Shown here: in pieces, positions 1 through 64,000 of the stretch
Layout: each line of letters opens with the position of its first letter
Numbering within the stretch: position 1 is the first letter of the stretch
NCBI GenBank assembly: GCA_027064085.1
Contig: JAMOQH010000126.1
Span: 27,898 to 91,897 of the forward strand
Source: a bacterium
Lineage (GTDB): Bacteria > UBP6 > JAFGXH01
Direction: 5' to 3'
DNA: 64,000 nucleotides
The notes under the pieces: generated by a model
The model's database searches: none
Told to the model about the DNA's origin: nothing
What the model saw: the letters and a program-made list of their open reading frames with translations, nothing else
Made by a program: the position numbers and the translations under genes

Positions 1-1
1 T

Positions 2-100
2 TATGAACTGAAGCCGGGATTTTATTTCAAGACAGAAAATAATTTTAATATTAGTCCAAGAATTTTACTATATTTTGGTATTATTTTCAGGAGTGAATAA
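2..100 (+). CDS. C-terminal end of an upstream protein (partial), possibly an outer-membrane barrel
   Basis: An open frame enters from the left edge and ends at a TAA at 98-100, encoding 32 residues. The tail alternates aromatic and hydrophobic residues (LLYFGIIFRSE) and resembles the last strands of an outer-membrane barrel, a protein class common in this window. The gene start lies outside the window, so no function can be assigned. The barrel reading is inference from one or two strands only. Confidence 0.4.
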   Translation, partial: YELKPGFYFKTENNFNISPRILLYFGIIFRSE

Positions 101-105
101 AAATA

Positions 106-134
106 TTGAATTAATTGTTAAGAAATACTATATT
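106..134 (+). promoter_or_regulatory. Sigma-70-type promoter for the acyl-carrier-like gene
   Basis: TTGAAT (106-111) and TATATT (129-134) are separated by 17 bp, and the ATG follows 27 bp after the -10 box. Confidence 0.55.
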
Positions 135-161
135 CAACTATAGTTTTTTATTGGAGTATTT

Positions 162-398
162 ATGGAGAAGAAAGAGATTTTCAACAAAGTTAAAGAGATT
201 TTTAAAATTGAATTTACTGATTATAATAAGGAGATAACAATGAATACAACTTTTGATGATATAAAGGGGTATGAATTAAATAAAAAAGAATTCCTTTTAC
301 AAGTAGAGGAGTTTTTTGAAATTAAAATTGCTCCTAGAAATTTAGTTAAAATTAATATGATAAAAGATTTAGTTGAACATTTATATAGAATTGTTTAA
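162..398 (+). CDS. Acyl-carrier-protein-like small protein lacking the phosphopantetheine serine
   Basis: This 78-aa acidic, helical protein has the length and pattern of an acyl carrier protein. Aligning the helix-II/loop/helix-III region (ELNKKEFLLQVEEFFEIKI) to the canonical DSL...VELVMALEEEF pattern puts Glu38 (GYEL) where the phosphopantetheine serine normally sits, and no other serine is nearby. Indeed the protein contains no serine at all. If it is an ACP-fold protein it cannot carry an acyl group in the usual way and may act only as a binding partner. A GGAG ribosome site precedes the ATG and a promoter lies 28 bp upstream. It converges on tatC with a gap of 1 bp. No fatty-acid or polyketide genes are adjacent. 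The fold assignment comes from pattern matching only. Confidence 0.6.
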   Translation: MEKKEIFNKVKEIFKIEFTDYNKEITMNTTFDDIKGYELNKKEFLLQVEEFFEIKIAPRNLVKINMIKDLVEHLYRIV

Positions 399-399
399 T

Positions 400-1278
400 T
401 TACTCTTCTTTACTTTCTAAATCTTCTTTTTTTCTAAATTTTTCAAGTAATATAACAAGAAAGATACTAAATAAATAAAGAATTATTAATGGTGCTGCCA
501 TTAACACTTGAGACATTATATCGGGTGGCGTTAATACTGCTGCTGTTAAAAAAATTAAAACTAATGCAAATTTAAAAAACTTAATTAACCCTCTTGATGA
601 AATGATTCTCAAAAAAGCTAACATTAATAAAACAAGTGGTAATTCAAAAATAATACCAAAACCGAGAAGCATTTTTGAAAATATTTTAAAGTATGCATCC
701 ATGGTTAATATTGGTGTTAAACCTGTTTTTGCAAAGCTTAACGCAAAATCAATTATAAATGGAAAAACCAAGAAATAACCACTTAATGCTCCTCCAACAA
801 ATAAGATTGTTGCAAATATTACTATAGGTATAATAAAATGAGATTCACTTTCTTTAAAAGCAGGAGCAAAAAAACGCCACATAAAATAGAATATAAATGG
901 AAACGATATGAATAATCCTGTCAATAGTGCAACTTTTAAATATATTAAAAATGGTTCAAATGGACCTTGGTAATACAAAGGGGATTTCTCAACAACAGAA
1001 CCTAAATGTAATTGTATGGTATGAGCAATATTTGTTAATTCTGCTTTAGGTAAACTAGGAGAAATTTTATGTAGTAATGATACTAAATCAATTTCTGTTA
1101 AAGGCTTTGTGTTTAATTGAGGGAAATGTGCATCAATAGGCTTTCTTAATATATTGAATATATCCTCAGCCCAACTCCACGATATTAAAAATCCTACTAA
1201 TAACGATAGAGATGAATACTTTAATGCCTTTCTTAAATCTTTGAGATGTTCTGTAAATGTGAGCTCTTGATCTCTCAA
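400..1278 (-). CDS. tatC: Sec-independent protein translocase TatC
   Basis: TatC is the inner-membrane core of the twin-arginine translocon, which recognises RR signal peptides and exports folded proteins. The 292-aa product shows the N-terminal FTEHLKDLRKAL motif, the conserved GPFEPFLIYLKV stretch before the second membrane segment, six hydrophobic segments and the late LTPPD motif. It is longer than the usual ~250 aa because the first periplasmic loop (about residues 45-105) carries roughly 35 extra residues. It sits 1 bp downstream of rpsO and is probably cotranscribed with it. No tatA or tatB is present in the window, so the partners must lie elsewhere. Confidence 0.95.
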   Translation of the reverse strand: MRDQELTFTEHLKDLRKALKYSSLSLLVGFLISWSWAEDIFNILRKPIDAHFPQLNTKPLTEIDLVSLLHKISPSLPKAELTNIAHTIQLHLGSVVEKSPLYYQGPFEPFLIYLKVALLTGLFISFPFIFYFMWRFFAPAFKESESHFIIPIVIFATILFVGGALSGYFLVFPFIIDFALSFAKTGLTPILTMDAYFKIFSKMLLGFGIIFELPLVLLMLAFLRIISSRGLIKFFKFALVLIFLTAAVLTPPDIMSQVLMAAPLIILYLFSIFLVILLEKFRKKEDLESKEE

Positions 1279-1279
1279 C

Positions 1280-1549
1280 TTACTTTCTTATACCTAAATC
1301 CTTGATTAACTTTTGGTATCTTTCATTAGATTTACCTTTTAAATAAGTAAGAAGTTTTTTTCTTTTTGCAATCATTTTAAACAAACCTTGACGAGAATGA
1401 TAATCGTGCTTATGTAATTTAAAATGTTCTGTTAATATTTTTATCTTAGTTGTTAATATAGCAACTTGAACTTCTGGTGAACCTGTATCACCTTCATGTT
1501 GTTTAAAGTGATTAATGATAATTTCTTTTTCTTCTCTTAACAATGCCAT
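1280..1549 (-). CDS. rpsO: 30S ribosomal protein S15
   Basis: The 89-aa product has the standard S15 length and signature, including [16 protein letters not shown], the [18 protein letters not shown] stretch and the basic RKKLLTYLK tail. S15 binds the central domain of 16S rRNA early in 30S assembly. A GGAGA ribosome site stands just before the ATG, and a good sigma-70 promoter lies 36 bp upstream. In many bacteria rpsO is followed by pnp, but here tatC follows directly with 1 bp between the genes. Confidence 0.97.
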
Positions 1550-1584
1550 TTGTACTCTCCATATATTCTACAAACAAGACCCGT

Positions 1585-1613
1585 AATATAATCTATTTGT
1601 ATTAAATTGTCAA
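1585..1613 (-). promoter_or_regulatory. Sigma-70-type promoter for rpsO-tatC
   Basis: On the minus strand TTGACA (1608-1613) is followed after exactly 17 bp by TATATT (1585-1590). The 36-nt interval to the rpsO start ends in a GGAGA ribosome site. Confidence 0.8.
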
Positions 1614-1716
1614 GAGTAATTATACAAAAGTTAAACAAATTTTAAGTTTCAGTTACAAATATCAAACAAGTGATATACTAAAAACCAGTAAAACGCTGTA
1701 ATTTGCTTAACTTTTC

Positions 1717-1755
1717 AAGTGAAAATGCGATAAGAGAGAGTATATGTATTCACTT
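1717..1755. repeat. Short inverted repeat in the rpsO-hlyIII intergenic region
   Basis: AAGTGAA (1717-1723) and TTCACTT (1749-1755) are perfect inverted copies 25 bp apart. They lie between the rpsO promoter and the hairpin at 1775-1808. The function is unknown and chance is possible in AT-rich DNA. Confidence 0.3.
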
Positions 1756-1774
1756 TGGTGAGCAGTTGAACGAC

Positions 1775-1808
1775 AGTATAAAAGACAAATTTATTTGGCT
1801 TTTATACT
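1775..1808 (-). terminator. Hairpin 3' of the haemolysin-III gene, possible terminator
   Basis: AGTATAAAAG (1775-1784) and CTTTTATACT (1799-1808) form a perfect 10-bp inverted repeat, extended by CAAA/TTTG inside after one mismatch, with a TTTA loop. It lies 12 bp beyond the stop of the haemolysin-III-like gene, where a terminator is expected. It lacks a clean T-run, so a regulatory hairpin is also possible. Confidence 0.5.
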
Positions 1809-1820
1809 CAAACACTATCC

Positions 1821-2462
1821 TTAATCCATATATAAAATATATTTATAAAGTAACATAAATTGAGCCAAACTACCTAGTAATACAAAAATATGCCATAATT
1901 CATGAAAACCAAAATATTTAAAATCAGGTTTTTTAATTGTATAAATTATTGCTCCAATAGAATAAAATGCTCCTTCTATTAAAAGCCAATCTAATGCACC
2001 GCTTGAAATGGACTTAGATAAAGGGTAAATCGCAATAAGTACAAGCCAACCCATAAATAAGTAAAGCCCAACATATAACTTTCTAGGCATATCTAGCCAA
2101 AATAATTTTAAAAATAATCCTATAATTGTGATTCCCCACGCTACACCAAATAAGCTCCATCCCCAAGCTCCTTTTAAGCCAATTAAGGTGATAGGAGTAT
2201 AACTTCCTGCTATCATTACAAAAATCATAATGTGATCAATTTTTCTTAAAGTTTTTAATGTTTTAGCACCTACACTTGCCCAATGATAAACTGTACTAGA
2301 TGTGTAAAGCATAATCATACTTGCTGAAAATATAGAAAATGATACAACATGTAAGGTTTTCCCCATTTTTACAGCAGGAACTACTAATATAGGCAAAGAG
2401 GCTATCGCAAACAGTATTCCAATAAAATGTGTTGCTCCATTCATCGGCTCTCTTAACTTCAT
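1821..2462 (-). CDS. Haemolysin III / PAQR-family membrane protein
   Basis: This 213-aa, seven-membrane-segment protein belongs to the HlyIII/YqfA (PAQR) family. The family motifs are visible: SSTVYHW (Ser and His of the predicted zinc site), DHIMIFVMIAGSYTP with its Asp, and FHELWHIFVLLGS with the two C-terminal His. PAQR relatives in eukaryotes are adiponectin receptors with a zinc-dependent hydrolase-like site. The bacterial role is not firmly known, and the 'haemolysin' name is historical rather than evidence of a toxin. The gene diverges from rpoZ and has its own promoter candidate. Confidence 0.9.
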   Translation of the reverse strand: MKLREPMNGATHFIGILFAIASLPILVVPAVKMGKTLHVVSFSIFSASMIMLYTSSTVYHWASVGAKTLKTLRKIDHIMIFVMIAGSYTPITLIGLKGAWGWSLFGVAWGITIIGLFLKLFWLDMPRKLYVGLYLFMGWLVLIAIYPLSKSISSGALDWLLIEGAFYSIGAIIYTIKKPDFKYFGFHELWHIFVLLGSLAQFMLLYKYILYMD

Positions 2463-2498
2463 AAATATCTCTCAAAATAAATAAACAATACCATTAAA

Positions 2499-2529
2499 AT
2501 TATATTAATACTATTTAACAATATGTCAA
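2499..2529 (-). promoter_or_regulatory. Promoter candidate for the haemolysin-III-like gene
   Basis: On the minus strand a perfect TTGACA (2524-2529) and a perfect TATAAT (2499-2504) are separated by 19 bp, which is longer than optimal. Confidence 0.45.
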
Positions 2530-2530
2530 T

Positions 2531-2619
2531 AAAAAAGATTGATTTATTCAATAAAACTTCCCTAAAACTCAGGATTTATACTTTTCTTATAGATTATTGT
2601 AAAAAAAGATTGATTTATT
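2531..2619 (+). repeat. 18-bp direct repeat upstream of rpoZ
   Basis: The same 18 bp (AAAAAAGATTGATTTATT) occurs at 2531-2548 and again at 2602-2619, a spacing of 71 bp. The second copy supplies the rpoZ -35 box (TTGATT). The first copy has no matching -10 box, so it may be a decayed promoter duplicate or a second regulator site. Confidence 0.7.
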
Positions 2620-2640
2620 ATATAAAATTTTATATAATAA
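2610..2640 (+). promoter_or_regulatory. rpoZ promoter with the -10 box inside a 26-bp perfect palindrome
   Basis: TTGATT (2610-2615), a 17-bp spacer and TATAAT (2633-2638) form a promoter 23 bp before the rpoZ start. Positions 2615-2640 are a perfect 13+13 bp palindrome made only of A and T that covers the spacer and -10 box. This could be an operator for a dimeric repressor, or a cruciform/melting element. Confidence 0.65.
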
Positions 2641-2660
2641 CGAGTTTTAATGGAGGGATA

Positions 2661-2948
2661 ATGGCAAGAGTAACTGTAGAAGACTGCCTAGTGAAAATAC
2701 CAAATAGATTTGCATTAGTAATTCTTGCAACACAAAGAACAAGAATGTTGCTTAGAGGAGCTGATCCAAAAATTGAAAGTGATAATAAATTTCCTGTTAT
2801 TGCTCTTAGAGAAATCGCAGCAGGTTATGTAAGATTTACAAGAGATGTAGAAGAAGAATTAAAAGAAACATTTGATGAATTTAAAATCTCTTATTACTAC
2901 CCAAAAGAAAAGAATACCGATGAAGTTTCAGGATTAACTCTTATTTAG
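2661..2948 (+). CDS. rpoZ: RNA polymerase omega subunit
   Basis: The 95-aa product beginning [21 protein letters not shown] matches the omega signature (VEDCL.. NRFALV..A..R.. and the ALREIAAG helix). Omega chaperones the beta' subunit of RNA polymerase. The ATG at 2661 is chosen because GGAGG lies 4 bp upstream and the family N-terminus starts there. The frame stays open upstream to 2523, but that part covers the promoter and has no family similarity. The 3' end overlaps the convergent ankyrin-lipoprotein gene by 8 bp. Confidence 0.95.
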
Positions 2949-3900
2949 TATTTTCTATTTTTATTTTTAAATAATTTGCAATTTCAGTATTATTTTCGTC
3001 TATAGCAATTTCAAAACTATTTTTTCCATTATTATTTTCTTGTGTAATATCAGCACCAGATTCAACAAGTACTTTTACTATTTCAAGGTTTTTGCTCATT
3101 ACTGCACTCATTAAAGCGGTCCAGTTGAAGTTCGTTTTAGTGTTTACATTTGCTCCATAACCTAGAATAAGCATTACTGCATCGAGTTTTCCTGATTTAG
3201 CAGCACTCATTAATGTAGTCCAACCATCTCTATTTTGGGAGTTCATTTTTATACCTATAGAGTCTAAAAATGTCATCATTTCAATATTTCCTTTTTCTGA
3301 AGCAATTATCATTAAATTTGATTTGTTTTTATTTTTTCTCCAAAATTTAGGCATTTTAGTTTTAATATATTTAAGTATCTCTAAATTACCTCCTAACACA
3401 GCAAATTGAATTATTGTATAACCTTCATATAATCCTTCTTCTATTTTAAATTTGATATGAACTTTATAGGTTTCTATTAATTTTTTGAAATTTTTATAAT
3501 CCCCATTTTCTGTAACTATTGAAATTAAATTTCTACCATTAAAGTTAAATTTATTAAGTTTTGCTTTATTTTTTAATAATTCATTAAAAACTTTATATCT
3601 TTTATTTAAATAAGCAATTATTATTGGTGTATTATCTAAAGAATCAGGTTCATTAATATCATTTATTTTATTTTTTATTAACCATATAGAAATATCATCG
3701 TAACCTTTTCTTATGGAATATATTAAAAAACTATCTGTTTTATTTATTTTTTTATTTAACTTATAACCTTTTTGGTGAAATTCTTTTAAATCTTGTAAAC
3801 GCCCTCTTTCTATTGCTTCAAGAGGTGTTTTAGCTTTACAAGATGATAATATAATTAATAATATTATTAAAAATATATATAAGATTCTTTTAATTTTCAT
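2941..3900 (-). CDS. Ankyrin-repeat lipoprotein
   Basis: The 319-aa product starts with a lipoprotein signal peptide ending ILSSC (Cys21) and then carries ankyrin-type repeats over about residues 28-315. The clearest are [23 protein letters not shown], then [23 protein letters not shown] and [23 protein letters not shown]. Ankyrin stacks bind other proteins, so the likely role is a periplasmic or outer-membrane-anchored interaction partner. It is the last gene of the operon led by the adenylate cyclase, 7 bp after a small barrel gene. Its 3' end overlaps rpoZ on the other strand. Confidence 0.85.
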
Positions 3901-3907
3901 AACAACC

Positions 3908-4450
3908 TTAAAAATAAGTTCCTATACCTATATAATAATTAAGGTACAAACTAGTTGTATTTTTACCATTTATTAAGAAACTAGTAAAGTTATTATATGT
4001 ATAAAGCCTTAATAAATTAAATAAAGAGAATTCTATACCTATAGAGATAGATATTCCTAAGTCAAAATATGGATAAAGAGCTGTTTTTAACTCTAGCTTT
4101 GTATATAAAATTTCATATAATCTAAGCTTGTATCCCATTTCTATTGTTGTTAAGGAGTTTATAATGTTATAGTTTACTTGCCCCGTTAATCCATTATAAA
4201 ATAAGAAGTATTTATCAATTCCTATAGAAATTTTATCTACATTAAATGAGAATTTACTATTATTTAAGTTGTTCCAAACCCAAATGCTTCCTCCTAGAGA
4301 TGTATTTATTTGAATTCTATTTGTTAAGTCACTGATTTTAAGTGTGTTAAATTTTCTTATTTCTGGTTTAGGTATTTTATTTTCAGTGTATTTAGATAAT
4401 AAGGGAGAGGAAAATATAAGAAATATAAAAAATATAAAAAATTTATTCAT
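3908..4450 (-). CDS. Small outer-membrane-barrel-like protein
   Basis: The 180-aa product has a signal peptide (hydrophobic to about residue 19, cleavage near LLSK). Beyond that are alternating polar/hydrophobic strands ending YYIGIGTYF, a terminal aromatic as required by the barrel-assembly machinery. It is not recognised as a named family. Its start overlaps the stop of the next upstream gene by 1 bp (TAATG), so the two are translationally coupled. That neighbour is another small barrel and they may form a pair. Barrel topology is inferred. Confidence 0.6.
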   Translation of the reverse strand: MNKFFIFFIFLIFSSPLLSKYTENKIPKPEIRKFNTLKISDLTNRIQINTSLGGSIWVWNNLNNSKFSFNVDKISIGIDKYFLFYNGLTGQVNYNIINSLTTIEMGYKLRLYEILYTKLELKTALYPYFDLGISISIGIEFSLFNLLRLYTYNNFTSFLINGKNTTSLYLNYYIGIGTYF

Positions 4451-4938
4451 TAAAATTCTATCCTTATAAAAAAAACTCCACTTATTGACACTGCAATATA
4501 TTTATTGGTTCCAATAAATGTATAAACAGAAGCTTCAGTACCAATTTTTAGTCTTTTCCATATATTGTAGGCATGAAATAGTGCTCCTCCATAAGCTCTA
4601 AAATAAATCAAATGATTTAAATTGTTATCATTTAGCATATAATAACCTCCTCCATAACCAATAAAAGGATGAATATCAAAAAAATAAAATTCATACATCC
4701 AAGATAGTTCTAGTTGTATCTTTGATAATTTATTAAATTCAAAATTAGTAGAAATATTACTCTTAATATATAAGTTTTTACCTATATCAAAATTAAAAAT
4801 TAATCCATTATGTATATTTTTGTAATCTTCAGTTTTTAGAGTCCTTATGTATGTCATTTCTGAATCAAAAGAAACCCAGTTTTTTGAAAAGATATTTATT
4901 GTAGCTGTAAATATAATTAAATATATAAATATTTTCAT
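4450..4938 (-). CDS. Small outer-membrane-barrel-like protein
   Basis: The 162-aa product has a signal peptide (MKIFIYLIIFTATINIFSK) and a strand-rich body ending GVFFIRIEF, a typical barrel C-terminus with a final Phe. The stretch HPFIGYGGGYYML resembles a Gly/Tyr-rich hairpin of small eight-stranded barrels. It overlaps murG by 4 bp (ATGA) upstream and the next barrel gene by 1 bp downstream. No named family is recognised. Confidence 0.6.
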   Translation of the reverse strand: MKIFIYLIIFTATINIFSKNWVSFDSEMTYIRTLKTEDYKNIHNGLIFNFDIGKNLYIKSNISTNFEFNKLSKIQLELSWMYEFYFFDIHPFIGYGGGYYMLNDNNLNHLIYFRAYGGALFHAYNIWKRLKIGTEASVYTFIGTNKYIAVSISGVFFIRIEF

Positions 4939-6020
4939 TTATCTATGTATTCTAGAACTTTTTTTAAAATTATTTCTTCTGTTTTTTGTTTAGGTAGTAA
5001 ATCAAAGCTAGATTTCATTTCAGAATATTTTTCAGGAGAATTTTTTAATTCCATGATTTTACTGATTAGAATATCAGGAGTTAAATCTTTTTCTTCTATC
5101 ATAATAGCTGAATTACTATCCACTAATTCTCGTGCATTTAAAACTTGATGATTATCCGTAGCTTGTGGAAACGGTATTAAAATAGATGGTTTTTTAACTA
5201 GTTTTAATTCAGAAAGAGTAGTCGCTCCAGCTCTGCATATAATTAAGTCTGCATTATTATAAGCAGTTGACATATCCTCTATAAATGTTGTTAATTCGAT
5301 GTTTTCGGCTTTAGGATTAAATTTAGAGTATAATTCTCTAGTTTTGTCATAGGTGTATTTACCTGTTTGGTGAATGATATTAAAATCTTTTAAGTTAGGA
5401 GATGCTTCTGCAATAATTTCATTTATTTTTCTAGCTCCTTGACTTCCACCAAATATTAAAATATTTTTGATTTCACTGTTACTTTTTTTTATTTCTATTT
5501 CTCTGATTGCTTTTCTTACTGGATTTCCACTAAATACAATTTTTTCTTTTTTAAAAAATTTATGTGAATATTCAAATGTTGTAAAAATATTATTTACAAA
5601 CTTACTTAATATTTTGTTGGTAATACCTGGAACGGAGTTTTGTTCAAAGATAAATGTAGGATATTTCTCCATCCATGCAGATATTAATGCTGGCCCCGAT
5701 GCATAACCTCCTAAACCAATAACAGCATCAGGAACAAAATTATTTATTATTTCTTTGGATTTAAATATAGAACTTGGGATTTTAAATAAATTTTTTATAG
5801 TATTTTTTTTACTTGTACCTTTTATTCCGCCAATATCAATTAACTCTAATTTAAAATTTGTTGCAGGAACTTTTTCCACTTCAATACCTTTTTTAGTTCC
5901 TATGAATAAAATATCTACATTTGTTAGGTTTTCTTTGAGATAGTTGGCAAATGCCAAGCCTGGAAATAGGTGGCCACCTGTTCCTCCTCCTGCAAAAATG
6001 AATCTATAATTTTTTTTCAT
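4935..6020 (-). CDS. murG: UDP-GlcNAc : undecaprenyl-PP-MurNAc-pentapeptide GlcNAc transferase MurG
   Basis: MurG converts lipid I to lipid II on the inner face of the cytoplasmic membrane. The 361-aa product has the N-terminal GGGTGGHLFPGLA loop, the middle GGSQGARKIN motif, a late IICRAGATTLSEL motif that contacts UDP-GlcNAc, and PQATDNHQ. Length is normal for the family. Usually murG sits in the dcw cluster beside ftsW and murC. Here it lies in a cAMP-signalling operon, overlapping the phosphodiesterase-like gene by 4 bp, while murC is 8.4 kb away. Confidence 0.97.
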   Translation of the reverse strand: MKKNYRFIFAGGGTGGHLFPGLAFANYLKENLTNVDILFIGTKKGIEVEKVPATNFKLELIDIGGIKGTSKKNTIKNLFKIPSSIFKSKEIINNFVPDAVIGLGGYASGPALISAWMEKYPTFIFEQNSVPGITNKILSKFVNNIFTTFEYSHKFFKKEKIVFSGNPVRKAIREIEIKKSNSEIKNILIFGGSQGARKINEIIAEASPNLKDFNIIHQTGKYTYDKTRELYSKFNPKAENIELTTFIEDMSTAYNNADLIICRAGATTLSELKLVKKPSILIPFPQATDNHQVLNARELVDSNSAIMIEEKDLTPDILISKIMELKNSPEKYSEMKSSFDLLPKQKTEEIILKKVLEYIDK

Positions 6021-6778
6021 ATCTCTATTGTTTCTCCCATTTTAGCAAATCTAATTCTATGATCTTTTATCTGTTTTACTTCCTCTATAACGGTATTCGT
6101 TACAGAAGGCTTAATATGGTATAAGTAGATAGGAACATCTTTTTTAATCTTTTTTAAATCTATAGCAAGTGTTGCAGGAGAATAATGTTTTGATGCATCT
6201 GCAACATCTTGAAGAGCATTAGAAAATGAAATTTCCATAAAAATAGCCTTTAGGTTTTTCTTTCTATTTGCTGTTTTCCAAATTTGATCAGTATTGCTTG
6301 TATCTGATGAATAAATAAAACTTGATTTACCATCATCAATAACAAATGCAGTTGATAAAACAGTGTGATTAACTTCAACAGAAGTTATTTTATATCCACC
6401 CATAGAAAACTTACTGTTAGGTTCGGTTCCTTTAAATTTAAATACTGGATTTTCCTTTGTTGGAATAGATGTAAAATCTGGCCAAATTAACCAATTGAAT
6501 ATATTGTTTTTAACTACTTCTAAAGTTTTATGTGCTCCTCTAACATTAATTGGAGGTCTTTGTCCAAAAATTAAATCACCCCATAAAGGCAGATCTTTTA
6601 TGTGATCCATATGTGAATGGCTTAATAATAAGTTGTCAATTTTAAGCAATGATTCCATATCCATTGAATGCAATAAACCACCTGCATCAATTAATAATTT
6701 ATCATCAATTAAATAACTTATGCTATGATTTTCAACTCCTAGTTCTCCACCACTTACGCCTAGCATTGATATTTTCAT
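6017..6778 (-). CDS. Class II cyclic-nucleotide phosphodiesterase-like metallo-hydrolase
   Basis: The 253-aa protein has a metallo-beta-lactamase fold with LLLSHSHMDHIKDLPL (HxHxDH zinc site), a late Asp in SSDTSNTDQIW and a C-terminal LYHIKPS. The pattern IFMEISF...SKHYSPATLAIDL followed by HIKP is what I associate with class II cAMP phosphodiesterases (PDEase_II family), rather than with RNase Z or beta-lactamases. The predicted reaction is cAMP to AMP. The neighbours strongly support this: a cyclic-nucleotide-binding protein ends 8 bp upstream, preceded by an adenylate cyclase. It overlaps murG by 4 bp. Subfamily assignment is inference. Confidence 0.8.
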   Translation of the reverse strand: MKISMLGVSGGELGVENHSISYLIDDKLLIDAGGLLHSMDMESLLKIDNLLLSHSHMDHIKDLPLWGDLIFGQRPPINVRGAHKTLEVVKNNIFNWLIWPDFTSIPTKENPVFKFKGTEPNSKFSMGGYKITSVEVNHTVLSTAFVIDDGKSSFIYSSDTSNTDQIWKTANRKKNLKAIFMEISFSNALQDVADASKHYSPATLAIDLKKIKKDVPIYLYHIKPSVTNTVIEEVKQIKDHRIRFAKMGETIEI

Positions 6779-6786
6779 ATATTCTC

Positions 6787-7443
6787 CTAATTAAACTCTT
6801 TAAATCTTTCTTTTTTAGTTAAGTAATCAAAAAATTCACTAAATACTTTAAAGTCAGGAATTTTAAAAATTGGACCATTTATTTGAATTAATAGCTCATT
6901 TCTAACTAATTTTGCCAAAACTTTTTTTATTATAATTGAGTCTATCATAATTGAAGATGCTATATCTGAAACAATTATAGTTAACTCTACTTCATTTTCT
7001 TCTTCTTTCATCACTTCAATGCCTTTCTCTCTTAAATAGTGAACAACTCGGCTTTCTGGTGTTCTTAGAAGTAAGTTTTCTATTTGTAAGTCTGCTTGAG
7101 CAAGCCTAGTTGCGAGTTTTTGTAGCATTTTTATTGCAATATCAGCATTTCCTCTTATCATTGCCTCAAAAGTAGACGGATTTATTACTAATATTTTTGA
7201 ATCAACAGAAACTCTTATTGTTGCAGTTCTTGGTTTTCCATTAAGTATTGCCATTTCTCCAAAGAATTCTCCTTTTTGTAATGTTGCTAGTACTTTTTCT
7301 TGGCCACCTATTTTTTTTAAAACTTCAACTTCTCCTTCTTGAATTACAAACATCTCATTACCCTTATCGTTATCATGAAAAAGGTATTCTCCTTGTTTAA
7401 AAGACTTTCCGTATTTATTAAATAATTGTTCTTCTGCACTCAT
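6787..7443 (-). CDS. Cyclic-nucleotide-binding, Crp/Fnr-like protein
   Basis: The 218-aa protein has an N-terminal cyclic-nucleotide-binding domain (about 10-125). Its phosphate-binding cassette GEFFGEMAILNGKPRTATIRV carries the Glu that contacts ribose and the Arg that contacts the cyclic phosphate, so cAMP binding is likely. The C-terminal part (about 145-205) has the length and helix pattern of a Crp winged helix. However, the recognition-helix region (VSDIASSIMIDSIIIKKVL) lacks the usual T.E.VSR, so DNA binding is uncertain. The gene sits between the predicted cAMP synthase and cAMP phosphodiesterase, which suggests it is the effector of the module. Confidence 0.85.
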   Translation of the reverse strand: MSAEEQLFNKYGKSFKQGEYLFHDNDKGNEMFVIQEGEVEVLKKIGGQEKVLATLQKGEFFGEMAILNGKPRTATIRVSVDSKILVINPSTFEAMIRGNADIAIKMLQKLATRLAQADLQIENLLLRTPESRVVHYLREKGIEVMKEEENEVELTIIVSDIASSIMIDSIIIKKVLAKLVRNELLIQINGPIFKIPDFKVFSEFFDYLTKKERFKEFN

Positions 7444-7452
7444 CTAATCTCC

Positions 7453-10434
7453 TTATTTAGTGGTCATTTTAAAGCTACCGTCCCAATTAGCGTCAGGAGG
7501 AGTTTCTTTAAAATGATTACATCTATCTATGTATTTTTCTGAAAGATAATCATTAGGCTTTATTTCTAATATTTTATTAAAAATAGCTATTGATTTATCC
7601 CAATTTCTATCCCAATAATATTGTATTCCTTGATTTGTTAAATCGCAAATTCTTAATAATTCTGTATTATGTTTATGTTTGGATAATAATTCATAAATGA
7701 TAACAGGCTCATTTTTACCTTTAACTTTAACTGCGTCTAGTTTTCTACAGAGCAGGGAATCTTTAACTAATTCGTATGTATATTCACTTATAATAATATT
7801 AGTTTTATATTGTTTATTGATACCTTCTAAACGAGAACCTAAATTAACATGATCTCCCATTACGGTATAATCAAATCTTTGTTTTGATCCCATGTTTCCA
7901 ACAGACATGTCTCCAGAATTAACTCCTATACCTATATCAATAATAGGTAAGTTTCTTGCTTTAAATTCTTCTCCAAGAATTTTTAGTTCTTCCATCATTT
8001 TTAATGCAGTTAAGCAAGCTCTCATTGCATGGTCATCTTGTTTAATAGGGGCTCCAAAAAATGCCATAATAGCATCGCCCATATATTTATCTAGTGTTCC
8101 TTCATAATCAAAAACACATTGAGTCATTGGAGTAAGATAATCATTCATAACGACTGATAATTGATCAGGTGTTAATCCCTCTGAAATAGTTGTAAATCCT
8201 CTAATATCACTAAATAACACAGAAATATTTTTTTTAACTCCACCAAGTGCTAATTTAGAAGGGTCTTTTAGTACTTCGTCAACGACAGATTGGCTTAGGT
8301 AGTATTTAAAAGTTTTCTTAACCATTTGTTTTTCTTTTTCTTCACTAAAGTATCTAAATATTGTTATTGATAAAAACATTATAGATGGAGTAAGTAGGTG
8401 TATTAAAATATAGAGTAAATAGCCTTGGCTAAAGAAAAATTTTACATCAATTAGAAAGATTATATATGTTGCAAGAATTGTTATAATAACATTTATATAA
8501 ATTTTTAAATATGAAAATAAAATACCTAGAAAGATTACAATAAATACTAAAAAGATAAGCTCTAAAGGTAAAAAATAGTATGGTCTTTTAAAATAACTAC
8601 CGTCTAGAATATTTTCTATAAAAGTAGCATGAACTTCAACTCCAGGGTATGCTTGTGAGGGGTTATATGGAGATGATCTTAAATCAAGAAGGCCTGTTGC
8701 TGTTGTTCCAAATAAGATTATCTTTCCATTAATATATTTTTCTATTTCTTTATGAGATAACTTATCAGTTAAGATAGTTTTCATTGAGATATATTTGAAT
8801 GTTTCTCTCGGACCATAATAATTTAATACTAAATATGGAGTGTCAGATTCTAGTTTTAGTTTTTTCTTACCTGAAAAATCAAAATAATAGCCTAACTCCG
8901 GTAATCCATTTACTTCATACCTAAGTGCAAAAGTATCTTCTTTTTTATTTTTATCTTGATAAAATACTTTTAATGCAGATAATCCAAGAGAATATAAAAC
9001 ATGCCTTTTCTTTTGTTCATCTTCTATAGTATATGCAGGATAATAGTTTCTTGCAATTCCATCAACATCAGCAATTAGGTTAAATGATCCAAAGTTGTCA
9101 GTAGCAAGAACTCCCTCTGCTCTATCTAGCATATCCATTAATTCTTCAGGGATTTCATCTTCAGCATTATCTATTTTTTTATTGATTTCATCTACTAGTT
9201 TTTTGGGAAGTGGTTTTTCTGCCCAAACGATATCTTTATATGGAGAATTTAATGCTTCAAACTCTGCAAAAGAAACATTTTTGTTCAAATTTCCTTCGAT
9301 AAGCTTTACTTCTGCCCTTGATATTATGGAATTAAAGTTTTCTCTTTTTCTTTTTTCTGAAATATTAGCATCTTGAGAACCAAAAGAGTAACCTACATAA
9401 CCTAGTATAACATTTCCTGCTTTTTTTATTGCTTTTGCAAAAATTTTATCTGGTGATATTTCATTTGATTTTTTATTTAGAAAATCAAGATATTCTTTAT
9501 TTTTACTTTTCAGGTCATTAAAGCTTATTCTGTATTGTTTTATATTTTCTTCTATCGTTGCTATTATTTTTTTAGTTTGATAAATATTATTTTTTAATTG
9601 CTTTAATAGCTTTGTTTCTTTTATTGTTTTTGTTTGTATTTTTTTAGAAAGTTTTTTTCTATTTTTTTCTATTTTTTTAAGTGTTATTTGGGATTTATAT
9701 AATCTTTTCTTTATTTTTTTTAATTCTAACTCCTTTTGTTTAATTAATTCATTTAATTTTTTTATAATTTCACCATTTGAAGTTAGAGATATCTTTTGAA
9801 ATTTATTATATAATTCTTTAGATGTTTTAATTGATTCATTATTACTTGGATCAGCAAAAACCATATCAAATGCAACTGCTTTTGCTCCCATCTTTTTTAA
9901 TTTTAAAACAATATTTGAAAGTTTTCTTCTATCTATAGGCCAACCATATTTATCTAAAGTGGCATCATCCATATCAATAATAGTAACAGAATTAGAAACT
10001 TTTTTGATTCCTCTTGTGTTATATTTAAATTTTTCAATAGAGCGTTCTAAATAACCAAATACTCCAGAGTAAACATTATTATTAACCGTAAAATAATCTA
10101 ATGTTACAACTAGTATAACTAAATACATTACAACAGCAAATGCTGATTTTGATGGATTTATCCTTGTTCTAGCTTTTTTATCAGTAGCTAACAAGGGAAT
10201 TATTGGAGTCAGAATAAAAGATGATAAAAATAATAATATTATTTTCTTTTTACTGTATTTTTGCTTTATAAGATAATAAAGCCAATATAAGAATATCGAT
10301 GATACTCCAACAGCTATAGAAATATCTGTTCTTAATATTGAAAATAATGATAATAAAAATAGTACAAAGTTAATATATAACAATAGCACTAAGGGGTTTG
10401 TTTTGGGATTAATTATATTTATTAAAGCTTTCAT
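7453..10434 (-). CDS. CHASE2-domain adenylate cyclase (class III)
   Basis: The 993-aa membrane protein contains, in order, two or three N-terminal membrane segments (to about 115), a CHASE2 sensor split by a long Lys/Glu-rich coiled coil (about 205-325), three membrane segments (about 610-690), a class III cyclase domain (about 720-905) and a TPR-like tail. Catalytic features are visible: FSDIRGFT with its metal Asp, DKYMGDAIMAFFGAP with the second metal Asp and the adenine-specifying Lys, and FDYTVMGDHVNLGSRLEG with substrate Asp, Asn and Arg. The Lys/Asp pair predicts ATP, not GTP, as substrate. It heads an operon with cAMP-binding and cAMP-degrading genes and has its own promoter. The ligand of CHASE2 is unknown. 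Confidence 0.92.
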   Translation of the reverse strand: MKALINIINPKTNPLVLLLYINFVLFLLSLFSILRTDISIAVGVSSIFLYWLYYLIKQKYSKKKIILLFLSSFILTPIIPLLATDKKARTRINPSKSAFAVVMYLVILVVTLDYFTVNNNVYSGVFGYLERSIEKFKYNTRGIKKVSNSVTIIDMDDATLDKYGWPIDRRKLSNIVLKLKKMGAKAVAFDMVFADPSNNESIKTSKELYNKFQKISLTSNGEIIKKLNELIKQKELELKKIKKRLYKSQITLKKIEKNRKKLSKKIQTKTIKETKLLKQLKNNIYQTKKIIATIEENIKQYRISFNDLKSKNKEYLDFLNKKSNEISPDKIFAKAIKKAGNVILGYVGYSFGSQDANISEKRKRENFNSIISRAEVKLIEGNLNKNVSFAEFEALNSPYKDIVWAEKPLPKKLVDEINKKIDNAEDEIPEELMDMLDRAEGVLATDNFGSFNLIADVDGIARNYYPAYTIEDEQKKRHVLYSLGLSALKVFYQDKNKKEDTFALRYEVNGLPELGYYFDFSGKKKLKLESDTPYLVLNYYGPRETFKYISMKTILTDKLSHKEIEKYINGKIILFGTTATGLLDLRSSPYNPSQAYPGVEVHATFIENILDGSYFKRPYYFLPLELIFLVFIVIFLGILFSYLKIYINVIITILATYIIFLIDVKFFFSQGYLLYILIHLLTPSIMFLSITIFRYFSEEKEKQMVKKTFKYYLSQSVVDEVLKDPSKLALGGVKKNISVLFSDIRGFTTISEGLTPDQLSVVMNDYLTPMTQCVFDYEGTLDKYMGDAIMAFFGAPIKQDDHAMRACLTALKMMEELKILGEEFKARNLPIIDIGIGVNSGDMSVGNMGSKQRFDYTVMGDHVNLGSRLEGINKQYKTNIIISEYTYELVKDSLLCRKLDAVKVKGKNEPVIIYELLSKHKHNTELLRICDLTNQGIQYYWDRNWDKSIAIFNKILEIKPNDYLSEKYIDRCNHFKETPPDANWDGSFKMTTK

Positions 10435-10461
10435 AAACCTACATTTAAAACTTAGTTAGAC

Positions 10462-10490
10462 ATTTTAAGATTAATATATTGAAATGTCAA
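10462..10490 (-). promoter_or_regulatory. Sigma-70-type promoter of the adenylate cyclase-murG operon
   Basis: On the minus strand TTGACA (10485-10490), a 17-bp spacer and TAAAAT (10462-10467) lie 28 bp before the cyclase start codon. No further strong promoter is visible down to 2941, so murG and the barrel genes probably depend on it. Confidence 0.75.
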
Positions 10491-10525
10491 TTTTTTTTTA
10501 TTATTTATCTATTGAAAGGGGGAGG

Positions 10526-10553
10526 CCCCTAAAAAAGTAAACTCTTCTAGGGG
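10526..10553 (-). terminator. Flagellin mRNA 3' hairpin / terminator
   Basis: A 12-bp stem with a 4-nt loop begins 9 nt past the flagellin stop. As minus-strand RNA all 12 positions pair, two by G-U wobble, while the plus-strand RNA would have two A-C mismatches, so the hairpin is built for the flagellin transcript. The outer six pairs are CCCCTA/TAGGGG. No T-run follows on the minus strand, so it may protect the 3' end as much as terminate. Confidence 0.65.
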
Positions 10554-10561
10554 ATTTTTTA

Positions 10562-13552
10562 TTATCTTAATAAGCTCATTAAACCTTGAGCTTGCTGATT
10601 TGCTTGAGCCAGCATCGCTGTTGATGTTTGAGAAAGAATTTGTGATTTTGATAATTGAGTTGTTTCTCTTGCAACATCTAAATCTCTAATTGCTGATTCT
10701 GCGGCCGTAGTATTTTCTCTTTGGGCAGCTAAATTAGCCATAGTATATTCTAATCTATTTGCATAAGCTCCAATTCTTGCTCTTTCTGATGAAACCATAT
10801 CAATAGCTTCATCAAGAGTTCTTATGGATTCTTGAGCTGGTTCAGGATCTGTTAATAACACCCTTGTTATTCCTAATGCTTGTGCATCCATTTGAGAAAT
10901 AAATGCATTCATCATTTGCCCTTCGTTTGCTCCAATTTGAAAATCCATAGAGTTATCTACTATGTTAATTGTTTCAGTTGATGTTTCATCTGTTGAAGTA
11001 AAATCAAAAGCTCTAGTTGCAGTATTCCAATTAACATTTAAGTTATAATTTGCATCAAATTCTATATCAATTCCATCTATAACACCTTGAAGCCTATTGT
11101 CACTAACGGTATCTTGCCCTACAAATTCGCCTGTAATTGCATCTCTAACTGTAATGTCCATTTCATTGTTTTTTGCCTCTTGAATAGTAGAAACTCCTAG
11201 TGCATTTAATAAGTCTTCATTTGCTGCTAAATATAATCTACCATCTTTATCTGTTTTAGGAGATCTAATAACAATAGAGCCTTGCTGATTTTCAAAAGTA
11301 CCACTTGTTGGAGTATCTATATAATCGGCAACATGCTTATCTACAACTACATCACCTGAAGACATTCCCAATCCTCCATCACTTTTATCACCAATTATCG
11401 CATTCTCTATTTTCTCAGATAAAACATCTAGTGTGTCTAAACCATCGATTAGCACTGTTGAGCTATCTCCAACTCCATTATATACTGTAAGATATTGACC
11501 ATGATCTCCAAGTATAAAATTTCCATCTGGGTCATAAAATCTATCTAAATCAATTAATCTACTATGGCCACTACTATCACCACCGCCATTCATTACATTA
11601 AATGTTACTATACCATCACTTACAGGAACACCGGTAACAGATTCATTAAAGCTTGTTGCCATAGTTCCAAATTCTATATGTCCTGTTTCTGTATTAATCC
11701 AACCTGCTTGTAATTCTGTTGATGCATTGTCTAAGGTGTTATCAATATGACTAAATACTGCACCTTGCTGAGGTAAATTATTTGAAGGGTCAAATGCATC
11801 TACTCTTGTTAAATCCCTATTGGGAGTATTGTCATTATCATTAAGGGCAATCAGCATTCTATCTCCAATTTGATAGTTAGCTCCATTACCATTATTTGTA
11901 AAAGCTCTATTAAACTCTAATGTCTGTATTCCATCAGTTACAAGAGTATCAGTTGCTCCATTCCAAATATCATCAGCACTGTACCATGTATCTCCCTGAT
12001 TAAATGACACTCTTGCATCTAGGCCAGCTGCCCCTAAGCTTCCATCTGATGTAAATTCAATAATCGCATAACCACCAGTTGCAGAATTACTATTAGTTGT
12101 GAATGCATCTGCTGCAGTAGTACCTAAATTACCTAAATTATTCGTAAATGCATGAAGTCCCTGATCTGCTACTTCAACTGTTGGATCCGCTCCTACAGTT
12201 AATGAATAATTGTTGCTTTGACTTGGGTCATCAACAGTAATTGTTACATTACCCGCACCATCATCATGGGCAGTAATATATTGATTTAAGTCTGTATTTG
12301 CATTAATTGCGTCTGCAATTTCAGTTCCATTACCTGCAACTGTACCTGTTGTTGTGTTTATTACAACAGGAATATCATCTCCACCTAAATTAAATGTTAA
12401 ATTTACAGCTCCATTAACTGCTGTTGCTGTAATGTCTCCAGACATTTGTGAGCTATTTAAACCATTTGAACCATCTTGTAAATATTGTCCAACCATTCCA
12501 TATATATCATTGGCACCAACTTGTAAGTTTCCATCTGCTCCTTCGTCAATATTTATTTTATAGTTTGTTGTAGTTGATGGAATTAAACCAACAGTGTTTG
12601 AAACACCTGAGATACCCGCTTGAGATTCATTACCTCCTGAGAAAATATGTATTCCTTGGTCTAATGGGTCAACTCCAGAGCCACTAATCGTAGCTTGAAA
12701 TCCATTGCCGGCAACACCAGTTTCTCTTGATGTGATTAAAACATCTCCTGTTGGAGTATAATTCGCAATAATACTATCATTTAATCTAGTATCATTATTT
12801 ATTTGATCAACAATTTCTTGTGCATTATCTAAAATGGTTGCACCAGTTGTTGTATAGTTAAAATCTATATCACCATTTCCAAAGTTAAAAATAACATCTA
12901 CATTTCCTGCAATTGCTGTTGGAGTAATATTTCCTTGCATTGCTGCTTGTTGTCCAAATAGTGTTATGTCTCTAACGCCTTTGACACCATCTTTAATTCT
13001 AAAAACAGATGTTTGTAATACTTGAGGAACGCCTGGGTCTGCATGTATTTCTAAGCTATAGGAACCGTCATCAACTTGACCTCTTACAAAAGCATTGATA
13101 TCTCCTGTTGAAGCAGACCATAATGCACTTGATTCACCAGTTAAAAGTCTTTTTGTATTAAATTCAGTTCTTTTTGCTGTAGCATCGATTTCTTTAATAA
13201 GGGATTCAACTTCATGTTGAACTTCAAGTCTATCATCTGAAGTTAATGTACCATTAGATGCTTGAATTGCTAATTCTCTCATTCTATGTAGCATTCCATG
13301 AACTTCATTTAGAGCTCCTTCTGCTGTTTGAATAAGTGAAGTTGCTGATTGAGCGTTTTCTTCAGCTCTTGATAAACCTCTTATTTGTGTTCTCATTCTT
13401 TCAGATATTGATAAGCCTGATGGATCATCTGCTGCCGAGTTAATTCTTAGACCACTTGAAAGTCTTGAGATGGACTTTGTAACCATACTGTTTGCAGTAT
13501 TTAAGTCATTTTGAGCTGATAAAGCAGCTAAGTTATTATTAATTGATAACAT
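10562..13552 (-). CDS. Very large flagellin
   Basis: The 996-aa product has intact flagellin ends: residues 1-140 with SISRLSSGLRINSAADDPSG and the D0/D1 coiled helices, and about 890-996 with the family pattern SSERARIGAYANRLE plus a terminal AMLAQANQQAQGLMSLLR. Usual flagellins are 270-550 aa, and the extra length is in the surface-exposed centre. That centre contains at least two homologous segments (about residues 198-305 and 365-460) that read like flagellin IN-type modules, each with an 'EI.D.IN..T.LN' helix and ending DQG.H.F. The export signal is uncleaved. GGGAGG stands before the ATG. No other flagellar genes are adjacent, so the filament gene is isolated here. Confidence 0.95.
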   Translation of the reverse strand: MLSINNNLAALSAQNDLNTANSMVTKSISRLSSGLRINSAADDPSGLSISERMRTQIRGLSRAEENAQSATSLIQTAEGALNEVHGMLHRMRELAIQASNGTLTSDDRLEVQHEVESLIKEIDATAKRTEFNTKRLLTGESSALWSASTGDINAFVRGQVDDGSYSLEIHADPGVPQVLQTSVFRIKDGVKGVRDITLFGQQAAMQGNITPTAIAGNVDVIFNFGNGDIDFNYTTTGATILDNAQEIVDQINNDTRLNDSIIANYTPTGDVLITSRETGVAGNGFQATISGSGVDPLDQGIHIFSGGNESQAGISGVSNTVGLIPSTTTNYKINIDEGADGNLQVGANDIYGMVGQYLQDGSNGLNSSQMSGDITATAVNGAVNLTFNLGGDDIPVVINTTTGTVAGNGTEIADAINANTDLNQYITAHDDGAGNVTITVDDPSQSNNYSLTVGADPTVEVADQGLHAFTNNLGNLGTTAADAFTTNSNSATGGYAIIEFTSDGSLGAAGLDARVSFNQGDTWYSADDIWNGATDTLVTDGIQTLEFNRAFTNNGNGANYQIGDRMLIALNDNDNTPNRDLTRVDAFDPSNNLPQQGAVFSHIDNTLDNASTELQAGWINTETGHIEFGTMATSFNESVTGVPVSDGIVTFNVMNGGGDSSGHSRLIDLDRFYDPDGNFILGDHGQYLTVYNGVGDSSTVLIDGLDTLDVLSEKIENAIIGDKSDGGLGMSSGDVVVDKHVADYIDTPTSGTFENQQGSIVIRSPKTDKDGRLYLAANEDLLNALGVSTIQEAKNNEMDITVRDAITGEFVGQDTVSDNRLQGVIDGIDIEFDANYNLNVNWNTATRAFDFTSTDETSTETINIVDNSMDFQIGANEGQMMNAFISQMDAQALGITRVLLTDPEPAQESIRTLDEAIDMVSSERARIGAYANRLEYTMANLAAQRENTTAAESAIRDLDVARETTQLSKSQILSQTSTAMLAQANQQAQGLMSLLR

Positions 13553-13568
13553 GGTAACCTCCCTGTAC

Positions 13569-13595
13569 TAGCTTAATATTGAACCCTCTAAGCTA
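13569..13595 (-). promoter_or_regulatory. Hairpin in the flagellin 5' untranslated region
   Basis: TAGCTTA and TAAGCTA (13589-13595 and 13569-13575) are perfect 7-bp inverted copies around a 13-nt loop. The hairpin ends about 17 nt before the flagellin start, just upstream of the GGGAGG ribosome site. It could affect mRNA stability or translation. No protein site is recognised. Confidence 0.4.
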
Positions 13596-13686
13596 AAAAA
13601 ATTATTGCTTTTAGTGGTCTTTCATTCGCTGACAATTTAAACATCGTCAACAAGGTGAAATACTAAAATTTTTTATCCTCTTTTCC

Positions 13687-13706
13687 TAAAGCAATGAACT
13701 TTCCTA
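13687..13706 (-). promoter_or_regulatory. Sigma-54-type promoter candidate for flagellin
   Basis: The minus strand reads TAGGAAAG-TTCA-TTGCTTT. This has GG at 13703-13704 and GC at 13691-13692 exactly 10 bp apart, and a full TTGCTT -12 box, but a weak -24 box compared with TGGCACG. A start near 13680 would leave a leader of about 128 nt. No clear sigma-70 or sigma-28 promoter is seen in the same interval. Confidence 0.35.
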
Positions 13707-13822
13707 AAATATTATTAATTTTAAAATTTAGTAAATACAGTAGGTTAGCTTTTGTTATTTAAGGTGAATTAAAATTTAATAGTTGTCAATATATTGTCAT
13801 TATTTTGTAAGTGGCAAGTTTT

Positions 13823-14428
13823 TTATATAAAGTTTATGATTTTTTTAAGGTTATAGTTTAATTTAATTATTTCTTCAAAAAAAATCAAATCATTTTTATT
13901 TAAATAACAAATTGCTTCAATATAGCTTGATAGAAGAAGTTCTTTTCCTTTGCTATTTCCTGTTTCAAGATATGAGTGTGCCAAGTATAGTTTAATAAAT
14001 ATACTATTTTTTATGTTCTTTTCCTTTTTATAATTTTTTAACAAATATGGGATGGCTCTATTGTAATTTTTTGAGATATAAAAAGATAACATTTTATTGA
14101 TTTCTCTGTTTGGATTTTCATATATAATTAATTTATCAAAAACTTTATATATTTTTGACTTTTTAATTTCATCTGATTTTATAAATCTGTATGAGGCTTC
14201 TTTGTATAGTCCATTTTTATAATAATAATTTGCTAGAACTTCATAGTAAGTTAAATAAACTCCAGTTGCTAGTACTAAAAAATAAAAAATTGCCATTAGA
14301 ATACTTATAATTGAACGAAATTTTATTCCATGATATCGTCTGTATATAATAACTCCAATAAAAAATATTGTTGAGCTTAAGATAAATAATAATACAGAAT
14401 CATTTTTAAAATAATTAAAATCAAACAT
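13823..14428 (-). CDS. Membrane protein with TPR-like helical repeats, function unknown
   Basis: The 201-aa product has two membrane segments (about 10-30 and 40-62) followed by helical repeats such as YYKNGLYKEASYRFI and IKLYLAHSYLETGNSKGKELL that look like degenerate TPR units. It is not recognised as a named family. It starts 2 bp after murC and is probably translated from the same message. The helical part would be in the cytoplasm or periplasm depending on orientation, which cannot be decided here. Confidence 0.7.
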   Translation of the reverse strand: MFDFNYFKNDSVLLFILSSTIFFIGVIIYRRYHGIKFRSIISILMAIFYFLVLATGVYLTYYEVLANYYYKNGLYKEASYRFIKSDEIKKSKIYKVFDKLIIYENPNREINKMLSFYISKNYNRAIPYLLKNYKKEKNIKNSIFIKLYLAHSYLETGNSKGKELLLSSYIEAICYLNKNDLIFFEEIIKLNYNLKKIINFI

Positions 14429-14430
14429 TT

Positions 14431-15792
14431 TTATATGTTATTCCTTAAAGAATAAAGTACCTCATTCAAATTTCCCGCACCAACAGAAAATATAGTATAA
14501 TTATCTTTAAATATAGATGTTACAAGGTTTCTAGCTTCAGTATGGTTGTTAGCAAATTTTAAAAAATTATAGTCATTTTTATTTAACTTCTCAAATAAGT
14601 CACTTGCACTTGCTCCTTTAATTATTTCTTCACTTGCGGCATATTCTTTTAAGAGGACCAGGTTTTTAGGCATTTTTAATACTCTTACTATTTCATCAAA
14701 ACTATCTCGTGTACGAGTATAACGATGTGGTTGATATAAAATTATAATATTTTCTTTTCTTAAAATATTTTTAAATAATGCTTCCATTTCAATGGGATGA
14801 TGAGCGTAATCATCGAATAGGGATATATTTTTTTCTTTATTTTTGTATATTAATTCACTGCGTCTTTTTACCCCTTTAAAATCAGAAAAGTCTAAATCTA
14901 ATATATTAATATCGTCAAGCTGGTCAATGGAAGCAATAGCTGCAACGGTATTTAAAACATTGTATTTGCCGGTTAAAGGTAATTCATATTTTTTTATCTT
15001 TTTATTGTTTTTATATAAATCAAAATATGTGGTAAATCCTTTTTCTTCTATGTTTTTTGGGGTATAAACAGCATTGTCAGAAAATCCAAATGTTATTCCT
15101 ACTGAAAATATTGATTTTAAATTTTTATCATCAGTGTTCCAAATAGTAATTTTACTTTGTTTTGAAAAATTTAAAAAAGCTTTTTTTAGATTTTCAAAAT
15201 TTCCATAATGGTCTAGATGTTCTGGATCTAAATTATTTAATAGGGTAATATTAGGAAGTAAATTTAAAAAAGAACCATCACTTTCATCTGCTTCTGTAAC
15301 AAAAATACCCTTTTCTTTTATTTCTGAATTAGTGTTAAAGTTAGATAGTATTCCCCCAACATTGAATGAGATATCATTTCTTAAATTTTTTAAGGCATAA
15401 GTTATTAAAGCACTAGTTGTAGTCTTTCCATGACTTCCCGCTACAGCAATAAGATTATATTCATTTGAAATTAAAGATAGAAATTCACCTCTAATTAAAA
15501 TAGGGATATTTAATTTTTTTGCTTTAATCGTTTCTTCATTTTCTTTTACTGCAGATGTTTTTACTATTAATTCTACATTAGGGGTAATATTTGAGGCGAC
15601 TTGAGAATAAAACACTTTAATTCCTTCATTTTCGAGGTTTTTAGTTAACTCTGAAGATTTTAAATCAGAACCAGTTACAGTATAATTTTTGGCTTTCATA
15701 ATTCGAGCTAAAGCACTTACTCCAATTCCACCAATTCCAATAAAGTGAATCGTTTTTATATTCTTTAAGTTATCAATAGTAAAATTAATCAT
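14431..15792 (-). CDS. murC: UDP-N-acetylmuramate--L-alanine ligase MurC
   Basis: MurC adds L-alanine to UDP-MurNAc using ATP, the first peptide step of peptidoglycan precursor synthesis. The 453-aa product has the N-terminal FIGIGGIGVSALARIM nucleotide-sugar loop, the ATP P-loop AVAGSHGKTTTSAL, the central LDPEHLDHYGNF and the C-terminal YQPHRYTRTRD. Length is typical. It stands outside a dcw cluster, downstream of a helicase gene, with a 65-bp gap holding a promoter. Confidence 0.97.
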   Translation of the reverse strand: MINFTIDNLKNIKTIHFIGIGGIGVSALARIMKAKNYTVTGSDLKSSELTKNLENEGIKVFYSQVASNITPNVELIVKTSAVKENEETIKAKKLNIPILIRGEFLSLISNEYNLIAVAGSHGKTTTSALITYALKNLRNDISFNVGGILSNFNTNSEIKEKGIFVTEADESDGSFLNLLPNITLLNNLDPEHLDHYGNFENLKKAFLNFSKQSKITIWNTDDKNLKSIFSVGITFGFSDNAVYTPKNIEEKGFTTYFDLYKNNKKIKKYELPLTGKYNVLNTVAAIASIDQLDDINILDLDFSDFKGVKRRSELIYKNKEKNISLFDDYAHHPIEMEALFKNILRKENIIILYQPHRYTRTRDSFDEIVRVLKMPKNLVLLKEYAASEEIIKGASASDLFEKLNKNDYNFLKFANNHTEARNLVTSIFKDNYTIFSVGAGNLNEVLYSLRNNI

Positions 15793-15814
15793 AATTACCT
15801 CAAAAAAGCAAGAT

Positions 15815-15823
15815 ACTATAGCA
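15815..15823 (-). promoter_or_regulatory. Extended -10 promoter candidate for murC
   Basis: The minus strand reads TGCTATAGT, an extended -10 element ending 22 bp before the murC start codon. The -35 region is weak (AAGATT at 17 bp). Confidence 0.45.
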
Positions 15824-15857
15824 TAATTTTAAAAAAAAATCTTGTAGAAATTGAACT

Positions 15858-17249
15858 TTAAATTATGATTTCTTCTAAGAATAGTAGGGGCTTTGTGTAA
15901 ATTGTCTGCCCGAATTTTTTATTTGTTGTTGAATATGTTAAAAATAAATTTTCTTTTGCTCTTGTAATTCCAACATAAAAAAGCCTTCTTTCTTCTTCAA
16001 TATTAGTATCTTTTCTTAAAAATATTTCTTCTCCCAAATAAGGAAGAAAAACAGTATTAAATTCTAGTCCTTTTGCACTATGATATGTAATAACTCTAAT
16101 TCCATTTCCTCTATTATCAAGCTCTAGTTCTATTTTTTCCTCATCGCTTAAAGATGTGGTAAACTCTATGTTATTATTTTGTAAGTATGGTATTAATTTT
16201 TTAATTTGCGAGTTATATCTCAATAAAATGGCGATAGAGTTGGAGTTTTTACCCATATTTATAAAAGATTTTAATTTTTCTATAATAAAATAATTTTCTT
16301 GATCTTGCTCTAAAAATACTTTTTTCTCTATTATCCCTATATCTAAATTTGTATTATCAAGTGTTTTTTTATATCTAAATTTATTGTTTTTTATTAAAGA
16401 ATTAGCTATTTTTACGATTTTTTTACTTGAACGATAGTTTATTAATAATTTTGTTACTTTTGTGCCTTTAAACTGTTCCTCAAAGCGTAATATATTTTCA
16501 ATTTTAGCATCTCTAAAACCATATATAGATTGGTCATCATCGCCAACGGCAAAAAGGTTTATTTTATTGTTTAATTTTATAATTTCTTGTATTAAGTTTA
16601 GCTGTAGAAGTGATGTATCTTGGTATTCGTCTATTAATATATGGGAAAATTTATTTTTAAAAACTTCTCTGAATTTTTTATTGTTTTTTATGTTTTTTAT
16701 TAAAACTAAGAGCATATTTTCATAATCAATCCTTTTTTGCTTAATTAATGCTGCTTCATATAATTCATAAGCTTTTTTTAAGAAAACTTCCATAGTATTA
16801 TTTTTATTGACAACGAGTTCAGTATAAAATAAGCCATTTCTTTTTAGCTTTTCAATTTGAGCCATAAATGGGTCAATATAAGAACTTTTCAATTGTAATC
16901 TCTTAATACTCTCTTCAAAAAACTCTCTTTTTTCTTCTCCTTGTAAAATTATTGGAGAATAATTAAGCAAATTATATTCATTTATTAGTTTTAATGAAAA
17001 AGAGTGAAATGTACCAATATATTTTAAATAAACTCCTATCTTTTCTATTCTTTCTTCCATTTCAAGTGCTGCTTTATTTGAAAATGTTAATAATGCAATT
17101 TTTTTAGGCTCAATTGAGTTTTCTATTGTTAATTTCAATATTCTATTAATAATAACAGTGGTTTTTCCTGTACCTGCTCCTGCAATTACTAAATTAAATT
17201 GACTTTTTGAATTAACTGCTTTTTCTTGTTTTTTATTTAAGTTTATCAT
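15858..17249 (-). CDS. Compact UvrD/Rep-type superfamily 1A DNA helicase
   Basis: All core helicase motifs are visible: Q motif LNKKQEKAV, Walker A AGAGTGKTT, Walker B LIDEYQDTS, motif III GDDDQSIYGFRDA, motif IV LLINYRSS, motif V TYHSAKGLEFNTVFLP and motif VI RRLFYVGITRAKENLFLTYS. At 463 aa it is much shorter than UvrD, PcrA or Rep (650-750 aa). The loss is mainly in the 1B and 2B regions, so it is a minimal motor. Its start lies inside the last 17 bp of the sigma-54 regulator gene, implying coupled translation. The pathway (repair or replication restart) is not known. Confidence 0.9.
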   Translation of the reverse strand: MINLNKKQEKAVNSKSQFNLVIAGAGTGKTTVIINRILKLTIENSIEPKKIALLTFSNKAALEMEERIEKIGVYLKYIGTFHSFSLKLINEYNLLNYSPIILQGEEKREFFEESIKRLQLKSSYIDPFMAQIEKLKRNGLFYTELVVNKNNTMEVFLKKAYELYEAALIKQKRIDYENMLLVLIKNIKNNKKFREVFKNKFSHILIDEYQDTSLLQLNLIQEIIKLNNKINLFAVGDDDQSIYGFRDAKIENILRFEEQFKGTKVTKLLINYRSSKKIVKIANSLIKNNKFRYKKTLDNTNLDIGIIEKKVFLEQDQENYFIIEKLKSFINMGKNSNSIAILLRYNSQIKKLIPYLQNNNIEFTTSLSDEEKIELELDNRGNGIRVITYHSAKGLEFNTVFLPYLGEEIFLRKDTNIEEERRLFYVGITRAKENLFLTYSTTNKKFGQTIYTKPLLFLEEIII

Positions 17250-18645
17250 TATCTATATCTAGTCTTTTTACCATTTCTACAAATGTCGTTCTTTTAAGCT
17301 TTAAAAATTCAGAAGCCTTTTTTTTATTCCAATTAAACTTTTTTAAAGAATATAGAATAATCTCTTTTTGATAAGATTCCATCATTTTTTTAAAATCAAA
17401 TTGTTCATTGCTATTAGTATAAAATAATGAATTATAATTGTTTTCTGAAGATTTATTTATATCTTGAACTATTTTTTTGGGTAAATCTTTAACTTCAACA
17501 TAACCTTCATCTTTTATAACAGAAATTCTCTCTATCATATTTTGTAGTTCTCTAACATTACCTGGCCATGAATAATTTATAAAGTAATCTAATGCTTCAT
17601 GTGTTATTCCTTGAATATTAGTCTCGTATTCTTTGTTGTTTTCTTCTATGAAAAATGAAACGAGGGCAGGTATGTCAATTTTTCTTTCTCTGAGAGGAGG
17701 TAAATTGATTGGGATTACATTTATTCTATAAAATAAATCCTCTCTAAATTTTTTATCTTTAATTGCTTCTTCAATATTTATATTTGTTGCACTAACAAGC
17801 CTGAAATCTATATTTTTAGAGTATTTGCCTCCAACAGGTGTAATATTCTTTTCTTGTAAAACTCTTAAGAATTTTACTTGCATATCTAAAGATAATTCGC
17901 CTATTTCATCTAAAAAGAGTACTCCCTTATGAGACATTTCTATCCTTCCTATTTTATCACTTATTGCTCCAGTAAAAGAGCCTTTTGCGTGTCCAAATAA
18001 TTCTGATTCTATTAACTCTCTTGGAATCGCTCCACAGTTTATTGGAACAAATGGAGCTTCTTTTCTTTTTGATAAACGATGAATCGCTTTGGCAACTAAT
18101 TCTTTACCAGTACCACTTTCCCCATAAATAAATACTGAAACTTTTTTATTTGCAATTAGTTCAATAAATTTTATAATTTCAATTATTGGTGATTTTTTAC
18201 TCATAACCATTTCGGCTTTTTTTATATATTTTACTTTATTATTTACTATTGGTTTATTATCATTTTGATTTAATATTAGATTATCATAGCTTTCAAGTCT
18301 TTTTAATTCTGTTTCTAATTCATTAAAGGATATAGGTTTTTCTAAAAAAGCATCAACTTTCCCTTTAATTGCTTTTAAAGTTAATTCAATAGTTATAAAT
18401 CCAGTAATTAACATAACTTTTATATTAGGATATTTTTTTTTGGTGTAATTTAATAATTCAATACCATCACTTTCAGGCATAACTATATCACTTACAATAG
18501 TATTTATATTATATTTATCTAGAATCTTTTTAGCATCTTTAACATTTGAGGCAATAGAAACATTATATCCTATTTTTGATAAAAATTTAGATAAATTTAT
18601 GCAAATTGTTTGTTCATCATCAACAATTAATATATTTTTTCCCAT
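17233..18645 (-). CDS. NtrC-type sigma-54-dependent response regulator
   Basis: The 470-aa product has three parts. A receiver domain (about 4-120) contains IVDDE, phospho-acceptor Asp in IVSDIVMP and the conserved Lys in FLEKPI. A sigma-54 AAA+ domain (about 150-385) contains GESGTGKELVA, the sigma-54 contact loop as GSFTGA instead of GAFTGA, FLDEIGEL and an arginine finger near PPLRERKID. A Fis-type helix-turn-helix ends the protein (KKASEFLKLKRTTFVEMVKRL). Ser in place of the first Ala of GAFTGA is a common functional variant. No partner kinase is adjacent. TTGACA occurs 35 bp upstream without a convincing -10 box. Confidence 0.95.
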   Translation of the reverse strand: MGKNILIVDDEQTICINLSKFLSKIGYNVSIASNVKDAKKILDKYNINTIVSDIVMPESDGIELLNYTKKKYPNIKVMLITGFITIELTLKAIKGKVDAFLEKPISFNELETELKRLESYDNLILNQNDNKPIVNNKVKYIKKAEMVMSKKSPIIEIIKFIELIANKKVSVFIYGESGTGKELVAKAIHRLSKRKEAPFVPINCGAIPRELIESELFGHAKGSFTGAISDKIGRIEMSHKGVLFLDEIGELSLDMQVKFLRVLQEKNITPVGGKYSKNIDFRLVSATNINIEEAIKDKKFREDLFYRINVIPINLPPLRERKIDIPALVSFFIEENNKEYETNIQGITHEALDYFINYSWPGNVRELQNMIERISVIKDEGYVEVKDLPKKIVQDINKSSENNYNSLFYTNSNEQFDFKKMMESYQKEIILYSLKKFNWNKKKASEFLKLKRTTFVEMVKRLDIDNDKLK

Positions 18646-18691
18646 TTCCCCTCCAAAATCATTAAGTGTGTCGGATTTTTGTCAAAAAATA

Positions 18692-19732
18692 TTAATTTTT
18701 TTGTTTAAGTTCTAGAACTTCACCATGTTTATGAAAAGCATATCCTTTTGTTAAAATTTTGTTCAAAAAGTCATATAATTGTTTTTTTGTTAATTTAGCA
18801 TCAAAATATCTATTTTTTAGTATAAAATTATATTTTTTTATTTCTTTTTTAAGATTTTTATAATCTTTATCAAGTATATGTATTTTAGTTTTGCCTTCTA
18901 TAATTGCTTTTATAAAAGGTTTAACTGAATTCATTCCTTTTATTTTTATTTTATCTCCGTTTTTTTTAGCAATATAGGAGTTTCCATTAGTATTATATAT
19001 CCATACATTTTCTTTTTTTAAAAAAACACTGTATTCAACTGGTAACTTTTTATTTTTAAAATTCCAACCTGTTAATTTAATTGATATATTGAGATTTTTA
19101 AATTTCTTTTCACCTAAATCACCTGATGCAACCAAAGAACCTTCAATTTTATTTGGTAACTGACTCTCTACTTTATAGAATTCTCTCACTATTGTTTGTT
19201 TGTTTGGTAAAGTTTTACCCTTATATGAATAAACTTTATTTATCCAGTTTTTATCTAAGTAGAGATATGAAATACTAATATTATTTTTATATGTATCATT
19301 ATGTATATTTTGAATGAGTGCTTTTAAAGGGTAGCTTCTAGTTTTACCTGGATAAATAACTGTTTTTAGCTTATGGACTTCTGGAACGGCATGTTCTTTT
19401 CTACCAGCTAATTTTTTATTGGAGTAATATTTCATATTAAATCTTTTACCTTTCCTAAATTGATGTTTTAAAGCTTTTAAGTATGTTGTCCCTCTATAGT
19501 ATCTTGTTGTCGTTGGATCGGCAATTTGTATTGCAATAACAGTAATAGGATATAAGCCCCTATTAGTTATTTGAACTTTAATATCAGTAAGGGTACCTTG
19601 AGCTATCGTTTGAGGATATATTAATTTAGCAACAAGGGGATTATTTGTATCAATTTTTTCTTTATGCATACAACTTGTTATATTAAATATTAAAAGTATA
19701 AAAATAAAGAAAAAATTAAAGTTCTTTTTCAA
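18692..19732 (-). CDS. Lipoprotein of unknown function (TTG start)
   Basis: The start is taken as TTG at 19732 because AGGA lies 6 nt upstream and translation then begins with a standard lipoprotein signal (MKKNFNFFFIFILLIFNITSC, Cys20). An ATG at 19771 is in frame but would add 13 polar residues ahead of the signal and has no ribosome site. The mature part (346 aa in total) is Lys-rich and strand-rich. Residues 35-75 (TIAQGTLTDIKVQITNRGLYPITV) look like an Ig-like or CARDB-type segment. No named family is recognised. It overlaps the upstream TPR lipoprotein by 17 bp. Confidence 0.7.
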   Translation of the reverse strand: MKKNFNFFFIFILLIFNITSCMHKEKIDTNNPLVAKLIYPQTIAQGTLTDIKVQITNRGLYPITVIAIQIADPTTTRYYRGTTYLKALKHQFRKGKRFNMKYYSNKKLAGRKEHAVPEVHKLKTVIYPGKTRSYPLKALIQNIHNDTYKNNISISYLYLDKNWINKVYSYKGKTLPNKQTIVREFYKVESQLPNKIEGSLVASGDLGEKKFKNLNISIKLTGWNFKNKKLPVEYSVFLKKENVWIYNTNGNSYIAKKNGDKIKIKGMNSVKPFIKAIIEGKTKIHILDKDYKNLKKEIKKYNFILKNRYFDAKLTKKQLYDFLNKILTKGYAFHKHGEVLELKQKN

Positions 19733-20816
19733 TTTCGATCCTTTTAATTTGTAGGTATTTTGTTTTTGCATTTTCTAACCTCTTTAAAGTTTTTTTAATC
19801 CAAAGATTATTCTCTGATAATCTTTCTGACATTGCAATATTTTCTTCAAATATTGCAATTGCTTTTTTTAATAAGTTTTGTATTCTTATTTTTAATTCTT
19901 CTTTATATACAATTTTTTCTTCAAATGTTAATTTTACATTTATTTTTGCTTTAACTATTTGATTATAAAATATATCATACATCTCACCTATTCTATAGCC
20001 ACTTGCTGTTGCCCAGTATTTATCTTTAAAATTCATACTATTCATATAATAATTTTGTGCTCTTAAAACTAATTCAGACTTTTTATCTAAAATTTTAGTC
20101 ATTTTTTTCACAGTTCCAATAATTTTTATTTCCTTAAATCTTTTATGAGTTATTTCGCCTACAAAAAAATACCCCATACTTAAGAAATATCTTTGCTCTC
20201 TTGATAAATAGGAAAATATTTTTCTATGTTTCTTAAATTTCCTATAAGCTTTTAAACTTGTAAATTCAGCATCATCAAATCTATTTTTATGATATAAAGC
20301 AACTTCATAGCGAATAGATAATTCAATATAATCCCATTTATTATCTATAAAATTAAATTTTTTATAATATTTATCTAGTAATTCATTTATTTTAGTCCAT
20401 TTTTTGTTTTTTCCATATATTTCTGTGATATTTATTATAATATCTATTAAAAATTGCTTATCTATATTTTTGTTTTTTAATAAATTTAGGTAAATTTCCA
20501 AAGATTTATCAAATTTGTTCATTTTGTAATATGTTACTGCAATATTATAGTTTAATAATGGTTTATCTTCTTTAGAAATTATAGTTTTTAACTTATTATA
20601 AGTTAAAAGTGCATTTTTGTAGTCATTTGATAATACAAAGTCATTAGCTTTTTTAAATAGTTCAGATAGTGAAAGTATTTTATCTTTTTTTACAATGAGT
20701 GGTTCCATCTCAATTATTTCTTCTTGAACAGTTGAATCAAGGTGTTTTTTTTTAATAGTTTTATGGTTACAAGAAGATAATATAAAAATTAAGAATAAAA
20801 TTATTAGCTTATTCAT
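19716..20816 (-). CDS. TPR lipoprotein
   Basis: The 366-aa product has a short lipoprotein signal (MNKLIILFLIFILSSC) and helical TPR-like repeats, for example NYKNALLTYNKLKTIIS, PLLNYNIAVTYYKMNKFDKSLEIY and RYEVALYHKNRFDDAEFTSLKAY, continuing to about residue 350. TPR lipoproteins with a following lipoprotein are seen in deltaproteobacterial envelope complexes, but no specific family is recognised. The gene starts 32 bp after the 3' end of tRNA-Arg with no obvious terminator between. Its stop overlaps the next lipoprotein gene by 17 bp. Confidence 0.75.
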   Translation of the reverse strand: MNKLIILFLIFILSSCNHKTIKKKHLDSTVQEEIIEMEPLIVKKDKILSLSELFKKANDFVLSNDYKNALLTYNKLKTIISKEDKPLLNYNIAVTYYKMNKFDKSLEIYLNLLKNKNIDKQFLIDIIINITEIYGKNKKWTKINELLDKYYKKFNFIDNKWDYIELSIRYEVALYHKNRFDDAEFTSLKAYRKFKKHRKIFSYLSREQRYFLSMGYFFVGEITHKRFKEIKIIGTVKKMTKILDKKSELVLRAQNYYMNSMNFKDKYWATASGYRIGEMYDIFYNQIVKAKINVKLTFEEKIVYKEELKIRIQNLLKKAIAIFEENIAMSERLSENNLWIKKTLKRLENAKTKYLQIKRIEIEKEL

Positions 20817-20848
20817 ATAGTTAATACTCTCAATGAATAATTTTAAAA

Positions 20849-20923
20849 TGCCCTAGGCAGGGATTGAACCTGCGGCAGACGCGGTTTAGGAAACCACCGC
20901 TCTATCCACTGAGCTACTAGGGC
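20849..20923 (-). tRNA. tRNA-Arg (anticodon CCT)
   Basis: The minus strand folds into a full cloverleaf: acceptor GCCCTAG/CTAGGGC, D arm GCTC/GAGC, anticodon stem GTGGT/ACCGC with loop TTCCTAA, and T arm GCAGG/CCTGC with loop TTCAATC. The anticodon CCT (20888-20890 read in reverse) decodes AGG as arginine. The variable loop is 7 nt, slightly long, and the discriminator base is A. CCA is not encoded. Confidence 0.95.
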
Positions 20924-20933
20924 TAATATGAGG

Positions 20934-20962
20934 ATAATACAAAATCTTGATATAAGTGTCAA
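20934..20962 (-). promoter_or_regulatory. Promoter of tRNA-Arg(CCT)
   Basis: On the minus strand TTGACA (20957-20962), 17 bp and TATTAT (20934-20939) lie 10 bp before the first tRNA base. The -35 box lies inside a 10+10 bp inverted repeat (AAAATCTTGA/TCAAGATTTT, 20941-20968) with an 8-nt loop. Confidence 0.8.
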
Positions 20963-20978
20963 GATTTTTAATTATTAT

Positions 20979-21008
20979 TTGACAAGTGAGGCAGATTCAT
21001 ATTATCAT
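20979..21008 (+). promoter_or_regulatory. Promoter candidate for the acyl-CoA synthetase gene
   Basis: TTGACA (20979-20984), 18 bp and TATCAT (21003-21008), 30 bp before the ATG at 21039. It diverges from the tRNA-Arg promoter. Confidence 0.6.
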
Positions 21009-21038
21009 AGCTCGTATATAAAATTAGGAGGCCAAATA

Positions 21039-22844
21039 ATGGTATATGAAGGAATTTATAAGAACTTAAATGAAATGTTTCAAAAAAGGGTTGAAAAGAA
21101 CCCATCTGGTACCGCTTTAATGAATAAAGTGGACGGTAAATGGGAACATACAAGCTGGGCTGAATATTATGAAGCATCAAAAAATATTGGTATGGCTTTA
21201 AGAGAGTTGGGATTTAAGAAAGGTGAAAAGGTGGCTCTTCTTTCTAACTCTAGAATAGAATGGGTTATGGCTGATATGGGAATTGTTGGAGTTGGAGGTG
21301 CAACTGTTGCTATATATCAATCTAATACATCAGAAGAATGTGAGTATATTTTAGATAATAGTGATAGTTCTTTTGTATTTTTAGAAGATTTATCTCAATT
21401 AGAAAAAATGAAAGAAATTAAGGGGAATTTACCACTTTTAAGAAAAGCGATACTGTTTTCTGGTAAAAATAGTGATAATTTAGATTGGGTAATGACTCTT
21501 GATGAATTAATTGAAATTGGCCAGAAGCATGATTTGGAAGAATTTAAGAAAATTGGTTTAGAGATTCAAGATACTGATGCGGCTGGTTTTATTTATACAT
21601 CTGGAACAACAGGAAATCCTAAAGGTGCAATAATTACACACAAATCTTTACTTGCAGATGCAGAAGGTATAGTAAATGTAATTACCAAAAACAATGAAAT
21701 CAAAGAGGGGGATGATACATTAATGTTCTTGCCTTTAGCACATGTTTTTGCTAAAATTATTCATATTTTAACTATTTATCATGGAGTAAGAACTTCATTT
21801 GCTGAAAGTATTCCCAAATTAGTTGATAATATTGGAGAAACTAGGCCTCACTTAATGGGTAGTGTTCCTAGAATTTATGAAAAGGTTTATGCTAAAATTA
21901 TTGGTGATGTAGAAACTGCTGGTGGTCTTAAAAAGAAAATCTTTTATTGGAGTTTAGGTGTTGGCCGAGAAGTTTCTCAAGCTATTCAAGCCAACAAGTC
22001 ACTATCTCCTATTTTGAATGCAAAATATAAAATAGCTCAAAAGTTGGTTTTTAATAAACTAAAAGATAAATTTGGAGGAAGATTAAAATTCTTTGTTTCA
22101 AGTGGTGCTCCATTAGCAAAAGAAATAGCAGAATTTTTTCATGCTGCGGGTATATTGATTCTAGAAGCTTATGGCTTAACTGAAGTTTCAGGAGCAATGA
22201 CTCTTAACTTACCGGATCATTTTAAATTTGGAACAGTTGGGCCGGCAATGACTACGGTAGATGTTAAAATTGCTAGTGATGGAGAAGTTCTCTGTAAAGG
22301 CCCCATCGTAATGGACGGCTATTTTAAAAGACCGGAAGCAACAGCTGAAGCTATTGATAAAGATGGATGGTTTCATACTGGGGATATTGGAGAACTAGAT
22401 AGTGATGGTTTTTTAAAAATTACAGATAGAAAAAAAGATATTATTGTTACTGCTGCAGGTAAAAATATTGCGCCTCAAAATCTTGAGAATTATATGAAAG
22501 GCGATAGACATATTAGTCAAATAATTGTTTTAGGTGATAAAAAGAAATATTTGGTTGCATTATTAAATATAAACAATGAAGAAGTTGCTAAGTTTGCAAA
22601 TAAAAATAATATTCCATATAAAAACAACGAAGAGTTAGCTGCACACCCTAAAGTTGTAGAATTCATAGAAGGAATTATAAATGAGAAGAATAAAGAACTT
22701 CCTAGTTATAATACTATTAAATATTTTAGAATTGTTGCACAAGAATTTAGTGTTGAAACAGGAGAATTAACTCCTACTCTTAAAGTTAAAAGAAAGTATT
22801 GTACCCAAAAATATAATGACTTAATTGAGGCTATGTACCAATAG
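21039..22844 (+). CDS. Long-chain acyl-CoA synthetase (AMP-forming)
   Basis: The 601-aa enzyme would activate fatty acids to acyl-CoA through an acyl-adenylate. The P-loop-like YTSGTTGNPKGA, the A5-type motif EAYGLTEVSG, the ATPase motif GWFHTGDIGELD and the hinge DRKKDIIVTAAGKNIAPQNLE are all visible. This is the FadD/AMP-binding superfamily, closest in pattern to long-chain ligases with the GxxVAPxxLE end. The start at 21039 is chosen for AGGAGG 7 bp upstream. The longer in-frame extension to 20928 runs through the promoter. The gene stands alone, so its lipid pathway is not evident from context. Confidence 0.93.
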   Translation: MVYEGIYKNLNEMFQKRVEKNPSGTALMNKVDGKWEHTSWAEYYEASKNIGMALRELGFKKGEKVALLSNSRIEWVMADMGIVGVGGATVAIYQSNTSEECEYILDNSDSSFVFLEDLSQLEKMKEIKGNLPLLRKAILFSGKNSDNLDWVMTLDELIEIGQKHDLEEFKKIGLEIQDTDAAGFIYTSGTTGNPKGAIITHKSLLADAEGIVNVITKNNEIKEGDDTLMFLPLAHVFAKIIHILTIYHGVRTSFAESIPKLVDNIGETRPHLMGSVPRIYEKVYAKIIGDVETAGGLKKKIFYWSLGVGREVSQAIQANKSLSPILNAKYKIAQKLVFNKLKDKFGGRLKFFVSSGAPLAKEIAEFFHAAGILILEAYGLTEVSGAMTLNLPDHFKFGTVGPAMTTVDVKIASDGEVLCKGPIVMDGYFKRPEATAEAIDKDGWFHTGDIGELDSDGFLKITDRKKDIIVTAAGKNIAPQNLENYMKGDRHISQIIVLGDKKKYLVALLNINNEEVAKFANKNNIPYKNNEELAAHPKVVEFIEGIINEKNKELPSYNTIKYFRIVAQEFSVETGELTPTLKVKRKYCTQKYNDLIEAMYQ

Positions 22845-22908
22845 GCAAAGCTAAGTTACTGTAAAAATAAATTTATGTCTAATAATTACTGAGCTTTATT
22901 GTTATCAT

Positions 22909-22937
22909 TTGCAATTTAATTTAATTTAATATAAAAT
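22909..22937 (+). promoter_or_regulatory. Promoter for the two lipoprotein genes
   Basis: TTGCAA (22909-22914), a 17-bp spacer of TTTAA repeats and TAAAAT (22932-22937), 24 bp before the ATG at 22962. Confidence 0.65.
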
Positions 22938-22961
22938 GTATTGTTACTTTTAGGAGGCCTA

Positions 22962-23255
22962 ATGAAGTCTTTTCTTTTTCTTTTAGTATTTATTCTTTTT
23001 GCATCATTTTTATCTTCATGTACTTCAAAAGAAGATAGATGTGAACAAATTGCTTTTGCAATGATGAAACAAAATGCAATAACTGCATCAAAATATCGTT
23101 CTCAGGCTGTACAAAGGCAATGTGTAAAACATTATGATGACAGAGGATATGGTGATTGGCGTTCATGTATGCTTAGTGCAGAAGACTCCTTAAAAGAGAT
23201 GCAAGAATGTAAAATTCCGCCATTTATAAGTATGGCACTTTTAAATGATATATAA
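22962..23255 (+). CDS. Small lipoprotein, function unknown
   Basis: The 97-aa product begins with a lipoprotein signal ending FLSSC. The start at 22962 is supported by AGGAGG 4 bp upstream, and a longer in-frame start at 22941 lies over the promoter. The mature part contains four Cys (in DRCEQIAF, RQCVKHYDDRGYG, RSCMLSA and QECKIPP), probably two disulphides, and a YGDWRSCM motif. Short Cys-containing lipoproteins of this kind often precede larger Cys-rich lipoproteins. The RCC1 lipoprotein follows 12 bp later in the same transcript. Confidence 0.75.
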   Translation: MKSFLFLLVFILFASFLSSCTSKEDRCEQIAFAMMKQNAITASKYRSQAVQRQCVKHYDDRGYGDWRSCMLSAEDSLKEMQECKIPPFISMALLNDI

Positions 23256-23267
23256 AAAAGGAGGAGT

Positions 23268-25622
23268 ATGAAAATAGTTATATTGGTATTAATAAGTATA
23301 TTTTCGGTATTTTTATCTAGTTGTGGAGGAGATAATACTTCTAAAACTGAAAAAAAATGTGAGCCTGCGTGTCAGGAATGGAAAGCTTGTAATAATGGTC
23401 ACTGTGAGTTAAGGCTTGATAGATGTGATACCAATAAGGATTGTGAGGATAGAAATGATAATAAAATCAGTTGTAATACTGAACTACATGAATGTGTTAA
23501 AGAAAATGATACACCTATATGTACTGCAAATGAAAAAAGATGTAATGAAAATAAGCTAGAAACCTGTAATTTAGAGGGAACTGCATGGGATTTAACAGAA
23601 GATTGTGTTCAAGATAATAAAACTTGTGATATTGAAACTTTTACTTGTAAAGTAAAGCAAGATACTTGTATAGGTATGTCATTTGATACAATTGAGGTGA
23701 AGCGATATAAAAATGAGCTTATTGGTATTAATGGAGAGTATCAGTTAACAATAGGTTTTTATGATGCAGATTCTCCTGTTGGTGTATATGATTTAGGAGA
23801 AAGTAATAATAAAAACTATTCTACATGTAATCAGTGTACTACGGTTAGTAAATTTAATGGGGAAGAACTTGATAAAACATTTTTTCAAGTGTCTGGTTCT
23901 TTAGAAATAACTGAAGGTGATGGGAAAACCGGGGAATCAGTTGGAGAGATAACAAATATAAAATTAACAGAAGTTACTATAGAAGACGGAACATTTATTT
24001 CAACTTCCGTAGAAAATGGGGAATGTATTGAAATTGAGACAGGAGCACAATGGAAATGGAATACATTATGTACTCAAGGAAATAAAAGGTGTAATTCAGA
24101 CGATAATACAATTGAAGTTTGCCAAGCAGACCATTCATGGGCAGTTGAAACGGCTTGTTTAGAAACCGAAGAATGTACCATAGATGTTGATAATGGAATT
24201 TATTGTAAAGCTTCTTATTGTGTTGTTGGTGATAAAAGATGTAATGATAATGGTAATGTTCAAATATGCAAAGAAGACAATAATGGTAATTTTTGGGATA
24301 TATTTGAGAACTGTACAAATGGAACAGTTTGTGAAGATGTTGGTTTTACATGTGTTGAACCTCCTTGTACAAATGGGGATAAAAAATGTAATGCTGATAA
24401 TACAGGAGTAAAAACTTGTATAAATAATTCATGGGAAGAAGAATTATGTGCTATTGATAGTGGTGAAATATGTATGGGAACAGGAAGTTTGGTAACATGT
24501 GGGATACCATCATCAGATGCAAATTGGGTGAAAGTTAGTGCAAATAGTGTTCAGTCATGTGGGATAAAAAGTGTTGCTGGAGTGAACAAATTATATTGCT
24601 GGGGAACAGGAAGTTTTGGAAGACTCGGAAATGGAACTGATGAAAATAAATTAACTCCAACAGAAGTAAATATTACTGAAAATAGTGGCTGGACAGATGT
24701 TTCTGTTGGTGGATATCATGCCTGCGGATTAAAAAACGGCAAAATTTATTGCTGGGGTAAAAATGATAAAGGACAACTAGGAACGGGTAATTATACTGAT
24801 TCAAATATTCCTGTTGAAATTAGTGGAGATAATACCGGATATCTTGATGTAGAAAGTGGGGGATACCATAGTTGTGGTATTAAGGCAAATGGAAAATTAT
24901 ACTGTTGGGGTAGAAATGACAACGGGCAGATTGGCAATGATTCTCTTGATAATGTTACAACTCCTATTGAAATACCTGGAAATTGGATAAATGTTTCTTT
25001 AGGGGATAAGCATAGTTGTGGGATACAAGATATTAATGGAGTAAATACGCTTTATTGTTGGGGGTATAATTCTTATGGAAGGCTAGGTATAGATAGTGAT
25101 AGTGTAATAGAATTTAAAATACCACAGAAAGTTTATGGAACTAATGGTGATACACTAAATAAAGATTGGACTAGTGTTTATGTGGGGCATGATAGTAGTT
25201 GTGCAATTAAAACAACAGGTAAAATGTATTGTTGGGGGCATGGAAATAATCATAAATTAGGAACAGGAAATACTGATAATCAGCAAATACCAACTGAAAT
25301 TACTGGAGAAAACTGGGTTAGTGCGGGGATAGGTTACAGTCATATTTGTGGGATTAAAAATCTTAGTGGTGTTAAAACTGCTTTTTGCTGGGGTAAAGCT
25401 ACAAATGGAAGGCTAGGGCTTAATAGTGAAACTGAAATGAATACTCCTACTCAATTAACTTTAACTGGTTGGACTGAAATAACAGCAGGATTAAGCCATA
25501 CTTGTGGGATAAAAGAAGAAAATGGTGGTAAAATGCAATTATACTGTTGGGGAAAAGCTTCAAGTGGAAGATTAGGAACAGGTAATGAAGATGATAAATG
25601 GATTCCTGCTTTAATTCCTTAG
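23268..25622 (+). CDS. Cys-rich, RCC1-repeat surface lipoprotein
   Basis: The 784-aa product has a lipoprotein signal (FLSSC), a Cys-rich N-terminal half and a C-terminal RCC1-type beta-propeller (about residues 420-784). The N-terminal half holds four related modules of the pattern C..G.K(R)CN...C......W....C, for example CTQGNKRCNSDDNTIEVC. The propeller has seven blades, each with CGIK...LYCWG and G(R/Q)LG, so every blade carries two Cys likely to form a disulphide. One complete seven-bladed propeller is predicted. Proteins of this build are common on the surface of Myxococcota-like bacteria, with undefined binding roles. AGGAGG precedes the ATG. Confidence 0.9.
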   Translation: MKIVILVLISIFSVFLSSCGGDNTSKTEKKCEPACQEWKACNNGHCELRLDRCDTNKDCEDRNDNKISCNTELHECVKENDTPICTANEKRCNENKLETCNLEGTAWDLTEDCVQDNKTCDIETFTCKVKQDTCIGMSFDTIEVKRYKNELIGINGEYQLTIGFYDADSPVGVYDLGESNNKNYSTCNQCTTVSKFNGEELDKTFFQVSGSLEITEGDGKTGESVGEITNIKLTEVTIEDGTFISTSVENGECIEIETGAQWKWNTLCTQGNKRCNSDDNTIEVCQADHSWAVETACLETEECTIDVDNGIYCKASYCVVGDKRCNDNGNVQICKEDNNGNFWDIFENCTNGTVCEDVGFTCVEPPCTNGDKKCNADNTGVKTCINNSWEEELCAIDSGEICMGTGSLVTCGIPSSDANWVKVSANSVQSCGIKSVAGVNKLYCWGTGSFGRLGNGTDENKLTPTEVNITENSGWTDVSVGGYHACGLKNGKIYCWGKNDKGQLGTGNYTDSNIPVEISGDNTGYLDVESGGYHSCGIKANGKLYCWGRNDNGQIGNDSLDNVTTPIEIPGNWINVSLGDKHSCGIQDINGVNTLYCWGYNSYGRLGIDSDSVIEFKIPQKVYGTNGDTLNKDWTSVYVGHDSSCAIKTTGKMYCWGHGNNHKLGTGNTDNQQIPTEITGENWVSAGIGYSHICGIKNLSGVKTAFCWGKATNGRLGLNSETEMNTPTQLTLTGWTEITAGLSHTCGIKEENGGKMQLYCWGKASSGRLGTGNEDDKWIPALIP

Positions 25623-25691
25623 TTTTTATGGCATTTCAAAGCCTTAAAAGTCTTTTCCATGCAAAAAAGTAACTAGCAAAGCTATTTCTTT

Positions 25692-26252
25692 TTAATTTAT
25701 AATTTTTTTCAATGATTTATAGACATTTTCATAGTTTTGGGCATCACTATCAGAATCTAATATAACTCTTAAAAAGTCATCATTTAGAAATTTAACATAA
25801 AATGATTTAATGTATGGATAAGAATAAGATTTATTAATATATGGATAGATGTATTTTTTACTTGGTGTTAGTTGCATGAAAATATATAAAGAAAATGTTA
25901 TTAATATTATAACTTCAGGAATAATTAAAATTAATTTTACACTTTTTTTAACTCGTTTATTTTCTATATATTTTTTGCCAAATTTAGAAATTAATTTTCT
26001 TAAAGAAAATAATATTAATAAATTAAATAAAAATCCAATTATTATTGTTGTTGTATGAGTATCAGGTTTTATTATATATAGTTTTTGTAAAAATAACCCT
26101 ATTTTGTTAGAAAACCTTGCACTTGTACTTAATATTATAAAAATTTGAACATAATCTAGTAATCTTGTGTGAATTTCTTTTTTATAGCTGTAAATAATCA
26201 GGTATATTGTTATAATTAAAAAAAATATATCTATGATAAAATAGAATTTCAA
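25692..26252 (-). CDS. Polytopic membrane protein, possibly CvpA-like
   Basis: The 186-aa product starts at TTG (GAGG 4 nt upstream) and has four hydrophobic segments (about 3-22, 30-52, 68-86, 108-128) followed by a polar C-terminal tail. The early Asp in FIIDIFFLII and the spacing of segments are reminiscent of the CvpA family, but the Gly pattern typical of CvpA is missing, so the assignment is weak. It stands alone, convergent with the RCC1 lipoprotein gene. Codon and base use is very AT-rich like its neighbours. Confidence 0.5.
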   Translation of the reverse strand: MKFYFIIDIFFLIITIYLIIYSYKKEIHTRLLDYVQIFIILSTSARFSNKIGLFLQKLYIIKPDTHTTTIIIGFLFNLLILFSLRKLISKFGKKYIENKRVKKSVKLILIIPEVIILITFSLYIFMQLTPSKKYIYPYINKSYSYPYIKSFYVKFLNDDFLRVILDSDSDAQNYENVYKSLKKIIN

Positions 26253-26389
26253 TTAGCCTCACTCAAGAAAGATACTATACTAACATAAATTAATGTAAAA
26301 TATCAAAAAAGAAACAGTTTACTGGTTATTTTTTTAATAGTGAAGATATAGAAGTAAGGCTAGTACTTACATCTATAGCTAAACGATAT

Positions 26390-26416
26390 AAATCAAGACT
26401 TTTCAAGGCTTGATTT
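26390..26416 (-). terminator. Hairpin at the end of cstA, possible terminator
   Basis: AAATCAAG (26390-26397) and CTTGATTT (26409-26416) form a perfect 8-bp inverted repeat around 11 nt that includes the cstA stop codon. It would close the TraB-to-cstA operon. The downstream T-content is modest. Confidence 0.4.
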
Positions 26417-28105
26417 ACCCAATTCTATAAATTTAATTAATCCTTCTATTGCTATCCAAAGAATAATTACAATTATAATTGAATTAATTACTGTTAAAAA
26501 GTATTTTTGTCCATTTAAAAAGTTGATTTCATTATCTATAGCCGCCCAAACGGTTACTATAGTCATAAAAATTGCAGGAAGCCCCGCTACTAACCATTTT
26601 TTACCTCCTTTATCTCTTAAATAAAGAGTGATAATTATTAAAGCTAGTGCAGATAAAGTTTGATTTACTGCCCCAAATAATGGCCACATAGATAAAGCAC
26701 CTTTACCATCTGCTCCAGTAATAAATGCTAATAGAGCTGCTGTAATTACTGCAAATGCTGTTGCAACAAAACGGTTTTTAAATATATTCATTTTTAAGCC
26801 AACAAAAAGCTCTGTAACTATATATCTTTGTATTCTAGTTGCTGAATCAAGAGTAGTTGATGCAAATGAAGCTACAAAAACTCCCATAATTGTCAGAGCA
26901 ATAAATTGAGGTATTCCTAATGTTGTAATCATATTACTGCTACCCATTACAAATGCACCTATTTTTGAACCTAAACCTTTTGCTGCATTCCAAGATTCAT
27001 AATGATGTTGCCATGCTTCTATGCCATGAAGACCATGAAAGCCCAAGCCTATTCCACCTGCAACAGCAATTAAAACTAAAATTGCAAGTACTCCTTCCAT
27101 TAGCATAGATCCATAACCTACAAATAAAGCATCTTTTTCACTAATCACTTGTTTTGAGCTTGTTCCTGATGAAACCAGTGAATGGAAACCACTGATTGCT
27201 CCACATGCTATAGTAATAAATAAAAATGGTAATAAAGGAGGTGCATCTTTAGGGGCATAATCAAATGCAGGAGCAACAATAGTCATGTCTTTCATGAACA
27301 CAGCCCCAAAAACACCTAAAATTAGTAAAGTCATTGCTACTATTAATTGATAAGCATTAATATAGTCTCTTGGTTGAAGTAAAATTGTAACAGGTAATAC
27401 AGATGCAATAAATGCATAAATTAATAAAATAATAGTCCAAATCCCTGTTGGGGGAATACCAAATATAGATGGCATTTCAAATTTTAAATAATATCCAATA
27501 GCAACAGTTGAATACATTGCAATTAAAGCTAAAACAGACCAAATAGTAATATTTTTTCCTTTTTTATAAACAAAGAAACCTAGAGTCATAGCTATAGGTA
27601 TTTGAGCCCAAACAGGAAAAACGGAAGAAGGATAGATTTTAAAAATAATTGCAATCACTAATCCGAAAATAGCTATAACTATCCATAACTCTAAAAAAAC
27701 AACAGCAAAAAATAATAATTTCGTTCTATTATTTAAATATTTTGCAGTATATTCAGAAATACTTTTACCTTCATTTCTCATAGAAATAACAAGAGAGCCT
27801 AAATCATGAACAGCTCCCATTACTACAGAGCCTAAAAATATCCATATAATTGCAGGAAGCCAACCCCATATAACAGCAATTGCAGGCCCTACAATAGGTC
27901 CCGTTCCTGCTATAGAGGTATAGTGATGTCCAAATATAATCTCTTTTTTGGTTGGAACATAATCAACTCCGTCTTCCATAGAAATAGAAGGGGCGATGTT
28001 TGATTCAGATAAATTAAATATTTTTTTACTTAAAAATTTACCATAAAATCGGTACATGATAACATAGCCTACAAATGGTAAAAGCATTAATAATAAAATA
28101 TCCAT
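26393..28105 (-). CDS. cstA: CstA-family carbon-starvation transporter (pyruvate/peptide)
   Basis: The 570-aa polytopic protein shows the family N-terminal block GPIVGPAIAVIWGWLPAIIWIFLG followed by GAVHDLGSLVISMRNEGKSI, then the AISGFHSLVSSGTSSKQ motif and the late SFASTTLDSATRIQRYI motif. CstA relatives import pyruvate or peptides during carbon limitation. It is shorter than E. coli CstA (about 700 aa) because the C-terminal cytoplasmic part is reduced, as in many other bacteria. It follows mltG by 9 bp at the end of an operon. Substrate cannot be told from sequence. Confidence 0.93.
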   Translation of the reverse strand: MDILLLMLLPFVGYVIMYRFYGKFLSKKIFNLSESNIAPSISMEDGVDYVPTKKEIIFGHHYTSIAGTGPIVGPAIAVIWGWLPAIIWIFLGSVVMGAVHDLGSLVISMRNEGKSISEYTAKYLNNRTKLLFFAVVFLELWIVIAIFGLVIAIIFKIYPSSVFPVWAQIPIAMTLGFFVYKKGKNITIWSVLALIAMYSTVAIGYYLKFEMPSIFGIPPTGIWTIILLIYAFIASVLPVTILLQPRDYINAYQLIVAMTLLILGVFGAVFMKDMTIVAPAFDYAPKDAPPLLPFLFITIACGAISGFHSLVSSGTSSKQVISEKDALFVGYGSMLMEGVLAILVLIAVAGGIGLGFHGLHGIEAWQHHYESWNAAKGLGSKIGAFVMGSSNMITTLGIPQFIALTIMGVFVASFASTTLDSATRIQRYIVTELFVGLKMNIFKNRFVATAFAVITAALLAFITGADGKGALSMWPLFGAVNQTLSALALIIITLYLRDKGGKKWLVAGLPAIFMTIVTVWAAIDNEINFLNGQKYFLTVINSIIIVIILWIAIEGLIKFIELGKSSLEKS

Positions 28106-28114
28106 AGTTTCTCC

Positions 28115-29272
28115 TTATTTAGCTTTTTTTACTTTTTTTACTTTTTGCCAGTATTTTTTTACTGCTTTTAGGTGGTCTGCATAATTTGTTGTAAATGTAT
28201 GAGTGCCATCGTTATTTGATACAAAATACAGATATTTTGTTTTTACAGGTTTTACAGCGGCTTCTATTGACTTATAGTTTGGATTTCCAATAGGTCCAGG
28301 TGGAAGCCCTTTATAAATGTAAGTGTTATAAGGATTTGTTGGGTCTTCAAGCATTTTTTTGGTAATTCCTGCATGATATTTTGTTGATTTTCTACCTGTT
28401 ACCTGATATATTACCGTCGGGTCTGTTTGAAGAAGCATGTTTATTTTTAGTCTATTGTGAAAAACAGATGAGACTTTAAATCTTTCACTATCAGTTGTTG
28501 TTTCTTTACCGATAATTGATGCAATTGTCACAAGCTGATGAGTGCTCCAGCCTAGTTTTTTTCTTTCTTTGTCGTAATTTTTTATTCTAGTTTTCATACT
28601 TTTTACTAATCTATCTAAAACTATTTCAGGTTTTGTCCAGTGTTTAAATTTATATGTTTCTGGATACAAGTATCCTTCTAATGTTGGTTTATAGTTTTCT
28701 CTGTCTTTTGGTATAACATAATCTATGTTATACTTCTTTAACATTTTTTTTGATTCACATAATTTAATAAAAGCTTGTGCCTTTGTAACTTCAGCTTTTT
28801 CTAAAAGCAGGGCAATTTCTTGATAAGTGAGATTTTCAGGAAGAGTTACTTGATATTGTGCTTCTTTTCCTTCTATTAATACCTTTAAAACATCATTAGG
28901 TAGTAAATCTGTATAAAATTCAAATTCACCGTTTTTAATTTTTTTATCCATTGCTTTTAGTCTTACAAATATTACAAAAGACTTAACATCAGTAATAACT
29001 TTTTTCTTTTTAAGTAATTTTGCAATTTGCTTTACAGATGTTTTAGGTATAACAATATTTATTTTTGTATGTTTTGCAGATGGTTTTTTATTTATATATT
29101 TAAAAAAATCGCTAGAGCTATATTTTTTTATAAAGAGTAACTTTAGTACATATTTTAAGTTAGCTCCTTTATTTTCGTTTGAAAATTTACTATATTCTAA
29201 GCCAATGTAAGTACTAATTCCTCCAGCAATTAATAAAATTGTAACTAAGATAATAATTATAATCTTTTTCAT
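28115..29272 (-). CDS. mltG: Endolytic murein transglycosylase MltG
   Basis: MltG cuts nascent glycan strands and is thought to terminate chain elongation. The 385-aa product has one N-terminal membrane anchor (about 3-24), a LysM-like segment (about 65-150) and the YceG domain with TIASIIGKETTTDSERFKVSSVFHNRL, LLQTDPTVIY and GLPPGPIGNPN. In the motif usually written EKET the first Glu is Gly, while the more conserved second Glu is kept. The gene overlaps ruvX by 4 bp, a common ruvX-mltG pairing. Confidence 0.93.
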   Translation of the reverse strand: MKKIIIIILVTILLIAGGISTYIGLEYSKFSNENKGANLKYVLKLLFIKKYSSSDFFKYINKKPSAKHTKINIVIPKTSVKQIAKLLKKKKVITDVKSFVIFVRLKAMDKKIKNGEFEFYTDLLPNDVLKVLIEGKEAQYQVTLPENLTYQEIALLLEKAEVTKAQAFIKLCESKKMLKKYNIDYVIPKDRENYKPTLEGYLYPETYKFKHWTKPEIVLDRLVKSMKTRIKNYDKERKKLGWSTHQLVTIASIIGKETTTDSERFKVSSVFHNRLKINMLLQTDPTVIYQVTGRKSTKYHAGITKKMLEDPTNPYNTYIYKGLPPGPIGNPNYKSIEAAVKPVKTKYLYFVSNNDGTHTFTTNYADHLKAVKKYWQKVKKVKKAK

Positions 29273-29688
29273 TTATTCCTCTTTAAATAATCTAAATAAT
29301 TTTGTAAAAATATTGTTGCAGCTATTCTATCTACATTTTCTTTTCTTGTCCTTTTAGAAACCTTTCCTATAGTTAGTATTTTTTCTGCAGAAACAGAAGA
29401 AAGTCTTTCATCCCAGTAAACAATTTCTATATTAAATTTTTCTTCTAATAATGAACCAAATTCTCTTACATATTTTGCAAAATGTTCTTCTCTACCTGTT
29501 AAAGTTAAAGGAAGTCCAAGTAGTATTTTGCCTATTTGATTTTCTTTTATTAAGTTTTTTATTATATCAAAATCATTTTCATTATTAGTTCTATGTATGG
29601 TTGTTAAGGGAGTGGCTACAGAAATAATAGTATTTGCTTTTGCAACACCAATTCGTTTAGTTCCTATGTCGAGTGCTAAAATTCTCAA
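29269..29688 (-). CDS. ruvX: RuvX/YqgF-family RNase H-like nuclease
   Basis: The 139-aa product has the RNase H-fold signature LALDIGTKRIGVAKA at the N-terminus, LLGLPLTLTGRE in the centre, YWDERLSS with conserved Asp/Glu and a late Asp (VDRIAA). YqgF/RuvX proteins act in 16S rRNA 5' end maturation and were also proposed as Holliday-junction resolvases. It overlaps mltG downstream by 4 bp and the barrel gene upstream by 4 bp. Confidence 0.93.
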   Translation of the reverse strand: MRILALDIGTKRIGVAKANTIISVATPLTTIHRTNNENDFDIIKNLIKENQIGKILLGLPLTLTGREEHFAKYVREFGSLLEEKFNIEIVYWDERLSSVSAEKILTIGKVSKRTRKENVDRIAATIFLQNYLDYLKRNK

Positions 29689-30395
29689 AATATAAATATT
29701 ACTCCTAATTTAAATCTTAAAAACATATTAAAATCACCATTATTTATTTCTTTACCAATTTGAAAATCTTGAGATTCTTCAAAAGCAAAATTATTTGATA
29801 TAAAGAATTTAAAACCAACTCCCATTGCCAGAGTTGATGGTATATAGATAGCATCACTTGTGAAATAAGGATTTAATACTAGTCCTAATTTAATAAATGG
29901 TTTCATAAAACGAGTTAATCTAGGTAAATTATATTTTGCACCACCTTCAAGATGTAATAAAAAATATTTATCAATTGCGCCTGCTCCAATATTGGCATAA
30001 ATTGCTAGAGTATTGTAAATCAACCCCGTATTGTATTCAAAATCAGAGCTTATAGTAAAAAAGCTGTCTGTTATACCTGAGAATACCGAATTAAAGTTAA
30101 TTGTTGGAATGATAAAAACTCTACCCATATCTTCGGCTTTGGGCATGATGAAGTCTTCTTTTTTAACGGGTTCTAACTCATTTTCATTAGGTGAATCATT
30201 GTTTTCTTTGGTAGAGGGTTGTTGAGCTTCTTTTTTTTCTTCTTTAGTTGTAACAACAATATTCTTTTTCTTGTTAGTAGTAGCTTCTTTATTATTTTTT
30301 TTGACAGTAGGGACGCTTTTTACTGTATTATCTTCTATCTTTAAACCAAATATTGTTGTTGAAATTGTGATTATCAAAATAATTAAGTATTTCAT
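29685..30395 (-). CDS. Outer-membrane-barrel-like protein with a charged N-terminal linker
   Basis: The 236-aa product has a signal peptide (about 1-17), a low-complexity Lys/Glu/Thr/Asn linker (about 25-90) and a strand-rich part of about 145 residues ending FLRFKLGVIFIF, consistent with an eight-stranded barrel. The linker would lie in the periplasm or outside the cell. No named family is recognised. It sits between the TraB/GumN lipoprotein gene (13 bp) and ruvX (4-bp overlap). Confidence 0.6.
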   Translation of the reverse strand: MKYLIILIITISTTIFGLKIEDNTVKSVPTVKKNNKEATTNKKKNIVVTTKEEKKEAQQPSTKENNDSPNENELEPVKKEDFIMPKAEDMGRVFIIPTINFNSVFSGITDSFFTISSDFEYNTGLIYNTLAIYANIGAGAIDKYFLLHLEGGAKYNLPRLTRFMKPFIKLGLVLNPYFTSDAIYIPSTLAMGVGFKFFISNNFAFEESQDFQIGKEINNGDFNMFLRFKLGVIFIF

Positions 30396-30408
30396 ATATC
30401 CCTCAAAA

Positions 30409-31410
30409 TTACTGTTGACTTATTTTATAACCTTTTTTTCTTAAAAGTTCAATTATTCCCTCTTTTCCTATTAAATGTCCGCCTCCAACTACCACAAAAT
30501 AGCTATTTTTATCTGTTTTTAACATTTTATCCAGTTTTTTAGCCATATTTATGTTTCTATCAATTAAAAGTTTTTTGTAGTAAATTTTTAATTCAGGATA
30601 CTTATTGGCATATTTATAGGAAAGGTTTGTAAGAGTTTTGGTTTTTCCTATTTTCCATTCATTAAACATTTTATCAAGAAGTCCTTGATATTTGTCCCAA
30701 TCTTTGAGCATTAATTTAATATTTAATATATTTAATTCTTTACTAAAACCTGCTAATAAGTCTAATTGGAATTCTCCTGTTTCAAGTTCAAGAATATTTT
30801 TATTATCTTTTTTAGCCAATGTTAAAAAGTGTAAGTCAATACCTGATTGCGGGTCATAACCTAGTTTTTTCATTTGAAATATTGTTAAACTTAAACTTGC
30901 AAGCCAAGGCTTCATTTTATTTATGGCAAGCATAGGCAAACCTATTTCTGTTGCTCTTTTAGAAAATTCAGCATATAAACTAGATGGTAATACATCTTTT
31001 AGTGTTTTATTTTTAAACATTCCTACTTGCATTGTTTTCATTTGTAAGGATATTTGATCTTTTTGAACATCTACTTCAACAACTAAATTTTTACTATTTT
31101 TATATGCATTTGTGATTTTAGAATTTAATGGGTAAAGAGATGGCTTTGCAACATGTATAGAACCTAATAAGTACATGTTAGATTTACCATTTTCAACTTT
31201 CCACATAAAGGTTTTAGTATTTTGCTTTTCTGCTTTCTGCTTAGAGGCAATCTTTAAATCAACTTTTATATCTTTATTATTATTATTTGTAGTTTTAGTA
31301 ACTGTAGTTTTTTGTATTTCTTTCTTTGTGTTTAAGTCTTGAGCAAGGCTTTTTTTGTTACAAGATATAGCTATAAAGGTCAATAATATTAATAGTAGTA
31401 ATTTTTTCAT
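30409..31410 (-). CDS. TraB/GumN-family lipoprotein
   Basis: The 333-aa product starts at 31410, where GGAG precedes the ATG and a lipoprotein signal ends in FIAISC. A longer in-frame start at 31443 would put 11 residues ahead of the signal. The mature protein has the TraB/GumN signature: YLLGSIHVAKPSLYPL near residue 75-90, the Glu in NLVVEVDVQ and the C-terminal VVVGGGHLIGKEGI. Eukaryotic TIKI relatives use these GxxH motifs as a metal-dependent protease site. The bacterial substrate is unknown. It is the first gene of the operon ending in cstA. Confidence 0.88.
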   Translation of the reverse strand: MKKLLLLILLTFIAISCNKKSLAQDLNTKKEIQKTTVTKTTNNNNKDIKVDLKIASKQKAEKQNTKTFMWKVENGKSNMYLLGSIHVAKPSLYPLNSKITNAYKNSKNLVVEVDVQKDQISLQMKTMQVGMFKNKTLKDVLPSSLYAEFSKRATEIGLPMLAINKMKPWLASLSLTIFQMKKLGYDPQSGIDLHFLTLAKKDNKNILELETGEFQLDLLAGFSKELNILNIKLMLKDWDKYQGLLDKMFNEWKIGKTKTLTNLSYKYANKYPELKIYYKKLLIDRNINMAKKLDKMLKTDKNSYFVVVGGGHLIGKEGIIELLRKKGYKISQQ

Positions 31411-31781
31411 GTTATCTCCAAATAATTTAACCACTTTTAACATATAATAGATAAAAATGCAAAATTAATAAGAGTCTGCTTTTAAAAGATGTAGCACTTT
31501 TACTTGATTTATTATCCTACCCTTATAATTTCCAAAATCTTATTGTTTTATGCAATATTACTTAAATTTTAATATTTCCCCTTATTTTTCCTTGGAAAAT
31601 GCCATAAGAATAAGGCTACAATCTAAGTTTTTCTTAATTTATATCTGTAGTTGCACATTAGTTATATTGCTAATTTTAATTATGAAACAGTAAAATAGCA
31701 AATATTGTCAATCAATAGCCCCTAAATCTTGACTTTAATAACAAATCACAATATACTTTTATTATCTTTTTAGGTGTTGTT
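31411..31781. other. Intergenic region between the divergent TraB operon and the giant gene
   Basis: This 371-bp AT-rich stretch holds the leader of the TraB operon on one side and the giant-gene promoter (31729-31757) on the other. No open frame with a ribosome site, no RNA signature and no strong inverted repeat is visible in the middle part (about 31470-31720). Confidence 0.6.
31729..31757 (+). promoter_or_regulatory. Promoter of the giant DUF11-barrel gene
   Basis: TTGACT (31729-31734), 17 bp and TATACT (31752-31757), 24 bp before the ATG, with AGGTG as ribosome site. Confidence 0.7.
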
Positions 31782-34700
31782 ATGTTGAAATTATTAAATA
31801 AATTATATTTTTTTATACTATTACTAACTTTATTTTCTGTCAATATTTTTGCTATAGTTGAAGGGACTTATCCCGATAGTACAAATTTGAAAAAATATTC
31901 AGTATTTGGTTCTGTTGTAACAACAGGAAATACCATGATGGCTACAACTCCTCCAGGTAATGTAAATGACATATTACTTTCAGAAAGTAGTGGAGATTTA
32001 AAAAATATGCCTTTTGATGCTGAAATTGTATCTGCACATATTTTTTGGTCTGGATCTCTTGGGCCAAGTTTGTTTGTACCAGATGACAATATAACACTTT
32101 TAACTAAAGATAATGATATTCATAATATTCAAGCTGATAGTTGTAAAGTTGTTACAAATATGGAAGGCTTTTATTATTGTTCTGCAGATATAACTACAAC
32201 TATTGTTAATCAAAATATTGTAAATTACAATGGTCGTTATACTGTTAGTAATTTAAAGGGAGATGTTGGAGATTGCGAAACGAATCCATATATTTGCCAA
32301 GCAAAATATGCTGCATGGAGTATGGTTGTTGTTTATAAGTCTAAGAGTGCAAAGGTAAAAAGGGAAATCTTACTTTATGATAGTTTTTTACATTTAGATG
32401 AAAGAGAAGATAGTATAGGTATAACTCATTTTGATATTACAAATTTAACAGTAAATAGCCCTGCAAGAGGAGAATTTACTTATTTTGGCCTCGAAGGAGA
32501 CAGGTTTTTAGGTGTTCCTCCTCAAGATGCTCCTGAAAATCAATATCCATGTGACACTTGTTATGATTTTATATCATTAAACAATGTAAAATTATACGAT
32601 GATTTAAATCCTCCTAACAATATATGGAACTCATCTATTGCAACTGCTGTAGATATAGATACTTTTAAAATTGGAAATCAAGGTTTAAATATTTTAAGAA
32701 GTGGAACCAATAAGACTATACATGTGAAACTTGGAAGTGGTGATGGAATTATTCCGAATGAACACCCTGAAGCAGGTGGAGGAGAATCTGTATTTTTAGG
32801 TTATGTGTTGCTTGCTCTTGATACAATTTCGCCTAATTTTAGAACAACTAATACAAATTTGATTGTTGATAGAACGGTTGCGTCTCAAGGAGATGAATTA
32901 ACTTATATTTTAACAGTTACTAATGATGGTTCTAAAATTGCTCATAATGTAATTGTTTCTAATCTTATTCCTCCTGAAACAACTTATGTGGATAATTCAA
33001 CTTATATAGATGGAGTACTTGCAAGTAACGATATTGCTACTCCAATGGGATTAAATATTGGCACTATAGATTTTAGAGGCACAAATAATAAAAAAATTAT
33101 TACTTTTAGAGTAAAAATAAAGTCTACTGCTATTGATGGAACTTATGTTTATAATAAAGCAAAAATTATAAGTGATGAAACAATCAATGACCCAAGTTTA
33201 ACAAATCAAGTTAAAACATTAATAAATGCTCCAGTATTACAAACTCCAATATTAACAGTTAGAGACGAAAATGGAGGAAGTTATTTACCTGGAGAATGGG
33301 TAGAGTATAGTGTTAAAATTTTAAATAATAGCAATAATCCTATATCAAATTTAGTTTATGAAAATACTTTAGGTCTTGATTTTACTCAAATAATGCTTAG
33401 CTCTATTCCTTTTAATGCAAGCGATAACTCAAATTTAGCAAACAAAAAAATAAGTATTTCATCAATTCAAGTTCCTGCAAGAAGTGCTATTTTTATTAAA
33501 TATAGAGCTAAAATTAAAACAATACAAGAATATATTGATTCTGGTACGCCAGAAGATCAAATAAACAATAAAAGTATCTCTAATCAAGGAGAACTATCTA
33601 TTTCAACAAGGCCAGAACTTATACTTACAGATAATGACAATGGTGGAAATGAGCATGATCCAACGGTATTTACTATAAAAAAAGAAGTAAATGCGAATTT
33701 TTCTGATTCAACTATGACAGTTGAAAATACTAATGGAAGTAGTGAATTTCATCCTGGAGATAGAGTTAAATATACTATAAAAGTTAAAAATTCAGCAACA
33801 GCAACAGTTAATGCTATAAATGTATTAAATGACATAGATGAAAATTATTTTGAGGAAATTACCGTTAATAATGGTTTTTATGATGGGGATAAATTAACAT
33901 GGCTCATAGCTTCCTTAGCTCCAAGTGCAGAAACAACATTAATTTTTACTGCAAAAATTAAAAAGCCACAAGCTAATGGACTTGTTATTCAAAATCAAGC
34001 AAGTATTTTTGTTGCAGGACGCTCAGATTTAACAGATGATCCAACAACTACCATTTTAGATGATCCAACTAAGTTTACAATTACAGCAAGTTCATCAAAT
34101 TTTATATTTTCAACTAAAGAAGTAATAGATGAAAATGGAGGAACTTATTTTCAACAAGGAGATTATGTTACTTATGTTATAAAAATTAAGAATACAGGCG
34201 AAGCCGTAGGGGGAAATTTAACCGTAGAAGATTCAATTAATAGTAATCTTGTCGATATAGAGGTATTTAATAATGGAGTTTATAATAATAATAAAATAAC
34301 TTGGAATTATATCAATACCCCAGAATTAGTAAATGTATCAGGCGAAGTTACTCTTAAATTTAGAGCAAAAATCAAAAGTACAGTAGCAAATGGTACTGTA
34401 ATATCAAATCAAGCTTTTATTAGTTCTACAGACAGTCCTAGAACATATTTAACAGACGATCCAACAACTTCTAGTGTAAGTGATAGTACAAATTTTACTG
34501 TTAACTCAGCTGCAGAATTAACAGAATCATATAAAACCTACGAAGATTTAAATGGTGGTGATATAGAGCCAGGCGATGAGATAAAATATACTATTCAGTT
34601 AAGAAATACAGGTAACTTAGAAGTTACAAATATCTCTGTTATTGATAATGTAGATACAAATAATCTTGAAAATATTATAGTGGAAGATAATGGAATTTAT

Positions 34701-37700
34701 AGTAATGGCAACATAAATTGGGCAGGTATTACTAGTCTTGCTCCACATACAAATTTAGAACTACATTTTACGGCTAAAATAAAAGAAAACACTACTCATA
34801 ATACAAAGATATCAAATCAAGCTATAATTATGAGTACAGAAATACCATTTGCATTCACTGATGATCCAAATACAGCAGAAAAAGACGATGCAACTAGCTT
34901 TTTAGTTATGGCAATTCCTGATTTGTCTTTTACTAAAACAGTTGTAAATACAAATGGAACTACAGAATTTAAAATAGGTGATAGAGTAAAATATACCATT
35001 AATATAGTAAATAATTCTTCTTCTGAAACTGGAAATATAACAATTACAGATTTAATACCTCGTGATTTAGAAAATGTAACTCTTTCAAGTGGAGGAATAC
35101 TAAATGGTAATCAAGCATATTTTTATTTACAACCTATAACTTCTCCTATAGCTTTAACTATAGAAGGTGATATTAAAGCTAGTGGTGAAATATGTAATCA
35201 AGCAAGCCTTGAAGATGTGAATTTTAATTATACTATTAACTCTGACGATCCTAATACCTTAAGTGAAAATGACAGTACTTGTTTTAATGTTATACAAGTT
35301 ATAAAAGTTGAAAATTTCAAAAAAACATTTACAGATATCAATGGTGGTAATATAGAACCTAATGATATTATTGAATATGAATTAAGTTTTGACAATAATA
35401 GTGATGTAAGTTTGAACAATTTGGTTATTACAGATAATATTGACACTAATTTAACAGATATAAACTTAATAGATGGTGGATATTTTAACGGAAATATTAT
35501 TACATTTAATTCTTTAAATACTCCTAAATTAGCAAATATTGCTCCAAACACTAGTGTTATTATTAAATTTAGGGCAAAAATTAAAACTCCACTTGCAAAT
35601 AATACTGTTATTTCAAATCAAGCAGAATTAAACATTGAAGATATTAACTTAGTTTCTGATAATCCTAATACTCCTATTGAAAATGATGCTACAGAGTTTA
35701 ATATTGTTTCTTCTCCTAAAATAAAATTTACTAAAGTTGTTAAAAATGTAAATAACTCAACAGAATATAAACCAAATGATAATGTCATGTATACTATAAC
35801 TGCTTTAAATACAGGTACAGAAATAGCAAATAACATACTAATAAAAGATATATTAAGTAATGATTTAACTAATTTATCAGCATCTCAAGGTAGTTTCAAT
35901 AATAACGAATTTACATTAAATTTACCTCAATTAAATGTAAATCAACCTATAACTATAACAATTAATGCAAAAATCAAAGATAGCGTTAGTAATAATACAG
36001 TAATTTCAAATCAAGCTTCTTTAGATAGTGATAATACTAATCAAATACTTTCTGACGATTCTGATACCCCTATTGCTAATGACCAAACTAAATTTACTGT
36101 AACTAGAGAAACTTTGCCTACAAATTTAAAAGCTTATAAAACTAGTGATAAAAAAATATATTTTAATAATGATATAGTAACTTATACCATAGAGCTTAAA
36201 AATGAAGGGCAAACTACCGTAAATAATATTATTTTAACTGATGAATTAAATAGTAACTTAGAATTTATTTCTGCAACAAATAATGCAGTATTTACTAATG
36301 GAGTAATAAAATGGGATTACAATACTAGCCCTGATTTGCTGTCTATTATGCCTAATAACTCGGTAAATATTACTATAAAAGCAAAAGTAAAAAATACTGT
36401 TAGTGATTCTACTATTATAGAAAATCAAGCAAGCTTTACATTTAACAATGAGCCTGAAATTCACCTTACTGACGACCCTAGTACTCCACAATTCGATACA
36501 ACTAAAATTACTGTTGCTAGTTATGATGTTTCTGATTCAACAAAAGAGGTTTTTGATTCTAATAATGATGGTGCATTTGTTCCAAATGAGGAGTTAACAT
36601 ATAAAATTACTATTAAAAATAGCTCCAGTATTACAACAATTAGAGATATAAATGTAGTTGACTATTTTCCATTTTCAAAACTAGATTTATTGGATACTAC
36701 CGGTTTAATTATCAATGAAACAAGTAAAACTATTACTTTTACTCCAGAAAATTTTCCTGAATTACTAGAATTAGCTCCTAATACTAGTGTAGAACTTATA
36801 TTAAGGGCAAAAATTAAAGATTTAGCCACAAATGGAACTACAATAAGTAATCAAGCATTTATTTCATTTAATGGAGAAAATCAAAATATTCCAACAGATG
36901 ATCCTAAAACTACTGATATAGATGATGCAACTAATTTTAAACTTTCTGCAAAAGCAGATTTATCAGATTTTACTAAAACAGTAGCATCAGATAATGGATA
37001 TTTTCCTAATGAAGAAATCAGATATACCATTAAAGTTAAAAATAAAGGAACCGCAAAAGCTAAAAACTTAATAATTACCGATTCTATAGATGATAATCTT
37101 GAAATTATAGATGCTCAAGAAGGTGAAATAACAGCTAATAAAATATTGTTTCACTATAATAACATTGATACATTAAAAGAGTTAAAGTCAAATGAAGAAG
37201 TGTCATTTGTTATCAAAGCAAAGATAAAAGATGGAGTAAATAACAATAAAATAATATCTAATCAAGCTATACTTAATTCTGAATCAATTCCTAATTCAGA
37301 GCTTAGCGATGACCCAACTACTACCCAAGAAAATGATGCTACTATATTTAAAGTAATTAATTCCTCTAAATTATATGCAGAAAAGATAGCAATAGATTTA
37401 AATGCGGGTAAAATAGAAATTGGCGATATAATAAGATATCAAATAAAAGTATATAATAAAGGTTACAAAACATCTTTTGATACCAAATTATACGATGAAA
37501 TTCCTTCTTATACTCAATATATAGAAAATTCAACAAAATTAAATGATGAAACTGTAGCTGACAATAACGGTGTTGCCCCTTTTATAGATGGAATGGATTT
37601 AGGAGATATAGATATTTATGATAATACAGATAATACCGTTAAAATAATTACTTTTGAAGTTAAAATACTTGATACTGCCCCTGATGGAGCTAAAATAGAA

Positions 37701-40700
37701 AATCAAGCAAGTATAGAAAATGCAGATGGAGAGAAAGCTGTTACTGATGATCCAAATACTAGTCAAGAAAATGATGCTACTGTAATTTATTTAGATGATA
37801 GCTCTTCTATTTTTAATAAATTTGATAAAACCGCAATACTTGAAGATACAAATAATAATGGTAAAGCAGATATAGGGGAGCTTATAAAATATCAAATAGA
37901 ATTAGATATTAAAGATTTGCCAGAAACTATTACTATAGAAGATGCAATACCACAAAATACTAACTATGTTTTTGGTAGTTTACAAGTAAATAGAATACAT
38001 CAAACAGATGAACAAGATACTGATATGGCATATTTTGAAAACAATAAAGCTTATTTTAAAATTTATCCTTTTGAAGATACTAATACTAAAGCTAGTCTTT
38101 CTTTTAAAGTAGAAATAAAAGAAGGAAATAAAGTTGTAAATCAAGCAAAAACATTTTTTGATAATAAAACTTATTTAAGCGATGACCCTAATACTCCTAT
38201 CAAAAACGATGCAACTATAACTTACATAGGAGATACACAAGAAGCTAATTTATCTATAAAAAAAGAAGTAAAAGATATTAATGGGGGCATTACTTTAGCA
38301 AACGACGAATTAGAATATAAAATTACTGTCCAAAATACTGGTAATAAAGAGGCTGAAAATAGTGAAATTATAGATGATTTACCTGAAAGTTTGGAGTATA
38401 TTTCTAATAGTGAAGAACTTTCTGATGTTTCTGCTCATTATATTTATAATCCTAATATAGGCAATGGACAAATCAAAATTTATGGATTGAATATAGACAA
38501 AGCTGGTAAATTTATTGTAAAATTTAGAGTTAAGATAAAAGATACTGTTCAAAAAGCTGATAAAATTACAAATATTGCAACTTTAAATAATGAAAAACAG
38601 AGTAGTGCTTCTGTAGTTATAGGAGCTAGTGCTGGAACAGCATCTATTTACGGAGATTTATCATATTTTAATGAAAATAATGAAAAAATAGCTCTAAAAA
38701 ACTATAAAATTGAAATAACAGAAATCAAAAAAGCAGAAAATCTAAAAGTTTATACTACTACAACAGATGAAGATGGTTTATTTAGAATTGATAATATCAA
38801 ACCTGCAGAATATTTATTAAAATATTATAATTCAAATGGTACTTTCTTTGGAGAGAAAAAATTAAATTATTTAAGTTCTGAAAACGATAACAAGCTCAAT
38901 CTTGTTTTTATTCCTACTGGTTTTATTTATAACTCTAAAACAAAATCCAAAATAGATAATGCAAGAATTTATTTATATAATAAAACAGCAAATGACAACA
39001 TAATTCATTCAAATTGTTTTGATTTAGACTTAGTTACTCTTCCTACAAATCAACAAGGTCAATTACTAGAAAGCAATGGTTTATATAAATTTACTGTTAA
39101 AGATACTAACTATGATAAGCTAGGTATATGTGTGATGGGATATCCAAAATATACTTTCCCTTCTAGCCTTAAAAAACCTTCTTTTGGTGAAGTTGAAAAT
39201 GAAAATGGACATATTTCTAATAATAAATATTATCTTGAATTTACTCCAACTGATAATTTAGACATTCTTAATAATAATAATATAGCTCTTGACCCAATTG
39301 AAAACTCAATTAAAATCACAAAGTCAGTTGACCAAAAAACTTCTACAGCAAATTCTATTATTACATATAGAATTAAAGCTCAAAATAAATCTAGCTATTC
39401 TTTTGAAGGAACAAATGGTGTTTTTATATATGATTTACTACCTAAAAACTTTAAGTTAATCAATAAATCATACAAAGCAATAATAACTAGCTTAGATGGA
39501 AGTCAAAAAGTAATAAAAGATATAGCTATTAATTTATCATCTCAAAATTTAACATTTGGTCCTATAGATTTTAAAGAAGGTGATGAGATAGAAATATCAT
39601 ATAGAGTTGCAATAGGTTCCAATGTTAAATTAGGTAAATATAAAAATATTGCCTATGTATTAGATAGTAATTTAGAAAAATTATCTTTTGAAGCTAGTGC
39701 TGTTATACAAATTAAATATGATTTTGATTTTGATATGGGAGCGGTAATAGGTAAAGTCTATTGTGATGACAATAAAAACTCATATCAGGATATAGGAGAA
39801 ATAGGTTTAAAGAATGTTGATATTTATAATGATGAAGGCTTTGTTTCTAAAACTGATGAATATGGAAGATACCACTTTACAGTATTAAAACCAGGGGCTC
39901 ATTTAATAAAATTAGATAAAAATACTTTATTATCAGGAATAAAACCTATTGAAGAAAAAAGAACTATAAGGATAACAAAAGGTTTATTATCAAAAGTAAA
40001 TTTCCCCGTTGATTGTAAAGAAGTAAATAAAGATAAAAAGTTTTTAGCTATAAATAAGAAAAAAGCTAAACTTAGCCCTATCAAGGATTTAATAACATTA
40101 AGGGGCAATTTAAATAAAAGAATCTTTTTGGGTAATAAAGAAATAACTGTAAAAAATTATATATTAAAACAAAATAAAAAATTAGTCACAGAAGATGAAG
40201 AAAATACTTATTTTATTAAAGATTTAAATGATAAAGTTTTAGTAAATTATTATATTTATAAATTTGATAAAGAATTATTTAGCAACAAAACTAAATTAAC
40301 AGATTTATATAGATTTATACAACAACGGGGTAAATTAAAGATAAAATTACCTGCAAATCAGTATCTTGTTTTTGCTGAAATAGTAAAAAATAATAAAATT
40401 TACAGAACTGCTCCTATAATTTCTATGTCTCAAAGAATACCAAATGAAAAGGGAGAAGGGTTAATAAGTTTTAAAAAGCTAAAATTTGAGTTTAATCCAC
40501 AATTATTTATTAATGGAAGGCTAATAAATAGCTCAAAATCAGGTAATCTATTTCATGTTTTTCATAAAGATAATCTAAAAAATGCCTCAATACTCTATAA
40601 AGCTCCTAATGGTATATCTGTAAATGAACTAATGGCTTTAGCTGTTAGTTCTAGTAAGAGTGTTGCTTCTCGTAATCATGTTAGTATTGATGGTATTGGT

Positions 40701-43700
40701 GCTAGTGTTATTGAAAATACTGAAGTCGGTGCTAGTGCTAGTTCAGCTTCAGCTGTTAGTGCTGGTAATAGTGTTAGTTCTGGTGCTAGCAATAGAGTTA
40801 GTGTTGGTGATAACAGTAATAGTATTAGTGATAGTAGTGGTTATTTGGATAAATTTTTATCTAAAAAAGATAAAAATGATATAAAAACTCAATATGATTC
40901 TTTTGGTGAAGATAGAATTACAAAAGAATTTGCTTCACAAATTAAAAAAGAACAGTACATTAAAAATTTTTATGGATTGAGGCTAGCTCTTCCTGTTGAG
41001 GGTGCAATTATTCATTCTGATTCTATAAATATACATGGATTTCAACCTGAAAATTATGAAATTACTATAAATAATAATAAAGTTATAGCAAATGCAGATG
41101 GCTATTTCGATTTAGAATTAAAATTGAGTAATAAAACTAAACAAATTATTGTAAAAGTTAAAGACAACAAAGGAAGGAAGGGTAAATTAACAAGAAATAT
41201 AAAAGTTGCTGATTTAAATTACTTTTTGATGGCTTTTGCTGATGGAACTATTGGCTACGATAAAGCACTTTTAGATGATACAAATTATAAATATCTACCA
41301 GATAGTAAAGTATTTGTTCAAGGAAAGGCTGTTTTATATTTTAAAGGTGGTGTAAAAGGTAAAACTCTACAAAAATATGTAGGCAAGTTTTTTAAAGAAT
41401 TAAAAGCAACTGCCCATATTGATACATCTAAAATGGAAGATTATGAAGAATTTTATACAAATTTAATAAATCCTGAAAGATTTTATCCTGTTTATGGTGA
41501 TAAATCAAAAGAAACTCAAGATATTAAATCTAGAGGAAAAGTTTATGTTAAAATAGACGCAGATAAATCAAGTATTTTGTGGGGTAATTTTAATACAATA
41601 ATACATAATTCTGATTTGGTAGAATATGATAAAACTTTATATGGTTTTGTTTTTGATTTTAATAAAAAAATAGGTGATTTAAAAAATAGAGCAACTGTTT
41701 TTTATAGTGGAGATAAATTAACATCTAGAATACTTTACAATGAATTTCAAGGAACTGGAGGTTCATTATATTACTTACAAAGTACTTTTATAAAAGAAGG
41801 TACTCAAAGAGTTAAAGTTATAGTTAGAGATAGAGATACAGGTATTGAGTTATACAAAAAAATACTTACTCTAAATGAAGATTATACTATTAATTATGCA
41901 ACAGGTACAATTTTATTAAAAGAGCCATTGCCTTCTTTTGTTAATAGCAATTATTTGACAAGCGGGAAACTAGAAGCTAATTCTTTACAAGGAAATCCTG
42001 TTTATTTGGCAATTTCATATCAAGCTGATACAAATTTTAATATTAATAGTAATTCTACAGTAGGATTTTCAGCAAAAGAAGAGTATAAAAATGTTTATAT
42101 TACTGGGCATGCAATAAAAGAAAATCGAAGCGTTGCTAGCAATAATAGTGATTACAGTTTAGCAGGAATGGGTATAGGTTATAAATTTGGTAAAGACAGC
42201 TATGTTTTTACAGAATTTGCTCATAGTTCAAATTATGATAATTTTAGCTTTGTAAGTGATGATGGAGGAATAACATTCAAGCCTATAGGAGAGGAGTATG
42301 CTAATGTAAGTGGTAATGCTTATTCTTTTAAAGCTCAATTGTCATTTAAGGATTTTAAATTAAATAATAAAATGTTAAATTCTATAGTTACAGTATTTAA
42401 TTATCAAAAAATGGATAGATATTTTTATAAAGTAGGTAATAGAGTAGGTAATGATCAAGGTGGAAATAAAATTTCATTAATATCTAAAATGGATATAGAT
42501 AAAAATAAAAAAATTAATTTAAAATATATAGGAGTTATTTCAAACTATGACTTATCAGCTACGGCTACAAATAAATTAAATAAGCATCAAGTTACTTTAA
42601 GTTATAGTCAACAAATAAATTCTAAAATATCATTTGCAATAGAGCATCAAGCTGGTTACATCTCTCAAAACCGAGAAGAAGATATAGAGCTTAATGTAAG
42701 CCCATTTAATGATAGTTTTTCTACGAATATAACATCTCTTCTTTATAGGCATCATGTACTAAAAGATTTAACTATAAGTTTGCAACAAGATATAATAGAA
42801 CAATATGATAAAAGGCTAACAGCTTTTACTATAGGAGATAGATTTACAACTGGTTTAGGTGCAGAATATCAGTTAACAAATGATATTGCTTTAACTGCTC
42901 TAGAAACGCTTAAGTTTTCTGGAGATAACTCAACTACAGCTGGGGTGAAATATAAAATAAATGAAACATCAAGTCTTTATTTAAATCAAAAGTGGATAAA
43001 AGAAGATAAAGGCTTATCTAATACTTTGTTAGGTGCAGAAACTTCATTAGGAGATGGGGGTAAATTATATGGAGAATATCAATTAAATCAAGAAATAAAC
43101 AACTCTCAAAACTCTCAAAATAGAGCATTAGTTGGCATAGGTAAAACTTATAAAATTAATGATAAATTATCTATTCAAGGTGGCTTAGAGCATACATATT
43201 ATAAAACGGCAACAACAGAAACTAAAAACAGGTCTGCAATATCGTTAGGCTTACAATTTCAGTTGCCTAAAGAGTTTATATTTTATACTAAACATGAAAT
43301 TAGATATGATAAGTTTGATGAAACGAAATTGCATTATACTACAACAAATGGAGCGGAGTATAATCTTGGAAGTGACTTAACACTAGTTTCAAAAGTTAAT
43401 TTTTATATTACAGAAAACATAGATGCAAATTTAACAGAAGCAAAAATGTCAGAAATTAGTTTAGGATTTGCATTTAGGCCTATAAGTTACGATTTCTTTA
43501 ATTTATTAGGGAAATATAGTCTTATTTCACAGTTAAGGCCACTATCTTTAAACGATAATTCTATTTATCAAGAATCGGCACATGTTATATCTTTAGCTGG
43601 TATATATGAAACTCCATTTAAGCTTGAATTAACAGAAAAAACAGTTTTAAAGTATGGTTTAGCATCAGAAAATAATACTAGTGATAATTTAGTTATGACT

Positions 43701-43946
43701 CTCCTATGGATAAATCGTTTGGCTTATCATATGATAGAGAAATTTGACATAGCTCTTGAATATAGATTAAGAAAAATGCTTAATTTTGATACTAATCAGG
43801 GCTTTTTAGTTGAAGGAGCTTATAAAATCAAAAAATACTTTTATTTAGGTATAGGATACAACTTTACATCATTTACAGATGATATATTCTATATGGATAA
43901 TGATGATGGAGGTGGATTTTTTGTAAGAATTAGTGGAAGTTTTTAG
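31782..43946 (+). CDS. Giant secreted DUF11-repeat protein with a C-terminal outer-membrane barrel
   Basis: The 4054-aa product has a signal peptide (to about 24), an N-terminal globular domain (about 30-350), and about 14 DUF11-type Ig-like repeats (about 365-2280). These show patterns like GD.(V/I)KYTI.(V/L)KN.G and ISNQA, and are joined by acidic DDPNT...NDAT.F linkers. Then come a CNA-B/carboxypeptidase-regulatory-like module (about 2285-2370), one more DUF11 repeat (about 2515), an SdrD-B-like module with IGKVYCDDNKN (about 2653), a Ser-rich segment (about 2952-3020), an Ig-like module (about 3070-3140) and a barrel-type region. The latter runs from about 3150 to the end, with WGNFNT and Arg/Tyr-rich strands, and ends VRISGSF. 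The barrel probably anchors a repeat stalk in the outer membrane, as an adhesin or surface-layer component. Function is inferred. Confidence 0.88.
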   Translation: MLKLLNKLYFFILLLTLFSVNIFAIVEGTYPDSTNLKKYSVFGSVVTTGNTMMATTPPGNVNDILLSESSGDLKNMPFDAEIVSAHIFWSGSLGPSLFVPDDNITLLTKDNDIHNIQADSCKVVTNMEGFYYCSADITTTIVNQNIVNYNGRYTVSNLKGDVGDCETNPYICQAKYAAWSMVVVYKSKSAKVKREILLYDSFLHLDEREDSIGITHFDITNLTVNSPARGEFTYFGLEGDRFLGVPPQDAPENQYPCDTCYDFISLNNVKLYDDLNPPNNIWNSSIATAVDIDTFKIGNQGLNILRSGTNKTIHVKLGSGDGIIPNEHPEAGGGESVFLGYVLLALDTISPNFRTTNTNLIVDRTVASQGDELTYILTVTNDGSKIAHNVIVSNLIPPETTYVDNSTYIDGVLASNDIATPMGLNIGTIDFRGTNNKKIITFRVKIKSTAIDGTYVYNKAKIISDETINDPSLTNQVKTLINAPVLQTPILTVRDENGGSYLPGEWVEYSVKILNNSNNPISNLVYENTLGLDFTQIMLSSIPFNASDNSNLANKKISISSIQVPARSAIFIKYRAKIKTIQEYIDSGTPEDQINNKSISNQGELSISTRPELILTDNDNGGNEHDPTVFTIKKEVNANFSDSTMTVENTNGSSEFHPGDRVKYTIKVKNSATATVNAINVLNDIDENYFEEITVNNGFYDGDKLTWLIASLAPSAETTLIFTAKIKKPQANGLVIQNQASIFVAGRSDLTDDPTTTILDDPTKFTITASSSNFIFSTKEVIDENGGTYFQQGDYVTYVIKIKNTGEAVGGNLTVEDSINSNLVDIEVFNNGVYNNNKITWNYINTPELVNVSGEVTLKFRAKIKSTVANGTVISNQAFISSTDSPRTYLTDDPTTSSVSDSTNFTVNSAAELTESYKTYEDLNGGDIEPGDEIKYTIQLRNTGNLEVTNISVIDNVDTNNLENIIVEDNGIYSNGNINWAGITSLAPHTNLELHFTAKIKENTTHNTKISNQAIIMSTEIPFAFTDDPNTAEKDDATSFLVMAIPDLSFTKTVVNTNGTTEFKIGDRVKYTINIVNNSSSETGNITITDLIPRDLENVTLSSGGILNGNQAYFYLQPITSPIALTIEGDIKASGEICNQASLEDVNFNYTINSDDPNTLSENDSTCFNVIQVIKVENFKKTFTDINGGNIEPNDIIEYELSFDNNSDVSLNNLVITDNIDTNLTDINLIDGGYFNGNIITFNSLNTPKLANIAPNTSVIIKFRAKIKTPLANNTVISNQAELNIEDINLVSDNPNTPIENDATEFNIVSSPKIKFTKVVKNVNNSTEYKPNDNVMYTITALNTGTEIANNILIKDILSNDLTNLSASQGSFNNNEFTLNLPQLNVNQPITITINAKIKDSVSNNTVISNQASLDSDNTNQILSDDSDTPIANDQTKFTVTRETLPTNLKAYKTSDKKIYFNNDIVTYTIELKNEGQTTVNNIILTDELNSNLEFISATNNAVFTNGVIKWDYNTSPDLLSIMPNNSVNITIKAKVKNTVSDSTIIENQASFTFNNEPEIHLTDDPSTPQFDTTKITVASYDVSDSTKEVFDSNNDGAFVPNEELTYKITIKNSSSITTIRDINVVDYFPFSKLDLLDTTGLIINETSKTITFTPENFPELLELAPNTSVELILRAKIKDLATNGTTISNQAFISFNGENQNIPTDDPKTTDIDDATNFKLSAKADLSDFTKTVASDNGYFPNEEIRYTIKVKNKGTAKAKNLIITDSIDDNLEIIDAQEGEITANKILFHYNNIDTLKELKSNEEVSFVIKAKIKDGVNNNKIISNQAILNSESIPNSELSDDPTTTQENDATIFKVINSSKLYAEKIAIDLNAGKIEIGDIIRYQIKVYNKGYKTSFDTKLYDEIPSYTQYIENSTKLNDETVADNNGVAPFIDGMDLGDIDIYDNTDNTVKIITFEVKILDTAPDGAKIENQASIENADGEKAVTDDPNTSQENDATVIYLDDSSSIFNKFDKTAILEDTNNNGKADIGELIKYQIELDIKDLPETITIEDAIPQNTNYVFGSLQVNRIHQTDEQDTDMAYFENNKAYFKIYPFEDTNTKASLSFKVEIKEGNKVVNQAKTFFDNKTYLSDDPNTPIKNDATITYIGDTQEANLSIKKEVKDINGGITLANDELEYKITVQNTGNKEAENSEIIDDLPESLEYISNSEELSDVSAHYIYNPNIGNGQIKIYGLNIDKAGKFIVKFRVKIKDTVQKADKITNIATLNNEKQSSASVVIGASAGTASIYGDLSYFNENNEKIALKNYKIEITEIKKAENLKVYTTTTDEDGLFRIDNIKPAEYLLKYYNSNGTFFGEKKLNYLSSENDNKLNLVFIPTGFIYNSKTKSKIDNARIYLYNKTANDNIIHSNCFDLDLVTLPTNQQGQLLESNGLYKFTVKDTNYDKLGICVMGYPKYTFPSSLKKPSFGEVENENGHISNNKYYLEFTPTDNLDILNNNNIALDPIENSIKITKSVDQKTSTANSIITYRIKAQNKSSYSFEGTNGVFIYDLLPKNFKLINKSYKAIITSLDGSQKVIKDIAINLSSQNLTFGPIDFKEGDEIEISYRVAIGSNVKLGKYKNIAYVLDSNLEKLSFEASAVIQIKYDFDFDMGAVIGKVYCDDNKNSYQDIGEIGLKNVDIYNDEGFVSKTDEYGRYHFTVLKPGAHLIKLDKNTLLSGIKPIEEKRTIRITKGLLSKVNFPVDCKEVNKDKKFLAINKKKAKLSPIKDLITLRGNLNKRIFLGNKEITVKNYILKQNKKLVTEDEENTYFIKDLNDKVLVNYYIYKFDKELFSNKTKLTDLYRFIQQRGKLKIKLPANQYLVFAEIVKNNKIYRTAPIISMSQRIPNEKGEGLISFKKLKFEFNPQLFINGRLINSSKSGNLFHVFHKDNLKNASILYKAPNGISVNELMALAVSSSKSVASRNHVSIDGIGASVIENTEVGASASSASAVSAGNSVSSGASNRVSVGDNSNSISDSSGYLDKFLSKKDKNDIKTQYDSFGEDRITKEFASQIKKEQYIKNFYGLRLALPVEGAIIHSDSINIHGFQPENYEITINNNKVIANADGYFDLELKLSNKTKQIIVKVKDNKGRKGKLTRNIKVADLNYFLMAFADGTIGYDKALLDDTNYKYLPDSKVFVQGKAVLYFKGGVKGKTLQKYVGKFFKELKATAHIDTSKMEDYEEFYTNLINPERFYPVYGDKSKETQDIKSRGKVYVKIDADKSSILWGNFNTIIHNSDLVEYDKTLYGFVFDFNKKIGDLKNRATVFYSGDKLTSRILYNEFQGTGGSLYYLQSTFIKEGTQRVKVIVRDRDTGIELYKKILTLNEDYTINYATGTILLKEPLPSFVNSNYLTSGKLEANSLQGNPVYLAISYQADTNFNINSNSTVGFSAKEEYKNVYITGHAIKENRSVASNNSDYSLAGMGIGYKFGKDSYVFTEFAHSSNYDNFSFVSDDGGITFKPIGEEYANVSGNAYSFKAQLSFKDFKLNNKMLNSIVTVFNYQKMDRYFYKVGNRVGNDQGGNKISLISKMDIDKNKKINLKYIGVISNYDLSATATNKLNKHQVTLSYSQQINSKISFAIEHQAGYISQNREEDIELNVSPFNDSFSTNITSLLYRHHVLKDLTISLQQDIIEQYDKRLTAFTIGDRFTTGLGAEYQLTNDIALTALETLKFSGDNSTTAGVKYKINETSSLYLNQKWIKEDKGLSNTLLGAETSLGDGGKLYGEYQLNQEINNSQNSQNRALVGIGKTYKINDKLSIQGGLEHTYYKTATTETKNRSAISLGLQFQLPKEFIFYTKHEIRYDKFDETKLHYTTTNGAEYNLGSDLTLVSKVNFYITENIDANLTEAKMSEISLGFAFRPISYDFFNLLGKYSLISQLRPLSLNDNSIYQESAHVISLAGIYETPFKLELTEKTVLKYGLASENNTSDNLVMTLLWINRLAYHMIEKFDIALEYRLRKMLNFDTNQGFLVEGAYKIKKYFYLGIGYNFTSFTDDIFYMDNDDGGGFFVRISGSF

Positions 43947-43974
43947 GAAATTTGATTAAAGCATTATAAAACTC

Positions 43975-44003
43975 TTGCAATAATAAATAAAATTTGTTAT
44001 AAG
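43975..44003 (+). promoter_or_regulatory. Promoter of the SRP RNA gene
   Basis: TTGCAA (43975-43980), 17 bp and TATAAG (43998-44003), placing the transcript start at about 44010, just before the RNA helix begins. Confidence 0.7.
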
Positions 44004-44009
44004 ATAACA

Positions 44010-44090
44010 ACCTGTGCAACAGGTGCATTTGTAATCCGTCAGGTCTGGAAGGAAGCAGCGGGCAATTGTTAACTTGTGTGCACGGGCCTT
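44010..44090 (+). ncRNA. ffs: Signal recognition particle RNA (bacterial small 4.5S type)
   Basis: The diagnostic Ffh-binding tip GTCAGGTCTGGAAGGAAGCAGC (the split is GTCAGGTCTGG then AAGGAAGCAGC) is nearly identical to E. coli 4.5S RNA, with the GGAA tetraloop. The ends pair as CCTGTGCA (44011-44018) with TGCACGGG (44079-44086), giving a long hairpin. A T-rich run from 44089 follows the closing helix and would terminate transcription. A promoter lies just upstream. Confidence 0.93.
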
Positions 44091-44121
44091 TTTTATTTTT
44101 TCTTCTTTTTTTATATATCTT

Positions 44122-44150
44122 TTGACAATTCTAATCTATTAATTTATAAT
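44122..44150 (+). promoter_or_regulatory. Consensus promoter of smpB
   Basis: TTGACA (44122-44127), exactly 17 bp and TATAAT (44145-44150): both boxes match the sigma-70 consensus at every position. The ATG follows 16 bp later after AGGAGG. Confidence 0.85.
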
Positions 44151-44166
44151 CAAAGCAGGAGGTTTT

Positions 44167-44625
44167 ATGTACTATAAACTTGTAACGAGTAATAAAAAGG
44201 CATATCATAATTATTTTATAGAAGAAAAAATTGAAGCAGGTATAGAGTTAGTCGGTTCAGAAGTTAAATCACTGCGTTCTGGCCAAGGCTCAATACAAGA
44301 AGCTTATATTTCAATTAAAGAAACCCAAATATTTTTGATTAATGCTCATATTCCTAAATATAAATATGCAACTTATGACGAATTAGCTCCAACTAGAACA
44401 AGAAAGTTATTATTACACAAAAAAGAAATACTAAAATTAAAACAAAAACTTTCTCAAAAAGGTTATACGGCTGTACCTTTAAAAATTTATTTTAAAGGTA
44501 ATTTTGCAAAAGTTGAAATAGGGCTTGCAAAAGGTAAACATACTTATGATAAAAGAGCAAGCCTAAAAGAAAAACAACAAAAAAGAGAGATGAGTAGAGT
44601 AGTTAAAAGTAGTAATTATAATTAG
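44167..44625 (+). CDS. smpB: SsrA-binding protein SmpB
   Basis: SmpB binds tmRNA and brings it to stalled ribosomes. The 152-aa product has the family opening (YHNYFIEEKIEAGIELVGSEVKSLR), the APTRTRKLLLHKKEI segment and the basic C-terminal tail AKGKHTYDKRASLKEK needed to enter the mRNA channel. Length is typical. It has a full-consensus promoter and AGGAGG ribosome site, follows the SRP RNA gene, and is followed by a histidine kinase 8 bp after its stop. The tmRNA gene itself is not in the window. Confidence 0.97.
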   Translation: MYYKLVTSNKKAYHNYFIEEKIEAGIELVGSEVKSLRSGQGSIQEAYISIKETQIFLINAHIPKYKYATYDELAPTRTRKLLLHKKEILKLKQKLSQKGYTAVPLKIYFKGNFAKVEIGLAKGKHTYDKRASLKEKQQKREMSRVVKSSNYN

Positions 44626-44633
44626 AGGTTTTT

Positions 44634-46220
44634 TTGGATATTTTTGAAACTAAAATTTGCCCTATAACAGGATTGAAAGTAGAAGTAAAGGAAAAGTGGC
44701 AATTAAATCATGGTGATTATTCTTGTAAAATTGGTGTTATTGGAGAATCCATAATTATTTCAGAACCTAGAGGGATTTCTATAAAAGAAACAACTCTTAT
44801 GTTTCTTGAAACATTTAAAGAAATTACAGAGGCTTATCCAAATACTAAAAAATTTATTTTAATAGATAATTATTTAAATTTTAAAGAAGCAACAAGAGAA
44901 GCAAGAAGAGCTTATATAAGTTATTTAAATTCTTGTCATAAAATTGAAATGATAGTTTATATAGGATTATCAAGAAAATTATATTTAAGTGTCAATATAG
45001 GAAAAATGATTAATTATTTAAATTTTCCAATCAATATATCAAAAAATTATGAATCAGCTCTTTCTGAATCTATAAAAAAACTTAGTAAGTTAGATTCACC
45101 AAATAATATTTTCTTTAATTATAAATTTTCTTCAATAAAATTTGATAAATATAAAGAACCTGAAATTAAAACAAATAATAATTTATCTAAAATATTAAAA
45201 AATCCAATTGTTTCTACCTACATTGATGAATTTAATAAATATTTAATGAATATCAAGTGGGATGATTATAGCTATAAACTTCCTATTATTGGTAATTTAG
45301 ATGAAAATCATCCACTAATTGTTTTAAGAGAAGCATTGTCTATAATAAAATCAGATGTAAGCGAATTAATAAAAGATTTTATAGAGCAAACCAATATTTT
45401 AAAGAAAACACAAGAAAATTTAAAGGATTTAAATACTAATTTAGAAAAATTAGTAGAAATAAGAACTAGAGAATTAGCAGAAAGTAACAGAAAATTAAAA
45501 ATTGCAAAAGAAGAAGCCGAATTAGCGAATAAAGGAAAAGCCGTTTTTTTAGCAAGTATATCACATGAATTAAAAACGCCTTTAAATTCAATTTTGAGTT
45601 ATTCCTCTATGGCTGTGTCTAAAATAGATAAATTATCTCAAGAGAAAATAATTAATTATTTTTCTCAAGTTAATACAAGTGGGAAACGGCTTTTAACGCT
45701 TGTTGAAAGTTTAATAGATATTACAAAGTTTGAAGCAGGGGCAATGATTTTTAATTTTTCTGAAAGTAACATACTTGACTCTATGGATATGGCTATTTCA
45801 GAAGTGTCTTCTTTGGCTAATGCTAAGAATATTAAGATACATCTAACTAAAAATTTAATTACTCATGTTTTTACTTTTGATAAAATGAGGATAATACAAG
45901 TATTTGTAAATATTCTCTATAATTCAGTTAAATTTACACCTGAAAATAGAAACATTTATATAGATTTACAAAATAAAGATAATAACTTTATCTGTATGAT
46001 TAAAGATGAAGGAATGGGCATCAATAAAGATGAGTTAGAACTTATTTTTGATATTTTTAAAAGAGGAAAAAATGCAACTTCTTCAACAGGTACTGGTTTA
46101 GGTCTTGCAATATCTAAAAATATAATAACTGCTCATAATGGCAGAATTTGGGCTAGTAATAATAATGATATTGGTTCTATTTTTACAGTTGAAATTCCAA
46201 TTAAAAAGTTAAATAAATAA
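44634..46220 (+). CDS. Soluble histidine kinase with an uncharacterised N-terminal domain
   Basis: The 528-aa product starts at TTG (AGAGG 5 nt upstream, 8 bp after smpB). Residues about 1-150 form an alpha/beta domain without membrane segments (SIIISEPRGISI... and FILIDNYLNF), loosely like a STAS/SpoIIAA fold. A coiled coil follows (about 240-295). The kinase core then shows an H-box ASISHELKTPLNS, an N-box NILYNSVKFTP, DEGMGI and GTGLGLAI. All ATP-binding motifs are intact, so activity is expected. There is no receiver domain and no adjacent regulator gene. The input signal is presumably intracellular. Confidence 0.87.
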   Translation: MDIFETKICPITGLKVEVKEKWQLNHGDYSCKIGVIGESIIISEPRGISIKETTLMFLETFKEITEAYPNTKKFILIDNYLNFKEATREARRAYISYLNSCHKIEMIVYIGLSRKLYLSVNIGKMINYLNFPINISKNYESALSESIKKLSKLDSPNNIFFNYKFSSIKFDKYKEPEIKTNNNLSKILKNPIVSTYIDEFNKYLMNIKWDDYSYKLPIIGNLDENHPLIVLREALSIIKSDVSELIKDFIEQTNILKKTQENLKDLNTNLEKLVEIRTRELAESNRKLKIAKEEAELANKGKAVFLASISHELKTPLNSILSYSSMAVSKIDKLSQEKIINYFSQVNTSGKRLLTLVESLIDITKFEAGAMIFNFSESNILDSMDMAISEVSSLANAKNIKIHLTKNLITHVFTFDKMRIIQVFVNILYNSVKFTPENRNIYIDLQNKDNNFICMIKDEGMGINKDELELIFDIFKRGKNATSSTGTGLGLAISKNIITAHNGRIWASNNNDIGSIFTVEIPIKKLNK

Positions 46221-46240
46221 GCATATTATTCTAAGAATGG

Positions 46241-46265
46241 TAATGATTTACTTAGTAAATCATTA
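46241..46265. terminator. Hairpin between convergent genes, likely bidirectional terminator
   Basis: An 11-bp perfect inverted repeat (TAATGATTTAC/GTAAATCATTA) with a 3-nt loop lies between the convergent kinase and barrel genes. There is no long T-run on either side, so efficiency is uncertain. Confidence 0.5.
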
Positions 46266-46280
46266 ATTAGGAGTGAATAA

Positions 46281-47636
46281 TTAGAAAGTAAAAGCGGCAA
46301 ATACTCCAAAGTTCCAAGATGTATCATACTGTAGTTCACCATTTTCATCTTCGTACCATGTTCTTTCGTATTGAACTTTTAAATTCATAGGCCCATAAAC
46401 TCCAATATTTGCTTCTAATATTAATAATGCATTATCTAAATCAAATGCTTCACTAAAAGAATTAAACCCTGTTTTTGCATAGATAGCACTAAAGTTAAAA
46501 CTTTCTAATAGTGGGACTGATGCAAATAATAGCAATGAGCTATTATCCTTACCTTCGTAATCTTCGTATGTGCCTTTTATATTAAAAAGTAATGAATTTA
46601 ATAAGTATTGGTCATATCCAAGCTCTATATAGTATCCATTTTTGGCTTTTTGTAGTTTTAGAGTATCATATTTAAAACTTTCATTTGTAATTAAATACAT
46701 AGAATCAAAGTAAGTAGGTATGTATTTATCACCTAAAACTCTATATTCAGGTTTAAATCTAAAATATGCCCCACTTAGTGGAATATGTAAACGAGTGTCT
46801 ATACCAAAATGAAATCCATGACCTGCATCTGAAATGAAGTTAAAGTCGGTATATGGAACAACTGTAAAATATTGATTTTTGAATATTCTAAATTCTAAAT
46901 CAAATGCATAAAATAATAATGATTTATATTTATAGTTTTTGTCTCCATCATTTTGGGGTGTTACAGAGGATTTTGCTTTTCTGTCTCCAATAAAAGATGT
47001 TCCTATTGCAAAATTTGAAAAATAGTTTTCTTTTCCTAAAATGAGGCTTAGTGGCCTTACATACAATCTTGTACCCATTAAACCCATTGATGAAATATCA
47101 TTTGTAATAGTTTCAATTCCTCCCCATGGAGTATATACATCAAATTGTAATCCTGGTTTAAAATTATTCCAAGAAATGCTATTAAGATAATTACTGACAA
47201 TTGTTGCATGACCAATATAAGATGCACCTAGTTCACCAAATCTAGCATAAAACATATTGCTTTCATCAAATTTATGACCATATCTGAAATATCTAACAAT
47301 TTTTAACCAATCTGAAAATTCATCCCAATCAGCTTTTCTTATTTTGTTCCATGTTTTATCCTCACAACCATTTTCATCATTACAGTTAACCAAAAAATTT
47401 AATGGTAACTGTACGCCAAGTCCTATTATATCCCATGAAAATTCGTAAGCAAAATTTAATTTTACATAACTATCTCCTTCAATTTGAGAAAACCCTAACT
47501 CTCCCATAACTTGTTGGCTTGCTTCAGTGTTTGAATTATTAGATTGTGCTGTTGTAGCTAAATTTTTTGCTGCTGAATTTTGGGAATACGCTAAAAAAGG
47601 AAAAATTGTTAATAATAAAAAAACATAAAACTTCAT
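46281..47636 (-). CDS. Outer-membrane barrel protein, function unknown
   Basis: The 451-aa product has a signal peptide (cleavage near LAYSQ), a short Asn/Ser/Gln-rich linker and a long run of amphipathic strands with many Tyr and Phe, ending SWNFGVFAAFTF. This is the C-terminal signature of an outer-membrane barrel of perhaps 16 or more strands. Two Cys (CNDENGC) form a short loop. No named family is recognised. It follows the TadE-like gene by 63 bp, with a TATAAT at 47661-47666 (minus strand) that could drive it separately. Confidence 0.7.
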   Translation of the reverse strand: MKFYVFLLLTIFPFLAYSQNSAAKNLATTAQSNNSNTEASQQVMGELGFSQIEGDSYVKLNFAYEFSWDIIGLGVQLPLNFLVNCNDENGCEDKTWNKIRKADWDEFSDWLKIVRYFRYGHKFDESNMFYARFGELGASYIGHATIVSNYLNSISWNNFKPGLQFDVYTPWGGIETITNDISSMGLMGTRLYVRPLSLILGKENYFSNFAIGTSFIGDRKAKSSVTPQNDGDKNYKYKSLLFYAFDLEFRIFKNQYFTVVPYTDFNFISDAGHGFHFGIDTRLHIPLSGAYFRFKPEYRVLGDKYIPTYFDSMYLITNESFKYDTLKLQKAKNGYYIELGYDQYLLNSLLFNIKGTYEDYEGKDNSSLLLFASVPLLESFNFSAIYAKTGFNSFSEAFDLDNALLILEANIGVYGPMNLKVQYERTWYEDENGELQYDTSWNFGVFAAFTF

Positions 47637-47699
47637 AATAACTCCATAAAAAATTATTTTATTATAACATAGATTTTAATTTTTTGGAATTTTTTAGAT

Positions 47700-48701
47700 T
47701 TAATTGCTCATTAATGTTTGTTCTAAGTCTTCACTTAAGTTTGTTTTATAGACATTTGAATGCATACGCATTGAGTAGGTGCCGTATATTGGGATAACAT
47801 ATATACTTTGTTGTTGTAAGCCCCAAAGCAGTGCAAGAGGTACTCTAATCTTTTGAAATACTCTTTTAGGGCTACCATCATTAGCTCCAGTAATCATTTG
47901 GGCAGATAAATATCCTCTTGTCATACCTCTTGATATTAAACCTCCACCCCCTGTTGCATTTGAATCTTTAAAGCCTAATTTTATTCTGGAACTCCAAATT
48001 GCACCTGTTAATTCTACTCCGACCTGGCTTGCAGACCAAATTTCAAAAATAATCCAATTTGCAAATGGAATTTTTAATTCATAGTTGTATGAAACTGCAA
48101 CCGTTAAAACATTTTTATCTCTGTTGGTAACCCCTCTTGCCGTTGTTGCATTAGCAACTGATTCTTGAAGATTATCAAAATCATCTGCTGGGTTTACACC
48201 AGAACCAGGAGCACTGTCTTTAGTTAGGTATCCAATATCAGTAAAATCAGAAAATAATGGGTTTGTTACAGCTACAGTTGCAAATCCAAAAGTATTAATT
48301 CCTAGGCTATTCTTGAGGAAACCTTGTATTGTGCCTTGTACTGCTGCTGCAATATTAGTAAATAAACCATGACCTCCAATGCCACCGAGTAAATTATCTA
48401 GTGCATCTCCAATTTTATCACCGATTACATACATTAAATAAGCTGTCGCAAGAGTTCTTAGTGAGTTTGTTCTTGCTCTTGTGGGTAAAACGGCAATATT
48501 TGCCGCCGCCGCCATACTATCAGGGTCGGCATTGTTTACAACACCAGATCTTGCAGCTGCATAAGCTGCATAGTCTGTCATTATTTTTGCTTGCTGCATC
48601 ATGGTCATTTGCATAATACCTAAAGTAAAAAATACCATTAATGGCATTACGATTGCTGCTTCAACTAGAACCTGTCCATTTTCATTTTTTTTGAAAAACA
48701 T
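47700..48701 (-). CDS. TadE/TadG-like pseudopilin-type protein
   Basis: The product begins MFFKKNENGQVLVEAAIVMPLMVFF, the TadE-type signature of a short basic leader, a Glu five residues into the hydrophobic helix and one membrane segment. The second of two close ATGs (48701) is chosen because the AGGGG ribosome site then sits 6 nt upstream; the first ATG abuts it. At 333 aa it is longer than TadE (about 150 aa), with Gly- and Ala-rich stretches and a strand-rich C-terminus. TadE-like proteins are minor pilins of Flp/Tad pili. No tad secretion genes are near, so it is an orphan. Confidence 0.75.
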   Translation of the reverse strand: MFFKKNENGQVLVEAAIVMPLMVFFTLGIMQMTMMQQAKIMTDYAAYAAARSGVVNNADPDSMAAAANIAVLPTRARTNSLRTLATAYLMYVIGDKIGDALDNLLGGIGGHGLFTNIAAAVQGTIQGFLKNSLGINTFGFATVAVTNPLFSDFTDIGYLTKDSAPGSGVNPADDFDNLQESVANATTARGVTNRDKNVLTVAVSYNYELKIPFANWIIFEIWSASQVGVELTGAIWSSRIKLGFKDSNATGGGGLISRGMTRGYLSAQMITGANDGSPKRVFQKIRVPLALLWGLQQQSIYVIPIYGTYSMRMHSNVYKTNLSEDLEQTLMSN

Positions 48702-48773
48702 AAGCATCCCCTAATAAACCTTTAAATTCTAACATTTATAAATTAATATTCTATCGGTATAAAGGGCAAAAAA

Positions 48774-48802
48774 TTGAAAAATTCACTTTATTATGATATT
48801 CT
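48774..48802 (+). promoter_or_regulatory. Promoter candidate for the dynamin-like gene
   Basis: TTGAAA (48774-48779), 17 bp and TATTCT (48797-48802), 21 bp before the ATG at 48824. Confidence 0.5.
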
Positions 48803-48823
48803 CTGAGTCTATTGGAGTGTAAA

Positions 48824-50539
48824 ATGGAAAAAAAATTTATAAGTAATAAATACGATAATGAAAAAATAGAATTAAAAGGTGTATTAAATAAACTAGAACA
48901 ATTTGCCGAAATAATAAAAAATAATGAGCTTAAAGAATTATTGAGTAATCTATTTAAAAGTATAGATGAACCTTTCTCTTTTGTTATTGTTGGGGAGGTT
49001 AAAGCAGGGAAATCAAGTTTTATAAATGCCTTATTAAAATCAAATATATGTAAAGTTGATATTGATATCTGTACAGATATTGTTCAAGAAATTACTTACT
49101 CTGAAGAACCATACACTAAAAATATTTCAACATATTTAACTAAAGTTGGTTTAAATAAAGAAATACTAAAAAAAATATCAGTTATTGATACTCCTGGAAC
49201 TAATAGTATGATAGATCATCATCAAGTTATAACAGAAAGATTTATTCCTAATAGTGATTTAGTCTTTTTTGTGTTTCCTTCAACAAATCCACATACTAAA
49301 ACTGCATGGGATTTATTATCTTTTGTTAAAGATGATTGGAAAAAAAGGGTTGTTTTTATTTTACAAAAGGCTGACTTCTTGTCAAAAGAAGAATTAGATG
49401 TAAATCTTTCAAAGGTAAAAAGCTATGCACAAGAAAAAAATGTTGAAAACCCTATAGTTTTTCCTGTTTCAGCAAAGAAAGAGGAAAATAATGAAGAAAA
49501 TAGTGGTTTTCAAGAACTTCGTAAGTTTATAGAACAAAATATAACTGGAGATAAATACAGTAAGTTAAAATTATTGTCTATTGTAAATTCAATAACAGAA
49601 ATACTTTCTAGACTAAATAAGGATATAAATTTATATAAATTAGAAATTAAATCATATACTGAAATTGTAAATGAAATAAAAGGTTCTTTAAAAAATGATG
49701 AAGATCATTCCAGATATGAAATTGATTCTTTAATAGATAGGCTTATAGGGGGATATAATAAAGTTGCTTCTGATTTTAAAAAAGATTTAAAAAGGGTTTT
49801 GTCCTATGGTAAATTTTTAAAAATAGCAATACCGTTTAATAGGGGAAATTCAATAAAGTCAGAAATTGAAACATTAGAAGCTAATTTTAAAGAAAAAGTT
49901 ATGATGCAGTTTCAATTAGAAGCCAAAGATGGTGCTAGATATTTTGTTGATGGAATACGCAAATTACTTGAATCTCTAATTGAAGACTTAAATAAACTTG
50001 AAAATACTGTTAAAGATGAAGATTTCTTTTCTAAAATTCCTGATAATAGAGAAAATATTATAGAAGATGTAAGAAAGAAGCTAGAAGAATTTTTAAATAA
50101 TGATACATTTGTTAAAACGCTAGAAAGTTCATTACCAGAATCTCTTTCTCCTGCATTACTTACAGAGGGTGCAATAGCAATTATTAGTGGAATTATACTT
50201 GCATCAACGAATATTACATTTTTAGATGTTACAGGAGGGATTTTAACGAGTTTAGGGGTGATTGTTTCAAGTGGAGCATTAATTTTTAAAAGAAATAAAA
50301 TTATTAATCAGTTTCAAATAGAAATAGATAAAGTTGAAAGAGAATTTCAAGAAGATATAAGAAGAATTTTAAATGAAAAATTTGACATTATTTACAAAAC
50401 AATAAATGAAAGTTTTACTAAGTTGTATGATTATGTTGAGAAAAATAATCAAAAGAAACAACCGTTAATTAAAAAATTTGAAAATATTGAATTAGAAGCA
50501 AATACATTATTAAAAGAAATTAAGTCTAAGATTAATTAA
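48824..50539 (+). CDS. Bacterial dynamin-like GTPase
   Basis: The 571-aa product has a large GTPase domain with P-loop GEVKAGKSS, the switch Thr in DICTDIV, VIDTPGTNS (G3) and LQKADFL (G4-like, T/NKxD replaced by QKAD as in many dynamin-like proteins). Helical stalk regions follow, then a hydrophobic hairpin at about 440-490 (AIAIISGIILAS... GGILTSLGVIVSSGALIF) that would insert into membrane, and a final helical arm. This is the build of bacterial dynamin-like proteins that remodel or protect membranes. The ATG at 48824 follows GGAG by 6 nt; an in-frame TTG at 48812 lies ahead of it. It is followed by two chemoreceptor genes. Confidence 0.87.
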   Translation: MEKKFISNKYDNEKIELKGVLNKLEQFAEIIKNNELKELLSNLFKSIDEPFSFVIVGEVKAGKSSFINALLKSNICKVDIDICTDIVQEITYSEEPYTKNISTYLTKVGLNKEILKKISVIDTPGTNSMIDHHQVITERFIPNSDLVFFVFPSTNPHTKTAWDLLSFVKDDWKKRVVFILQKADFLSKEELDVNLSKVKSYAQEKNVENPIVFPVSAKKEENNEENSGFQELRKFIEQNITGDKYSKLKLLSIVNSITEILSRLNKDINLYKLEIKSYTEIVNEIKGSLKNDEDHSRYEIDSLIDRLIGGYNKVASDFKKDLKRVLSYGKFLKIAIPFNRGNSIKSEIETLEANFKEKVMMQFQLEAKDGARYFVDGIRKLLESLIEDLNKLENTVKDEDFFSKIPDNRENIIEDVRKKLEEFLNNDTFVKTLESSLPESLSPALLTEGAIAIISGIILASTNITFLDVTGGILTSLGVIVSSGALIFKRNKIINQFQIEIDKVEREFQEDIRRILNEKFDIIYKTINESFTKLYDYVEKNNQKKQPLIKKFENIELEANTLLKEIKSKIN

Positions 50540-50641
50540 TTTTACTCCATTTTTATTCTATTTATAAAAAATAAAGTTTATTTATTTAATTTTAAATAAT
50601 AAAGTTCCGATACAAATACTAGTTTGTTAGTAGGATTTAGT

Positions 50642-52039
50642 ATGAATGTAAGTATAATAAAAAAATTCTTTTTTAGATTACATCTTTTTGGCTTCATTGT
50701 AGGGTCTATATTTCCTATTTATGCATCTTTTTTTGTTAACTATAAAAGTAGTGCTCATAAAACAATATTTATAATTGGGTCTGTTCTGGCTGGCATTACT
50801 ATAGGCTCTTTTGCTTACTATTTAACTAGAAAAATGATATTGAAAGTTATTAAAAAGATAGCTTATGATTTAAAAGAAATAGAAAATAATAATAATTTAA
50901 AAATTTCAATTGATGTAAATTCTAATGATGAAATAGGTTTATTGGCTAATTCTGCAGATAGTTTTGTTAAAAAAATACAAAATGATATGATAGAAACATC
51001 TAAATATTCTGAAAGTCTTGATGAAACGGCCCAAAATTTTGAAAATATCAGCTTTGAAATGGACAAACACTCTAAAAATACAGAAAATGAAATTATTGAA
51101 ATATTAAATTATATAAATTCAGTAAAAGAAAAAAGTAAAAATATTTCCAATAAGTTAAGTACTAATGTTTTAAAAGAAGTTGAAAGTATAAGTAATAAGC
51201 TAGTTACTATTAATAATGAAGTTAATAATATAAACAATAGTTCCTCTGAAACTGAAGAAATGACTTATACTGTATCTTCTGCAATAGAAGAGATCAATTC
51301 AACGATTAATGAAATTTCTAATAATACATTAAAAGCAGTAAATATAAGTAATGAAGCTAAAAATGATAGTGAAGTAACATCAGAGAAAATGAAATCATTG
51401 AATGATTCGGCAAAGGCTATAGGTAATATTGTTAGCTTAATAAGAGAAATTGCGAATCAAACTAACTTATTAGCACTTAATGCTACGATAGAGGCAGCAA
51501 GAGCAGGAGAAGCTGGTAGAGGTTTTGCTGTTGTAGCTAATGAAATTAAAAATTTGGCAAATGAAACTAATGATGCTACTATTCAAATAACAAAACAAAT
51601 ATCAGAAATACAAAATGATGTTAATACTGGTATCAAGTCTGTTAGTGATTTGTCTAATGTTATTTTGGAATTAAATGAAATTAATGCAACTGTAGCATCT
51701 TCTGTAGAAGAGCAATCGGCTACAATATCTGAAGTATCTATGACTTTGGGGCAGGTTGCTAGTAATACAAAAGATAACACTAATAGTATTAGTGATATTA
51801 CAACTGAAATGAATCAAATTACTAGTAAAATACAAAATATTACTGATAATGTTCATAATGTAACAAGTGATAGTGAAGAAAATTCAGAAAATATGATTGA
51901 GGCATTGAGTAAAATCGATAATATTGTAAAAACATCAAAAATTACTACTGAAAATGCAAGCACAATAAAACAAAGTTCAGGTAAAATGGCTGAAATCTCT
52001 AATAAATTAAATAATATGATTTCAAAATTTATAGTATGA
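50642..52039 (+). CDS. Methyl-accepting chemotaxis protein without a sensor domain (copy 1)
   Basis: The 465-aa receptor has two membrane segments near the N-terminus (about 10-30 and 40-58) joined by only about ten residues (VNYKSSAHK), so it has no periplasmic ligand domain. A HAMP-like linker and a long coiled coil follow. The signalling tip is well conserved: [40 protein letters not shown]. The ATG at 50642 follows AGGA by 6 nt. The gene is a tandem duplicate of the next one (both 465 aa, 44 identical bases in the membrane-hairpin region). It probably senses membrane state or a cytoplasmic cue, or works with a partner. Confidence 0.9.
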
Positions 52040-52157
52040 GAAAATTATGCAAAAATCATTAATTAGAAAGTACATGTATTCAACGAATTTATTTGGTGTT
52101 TTAATGGGAGTGGTATTTCCTATTTATGCATCTTTTTTTGTTAACTATAAAAGTAGT
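50709..52157 (+). repeat. 44-bp exact direct repeat in the two chemoreceptor genes
   Basis: Positions 50709-50752 and 52114-52157 are identical over 44 bp, coding the [14 protein letters not shown] membrane-hairpin segment in both genes. The rest of each gene has diverged, so this short stretch is either strongly constrained or recently converted. Confidence 0.85.
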
Positions 52158-53444
52158 ACACATAAAGTAATATTTATAGTTGGGGCAATATTAGCAGGTA
52201 TAGCTGTTGGAGGATTTTCTTATTACCTAACTAAGAAAATAATTTTATCTGTAATTAAAGATATTACTAGTAAATTTGAAGATTTAGCAAATAATAATGA
52301 TTTGTCAGTACTAATTAAAATTGATAGTGATGATGAAATAGGTTTACTTGCAGAATGTTCAAATAAATTTATTGAAAAAATAAAAATTGATATGTTGAAT
52401 ATTTCGGATTTTGTTGATAAACTTAGTGATACATTCAAGGAGTTAGAGTATTCTCAAAATAATATAAAAAAAGAAGTTAATATTTCAAATAATAAAATAA
52501 TAAATATTGATAGTGGTATAGAAGAAATAAGAGGAGATAGTTATTCTAGTTCTGAAAAATTAAATAATACTGTGAAAGTTAATGTTGGTGAAATTAATAA
52601 TGATTTAATAGTAATGAGTGATAATTTAAGAAAGGCCGATAATAATTCATCTGTAATTGAAACTATGAGCTTTTCTATTTCTGAAGAAATGCAAAAAATA
52701 GATGAAGATATCGTATATTTATCAAATAACTCATTAGATGCAGCTAGAATTAGTGAAAATGCAAAAGAAGATAGTGAATTAACAACTAAAAAAATTGAAG
52801 AATTAAGTGTTTATACTAAAAATATTGAAAATATAATAAATTTAATACAAAGTATTGCCTCCAAAACTAATTTACTTGCACTTAATGCCACAATAGAGGC
52901 TGCAAGAGCAGGAGATGTTGGAAAAGGTTTTGCGGTTGTTGCTAATGAAATTAAAAATTTAGCAAATCAAACAAATAAAGCTGTTGCTGAAATACAAAAA
53001 CAAATAAATGATATTGAAAATAGTATGATTGAGGGGCTACAACGAATTGAAAATTTAAATGATGTTATAATAAATTTAAATGATATAAATAATGGAATTG
53101 CAAATAAATTAGATAATCAAAAAACTAGTATTAGTAATGTTTCAGTAAATACTGATAAAAATTTAAAGTTGATTAAAGAAAATAATATGCATATTTCACA
53201 AATATTAAATACGCTAGAAACATCTACTGGTAATATAGGGAATATTGATAAAGATATAAAAAAAATATCTAATGAAACTCGTAATACTAGTAATAAAATC
53301 AATAGTATTTCTCAAGATATGAAAACAATTAAAGATATTACTAATAAAATTAATAATGATTCTAGCATTGTTGACAAAAATGCAAAAACTTTATTTGACA
53401 TTTCCCAAAAACTTAGTGTATTAGTTAAGAAGTTTAAGCTTTAG
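52047..53444 (+). CDS. Methyl-accepting chemotaxis protein without a sensor domain (copy 2)
   Basis: The 465-aa paralogue of the preceding receptor starts 7 bp after it and has the same membrane hairpin with a very short loop (VNYKSSTHK). The tip is recognisable but less canonical: [40 protein letters not shown], with Ser and Lys where EIANQ is usual. Sequence outside the tip and membrane region has drifted strongly from copy 1, so the copies may form heterodimers or have separate partners. It is cotranscribed with copy 1 and the next gene. Confidence 0.9.
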
Positions 53445-53452
53445 GGGTGAAC

Positions 53453-54424
53453 ATGAATATTATTGATAAAAGTGAATATTTAATGAAAAGGTTATTAGCT
53501 AAAATAGACATGATTGGTGAAATAAATGGTGATTTAATAGGTAAACCTGTTTATATTAATGATAAGAAATTTGGAGAATCCACAGATTACTCAACTATTT
53601 TAGAAATTGATGTTAGTAAAAATGAAAAAAATCATTTTTTGAATGATGTAGGAAAATTAGTCAGAAAGAGGTATTTTGATTTTGATTTTATTTTTAATGT
53701 ATGTTTTTCATGTGCAAAACCAAAAATCTTTGATATTGATGAATATGCGGACCCATATTCTATTTGGTTTAATGTATTCTTTGGGTATTATCAGATAGAT
53801 ATTCCTTTTAACAATAGACGTTATCCTTTTGGTTTTAATGAAGATATGACAATTAATCCCATTGAGATTTTAAAAATAGGTAAGTCCGATTGGAATTTTT
53901 TTTCAAATTATTTGTATGGAGTACCTTTAAAAGTAATTGAAGGCAATAATGAAGTTGTAGATATCTCTCAAAAAGAAATAAATAGTTCTATGGTAGAAAC
54001 TGAAATAATACATGGTGTAGAGTTTTATAAGATTACTGTTAACTTCTTTAAGGTTATTTCTGCTTATGAAGCAAATGACGATATGGAATTAACTAATAAT
54101 TTTAATAATTTCGTTTGGCAAACACTTTTTGGCTATCCTGTTTCAAGAAATGAATTTGATAAAAGCTTTATAACTACTAATATGAAATCAGTAATGTATG
54201 TTTATCATAAGGATATGAGTAATGACCCTGATTTACCAAAAGGAGAAAAACAGCATTCTACTTTTATATTTGGTGGAGTTATCAATTTGGATTATCCCCA
54301 AAATGCTTTAAAAAATCCTGATAACACCAAGACGAGAGAAGAATTAGAAGCTGAAAACGAAAGGTTTCTTGAGTTACAGTTAAAGGAAATCAAAAAGATA
54401 ATACCTGAAGTTTTGGGGCTATAA
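53453..54424 (+). CDS. Unrecognised soluble protein linked to the chemoreceptors
   Basis: The 323-aa product is acidic and aromatic-rich, with no signal peptide or membrane segment. Landmarks are CFSCAKPKIFDIDEYADPYSIWFNVFFGYY (split at CFSCAKPKIFD), IDIPFNNRRYPFGFN and a C-terminal helix rich in Glu. I do not recognise the family. The ATG at 53453 is chosen because AGGGG, overlapping the stop of copy 2, stands 5 nt upstream; a GTG at 53447 is also in frame. Its tight linkage to the two chemoreceptor genes suggests a role as a cytoplasmic partner, which is inference only. Confidence 0.6.
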   Translation: MNIIDKSEYLMKRLLAKIDMIGEINGDLIGKPVYINDKKFGESTDYSTILEIDVSKNEKNHFLNDVGKLVRKRYFDFDFIFNVCFSCAKPKIFDIDEYADPYSIWFNVFFGYYQIDIPFNNRRYPFGFNEDMTINPIEILKIGKSDWNFFSNYLYGVPLKVIEGNNEVVDISQKEINSSMVETEIIHGVEFYKITVNFFKVISAYEANDDMELTNNFNNFVWQTLFGYPVSRNEFDKSFITTNMKSVMYVYHKDMSNDPDLPKGEKQHSTFIFGGVINLDYPQNALKNPDNTKTREELEAENERFLELQLKEIKKIIPEVLGL

Positions 54425-54504
54425 GTATTAAAGAAATAAGCAATGTAGTTCTGAAATATTCATAAAAAAAATTTTTGTTTTCGTATAAATTTAATACATA
54501 AAAA

Positions 54505-54533
54505 TTGATTTTACTATATGAAATGAATACAAT
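54505..54533 (+). promoter_or_regulatory. Promoter of the AmgK-like kinase gene
   Basis: TTGATT (54505-54510), 17 bp and TACAAT (54528-54533), 23 bp before the ATG. Confidence 0.65.
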
Positions 54534-54556
54534 TATTAAATTATTATGGAGTTAAC

Positions 54557-55582
54557 ATGACTGAGAAGAGATTAATTAAGTCATTAACAGAAAATAAAAT
54601 ACTTTTTAAAGCTTATATTAAACTTATGGGAGATGCATCTACAAGAGTTTATTATAGAATATCCCTTGAGGATAATTTTACATCAGAAAAAACTTTTATT
54701 GCCATGGTTTTACCTCAAAAAGTAGAAGTTAATGAAAAAGGAAATACTTCATTTATAAAAGAAGAACCATTTATAAATCTACATCGATATTTAATAAAAT
54801 CAGACCTAAATATTCCTGAAATATATTTGAATGATGAAATGAATAGAGTTGTTCTATTAGAAGATTTAGGTGATTTAACTTTATATAAGTTAATAAATGC
54901 AGAAAATAGAAATGATTTAGAAAATAAATATAAAAAAGCTATTGATGAGCTAATTATTTTTCAAAACTATACACTTAACAATGAAAATAATGATGTTTAT
55001 GCTTTTAAAAGAAGTTTTGATAAAGATACTTTAAAGTGGGAGCTTGAGCATTTTGTAGAATGGCGTTTAAATAAAGGTGTAGGTATAAAACTTTCTGAAA
55101 ATAACATGAAAATTATAGATAGATATTTTGAGGATATTGTTAAAAAGTTAATTAAATTACCTCAAATTATTGTTCATAGAGACTATCAATCTAAAAATAT
55201 AATGATTAAAGACAATAAATATTATTTAATAGATTTTCAAGATGCTTTAATTGGTTCTTATGTATATGATCTTGTTGCACTATTAAAAGATTCTTATGTG
55301 GAGCTTAGTGAAGATTTTGTTATAAATATTCTAAAATACTATATAAAAAAGAAAAAAGAAAAATCAAATATAGAGTATGATTTTAATAAATTATATGAAG
55401 ACTTTAAATTGCAAGCAATACAAAGAAAACTAAAAGACACAGGAAGATTTCATTTTATTGATATTGTCAGAAATAATTCCTCCTTTTTGGAGTATTTACC
55501 ATTAAGTAAAAGGTATGTTAGAGATTATTTAATAGATTTATATCCTGAATTATATGAAATTTTTCAAGATGCTTTAAAATAA
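54557..55582 (+). CDS. AmgK-type anomeric sugar kinase / aminoglycoside-phosphotransferase fold
   Basis: The 341-aa product has the small-molecule kinase fold with GDASTRVYYRIS (nucleotide loop), VVLLEDLGDLTLY, the catalytic loop VHRDYQSKNIMI and IDFQDALIGSYVYDLVALLKD with the metal Asp. This pattern matches the COG3178 group including Pseudomonas AmgK, which phosphorylates MurNAc/GlcNAc at the anomeric carbon for cell-wall recycling. The MurU nucleotidyltransferase that normally accompanies AmgK is not adjacent, so the substrate is unconfirmed. Drug resistance is not implied. The 3' end overlaps the convergent metalloprotease gene by 9 bp. Confidence 0.8.
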   Translation: MTEKRLIKSLTENKILFKAYIKLMGDASTRVYYRISLEDNFTSEKTFIAMVLPQKVEVNEKGNTSFIKEEPFINLHRYLIKSDLNIPEIYLNDEMNRVVLLEDLGDLTLYKLINAENRNDLENKYKKAIDELIIFQNYTLNNENNDVYAFKRSFDKDTLKWELEHFVEWRLNKGVGIKLSENNMKIIDRYFEDIVKKLIKLPQIIVHRDYQSKNIMIKDNKYYLIDFQDALIGSYVYDLVALLKDSYVELSEDFVINILKYYIKKKKEKSNIEYDFNKLYEDFKLQAIQRKLKDTGRFHFIDIVRNNSSFLEYLPLSKRYVRDYLIDLYPELYEIFQDALK

Positions 55583-58447
55583 AGATGTAAATTCTAAGTA
55601 ATATTGATTATCACCTCCTGAGTTTAATCCTTTTGCATATCCTAATGATAAATTATAAGGTTGAAAATATCCTATTAAAAATTGCATAGTTAATTCAATT
55701 CCTAAACCCTGTTTTATATTTAATTTATATAAAGTATCCGTAATATTGGCCATATCATAAAAAAACCTTAAGTAAAATTTATGTATATAAAAGGGAAGTG
55801 TTGAGTAACCAAATTTTGAGTAAAATAAGTGTTGTCTGTATTCCAAGTTTAATAAGTTTAAAGTACTTGCCCTAAAGGCATCTTGTGGATATCCTCTTAA
55901 ATATACTCCTCCTATAGCGGTTCTATCTATAAGTTTATCAGTGATTGTTCCATAATGAGGATATCCTCCGATATACTGTTTGCTTATTCCACCTTCAGAC
56001 ATATTTAAGGATAAGTTATAAGAAAGAGCAAATGCTCCTGAAAGTATTTCAATCGGAAGATAATTTTTATAAGATATTGCAAATATGATACTATTGTAAG
56101 TTGCAAATAATTCTTTATCTCTAAAGCTAATTCTTAAATTAAATCTTTCACCACTTGATATACTTGGAGTTGTAATTAAGTATTGAGTGTCTGCATAAAA
56201 ATAACCAAGTGAAAATATAAATTTATCTGATTCTTCAGGTAGTTTTGGTGGCTTATCCCATGGTTTAAATTCATAATTAAATTTAGGGGTAGAAAAGTAT
56301 CTATTTGATGCTGAAAAATAAATTTGACTGCTTCCATCGCTGTTATAAAAAGGGATTGATGTCGTTAGTGAGAAAGTATGGTATTGTGCATTAAACTTTG
56401 TTTTTTTACCATCAATTAAAAGGGTATCTGAGACAAGAGGAGTGTAGGAATATCCTAGTGAATAATATAAAAAATTTGAATTGTCTGAAAAATAAATTGC
56501 AAATAAAAAATCTTTTATGTCAAAAACATAATTTGCAAAAATTGAATAAAAGTAATATTCTCTAACATCGTTATTGCTAATTTCTAAGCCTATGTTATTT
56601 TCAAAGTTTCCTGTTGTAATTTGTGGCATTATATTTTTAGGTAAAATTTCTGGGAATATAGAGAAATCTATTTTTTTATAATTTGCTTTTTTATTGTTTG
56701 CTAAAAACAGTAATTCCTTATCTTTTAAAGAGTCATATATTTTTTTATTTATTAAATCCTTCTCTTTTATTAAAATTATTTCAAAACCATTATCTTTTTG
56801 ATACCTTAATGCATAAAACTCTTTTTGTTTTTTATTGTATATTATTTTGGTGATTCCTGTGAAAAAATTTGTTTTTTTAGTAATTTGATTAGTGGTTAAA
56901 TTGTATTCATAAATGTTTAATATATCATCTTCTTTATCTGATATAAAGTATATTTGTTGATTAGTATAAATAGGTGATATGTCAAAATTATCATCTTTTA
57001 TAATTGTAGTTAGTTTTTTAGTTTTTAAATTTAGAGTTGCGATATTCCATAATTTATTATTTTGATTTATTGAGAATAAAAGTTTGTTTTTATTTATAAA
57101 GTTTATCTCTCCTATTGTAGTTAAGGTTTTAAAACGAGTTACTTTATTTAACTTTTTAGTTTTCAAGTTATACAAGTAAATATTTTCAATACCATAGTTA
57201 TTTACAACTAGTGCTACGGTATAATTTGCGGGATTAAACTTAAAGTTTATAACTCTTAAATTATTAATTTCTATTTTAGAATTTGTTTTATCTAAATTTA
57301 TTGAACTAAGTCTTTTTTCTGTTCTGTTTCCTTTTATTTTATATGAAATATAATATAATTTATTATCAAGAACTTCAAAATTAGATAAACTGTCATTAAA
57401 TTTCATTATTTTTTTTAATTTTTTATTTTCAGGATTGTATTGGTATAAATAAGATATATTTTCAGGGCCTCCGCTTAATATATATAAATTGCCATTGTCT
57501 GCAAGAGCCATATTTAAAATGTTTTTACTTTTATTTTTTTTGATATTATTACAAATAGGGATATAATACTTTTTATCTTTTAGTATTCTTTTAAATTTAG
57601 TGATTTTGTGTTTTTGTATTTTTAAACGGAGTTTTTTAAATTTATTTCTATAATATTTTATAAATTTTTTATATAATTGTGTAAATGTTTTACCATTTGA
57701 ATTTTTTAAGGCTGTGTTGATTCCATAGGGAATAATTTTATCTCCATAATTTTTGGTAAATTTAGAAATTCCTGAAAAATTATAGTCATACTTAAAAATG
57801 TAATCTATAAAAAATGCCCCATATAAATAAACCATTCCTCCATAAGGATATTTAGAGCTTTGATTAGATAATTCAGAAAGAGAAATGTCATTATTTAAAA
57901 TGCTAGTTCTAAACATCATTTTGTAAAGAGGAGAATTTAATCGTCCTCTTTGAGTTCCAAGAGATTCAAAATAAACAGCTAAACCTTCTGTAATAAATTT
58001 AGGAAAAACTTGATTTGGTGCCATTAGTTTTCCAAAAACCGAATTTATTATTTTAGGTGTATTTCCTTTTTTATCTATGTGAACAATGTGCAAGTATTCA
58101 TGTAGCACTAAAAGATATAGCCAATTGTCATAATATCCAAGTACTGATGTTGCTTCAGGAGGATAGGGGAATATGTGTATCAAATTGTATGGTATAACTC
58201 TAGCAAAACCGTTTGCATCATCTATGGAGTCAGAAATAACCACATTAGTTAATTGAGGTTGGTTTTTTACGGCTTTAGTTAACCAAGAGTTAATTTCTAT
58301 TAGGTATTTTATTGTTTTTTTAGCGATATAAGTATTTTTTTCTTCATAATGAACTTTAAAGTGTTTAGATTGAAGAGTTTTCCATCTTTCTGAAAATATA
58401 TTTGTAGATGTAAATATTATGATTATAATTAATAAAGTTTTATTCAA
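55574..58447 (-). CDS. Zinc metalloprotease - beta-propeller - outer-membrane barrel fusion protein
   Basis: The 957-aa product has a signal peptide (about 1-18) and a gluzincin-type protease domain (about 20-270) with the HExxH motif in LVLHEYLHIVH and the third zinc ligand Glu in FITEGLAVYFES. A TolB/WD40-like propeller follows (about 300-600, repeats such as IYFISDKEDDILNIYEYNLTT). The C-terminal barrel-type region (about 640-957) contains YIGGYPHYGTI, YLRGYPQDAF and the ending YYLEFTSLF, resembling the BamA/surface-antigen fold. It is probably a surface- or periplasm-facing protease anchored in the outer membrane. The start overlaps the small membrane-protein gene by 8 bp. Confidence 0.85.
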   Translation of the reverse strand: MNKTLLIIIIIFTSTNIFSERWKTLQSKHFKVHYEEKNTYIAKKTIKYLIEINSWLTKAVKNQPQLTNVVISDSIDDANGFARVIPYNLIHIFPYPPEATSVLGYYDNWLYLLVLHEYLHIVHIDKKGNTPKIINSVFGKLMAPNQVFPKFITEGLAVYFESLGTQRGRLNSPLYKMMFRTSILNNDISLSELSNQSSKYPYGGMVYLYGAFFIDYIFKYDYNFSGISKFTKNYGDKIIPYGINTALKNSNGKTFTQLYKKFIKYYRNKFKKLRLKIQKHKITKFKRILKDKKYYIPICNNIKKNKSKNILNMALADNGNLYILSGGPENISYLYQYNPENKKLKKIMKFNDSLSNFEVLDNKLYYISYKIKGNRTEKRLSSINLDKTNSKIEINNLRVINFKFNPANYTVALVVNNYGIENIYLYNLKTKKLNKVTRFKTLTTIGEINFINKNKLLFSINQNNKLWNIATLNLKTKKLTTIIKDDNFDISPIYTNQQIYFISDKEDDILNIYEYNLTTNQITKKTNFFTGITKIIYNKKQKEFYALRYQKDNGFEIILIKEKDLINKKIYDSLKDKELLFLANNKKANYKKIDFSIFPEILPKNIMPQITTGNFENNIGLEISNNDVREYYFYSIFANYVFDIKDFLFAIYFSDNSNFLYYSLGYSYTPLVSDTLLIDGKKTKFNAQYHTFSLTTSIPFYNSDGSSQIYFSASNRYFSTPKFNYEFKPWDKPPKLPEESDKFIFSLGYFYADTQYLITTPSISSGERFNLRISFRDKELFATYNSIIFAISYKNYLPIEILSGAFALSYNLSLNMSEGGISKQYIGGYPHYGTITDKLIDRTAIGGVYLRGYPQDAFRASTLNLLNLEYRQHLFYSKFGYSTLPFYIHKFYLRFFYDMANITDTLYKLNIKQGLGIELTMQFLIGYFQPYNLSLGYAKGLNSGGDNQYYLEFTSLF

Positions 58448-58865
58448 TTGATGCTTTTACCTTTGGATTAAATGTTATAATTATAGGGAACTTATACAAA
58501 AACATAAATTTATATTTAAATTTCATTTTTAAAGTTGCTTCTTTAAAATTTCTATCTATTTTTATATATTTGGGTTTACAATAGTATTCTTTACTATGAA
58601 TACAAAAAGATGATAGATATTTTTGTATTGCGGTATCATCACTTGTTTTACTTGCAAGTAAAACAGCCTGATTCATATTATCTTTCATTCCTTGGTATTT
58701 GTAGTATGTATATGCAGAAAAATATAATGTAAATATTACAACAACTAAAATAACTAGAGTCATGATATCTTTAATGAAACCTCTAATTGTAAATTTTCTT
58801 GAATGTTGTAATGGCACTCCTTCTGGATCTGTATCATCAAATGAAAAATTATTATTCTGATTCAT
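58440..58865 (-). CDS. Small single-pass membrane protein
   Basis: The 141-aa product has a polar N-terminus (about 1-30), one membrane segment (about 32-52, IMTLVILVVVIFTLYFSAYTYY) and a periplasmic part with two Cys (FCIHSKEYYC). No family is recognised. It overlaps the histidine-kinase gene by 14 bp upstream and the protease-barrel gene by 8 bp downstream, so the three proteins are made together. It may link the kinase to the outer-membrane protease, though the sequence does not prove this. Confidence 0.7.
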   Translation of the reverse strand: MNQNNNFSFDDTDPEGVPLQHSRKFTIRGFIKDIMTLVILVVVIFTLYFSAYTYYKYQGMKDNMNQAVLLASKTSDDTAIQKYLSSFCIHSKEYYCKPKYIKIDRNFKEATLKMKFKYKFMFLYKFPIIITFNPKVKASIE

Positions 58866-61020
58866 TTTTGCTCTCTTTTAAAACTTTTTTTAAATCTTCA
58901 ATTGTATATGGTTTTGTTAATTTATTATCAAATGAATGATTTTTATAATTAACAACTTCATCTTTATTGGCATAGCCACTAGAAACAATAATTTTAGAAT
59001 TAGGGTATAATTCTTTTATTTTAGGAGCTAGTTCTTTTCCGCCCATTCCTCCTGGAATAGTTAAGTCTAGTATATAAATTGGGATACATTCATTAGCATG
59101 ATTTTCTAAATAATTTAATACTTCCTCACCATTTTTAGCAGTAATAACATCATATTTTAAATATTTTAATAATTTTTCACTTATTTTTAATATCATTTCT
59201 TCATCGTCCATAATTAATATTTTATTATTGGGATTTTTTTCTGTTGCGTTTTCTTTTTTAGGTAAATCTGGATTGGTTTTTAGCCTTTTAAATATATCTT
59301 CTTCTTCTTTTGTTTCCTTATTGATTTTTACTGTAGGAAGATAAATGGTAAATATTGTCCCTTTATTTATTTCTGATTCAACACTAATATACCCATTATG
59401 GTTTTTGATAATAGAGGAGACAATGGCTAGTCCAAGACCATTTCCAGATGCTTTAGTTGTAAAATATGGTGTGAATATTTTATGTAATTTTTCTTTTGGA
59501 ATACCACATCCATTATCTTTTATAATTATTTCTATATATTTACCGGGTTTAATAAATTCAATATATTTATTTTCTATCACAATGTTTTTAGCAAAAATTG
59601 AAATTTTACCATCTTTTTTTATTGCTTGTTTTGCATTTATTAACAAATTATTAAAAACTTGTTCAAGTTTAATTTTATTACCAAAAACATGATTTAAATT
59701 ATCATTAATCTTTTGGTCGATTAGTATATTTGTACCACTTAATGCCATTGATATTGATGATTTTATTACAGAAGCGACATTAATAGCTTTTTTCTTCTCT
59801 TCTTTTGTTGTTTTAGTATAGTCTAGCAACTGATTAGTTAGAGATTTTGCTTGAAGTATTATGTTTTCTGTATCATTTAAAATAGTTGATATTTCAGAGT
59901 CTTGTTTGTTTATTTTTATTTTTAAATAAGTTGTATTACCTAATATTGCTGTTAAGATATTTCCAAAATCATGAGCAATACCCCCTATAAAAACAGATAT
60001 AGATTGTAATTTTTGTGCTTTTATTAATTCTTCTTTTAGTAATCTTTCATTGGATAAATCTTTTATTACTATAATTGAGTTAAAATTTGATATTTTATTA
60101 GACATAATGGATTGTGATATCATAACTTCGTTTTCTGAATTTTTAAATTTAAAAATTTTATTTTTATAGTTTTTTTGACTATCATAGTTTTCAAAAATTT
60201 CTTCAGGAGTCATTAGATATAAATCTACTTTCACTGTTTCTAAGATTATTTTATCTGCAATTCGATTGGTAATAATGATTTTATTTTCTTTATTTGTTAT
60301 TAAAACAGCATCTTGTATATTATTAAATAATTCATTAGTAAATTCTTCATAGTCTATAGATAAAAATAATTTTTTCACAACAATGAAGGTTATAAATGAA
60401 TTTATAAAACTCCAAAAAGGAAGGAAAAAGCCTAGTTCTATATGTAATAATTTAGGTCCTAAGTGAGCAATAGGAATAGTTAGTAACATTCCAAAAGATA
60501 AATAAAATAAAATTAAATATGGTTTTGTATTAGCAATCTTTTTATTATATTTTTTTATAAGCACAAAATATGTTGTTAACATAGGTATTAAATTTAAGCT
60601 TGGTATAATTTTTGATAAAAGTGTTTGATTGTGATGGAATATTCCATTCTTTATATAAAAACCTGTAATTACATCATCAGTAAAAATTGTATAAATACAA
60701 AAGGATAGTTCCATGAGTGTAAATATAAAGACTGTTTTTTTTATATTCGTTTTAGTTAAGCTAAGTATAAAGTATAAGTAAAGTAATGTTGGTAAATTCC
60801 AAAAAAGAGCTTTGAATTTTAAGATTGCAAGTATATTGTTTGAGTTTATCATTGGGCTTACTGATACTAATTGAGTAATAAACCATAAAACATTACTTGT
60901 ACCATATAATATAAATAAATTAACTGTTTTTGAGTGTTTCCCTTTTTTAGCAAAGGCATAAGTAATAATTCCTATTTCCATTACTATTATAAAAAGCATC
61001 AGTGTTCTAAAAACCATCAT
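58852..61020 (-). CDS. Hybrid histidine kinase with a 7TM sensor
   Basis: The 722-aa product has seven N-terminal membrane segments (about 5-225, 7TM-kinase type) and a PAS-like domain (about 228-320). Its HisKA region has GGIAHDFGNILTAILGN (phospho-acceptor His). The ATPase domain shows NNLLINAKQAI, DNGCGIP and GNGLGLAIVSSII. A C-terminal receiver carries the acceptor Asp in YILDLTIPG and Lys in LTKPY. The ATG at 61020 is preferred, with GGA 6 nt upstream; an in-frame TTG at 61035 lies ahead. It heads an overlapping three-gene operon with a good promoter. The last receiver may pass phosphate to an unlinked output protein. Confidence 0.92.
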   Translation of the reverse strand: MMVFRTLMLFIIVMEIGIITYAFAKKGKHSKTVNLFILYGTSNVLWFITQLVSVSPMINSNNILAILKFKALFWNLPTLLYLYFILSLTKTNIKKTVFIFTLMELSFCIYTIFTDDVITGFYIKNGIFHHNQTLLSKIIPSLNLIPMLTTYFVLIKKYNKKIANTKPYLILFYLSFGMLLTIPIAHLGPKLLHIELGFFLPFWSFINSFITFIVVKKLFLSIDYEEFTNELFNNIQDAVLITNKENKIIITNRIADKIILETVKVDLYLMTPEEIFENYDSQKNYKNKIFKFKNSENEVMISQSIMSNKISNFNSIIVIKDLSNERLLKEELIKAQKLQSISVFIGGIAHDFGNILTAILGNTTYLKIKINKQDSEISTILNDTENIILQAKSLTNQLLDYTKTTKEEKKKAINVASVIKSSISMALSGTNILIDQKINDNLNHVFGNKIKLEQVFNNLLINAKQAIKKDGKISIFAKNIVIENKYIEFIKPGKYIEIIIKDNGCGIPKEKLHKIFTPYFTTKASGNGLGLAIVSSIIKNHNGYISVESEINKGTIFTIYLPTVKINKETKEEEDIFKRLKTNPDLPKKENATEKNPNNKILIMDDEEMILKISEKLLKYLKYDVITAKNGEEVLNYLENHANECIPIYILDLTIPGGMGGKELAPKIKELYPNSKIIVSSGYANKDEVVNYKNHSFDNKLTKPYTIEDLKKVLKESKNESE

Positions 61021-61042
61021 TTTAAATCCAAACAATTTATTT

Positions 61043-61071
61043 ATTATATTTAATTTTATCTAGTATTTCAA
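61043..61071 (-). promoter_or_regulatory. Promoter of the hybrid-kinase operon
   Basis: On the minus strand TTGAAA (61066-61071), 17 bp and a perfect TATAAT (61043-61048), 23 bp before the kinase start. Confidence 0.75.
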
Positions 61072-61076
61072 ATTTT

Positions 61077-62447
61077 TTAGTTATTAAACCACCATTCTGC
61101 TGAAATTCCTAAATAATGAGTATAATTTCCCCATGTGGTTGTTGGATTTTCAGATAAATTTGGATTTTTATGATTTATTATTTTTTGTGCAGAATCATTA
61201 TATATACTTAATGAATAAATAAGTCTAATTTTAGGCTGAGTCAAATTACCTCTACCGTTTGGTGAAAGAGTAGGCATTATAAGAAATTTAAACATTTTTG
61301 GTGTTTCTGCTTTAAGTGTTGTTGAGTCTATATTATTAACTTGAAGCATTTGATAGCTTAATTCTGTAGAAATATGAAAATATTTACCAATATAGTATAA
61401 AAATCTCAAATTAAATATCCCCTCATTTATATCGTCATCATCGTAATTATTACTATCAGCATCTCTAAAACTTCTAAAATATGAGCCTAGCATTAGTCCA
61501 ATATTTTCTCTTTCAAAATTTAAAGCTAGGCCTAGCAAAATCTCATTAGCACCAGTTGTCCTCTTTTCTTTATTTAAATCATAAGGAACACCTAATTCGC
61601 CATAGCTAGCTAAACCTTTTGAATATTTTGCAAAAAAATGTATAAAGTTACTACTTTTCATAAATCCATAATAAGTAATTTGAGTTCCTATTAAGAAACC
61701 TTTATCGCTTGGTAGATTATAATTATTTGAATTGTACTCATATGATGATTTTGAAATTGTGTGAAATTCTCCGTATAACTTTAATTTTAGTTTAATATTT
61801 TTAAGTAACTGAGTAACTCCAAAGCTTGCAATATATTTTTGTCTATCTAAAATAATAACTTTCTCACTACCAATTTCATCTCTTAATGGGATATTGTAAT
61901 ATAGTAGTTGATAAGGTTCTTTTACATCTCCTTGGTCTAGCCTATTCGCTCCTAAATGAAACTTTAATTGAGTTGAATTAGCGCTGTATCCTATTCCTGC
62001 TCCAATAGTATTTAGATTATCTAAAGGCCAAAAGTCCAAAAGGTATATATCATCTCCTCTGTACATTCTTGAACCTACCCAAATATTAAGTTTTTTTATT
62101 AATAAATTATTAACGTTAAGATACAGATTTCTAATAGCAGTATTCATTGTGAATTTACCAGTATAATGAAATGAATCTTCATTAAAAGCCATTGCAAAAT
62201 TTAAACTTGTTTCTATATCCTCTTTTTTACTTAAATCAGATGTGAAATCATATTTAAAGTATATTTCTTGATATGGTAACTTTTCTAATCTTGTGCTATT
62301 TGAAACAATCTTAGTTACTTTACCGGCTCCGCCATCTAAATTAGATGCGATACCTATTCTACCATAAGAACCCATAGTAAAGTCTTTATCATTTGAAAAT
62401 ATAGAAATGGTAGTCAATAGTAATAAAAATATTATTAGTTTTTTCAT
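61077..62447 (-). CDS. LamB/maltoporin-like outer-membrane porin
   Basis: The 456-aa product starts at 62447, giving a clean signal peptide (MKKLIIFLLLLTTISIFS); a longer in-frame start at 62486 lies inside mglA. The sequence WVGSRMYRGDDIYLLDFWPLDN with a following GAGIGY matches the maltoporin block around the channel constriction (W.G.R.Y...D...D), and GSYGRIGIA opens the barrel as in LamB. It ends ISAEWWFNN, close to the LamB C-terminus. An 18-stranded sugar porin is predicted. It lies 13 bp after mglA in the same transcript, which is an unusual partner. Confidence 0.8.
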   Translation of the reverse strand: MKKLIIFLLLLTTISIFSNDKDFTMGSYGRIGIASNLDGGAGKVTKIVSNSTRLEKLPYQEIYFKYDFTSDLSKKEDIETSLNFAMAFNEDSFHYTGKFTMNTAIRNLYLNVNNLLIKKLNIWVGSRMYRGDDIYLLDFWPLDNLNTIGAGIGYSANSTQLKFHLGANRLDQGDVKEPYQLLYYNIPLRDEIGSEKVIILDRQKYIASFGVTQLLKNIKLKLKLYGEFHTISKSSYEYNSNNYNLPSDKGFLIGTQITYYGFMKSSNFIHFFAKYSKGLASYGELGVPYDLNKEKRTTGANEILLGLALNFERENIGLMLGSYFRSFRDADSNNYDDDDINEGIFNLRFLYYIGKYFHISTELSYQMLQVNNIDSTTLKAETPKMFKFLIMPTLSPNGRGNLTQPKIRLIYSLSIYNDSAQKIINHKNPNLSENPTTTWGNYTHYLGISAEWWFNN

Positions 62448-62460
62448 ATAATCTCTTAAG

Positions 62461-63045
62461 TTATCTTCCTTGAAGTTTTTTAACAACTAATTTAGCAATA
62501 CCTTTTAGTGTTTCAAATACACCATCTCCACTAGCTGCAGACGCTTTGAATACAGGAAAATGATATGGGTTGAGTTCAGCATTTAATTCTTTTAAGTCTA
62601 TAATATTTGGTAAATCCATTTTATTATATTGAATAACAGTAGGAATATCTTTTATATTGTATCCATATTCAGCTAAGTTATCAACAAGATTGTCCATGCT
62701 TTCTAGGTTAGCATCATATCTTGGCTCTTGAACATCTGAAACAAAAACAATACCATCAACTTCTTTTAGGATTAATTTTCTGCTTGCATTATAAAAAACC
62801 TGTCCTGGAACAGTATAAAGATGTAATTTCGTTTCAAATCCATTAATTTTGGCGACTTCAATAGGTAAAAAGTCAAAAAATAAAGTTCTATCAGCTTCGG
62901 TAGCTAATGAAACCAAGCTTCCTTTTCTTTCTTTATTTGTTTTATCATAAATATATTGTAAGTTGGTTGTTTTACCACAAAGCCCAGGCCCATAGTAAAC
63001 AATCTTTAAATTTATGATTCTACTTGCATAATTTATAAGTGGCAT
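62461..63045 (-). CDS. mglA: MglA polarity-switch GTPase
   Basis: The 194-aa small Ras-like GTPase closely resembles Myxococcus MglA. Landmarks are YYGPGLCGKTTNLQYIYDKT (P-loop), TEADRTLFFDFLP, LYTVPGQVFYNASRKLIL with the MglA-type replacement of the G3 DxxG Asp, and QYNKMDLP (G4). MglA sets cell polarity for gliding and type IV pili and is turned off by the MglB GAP. Here mglB lies 12 bp upstream. The degree of motif match is very high. Confidence 0.95.
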   Translation of the reverse strand: MPLINYASRIINLKIVYYGPGLCGKTTNLQYIYDKTNKERKGSLVSLATEADRTLFFDFLPIEVAKINGFETKLHLYTVPGQVFYNASRKLILKEVDGIVFVSDVQEPRYDANLESMDNLVDNLAEYGYNIKDIPTVIQYNKMDLPNIIDLKELNAELNPYHFPVFKASAASGDGVFETLKGIAKLVVKKLQGR

Positions 63046-63057
63046 ATTAATCCTTTA

Positions 63058-63543
63058 CTAAAAATCAAAAAGATTATCAATATCTTCATCGGTAATATTT
63101 TCTAAAAACTTAGGTGTTGAGTGAGACTCCATCTTTTTTAATAGATTATCGTATACTTCTTGTATAGGAGAAACAATAGATTTCATTTTCAACCTTACTA
63201 ACCCTAATGATGTTGTTTTACTAAATATTACAACAAAAATAATCTTTTCATTTAATATAGATATATAAATATTATTTTGTTTTCCTTCGTGAAATAATAC
63301 AGAGAATTCTTCTTCATCAATTATCGTAGCTAATCCAGTTGTTGCAGAAACTGCTCCAGCTATTAAAGATGCTAAAGATGTTACATCTAGGATATTAGTA
63401 TTTCCGGATTCAACAAGAACTTGCCCCGATTTAGATAATAGAAATGCGTATTTTGAACCTGATTTTTGTAAAAAATCATCAAGAATAGCTTTAAATTTTT
63501 GATATTCTTCATCATATAATATTATATCGGTGTTATTAATCAT
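63058..63543 (-). CDS. mglB: MglB roadblock/LC7 GTPase-activating protein
   Basis: The 161-aa product has a roadblock/LC7 domain (about 10-125) with LLSKSGQVLVESGN and ASLIAGAVSATTGLA, as in MglB, and a C-terminal acidic tail (ENITDEDIDNLFDF). MglB homodimers activate GTP hydrolysis by MglA at the lagging pole. It is the first gene of the mglB-mglA-porin operon and has an extended -10 promoter. Confidence 0.92.
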   Translation of the reverse strand: MINNTDIILYDEEYQKFKAILDDFLQKSGSKYAFLLSKSGQVLVESGNTNILDVTSLASLIAGAVSATTGLATIIDEEEFSVLFHEGKQNNIYISILNEKIIFVVIFSKTTSLGLVRLKMKSIVSPIQEVYDNLLKKMESHSTPKFLENITDEDIDNLFDF

Positions 63544-64000
63544 TATAAAAACTCCTTTTAATAAACGAGATTATTCTAGCAAAGTTAATCTAAAAACTCA
63601 AATTTTTTCTTTTTTTTATGCTTAATAATGTTTTTTTATGTCTTTTCATAGCCATTAATGTCTATTACAAGATAAATTTAGCCTATTCACAAAATATAAA
63701 TTTTGTTCAAATGTCTAAATTTTATTATTTATTTTTCATATTTACAGAATTATTCCATAATAATTAAATTCCATTACCTTTTTTTGACCATTTCAACAAA
63801 TTCTTTTATTCAATTGATTTTTATGAATCTTGTATTTATGTGTTAAATCTTTTGTTCGTTTATTATAAATTAGTTTGAATTAATAATAAATTTTAAGTTT
63901 AAAATTTTAAAAATCATTAAAAAACAGAATTAATTTTCCTGAAAGCGAGCTTTTCGATGATTTTTTGTATAAAAAAGCTATGAAAAAACAGTTAATTATA
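63544..64000. other. Upstream region of mglB, no gene seen
   Basis: This 457-bp stretch runs to the window edge and is extremely AT-rich. Apart from the mglB promoter (63573-63601) I see no open frame with a ribosome site, no RNA signature and no long repeat. A weak inverted pair AGCTTTT/AAAAGCT lies near 63949-63981. A gene may begin beyond the edge. Confidence 0.6.
63573..63601 (-). promoter_or_regulatory. Promoter of mglB-mglA-porin
   Basis: On the minus strand TTGAGT (63596-63601), 17 bp and TAGAAT (63573-63578) with an extended TGC in front, 29 bp before the mglB start codon. Confidence 0.65.

Follow-up and report, generated by a model that had tools for sequence, protein, structure and literature searches.

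Introduction

Class II cyclic-nucleotide phosphodiesterases are held to be mainly eukaryotic, and one member of the class, yeast PDE1, hydrolyses both 3',5'-cAMP and cGMP. The nearest described arrangement to the one considered here is the cyaD1-clr-smc02178-spdA locus of S. meliloti, where a CHASE2 cyclase, a CRP-family cAMP receptor and a putative phosphodiesterase are encoded together (PMC4222275, PMC13001267). The phosphodiesterase SpdA at that CHASE2-cyclase locus acts on 2',3'-cAMP only, so gene neighbourhood can mislead as to the substrate of a phosphodiesterase (PMC4222275). A connection between cAMP and the cell envelope has been described in mycobacteria, where lowering cAMP disturbs peptidoglycan synthesis (PMC9293780).

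We describe here a bacterial locus, within a stretch of 64,000 nucleotides (the window), in which genes for a CHASE2 cyclase, a CRP-like cyclic-nucleotide-binding (CNB) protein and a metallo-hydrolase stand side by side and are followed by murG. The original prediction, made from the DNA letters, was of a self-contained cAMP module coupled to the envelope. The reading that we favor, and to which we give a probability of roughly 0.78, is a conserved three-gene cassette that makes, binds and degrades cAMP, with murG as a passenger.

Results

The open reading frame list, taken with Pfam and NCBIfam matches, gives a minus-strand gene order of cyclase, CNB protein, metallo-hydrolase and murG, and the reading frames, matches and junctions agree in putting the three cAMP genes and murG where they had been predicted. 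The features of the locus are as follows.

4935 to 6020, minus strand: murG, 361 aa (TIGR01133, 324 bits, over cut-off); overlaps the phosphodiesterase (PDE) gene by 4 bp
6017 to 6778, minus strand: class II-type cyclic-nucleotide phosphodiesterase with a metallo-beta-lactamase fold, 253 aa (assigned by PDEase_II, profile and fold)
6473 to 6484, minus strand: class II block WPDF, residues 99-102, invariant in 29 relatives
6602 to 6619, minus strand: metal-binding motif HSHMDH, residues 54-59, ligands invariant in 29 relatives
6787 to 7443, minus strand: CRP-like cyclic-nucleotide-binding protein, 218 aa (Pfam cNMP_binding, 7.4e-25)
7216 to 7269, minus strand: intact phosphate-binding cassette of the CNB protein, residues 59-76, GEFFGEMAILNGKPRTAT
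7453 to 10434, minus strand: CHASE2 class IIIb adenylate cyclase, 993 aa (assigned by Pfam and PDB matches, transmembrane-like segments and catalytic residues)
9454 to 9822, minus strand: coiled-coil-like insertion in CHASE2, residues 205-327, with an SMC-like match
10462 to 10490, minus strand: promoter-like site TTGACA-N17-TAAAAT, 28 bp upstream of the cyclase start codon, 11/12 matches
10526 to 10553, minus strand: hairpin with a 12-bp stem, between the flagellin and cyclase genes

The genes are closely packed, with 9 bp between cyclase and CNB protein and 8 bp between CNB protein and PDE, a GGAG-type ribosome site at each of these junctions, and the predicted 4-bp overlap of the murG and PDE reading frames. 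From this spacing, all four genes are likely to lie on one transcript. The hairpin (RNA fold -16.1 kcal/mol, z -2.4) is likely the terminator of the flagellin gene, which would have the module start its own transcript, although there is no long U-run in the sequence directly 3' of the stem. The promoter-like site is the best of the region, and its upper coordinate, 10490, is also that of the predicted module; promoter-like sites overall are no commoner than in shuffled sequence, and it is position and quality that back this one. The flagellin itself (10562-13552) is unusual, with 996 aa and a very long central region between conserved ends. An ankyrin lipoprotein had been noted nearby, and ankyrin repeats are indeed found behind a lipobox-like signal in 2941-3900; the two small proteins earlier called barrels have no Pfam match. 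Elsewhere in the window are a 4054-aa protein (31782-43946) with many repeat units of the DxNGGxxxxGDxVxYTI kind, which is probably a giant surface protein, and a small Ras-like GTPase beside a roadblock-type protein (62461-63543) that, by eye, resembles an MglA/MglB polarity pair.

The cyclase matches CHASE2 (2.2e-43) and Guanylate_cyc (1e-22) in Pfam, and its architecture is that of N-terminal membrane segments, CHASE2, three transmembrane segments and a cyclase domain, with the transmembrane-like segments at residues 12-119 and 617-694 situated either side of CHASE2. PDB matches to the catalytic domain include CyaC, CyaB and further adenylate cyclases. The domain contains the metal-binding aspartates D743 and D787, K783, T857 and the transition-state residues N864 and R868, all of which vary little or not at all across 42-44 related cyclases; in the related loci, every cyclase has the Lys, the Thr and both metal-binding Asp. 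The prediction of a CHASE2 cyclase with an ATP-specifying lysine is borne out by Lys783, but its proposed partner, an aspartate, is not, and alignment to P. aeruginosa CyaB (3r5g) corrects the substrate-specifying pair to Lys783 and Thr857, as in class IIIb; the aspartate read earlier is probably Asp861 of a VMGD sequence, at another position. We infer that the protein is a class III adenylate cyclase of class IIIb that would make cAMP from ATP. The CHASE2 insertion, of about 120 residues, is common to G001, one of two genomes of a sister genus (G001 and G002), and is shorter or absent in other phyla; the CHASE2 span is 425 residues in the window, against 283-305 in most Myxococcaceae-type proteins and 227-234 in those of Nitrospirota and Mcinerneyibacteriota. 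This segment would be extracytoplasmic, and it alone hints at a sensing role particular to the family.

The phosphate-binding cassette of the CNB protein was predicted to be intact; it is, and it is the most conserved part of the protein among 22 relatives, with cyclic nucleotide binding itself being predicted. An AF2 model (pLDDT 85) is matched by CRP structures over its whole length. The C-terminal domain is homologous to the CRP winged helix, and a profile of this part matches those of DNR, MtbCRP and CRP with E values of about 3e-10 to 1e-9. Judged from sequence and model, the CNB protein probably binds DNA.

The hydrolase matches both PDEase_II (5.8e-11) and Lactamase_B_2 (2.9e-11) in Pfam. 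Its score against PDEase_II (PF02112) is 42.5 bits, where the cut-off is 23.7, and all 29 relatives also match PDEase_II; in the control genomes none of 14 is over the PDEase_II cut-off, and all 14 match RNase Z. When a profile of the hydrolase family is compared with the PDB, yeast PDE1 is best at 67 bits, with YhfI at 52 and RNase Z at 49. The AF2 model (pLDDT 95.6) has yeast PDE1 (4ojv) as its first-ranked fold match, with a Z-score of 28.1, 247 aligned residues and an rmsd of 2.0, and the Z-scores to YhfI and RNase Z are close to this, about one unit lower and within one to two units. The predicted class II PDE-like zinc site and H-x-K motif are both present, and the seven metal ligands (H54, H56, D58, H59, H138, D159 and H221), together with WPDF, H198, P201 and K223, are invariant in the 29 relatives. 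The IWPD, H-x-[ST]-P and H-x-K blocks are shared with yeast PDE1, and WPD is present in yeast PDE1 and absent from the RNase Z of the sister genus. The cut-off of the atypical class II PDE model NF041851 is not reached (38 versus 400 bits). Profile, fold and sequence blocks all place the hydrolase nearest to the class II PDEs and outside the RNase Z clade, and its predicted structure and motifs indicate that it very probably degrades cAMP.

A search with the PDE profile shows relatives of the hydrolase in at least 419 stretches of genome, and 80 named loci were examined, a sample that is drawn from the PDE side and biased to Myxococcota. Cyclase, CNB and PDE genes are adjacent and in one direction in 36 of the 80, in two gene orders and with gaps mostly below 100 bp, and these loci belong to Myxococcota, Nitrospirota, Mcinerneyibacteriota and a 'Bacillota' MAG whose PDE groups with Mcinerneyibacteriota in the PDE tree. 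The arrangements are as follows.

31 of 80 loci: cyclase-CNB-PDE (two with the cyclase cut by a contig end, one of these being the G002 contig)
5 of 80 loci: CNB-cyclase-PDE (three Nitrospirota, one Mcinerneyibacteriota, one 'Bacillota' MAG)
14 of 80 loci: CNB-PDE
6 of 80 loci: cyclase-PDE with or without a following CNB protein (mostly betaproteobacteria)
2 of 80 loci: PDE then CNB protein
22 of 80 loci: PDE alone with no cyclase or CNB gene nearby (a contig end accounts for some)

A tblastn search for a cyclase in twelve of the CNB-PDE loci found none. The trio is kept in both sister-genus genomes, and the order cyclase-CNB-PDE, being found there and in other phyla, is not unique to the window's genome. 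Its recurrence far exceeds chance, and there is good support for a real conserved signalling cassette; the repeated pairing of the hydrolase with proteins that make or bind cyclic nucleotides, in differing orders, argues that it works on cyclic nucleotides and is otherwise hard to explain. The receptor component varies. In six loci (L055, L067, L071, L072, L074 and L095) a large CNB-containing protein is encoded directly or closely downstream of the PDE, and all three of those checked are MscS-type channels with a C-terminal cyclic-nucleotide-binding domain, which are likely cAMP-gated outputs; such channels follow the PDE in several Myxococcota/delta loci. In two betaproteobacterial loci (L092 and L098) the cyclase-PDE pair is followed by a cNMP-binding domain fused to a rhodanese domain.

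A different setting is seen in other families of the window's own phylum (f2-f4; L011-L026), where a PDEase_II-type homologue of about 35% identity adjoins an RNase E/G gene. No canonical RNase Z was found in nine genomes of those families, several of them 99% complete, and a tRNA-Asn in L012, a locus of this homologue group, has no encoded CCA. This homologue may have an RNA-processing role in its families, and the subfamily is a caution that not every homologue should be given the cAMP reading. The PDE tree was read at its starred clades, and rooting with an RNase Z outgroup was left unused, since one of its two rows was the wrong reading frame (L108) and both had very long branches. The window and the sister genus form one such starred clade; betaproteobacteria may be the sister group of the window's PDE (94/86). 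Two database entries look mislabelled: DYRY01000158.1 (L028) is titled Anaeromyxobacter dehalogenans, yet has 30% GC and belongs to G002, the relative of the window, and L038 is titled Comamonas although its PDE falls inside Myxococcus in the tree.

Discussion

The organization of the locus suggests a simple circuit. A membrane-bound CHASE2 sensor, through its extracytoplasmic domain and in answer to whatever signal it senses, would control the synthesis of cAMP from ATP by a class IIIb cyclase; the co-expressed CRP-like protein would bind this cAMP and pass the signal on, most likely to DNA, and the class II-type metallo-phosphodiesterase would hydrolyse the 3',5'-cAMP and so reset the system.

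Some rival explanations concern the identity of the hydrolase. It is very improbable that the enzyme is an RNase Z-type or other nuclease whose place beside the cyclase has nothing to do with cAMP. The RNase Z model TIGR02651 does score it about as high as PDEase_II does and weakly matches all 29 relatives, but its 44 bits are far from that model's cut-off of 293. No canonical RNase Z was found in the window's genome (G000), nor in the nine genomes of families f2-f4, and the window's tRNA-Arg has no encoded CCA, so that some 3'-processing enzyme is needed; however, G000 is only 94.7% complete, and G001 and G002, with the same cassette, each have a separate RNase Z (281 and 274 bits respectively). 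In its WPDF, H-x-[ST]-P and H-x-K blocks the hydrolase agrees with yeast PDE1 and departs from RNase Z, and its gene follows cyclase or CNB genes in several phyla. On the cut-off, the PDE1-like blocks and the separate RNase Z of the sister genus we reject an RNase Z identity for this family. The enzyme could also act on another phosphodiester, either cGMP or the 2',3'-cyclic nucleotides that RNA decay yields, and shield the cAMP receptor from cross-talk rather than end a cAMP signal. SpdA at the S. meliloti cyaD1-clr locus is a precedent for this (PMC4222275), and the same-phylum homologue beside RNase E/G would fit an RNA-derived substrate. Nonetheless, SpdA is a class III (calcineurin-like) enzyme with another fold, whereas the hydrolase is nearest to yeast PDE1, and we consider such a substrate improbable.

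The output of the CRP-like protein and the role of murG also need to be weighed. We see some chance, although clearly a minority one, that the CRP-like protein does not regulate by binding DNA and that its altered winged helix has a different output, for example feeding back on the cyclase or the PDE. At the base-reading helix the S-R-E-T of MtbCRP is replaced by D-S-I-I in the window protein and by E-E-E-A in the family profile, the window protein has no HTH_Crp_2 match, and CNB proteins that are not CRPs adjoin the PDE in other loci. But 17 of the 22 relatives do match HTH_Crp_2, and the fit to CRP structures extends along the whole protein. Conservation is lower in the recognition helix than in the cNMP-binding barrel (2.3 versus 3.2 bits), although this comparison is within the family, and the helix would vary too if the DNA targets differ. 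The proposal that co-transcription of murG ties a local cAMP loop to peptidoglycan synthesis, with control running in either direction, has fared worse, and we now think it highly unlikely. In its favor are the 4-bp overlap in the window, the conservation of cyclase-CNB-PDE-murG in G001 and, from an unrelated system, the disturbed peptidoglycan synthesis of mycobacteria when cAMP is lowered (PMC9293780). However, a 206-bp gap precedes murG in G001, and in G002, which belongs to that genus too, the next gene after the PDE encodes an M32 peptidase and is on the other strand, and murG sits elsewhere, between lon and mreB (both named by eye from translations). There is no murG near the module in any of the 80 named loci, the adjacency being seen only in the window's genome and G001. 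On this synteny the coupling is rejected, and, the adjacency not being conserved, we judge murG to be a passenger particular to this lineage, placed last in the string of genes.

Within the make-bind-degrade cassette that we favor, synthase, sensor and phosphodiesterase do lie side by side, but to call the module self-contained is too strong. The window's genome has three further class III cyclases and about eleven further CNB domains, and cAMP made at the module need not stay in the loop. A broader proposal, which we hold as tentative and rather doubtful, is that of a portable cross-phylum cassette in which a CHASE2 cyclase and a class II PDE are combined with a swappable receptor to form an insulated local loop that does not feed a global CRP. 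The receptors may then include the CRP-like protein, perhaps binding DNA in an unusual manner, the MscS-CNB channel and the CNB-rhodanese protein.

Many bacteria have several cyclases and CNB proteins without known wiring, and a conserved operon in which a single CHASE2 cyclase comes with a receptor and an off-switch of its own offers a ready circuit for testing, which the presence of the trio in culturable myxobacteria (Corallococcus and Pyxidicoccus) makes practicable. The analysis also gives a likely role to the class II-type phosphodiesterases of a large bacterial family, and it suggests that eukaryotes are not the main home of class II PDEs. The literature searched, which was largely without subscription papers, yielded no account of the conserved cassette; the parts are from known families, and it is their assembly across phyla, in which a class II PDE is joined by swappable receptors, that seems not to have been described in that literature.

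Comparison with the individual families shows where the window's proteins conform and where they depart. The hydrolase shares with yeast PDE1, the V. fischeri PDE and PF02112 the metallo-beta-lactamase fold and the HxHxDH, FNxxIWPD, HLSP-type and HxK-type blocks, and yeast PDE1 is its closest solved structure; it differs in having 253 rather than 369 aa, in being about 25% identical over the fold, and in its location in an operon with a presumed cyclase. The atypical class II PDEs (Rv1339, C. glutamicum CpdA and B. subtilis YhfI; NF041851) are alike in fold, in a [T/S]HxHxDH motif, in similar length and in cAMP turnover, which is predicted for the hydrolase, but the hydrolase is far under the NF041851 cut-off and YhfI ranks below yeast PDE1 against the family profile. 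The CNB protein has the cNMP barrel, intact phosphate-binding cassette, C-helix and winged-helix-like C-terminal domain of the CRP/FNR family (E. coli CRP, MtbCRP, GlxR and Clr), although with its base-reading residues replaced and outside the reach of HTH_Crp_2. The S. meliloti locus has the same three kinds of component, but its phosphodiesterase is a class III (calcineurin-like) enzyme that cuts 2',3'-cAMP and not 3',5'-cAMP, spdA has its own promoter, and the locus has no class II enzyme.

Follow-up and report, generated by a model that had tools for sequence, protein, structure and literature searches.

A single gene in the 64,000-nucleotide stretch of bacterial DNA that we analysed (hereafter, the window) joins a long stalk of DUF11 repeats to a predicted giant outer-membrane barrel, and hundreds of genomes carry this unnamed barrel beside or fused to stalks, often mislabelled as a TonB-dependent receptor. 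The sequence evidence strongly supports treating stalk and barrel as one unit. We consider it probable that the protein is a self-anchoring fibrillar surface protein, with the stalk exported through its own giant barrel and the base held in the periplasm; its most likely function would be that of an adhesin or a cell-cell contact fibre. Together, barrel and fibre look like an undescribed and widespread means of exporting and anchoring surface fibres. Neither the DUF11 (CLIPPER) stalk domain nor the concept of adhesins anchored by a barrel is new. No description of the barrel was found in full-text open-licence papers, a scope that could miss subscription work. Because split versions of the system occur in the culturable Kangiella spongicola, Rhodanobacter glycinis and Sinorhizobium meliloti T073, these proposals are testable now.

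One gene for stalk and barrel

The gene is one uninterrupted ORF with an ATG start and no internal stop (Table 1), as a preliminary description of the window, which reported a single 12.2-kb gene, had it. Other parts of that description stand as well: the N-terminus reads by eye as a Sec signal peptide, the 'about 15' DUF11 repeats are 15 when counted with a profile built here, and the C-terminal region ending VRISGSF is predicted as a large beta-barrel, although its start moves from residue 3150 to ~3145. The reported CNA-B/SdrD-B-like modules are recovered by Pfam as SdrD_B (E = 3.8e-8, next to E = 5.8e-96 for DUF11, PF01345) and as a CarboxypepD_reg-like module that, like the Glucodextran_B match, lies below the Pfam cut-off. 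NCBIfam adds RrgB-type isopeptide domains (isopeptide-type fimbrial domains). All 11 DUF11 matches in the genome fall inside this gene, and no other DUF11 gene was found there. The gene looks monocistronic; its upstream neighbour, a TraB-family gene, lies on the opposite strand, and smpB, which follows, comes with a perfect promoter-like site of its own. Complete fused ORFs in several genomes argue against an assembly artefact: L004, from an independent genome, shares the architecture (4458 aa), as do complete ORFs of Myxococcota and Bdellovibrio.

Table 1. Features of the 4054-aa gene (positions in the window)
Feature	Positions	Strand	Basis
Whole gene, one ORF for head, DUF11 stalk, base and predicted outer-membrane barrel	31782..43946	+	ORF and translation
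Promoter-like site TTGACT-N17-TATACT, 24 bp 5' of the ATG	31729..31757	+	Consensus scan, 10/12, which does not speak for function
Putative signal peptide, residues ~1-24	31782..31853	+	By eye
N-terminal 'head' domain, residues 25-362, without a Pfam family	31854..32867	+	Identity to relatives; AlphaFold2
DUF11 (CLIPPER) repeats 1-14, residues 366-2274	32877..38603	+	Pfam and custom profile
Cna-B/carboxypeptidase-regulatory-like module, residues 2308-2347	38703..38822	+	CarboxypepD_reg, under curated cut-off
DUF11 repeat 15, residues 2521-2631, opening the conserved base	39342..39674	+	Profile; order kept in relatives
SdrD_B-like base module, residues 2658-2713	39753..39920	+	Pfam; relatives
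Stalk/barrel joint, including a low-complexity Ser/Ala/Gly stretch	39921..40958	+	Position matches OmpA/SPOR domains of relatives
Ig-like domain (Glucodextran_B-like), residues 3066-3142, directly before the barrel	40977..41207	+	Pfam, below cut-off; AlphaFold2
Predicted giant barrel, ~42 strands, residues 3145-4052	41214..43937	+	AlphaFold2 model; loop alternation
81-residue insert between strands 8 and 9, periplasmic side, containing VRDRDTG...DYTINYATG	41751..41993	+	AlphaFold2; loop analysis
C-terminal Phe, at the typical barrel-assembly signal position	43941..43943	+	Last residue aromatic in 90 of 98 barrel homologs

Structure prediction of the C-terminal region, the check proposed in the preliminary description, returned a barrel; neither a non-barrel fold nor a known transporter family with unrelated DUF11 emerged. 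The AlphaFold2 model (residues 3060-4054, from an alignment of 63 sequences) has a pLDDT of 84.2 and a pTM of 0.79, with 42 long strands counted after the Ig-like domain. A single up-down meander that starts and ends on the periplasmic side should alternate between short periplasmic turns and outer loops. Putative periplasmic connections had a median of 3.5 residues and putative outer ones of 7 (p = 7e-4), their length SDs over 63 relatives were 0.5 and 2.65, respectively (p = 3e-4), and 15 of 17 untied connection pairs were in the expected order, in what is a consistency test of the topology that partly depends on the prediction, the strands being taken from the model and the alignment being the model's own. 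Each half of the later barrel kept this short/long phase. The sole long periplasmic connection, the insert after strand 8, is conserved in length across the family.

No family in Pfam or NCBIfam matched the barrel above cut-off, and its profile found no meaningful relative among PDB sequences, where the whole protein gave weak matches only (E ≥ 0.04). Foldseek ranked SprA, BtuB, SlpA, MtrB and LptD best with similar E-values, and the TM-scores to all known barrels were low (≤0.28), so this is general barrel resemblance only, from which kinship does not follow. The barrel matches of a VIA fold search were mostly 16- to 18-strand porins (Z 12-13.6), again a general likeness; SprA was absent among the best 50, which excludes nothing. 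The porin alignments, spanning model residues 85 to 995, suggest that the modelled barrel is closed. The usual barrel formula, with an assumed shear number, gives a backbone diameter of ~75 Å for 42 strands and 64 Å for 36. According to a 2023 review, the 36-strand SprA is the widest single-polypeptide barrel known (PMC10418385). If the prediction is true, a single-chain barrel wider than SprA would extend the known limit of barrel size and point to a way of exporting domains that are already folded and cross-linked.

Other genes of the window encode a giant flagellin (10562-13552, minus strand; 996 aa) with normal N and C ends and an insert of ~770 residues, a CHASE2 domain fused to a guanylate/adenylate cyclase (7453-10434, minus strand; 993 aa), and a 784-aa lipoprotein-like protein with seven RCC1 repeats (23268-25622, plus strand). 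A 957-aa protein (55574-58447, minus strand) has a HEYLH metalloprotease-like motif, a propeller-like middle and a barrel-like C-terminus, matches no significant Pfam family, and is possibly another fusion of soluble domain and barrel. At 62461-63543 (minus strand), an MglA-like small GTPase adjoins a Roadblock/LC7 protein; in myxobacteria, such a pair controls gliding and polarity.

Distribution of the barrel and its stalks

The architecture is not confined to this gene. A profile-based scan of GTDB contigs found at least 525 barrel relatives in Myxococcota, Bdellovibrionota, Pseudomonadota, Nitrospirota, Campylobacterota, Omnitrophota and other phyla. These were found only after the window barrel had been aligned with plasmid homologs; the same contigs scanned with the window sequence alone gave no relative. 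The plasmid homologs themselves were tblastn matches with 21-24% identity and E-values down to 2e-52, nine of them spanning at least 80% of the query, mainly from alpha-, beta- and gammaproteobacteria. Barrel relatives aligned over their full length share 22-25% identity, with E-values down to 1e-52. A search against phages with the barrel found no match. Among 28 genomes of the host phylum, the barrel occurred in only three, all of the window's family, which make up the entire class among the genomes examined.

Stalk and barrel are either one polypeptide or tight neighbours. Among 101 loci, the barrel was fused to a long stalk in 28 and separate in 48, another 22 being cut or unclear and the last three short excerpts from the window's family. 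In Myxococcota and Bdellovibrio the barrel is fused to a DUF11 stalk, as in the window, and most Pseudomonadota encode the stalk separately, in the gene immediately 5' of the barrel. Plasmid records usually show the barrel as a gene of its own (~1150-1400 aa), directly 3' of a DUF11/SdrD_B stalk gene. Stop and start codons overlap by exactly 4 nt in 23 of the 43 split loci that have a long ORF upstream, a count in which a few ORFs may start later, and several stalk and several barrel N-termini of split systems look by eye like signal peptides. Wherever the context was complete, the stalk gene adjoined or was fused to the barrel in most loci.

In a tree of the barrels, the window pairs with its relative and then lies near a long-branch Bdellovibrio sequence (support 94), within a clade of fused forms, mostly from Myxococcota, that has full support. 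The other side of the tree holds mostly split Pseudomonadota, with the fused L060, L078 and L063 nested within. Since fused forms are nested among split ones, the joint has arisen or been lost repeatedly, as one would expect for two cooperating parts. The claim that stalk and barrel belong together is thus borne out across the family.

Apart from stalk and barrel, no gene is conserved throughout the family. In one clade, a gene of 430-490 aa with weak FecR and Glucodextran_B-like Ig domains lies 3' of the barrel (just downstream in L043, L048-L052 and L071; also L037) and possibly encodes a signalling partner. In Eleftheria, a CHASE2/FecR pair lies directly upstream of the stalk gene. Three genomes also encode proteins of ~700 aa that repeat the pre-barrel Ig-like domain several times in tandem (G000:C106 at ~7900-9225, G001:C244 and G002:C197).

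Stalk, base and head

Few surface repeats are as common in bacteria and archaea as DUF11 stalks; to our knowledge, their export and anchoring in Gram-negative cells are mostly not understood. Read by eye, 12 of the 15 repeats contain a putative Lys-Asp-Asn isopeptide triad, and repeats 4-14 would each have its residues, the triad being defined as for 9IFR in PMC12617251. That study renamed DUF11 as CLIPPER and reported that the Lys-Asn isopeptide bond gives resistance to heat and protease.

The stalk modules are interchangeable. Besides DUF11, the same barrel goes with 16 Calx-beta repeats (L069), 16 SdrD_B repeats (L061) or seven Big_1/invasin-D3 repeats (L076), and Calx-beta forms also occur fused (L041 and L038). 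The base is more constant: in many relatives the last DUF11 is followed by SdrD_B, and often by OmpA, before the barrel, and where stalk and barrel are split, SdrD_B is conserved as the stalk protein's C-terminal module. OmpA domains are placed C-terminally in some stalk proteins (L090, L010 and L069), N-terminally in some barrel proteins (L007, L070, which has the only SPOR domain seen, L081, L089 and L097) or, in fused forms, between stalk and barrel (L023, L025, L044, L078 and L099). OmpA and SPOR domains bind peptidoglycan, and the stalk/barrel joint of these relatives is therefore periplasmic. Pfam detected neither domain in the window protein, and its closest relative likewise lacks a detectable OmpA domain.

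The head domain is better conserved than the barrel. It shares 64% identity with its closest relative (G001) and 41-44% with heads of Myxococcota and Bdellovibrio, whereas the barrels in the same comparisons share 45% and 27-29%. In a rapidly evolving adhesin tip this would be unusual, which counts against our preferred explanation. Searches against Pfam and PDB sequences matched the head to no family, and a search against plasmids found no match. Its AlphaFold2 model (pLDDT 74, pTM 0.80) was closest in Foldseek to PNGase F, with an E-value of 5e-6 but a TM-score of 0.26, and the best VIA match had Z 7.1; together they would fit a generic beta-sandwich or jelly roll.

A head profile matched all 28 genomes of the phylum, at 1-10 places per genome. 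In the 25 genomes G003-G027, most of the proteins with this domain are in frames of 600-1150 aa (for example, L126 5771-8905 on the minus strand, L127 955-4188 and L124 602-2467). The four that we read (~620-1080 aa) have a C-terminal tail different from that of the window protein, and at least three have a weak DUF11-like match. By eye, three of the four have a C-terminus made of a Cys, hydrophobic residues and then basic ones, which looks like a signal for sortase-like sorting to the surface. These proteins suggest that the head is a surface module, carried in the window's family by a stalk with a barrel anchor.

Probable export of the stalk and comparison with known systems

We propose that Sec would carry the protein into the periplasm, as the signal peptide implies, and that the C-terminal region would insert into the outer membrane as one barrel of ~42 strands with both ends predicted to be periplasmic. 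The SdrD_B base and the Ig domain would stay in the periplasm as an anchor, as the OmpA and SPOR domains of relatives support, while the 15-domain Ig-like stalk would pass out through the barrel and hold the conserved head at a distance of ~60 nm. Folded, cross-linked domains could fit through so wide a pore but not through the 12-strand pore of an autotransporter. Pseudomonadota would build the same machine from two adjacent genes, and the window's lineage, Myxococcota and Bdellovibrio from one polypeptide. The preliminary description had left open whether the stalk is exported through its own barrel or held in the periplasm. The joint now appears to be periplasmic, and the stalk most likely crosses the membrane, because 15 domains should be too long for a normal periplasm and because the head also occurs on proteins with other anchors.

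Of the explanations that compete with export through the barrel, the most plausible, though we think it unlikely, is that the barrel only anchors the fibre, being filled or plugged, and that export takes another route, such as BAM assembly or another secretion system. Other fused proteins are known to pass with the help of BAM, which favours this explanation, as do the 81-residue periplasmic insert, which in the model could be a plug, and the absence of any export partner or energy source conserved beside the genes. However, the stalk of split systems is a separate Sec protein that cannot use the folding of the barrel's own chain, and ~42 strands are needless for a plain anchor. We give a much smaller chance to a periplasmic ruler, in which the stalk would stay inside, connecting the outer-membrane barrel with either the inner membrane or peptidoglycan. 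It is true that the joint lies in the periplasm and often binds peptidoglycan, but a usual periplasm of 20-30 nm is far shorter than 15 Ig-like domains (~60 nm), and the stalk genes of relatives reach 18.6 kb. The stalk modules are, moreover, typical of surface adhesins (PMC12617251; relatives with Calx-beta, SdrD_B and Big_1/invasin-D3).

Least probable of all is a nutrient receptor, with the barrel as a TonB-dependent receptor and the stalk as an accessory binding protein. That name was given to several relatives on plasmids by automatic annotation, Foldseek similarity is moderate with BtuB among the best matches, and in Phyllobacterium sp. 628 (L019, plasmid positions 7149-14727) the barrel gene is followed by genes for a siderophore-interacting protein, exbB, exbD and tonB. 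However, none of the other annotated loci that were read showed such neighbours, the TonB plug and barrel profiles (PF07715 and PF00593) matched neither the window protein nor five barrel-only relatives, and TonB-dependent receptors have 22 strands, about half the number predicted here, where a stalk is also fused or adjoining.

Returning to export through the barrel, we tentatively raise a broader proposal, which we hold with less confidence than that for the window protein itself: a widespread dedicated system in which a single-chain barrel of ~42 strands, larger than SprA, would export folded, isopeptide-locked fibres of interchangeable repeats on a peptidoglycan-bound base, made from two co-translated genes or as one self-exporting polypeptide. 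There is a real chance that this is a separate class of export system.

The preliminary description called the protein somewhat like an autotransporter but lacking a recognisable classic autotransporter barrel. The second part agrees with our searches, as no autotransporter (type 5a; PF03797, E ≤ 1), intimin, Omp85 or TonB-receptor profile matched the window protein; Omp85/POTRA was also without a match in the five barrel-only relatives scanned. The first part holds for the order of the parts, since type 5a autotransporters also have an N-terminal passenger and a C-terminal barrel in one chain, but not for the barrel, which is much larger here. Type 5b two-partner secretion places passenger and barrel in adjacent genes, like our split loci; however, the barrels of both types have 12 or 16 strands rather than ~42. 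Intimin and invasin (type 5e) pair an Ig-like stalk with an outer-membrane barrel, and their Big_1/invasin-D3 repeats recur in some relatives here, yet their barrel is N-terminal and precedes the passenger, whereas ours is C-terminal and far larger.

Closer in size is SprA, the 36-strand translocon of type 9 secretion (PDB 6H3I and 8GL6; PMC10994853), likewise a very large single-chain barrel tied to the export of surface adhesins. SprA gave the top Foldseek matches (E = 1.1e-6), but its TM-score was only 0.14-0.19 and BtuB was nearly as good, a likeness without demonstrated kinship, and the SprA_N profile (PF14349) had no match in the window protein at E ≤ 1. SprA has more than 2000 residues, whereas 42 strands are predicted here from ~995, with the stalk fused or co-encoded. 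For the stalk, the nearest known system is the CLIPPER adhesin of Acinetobacter silvestris (B9T28_05395, PDB 9IFR; PMC12617251). Both proteins have a tandem DUF11 stalk with Lys-Asp-Asn triads, an N-terminal non-stalk region and a C-terminal envelope anchor, and the OmpA-like base of that adhesin is common among relatives of the window protein. The anchor described there is the OmpA-like domain, with no barrel mentioned, whereas here a predicted giant barrel follows the base, either fused to it or encoded by the next gene.
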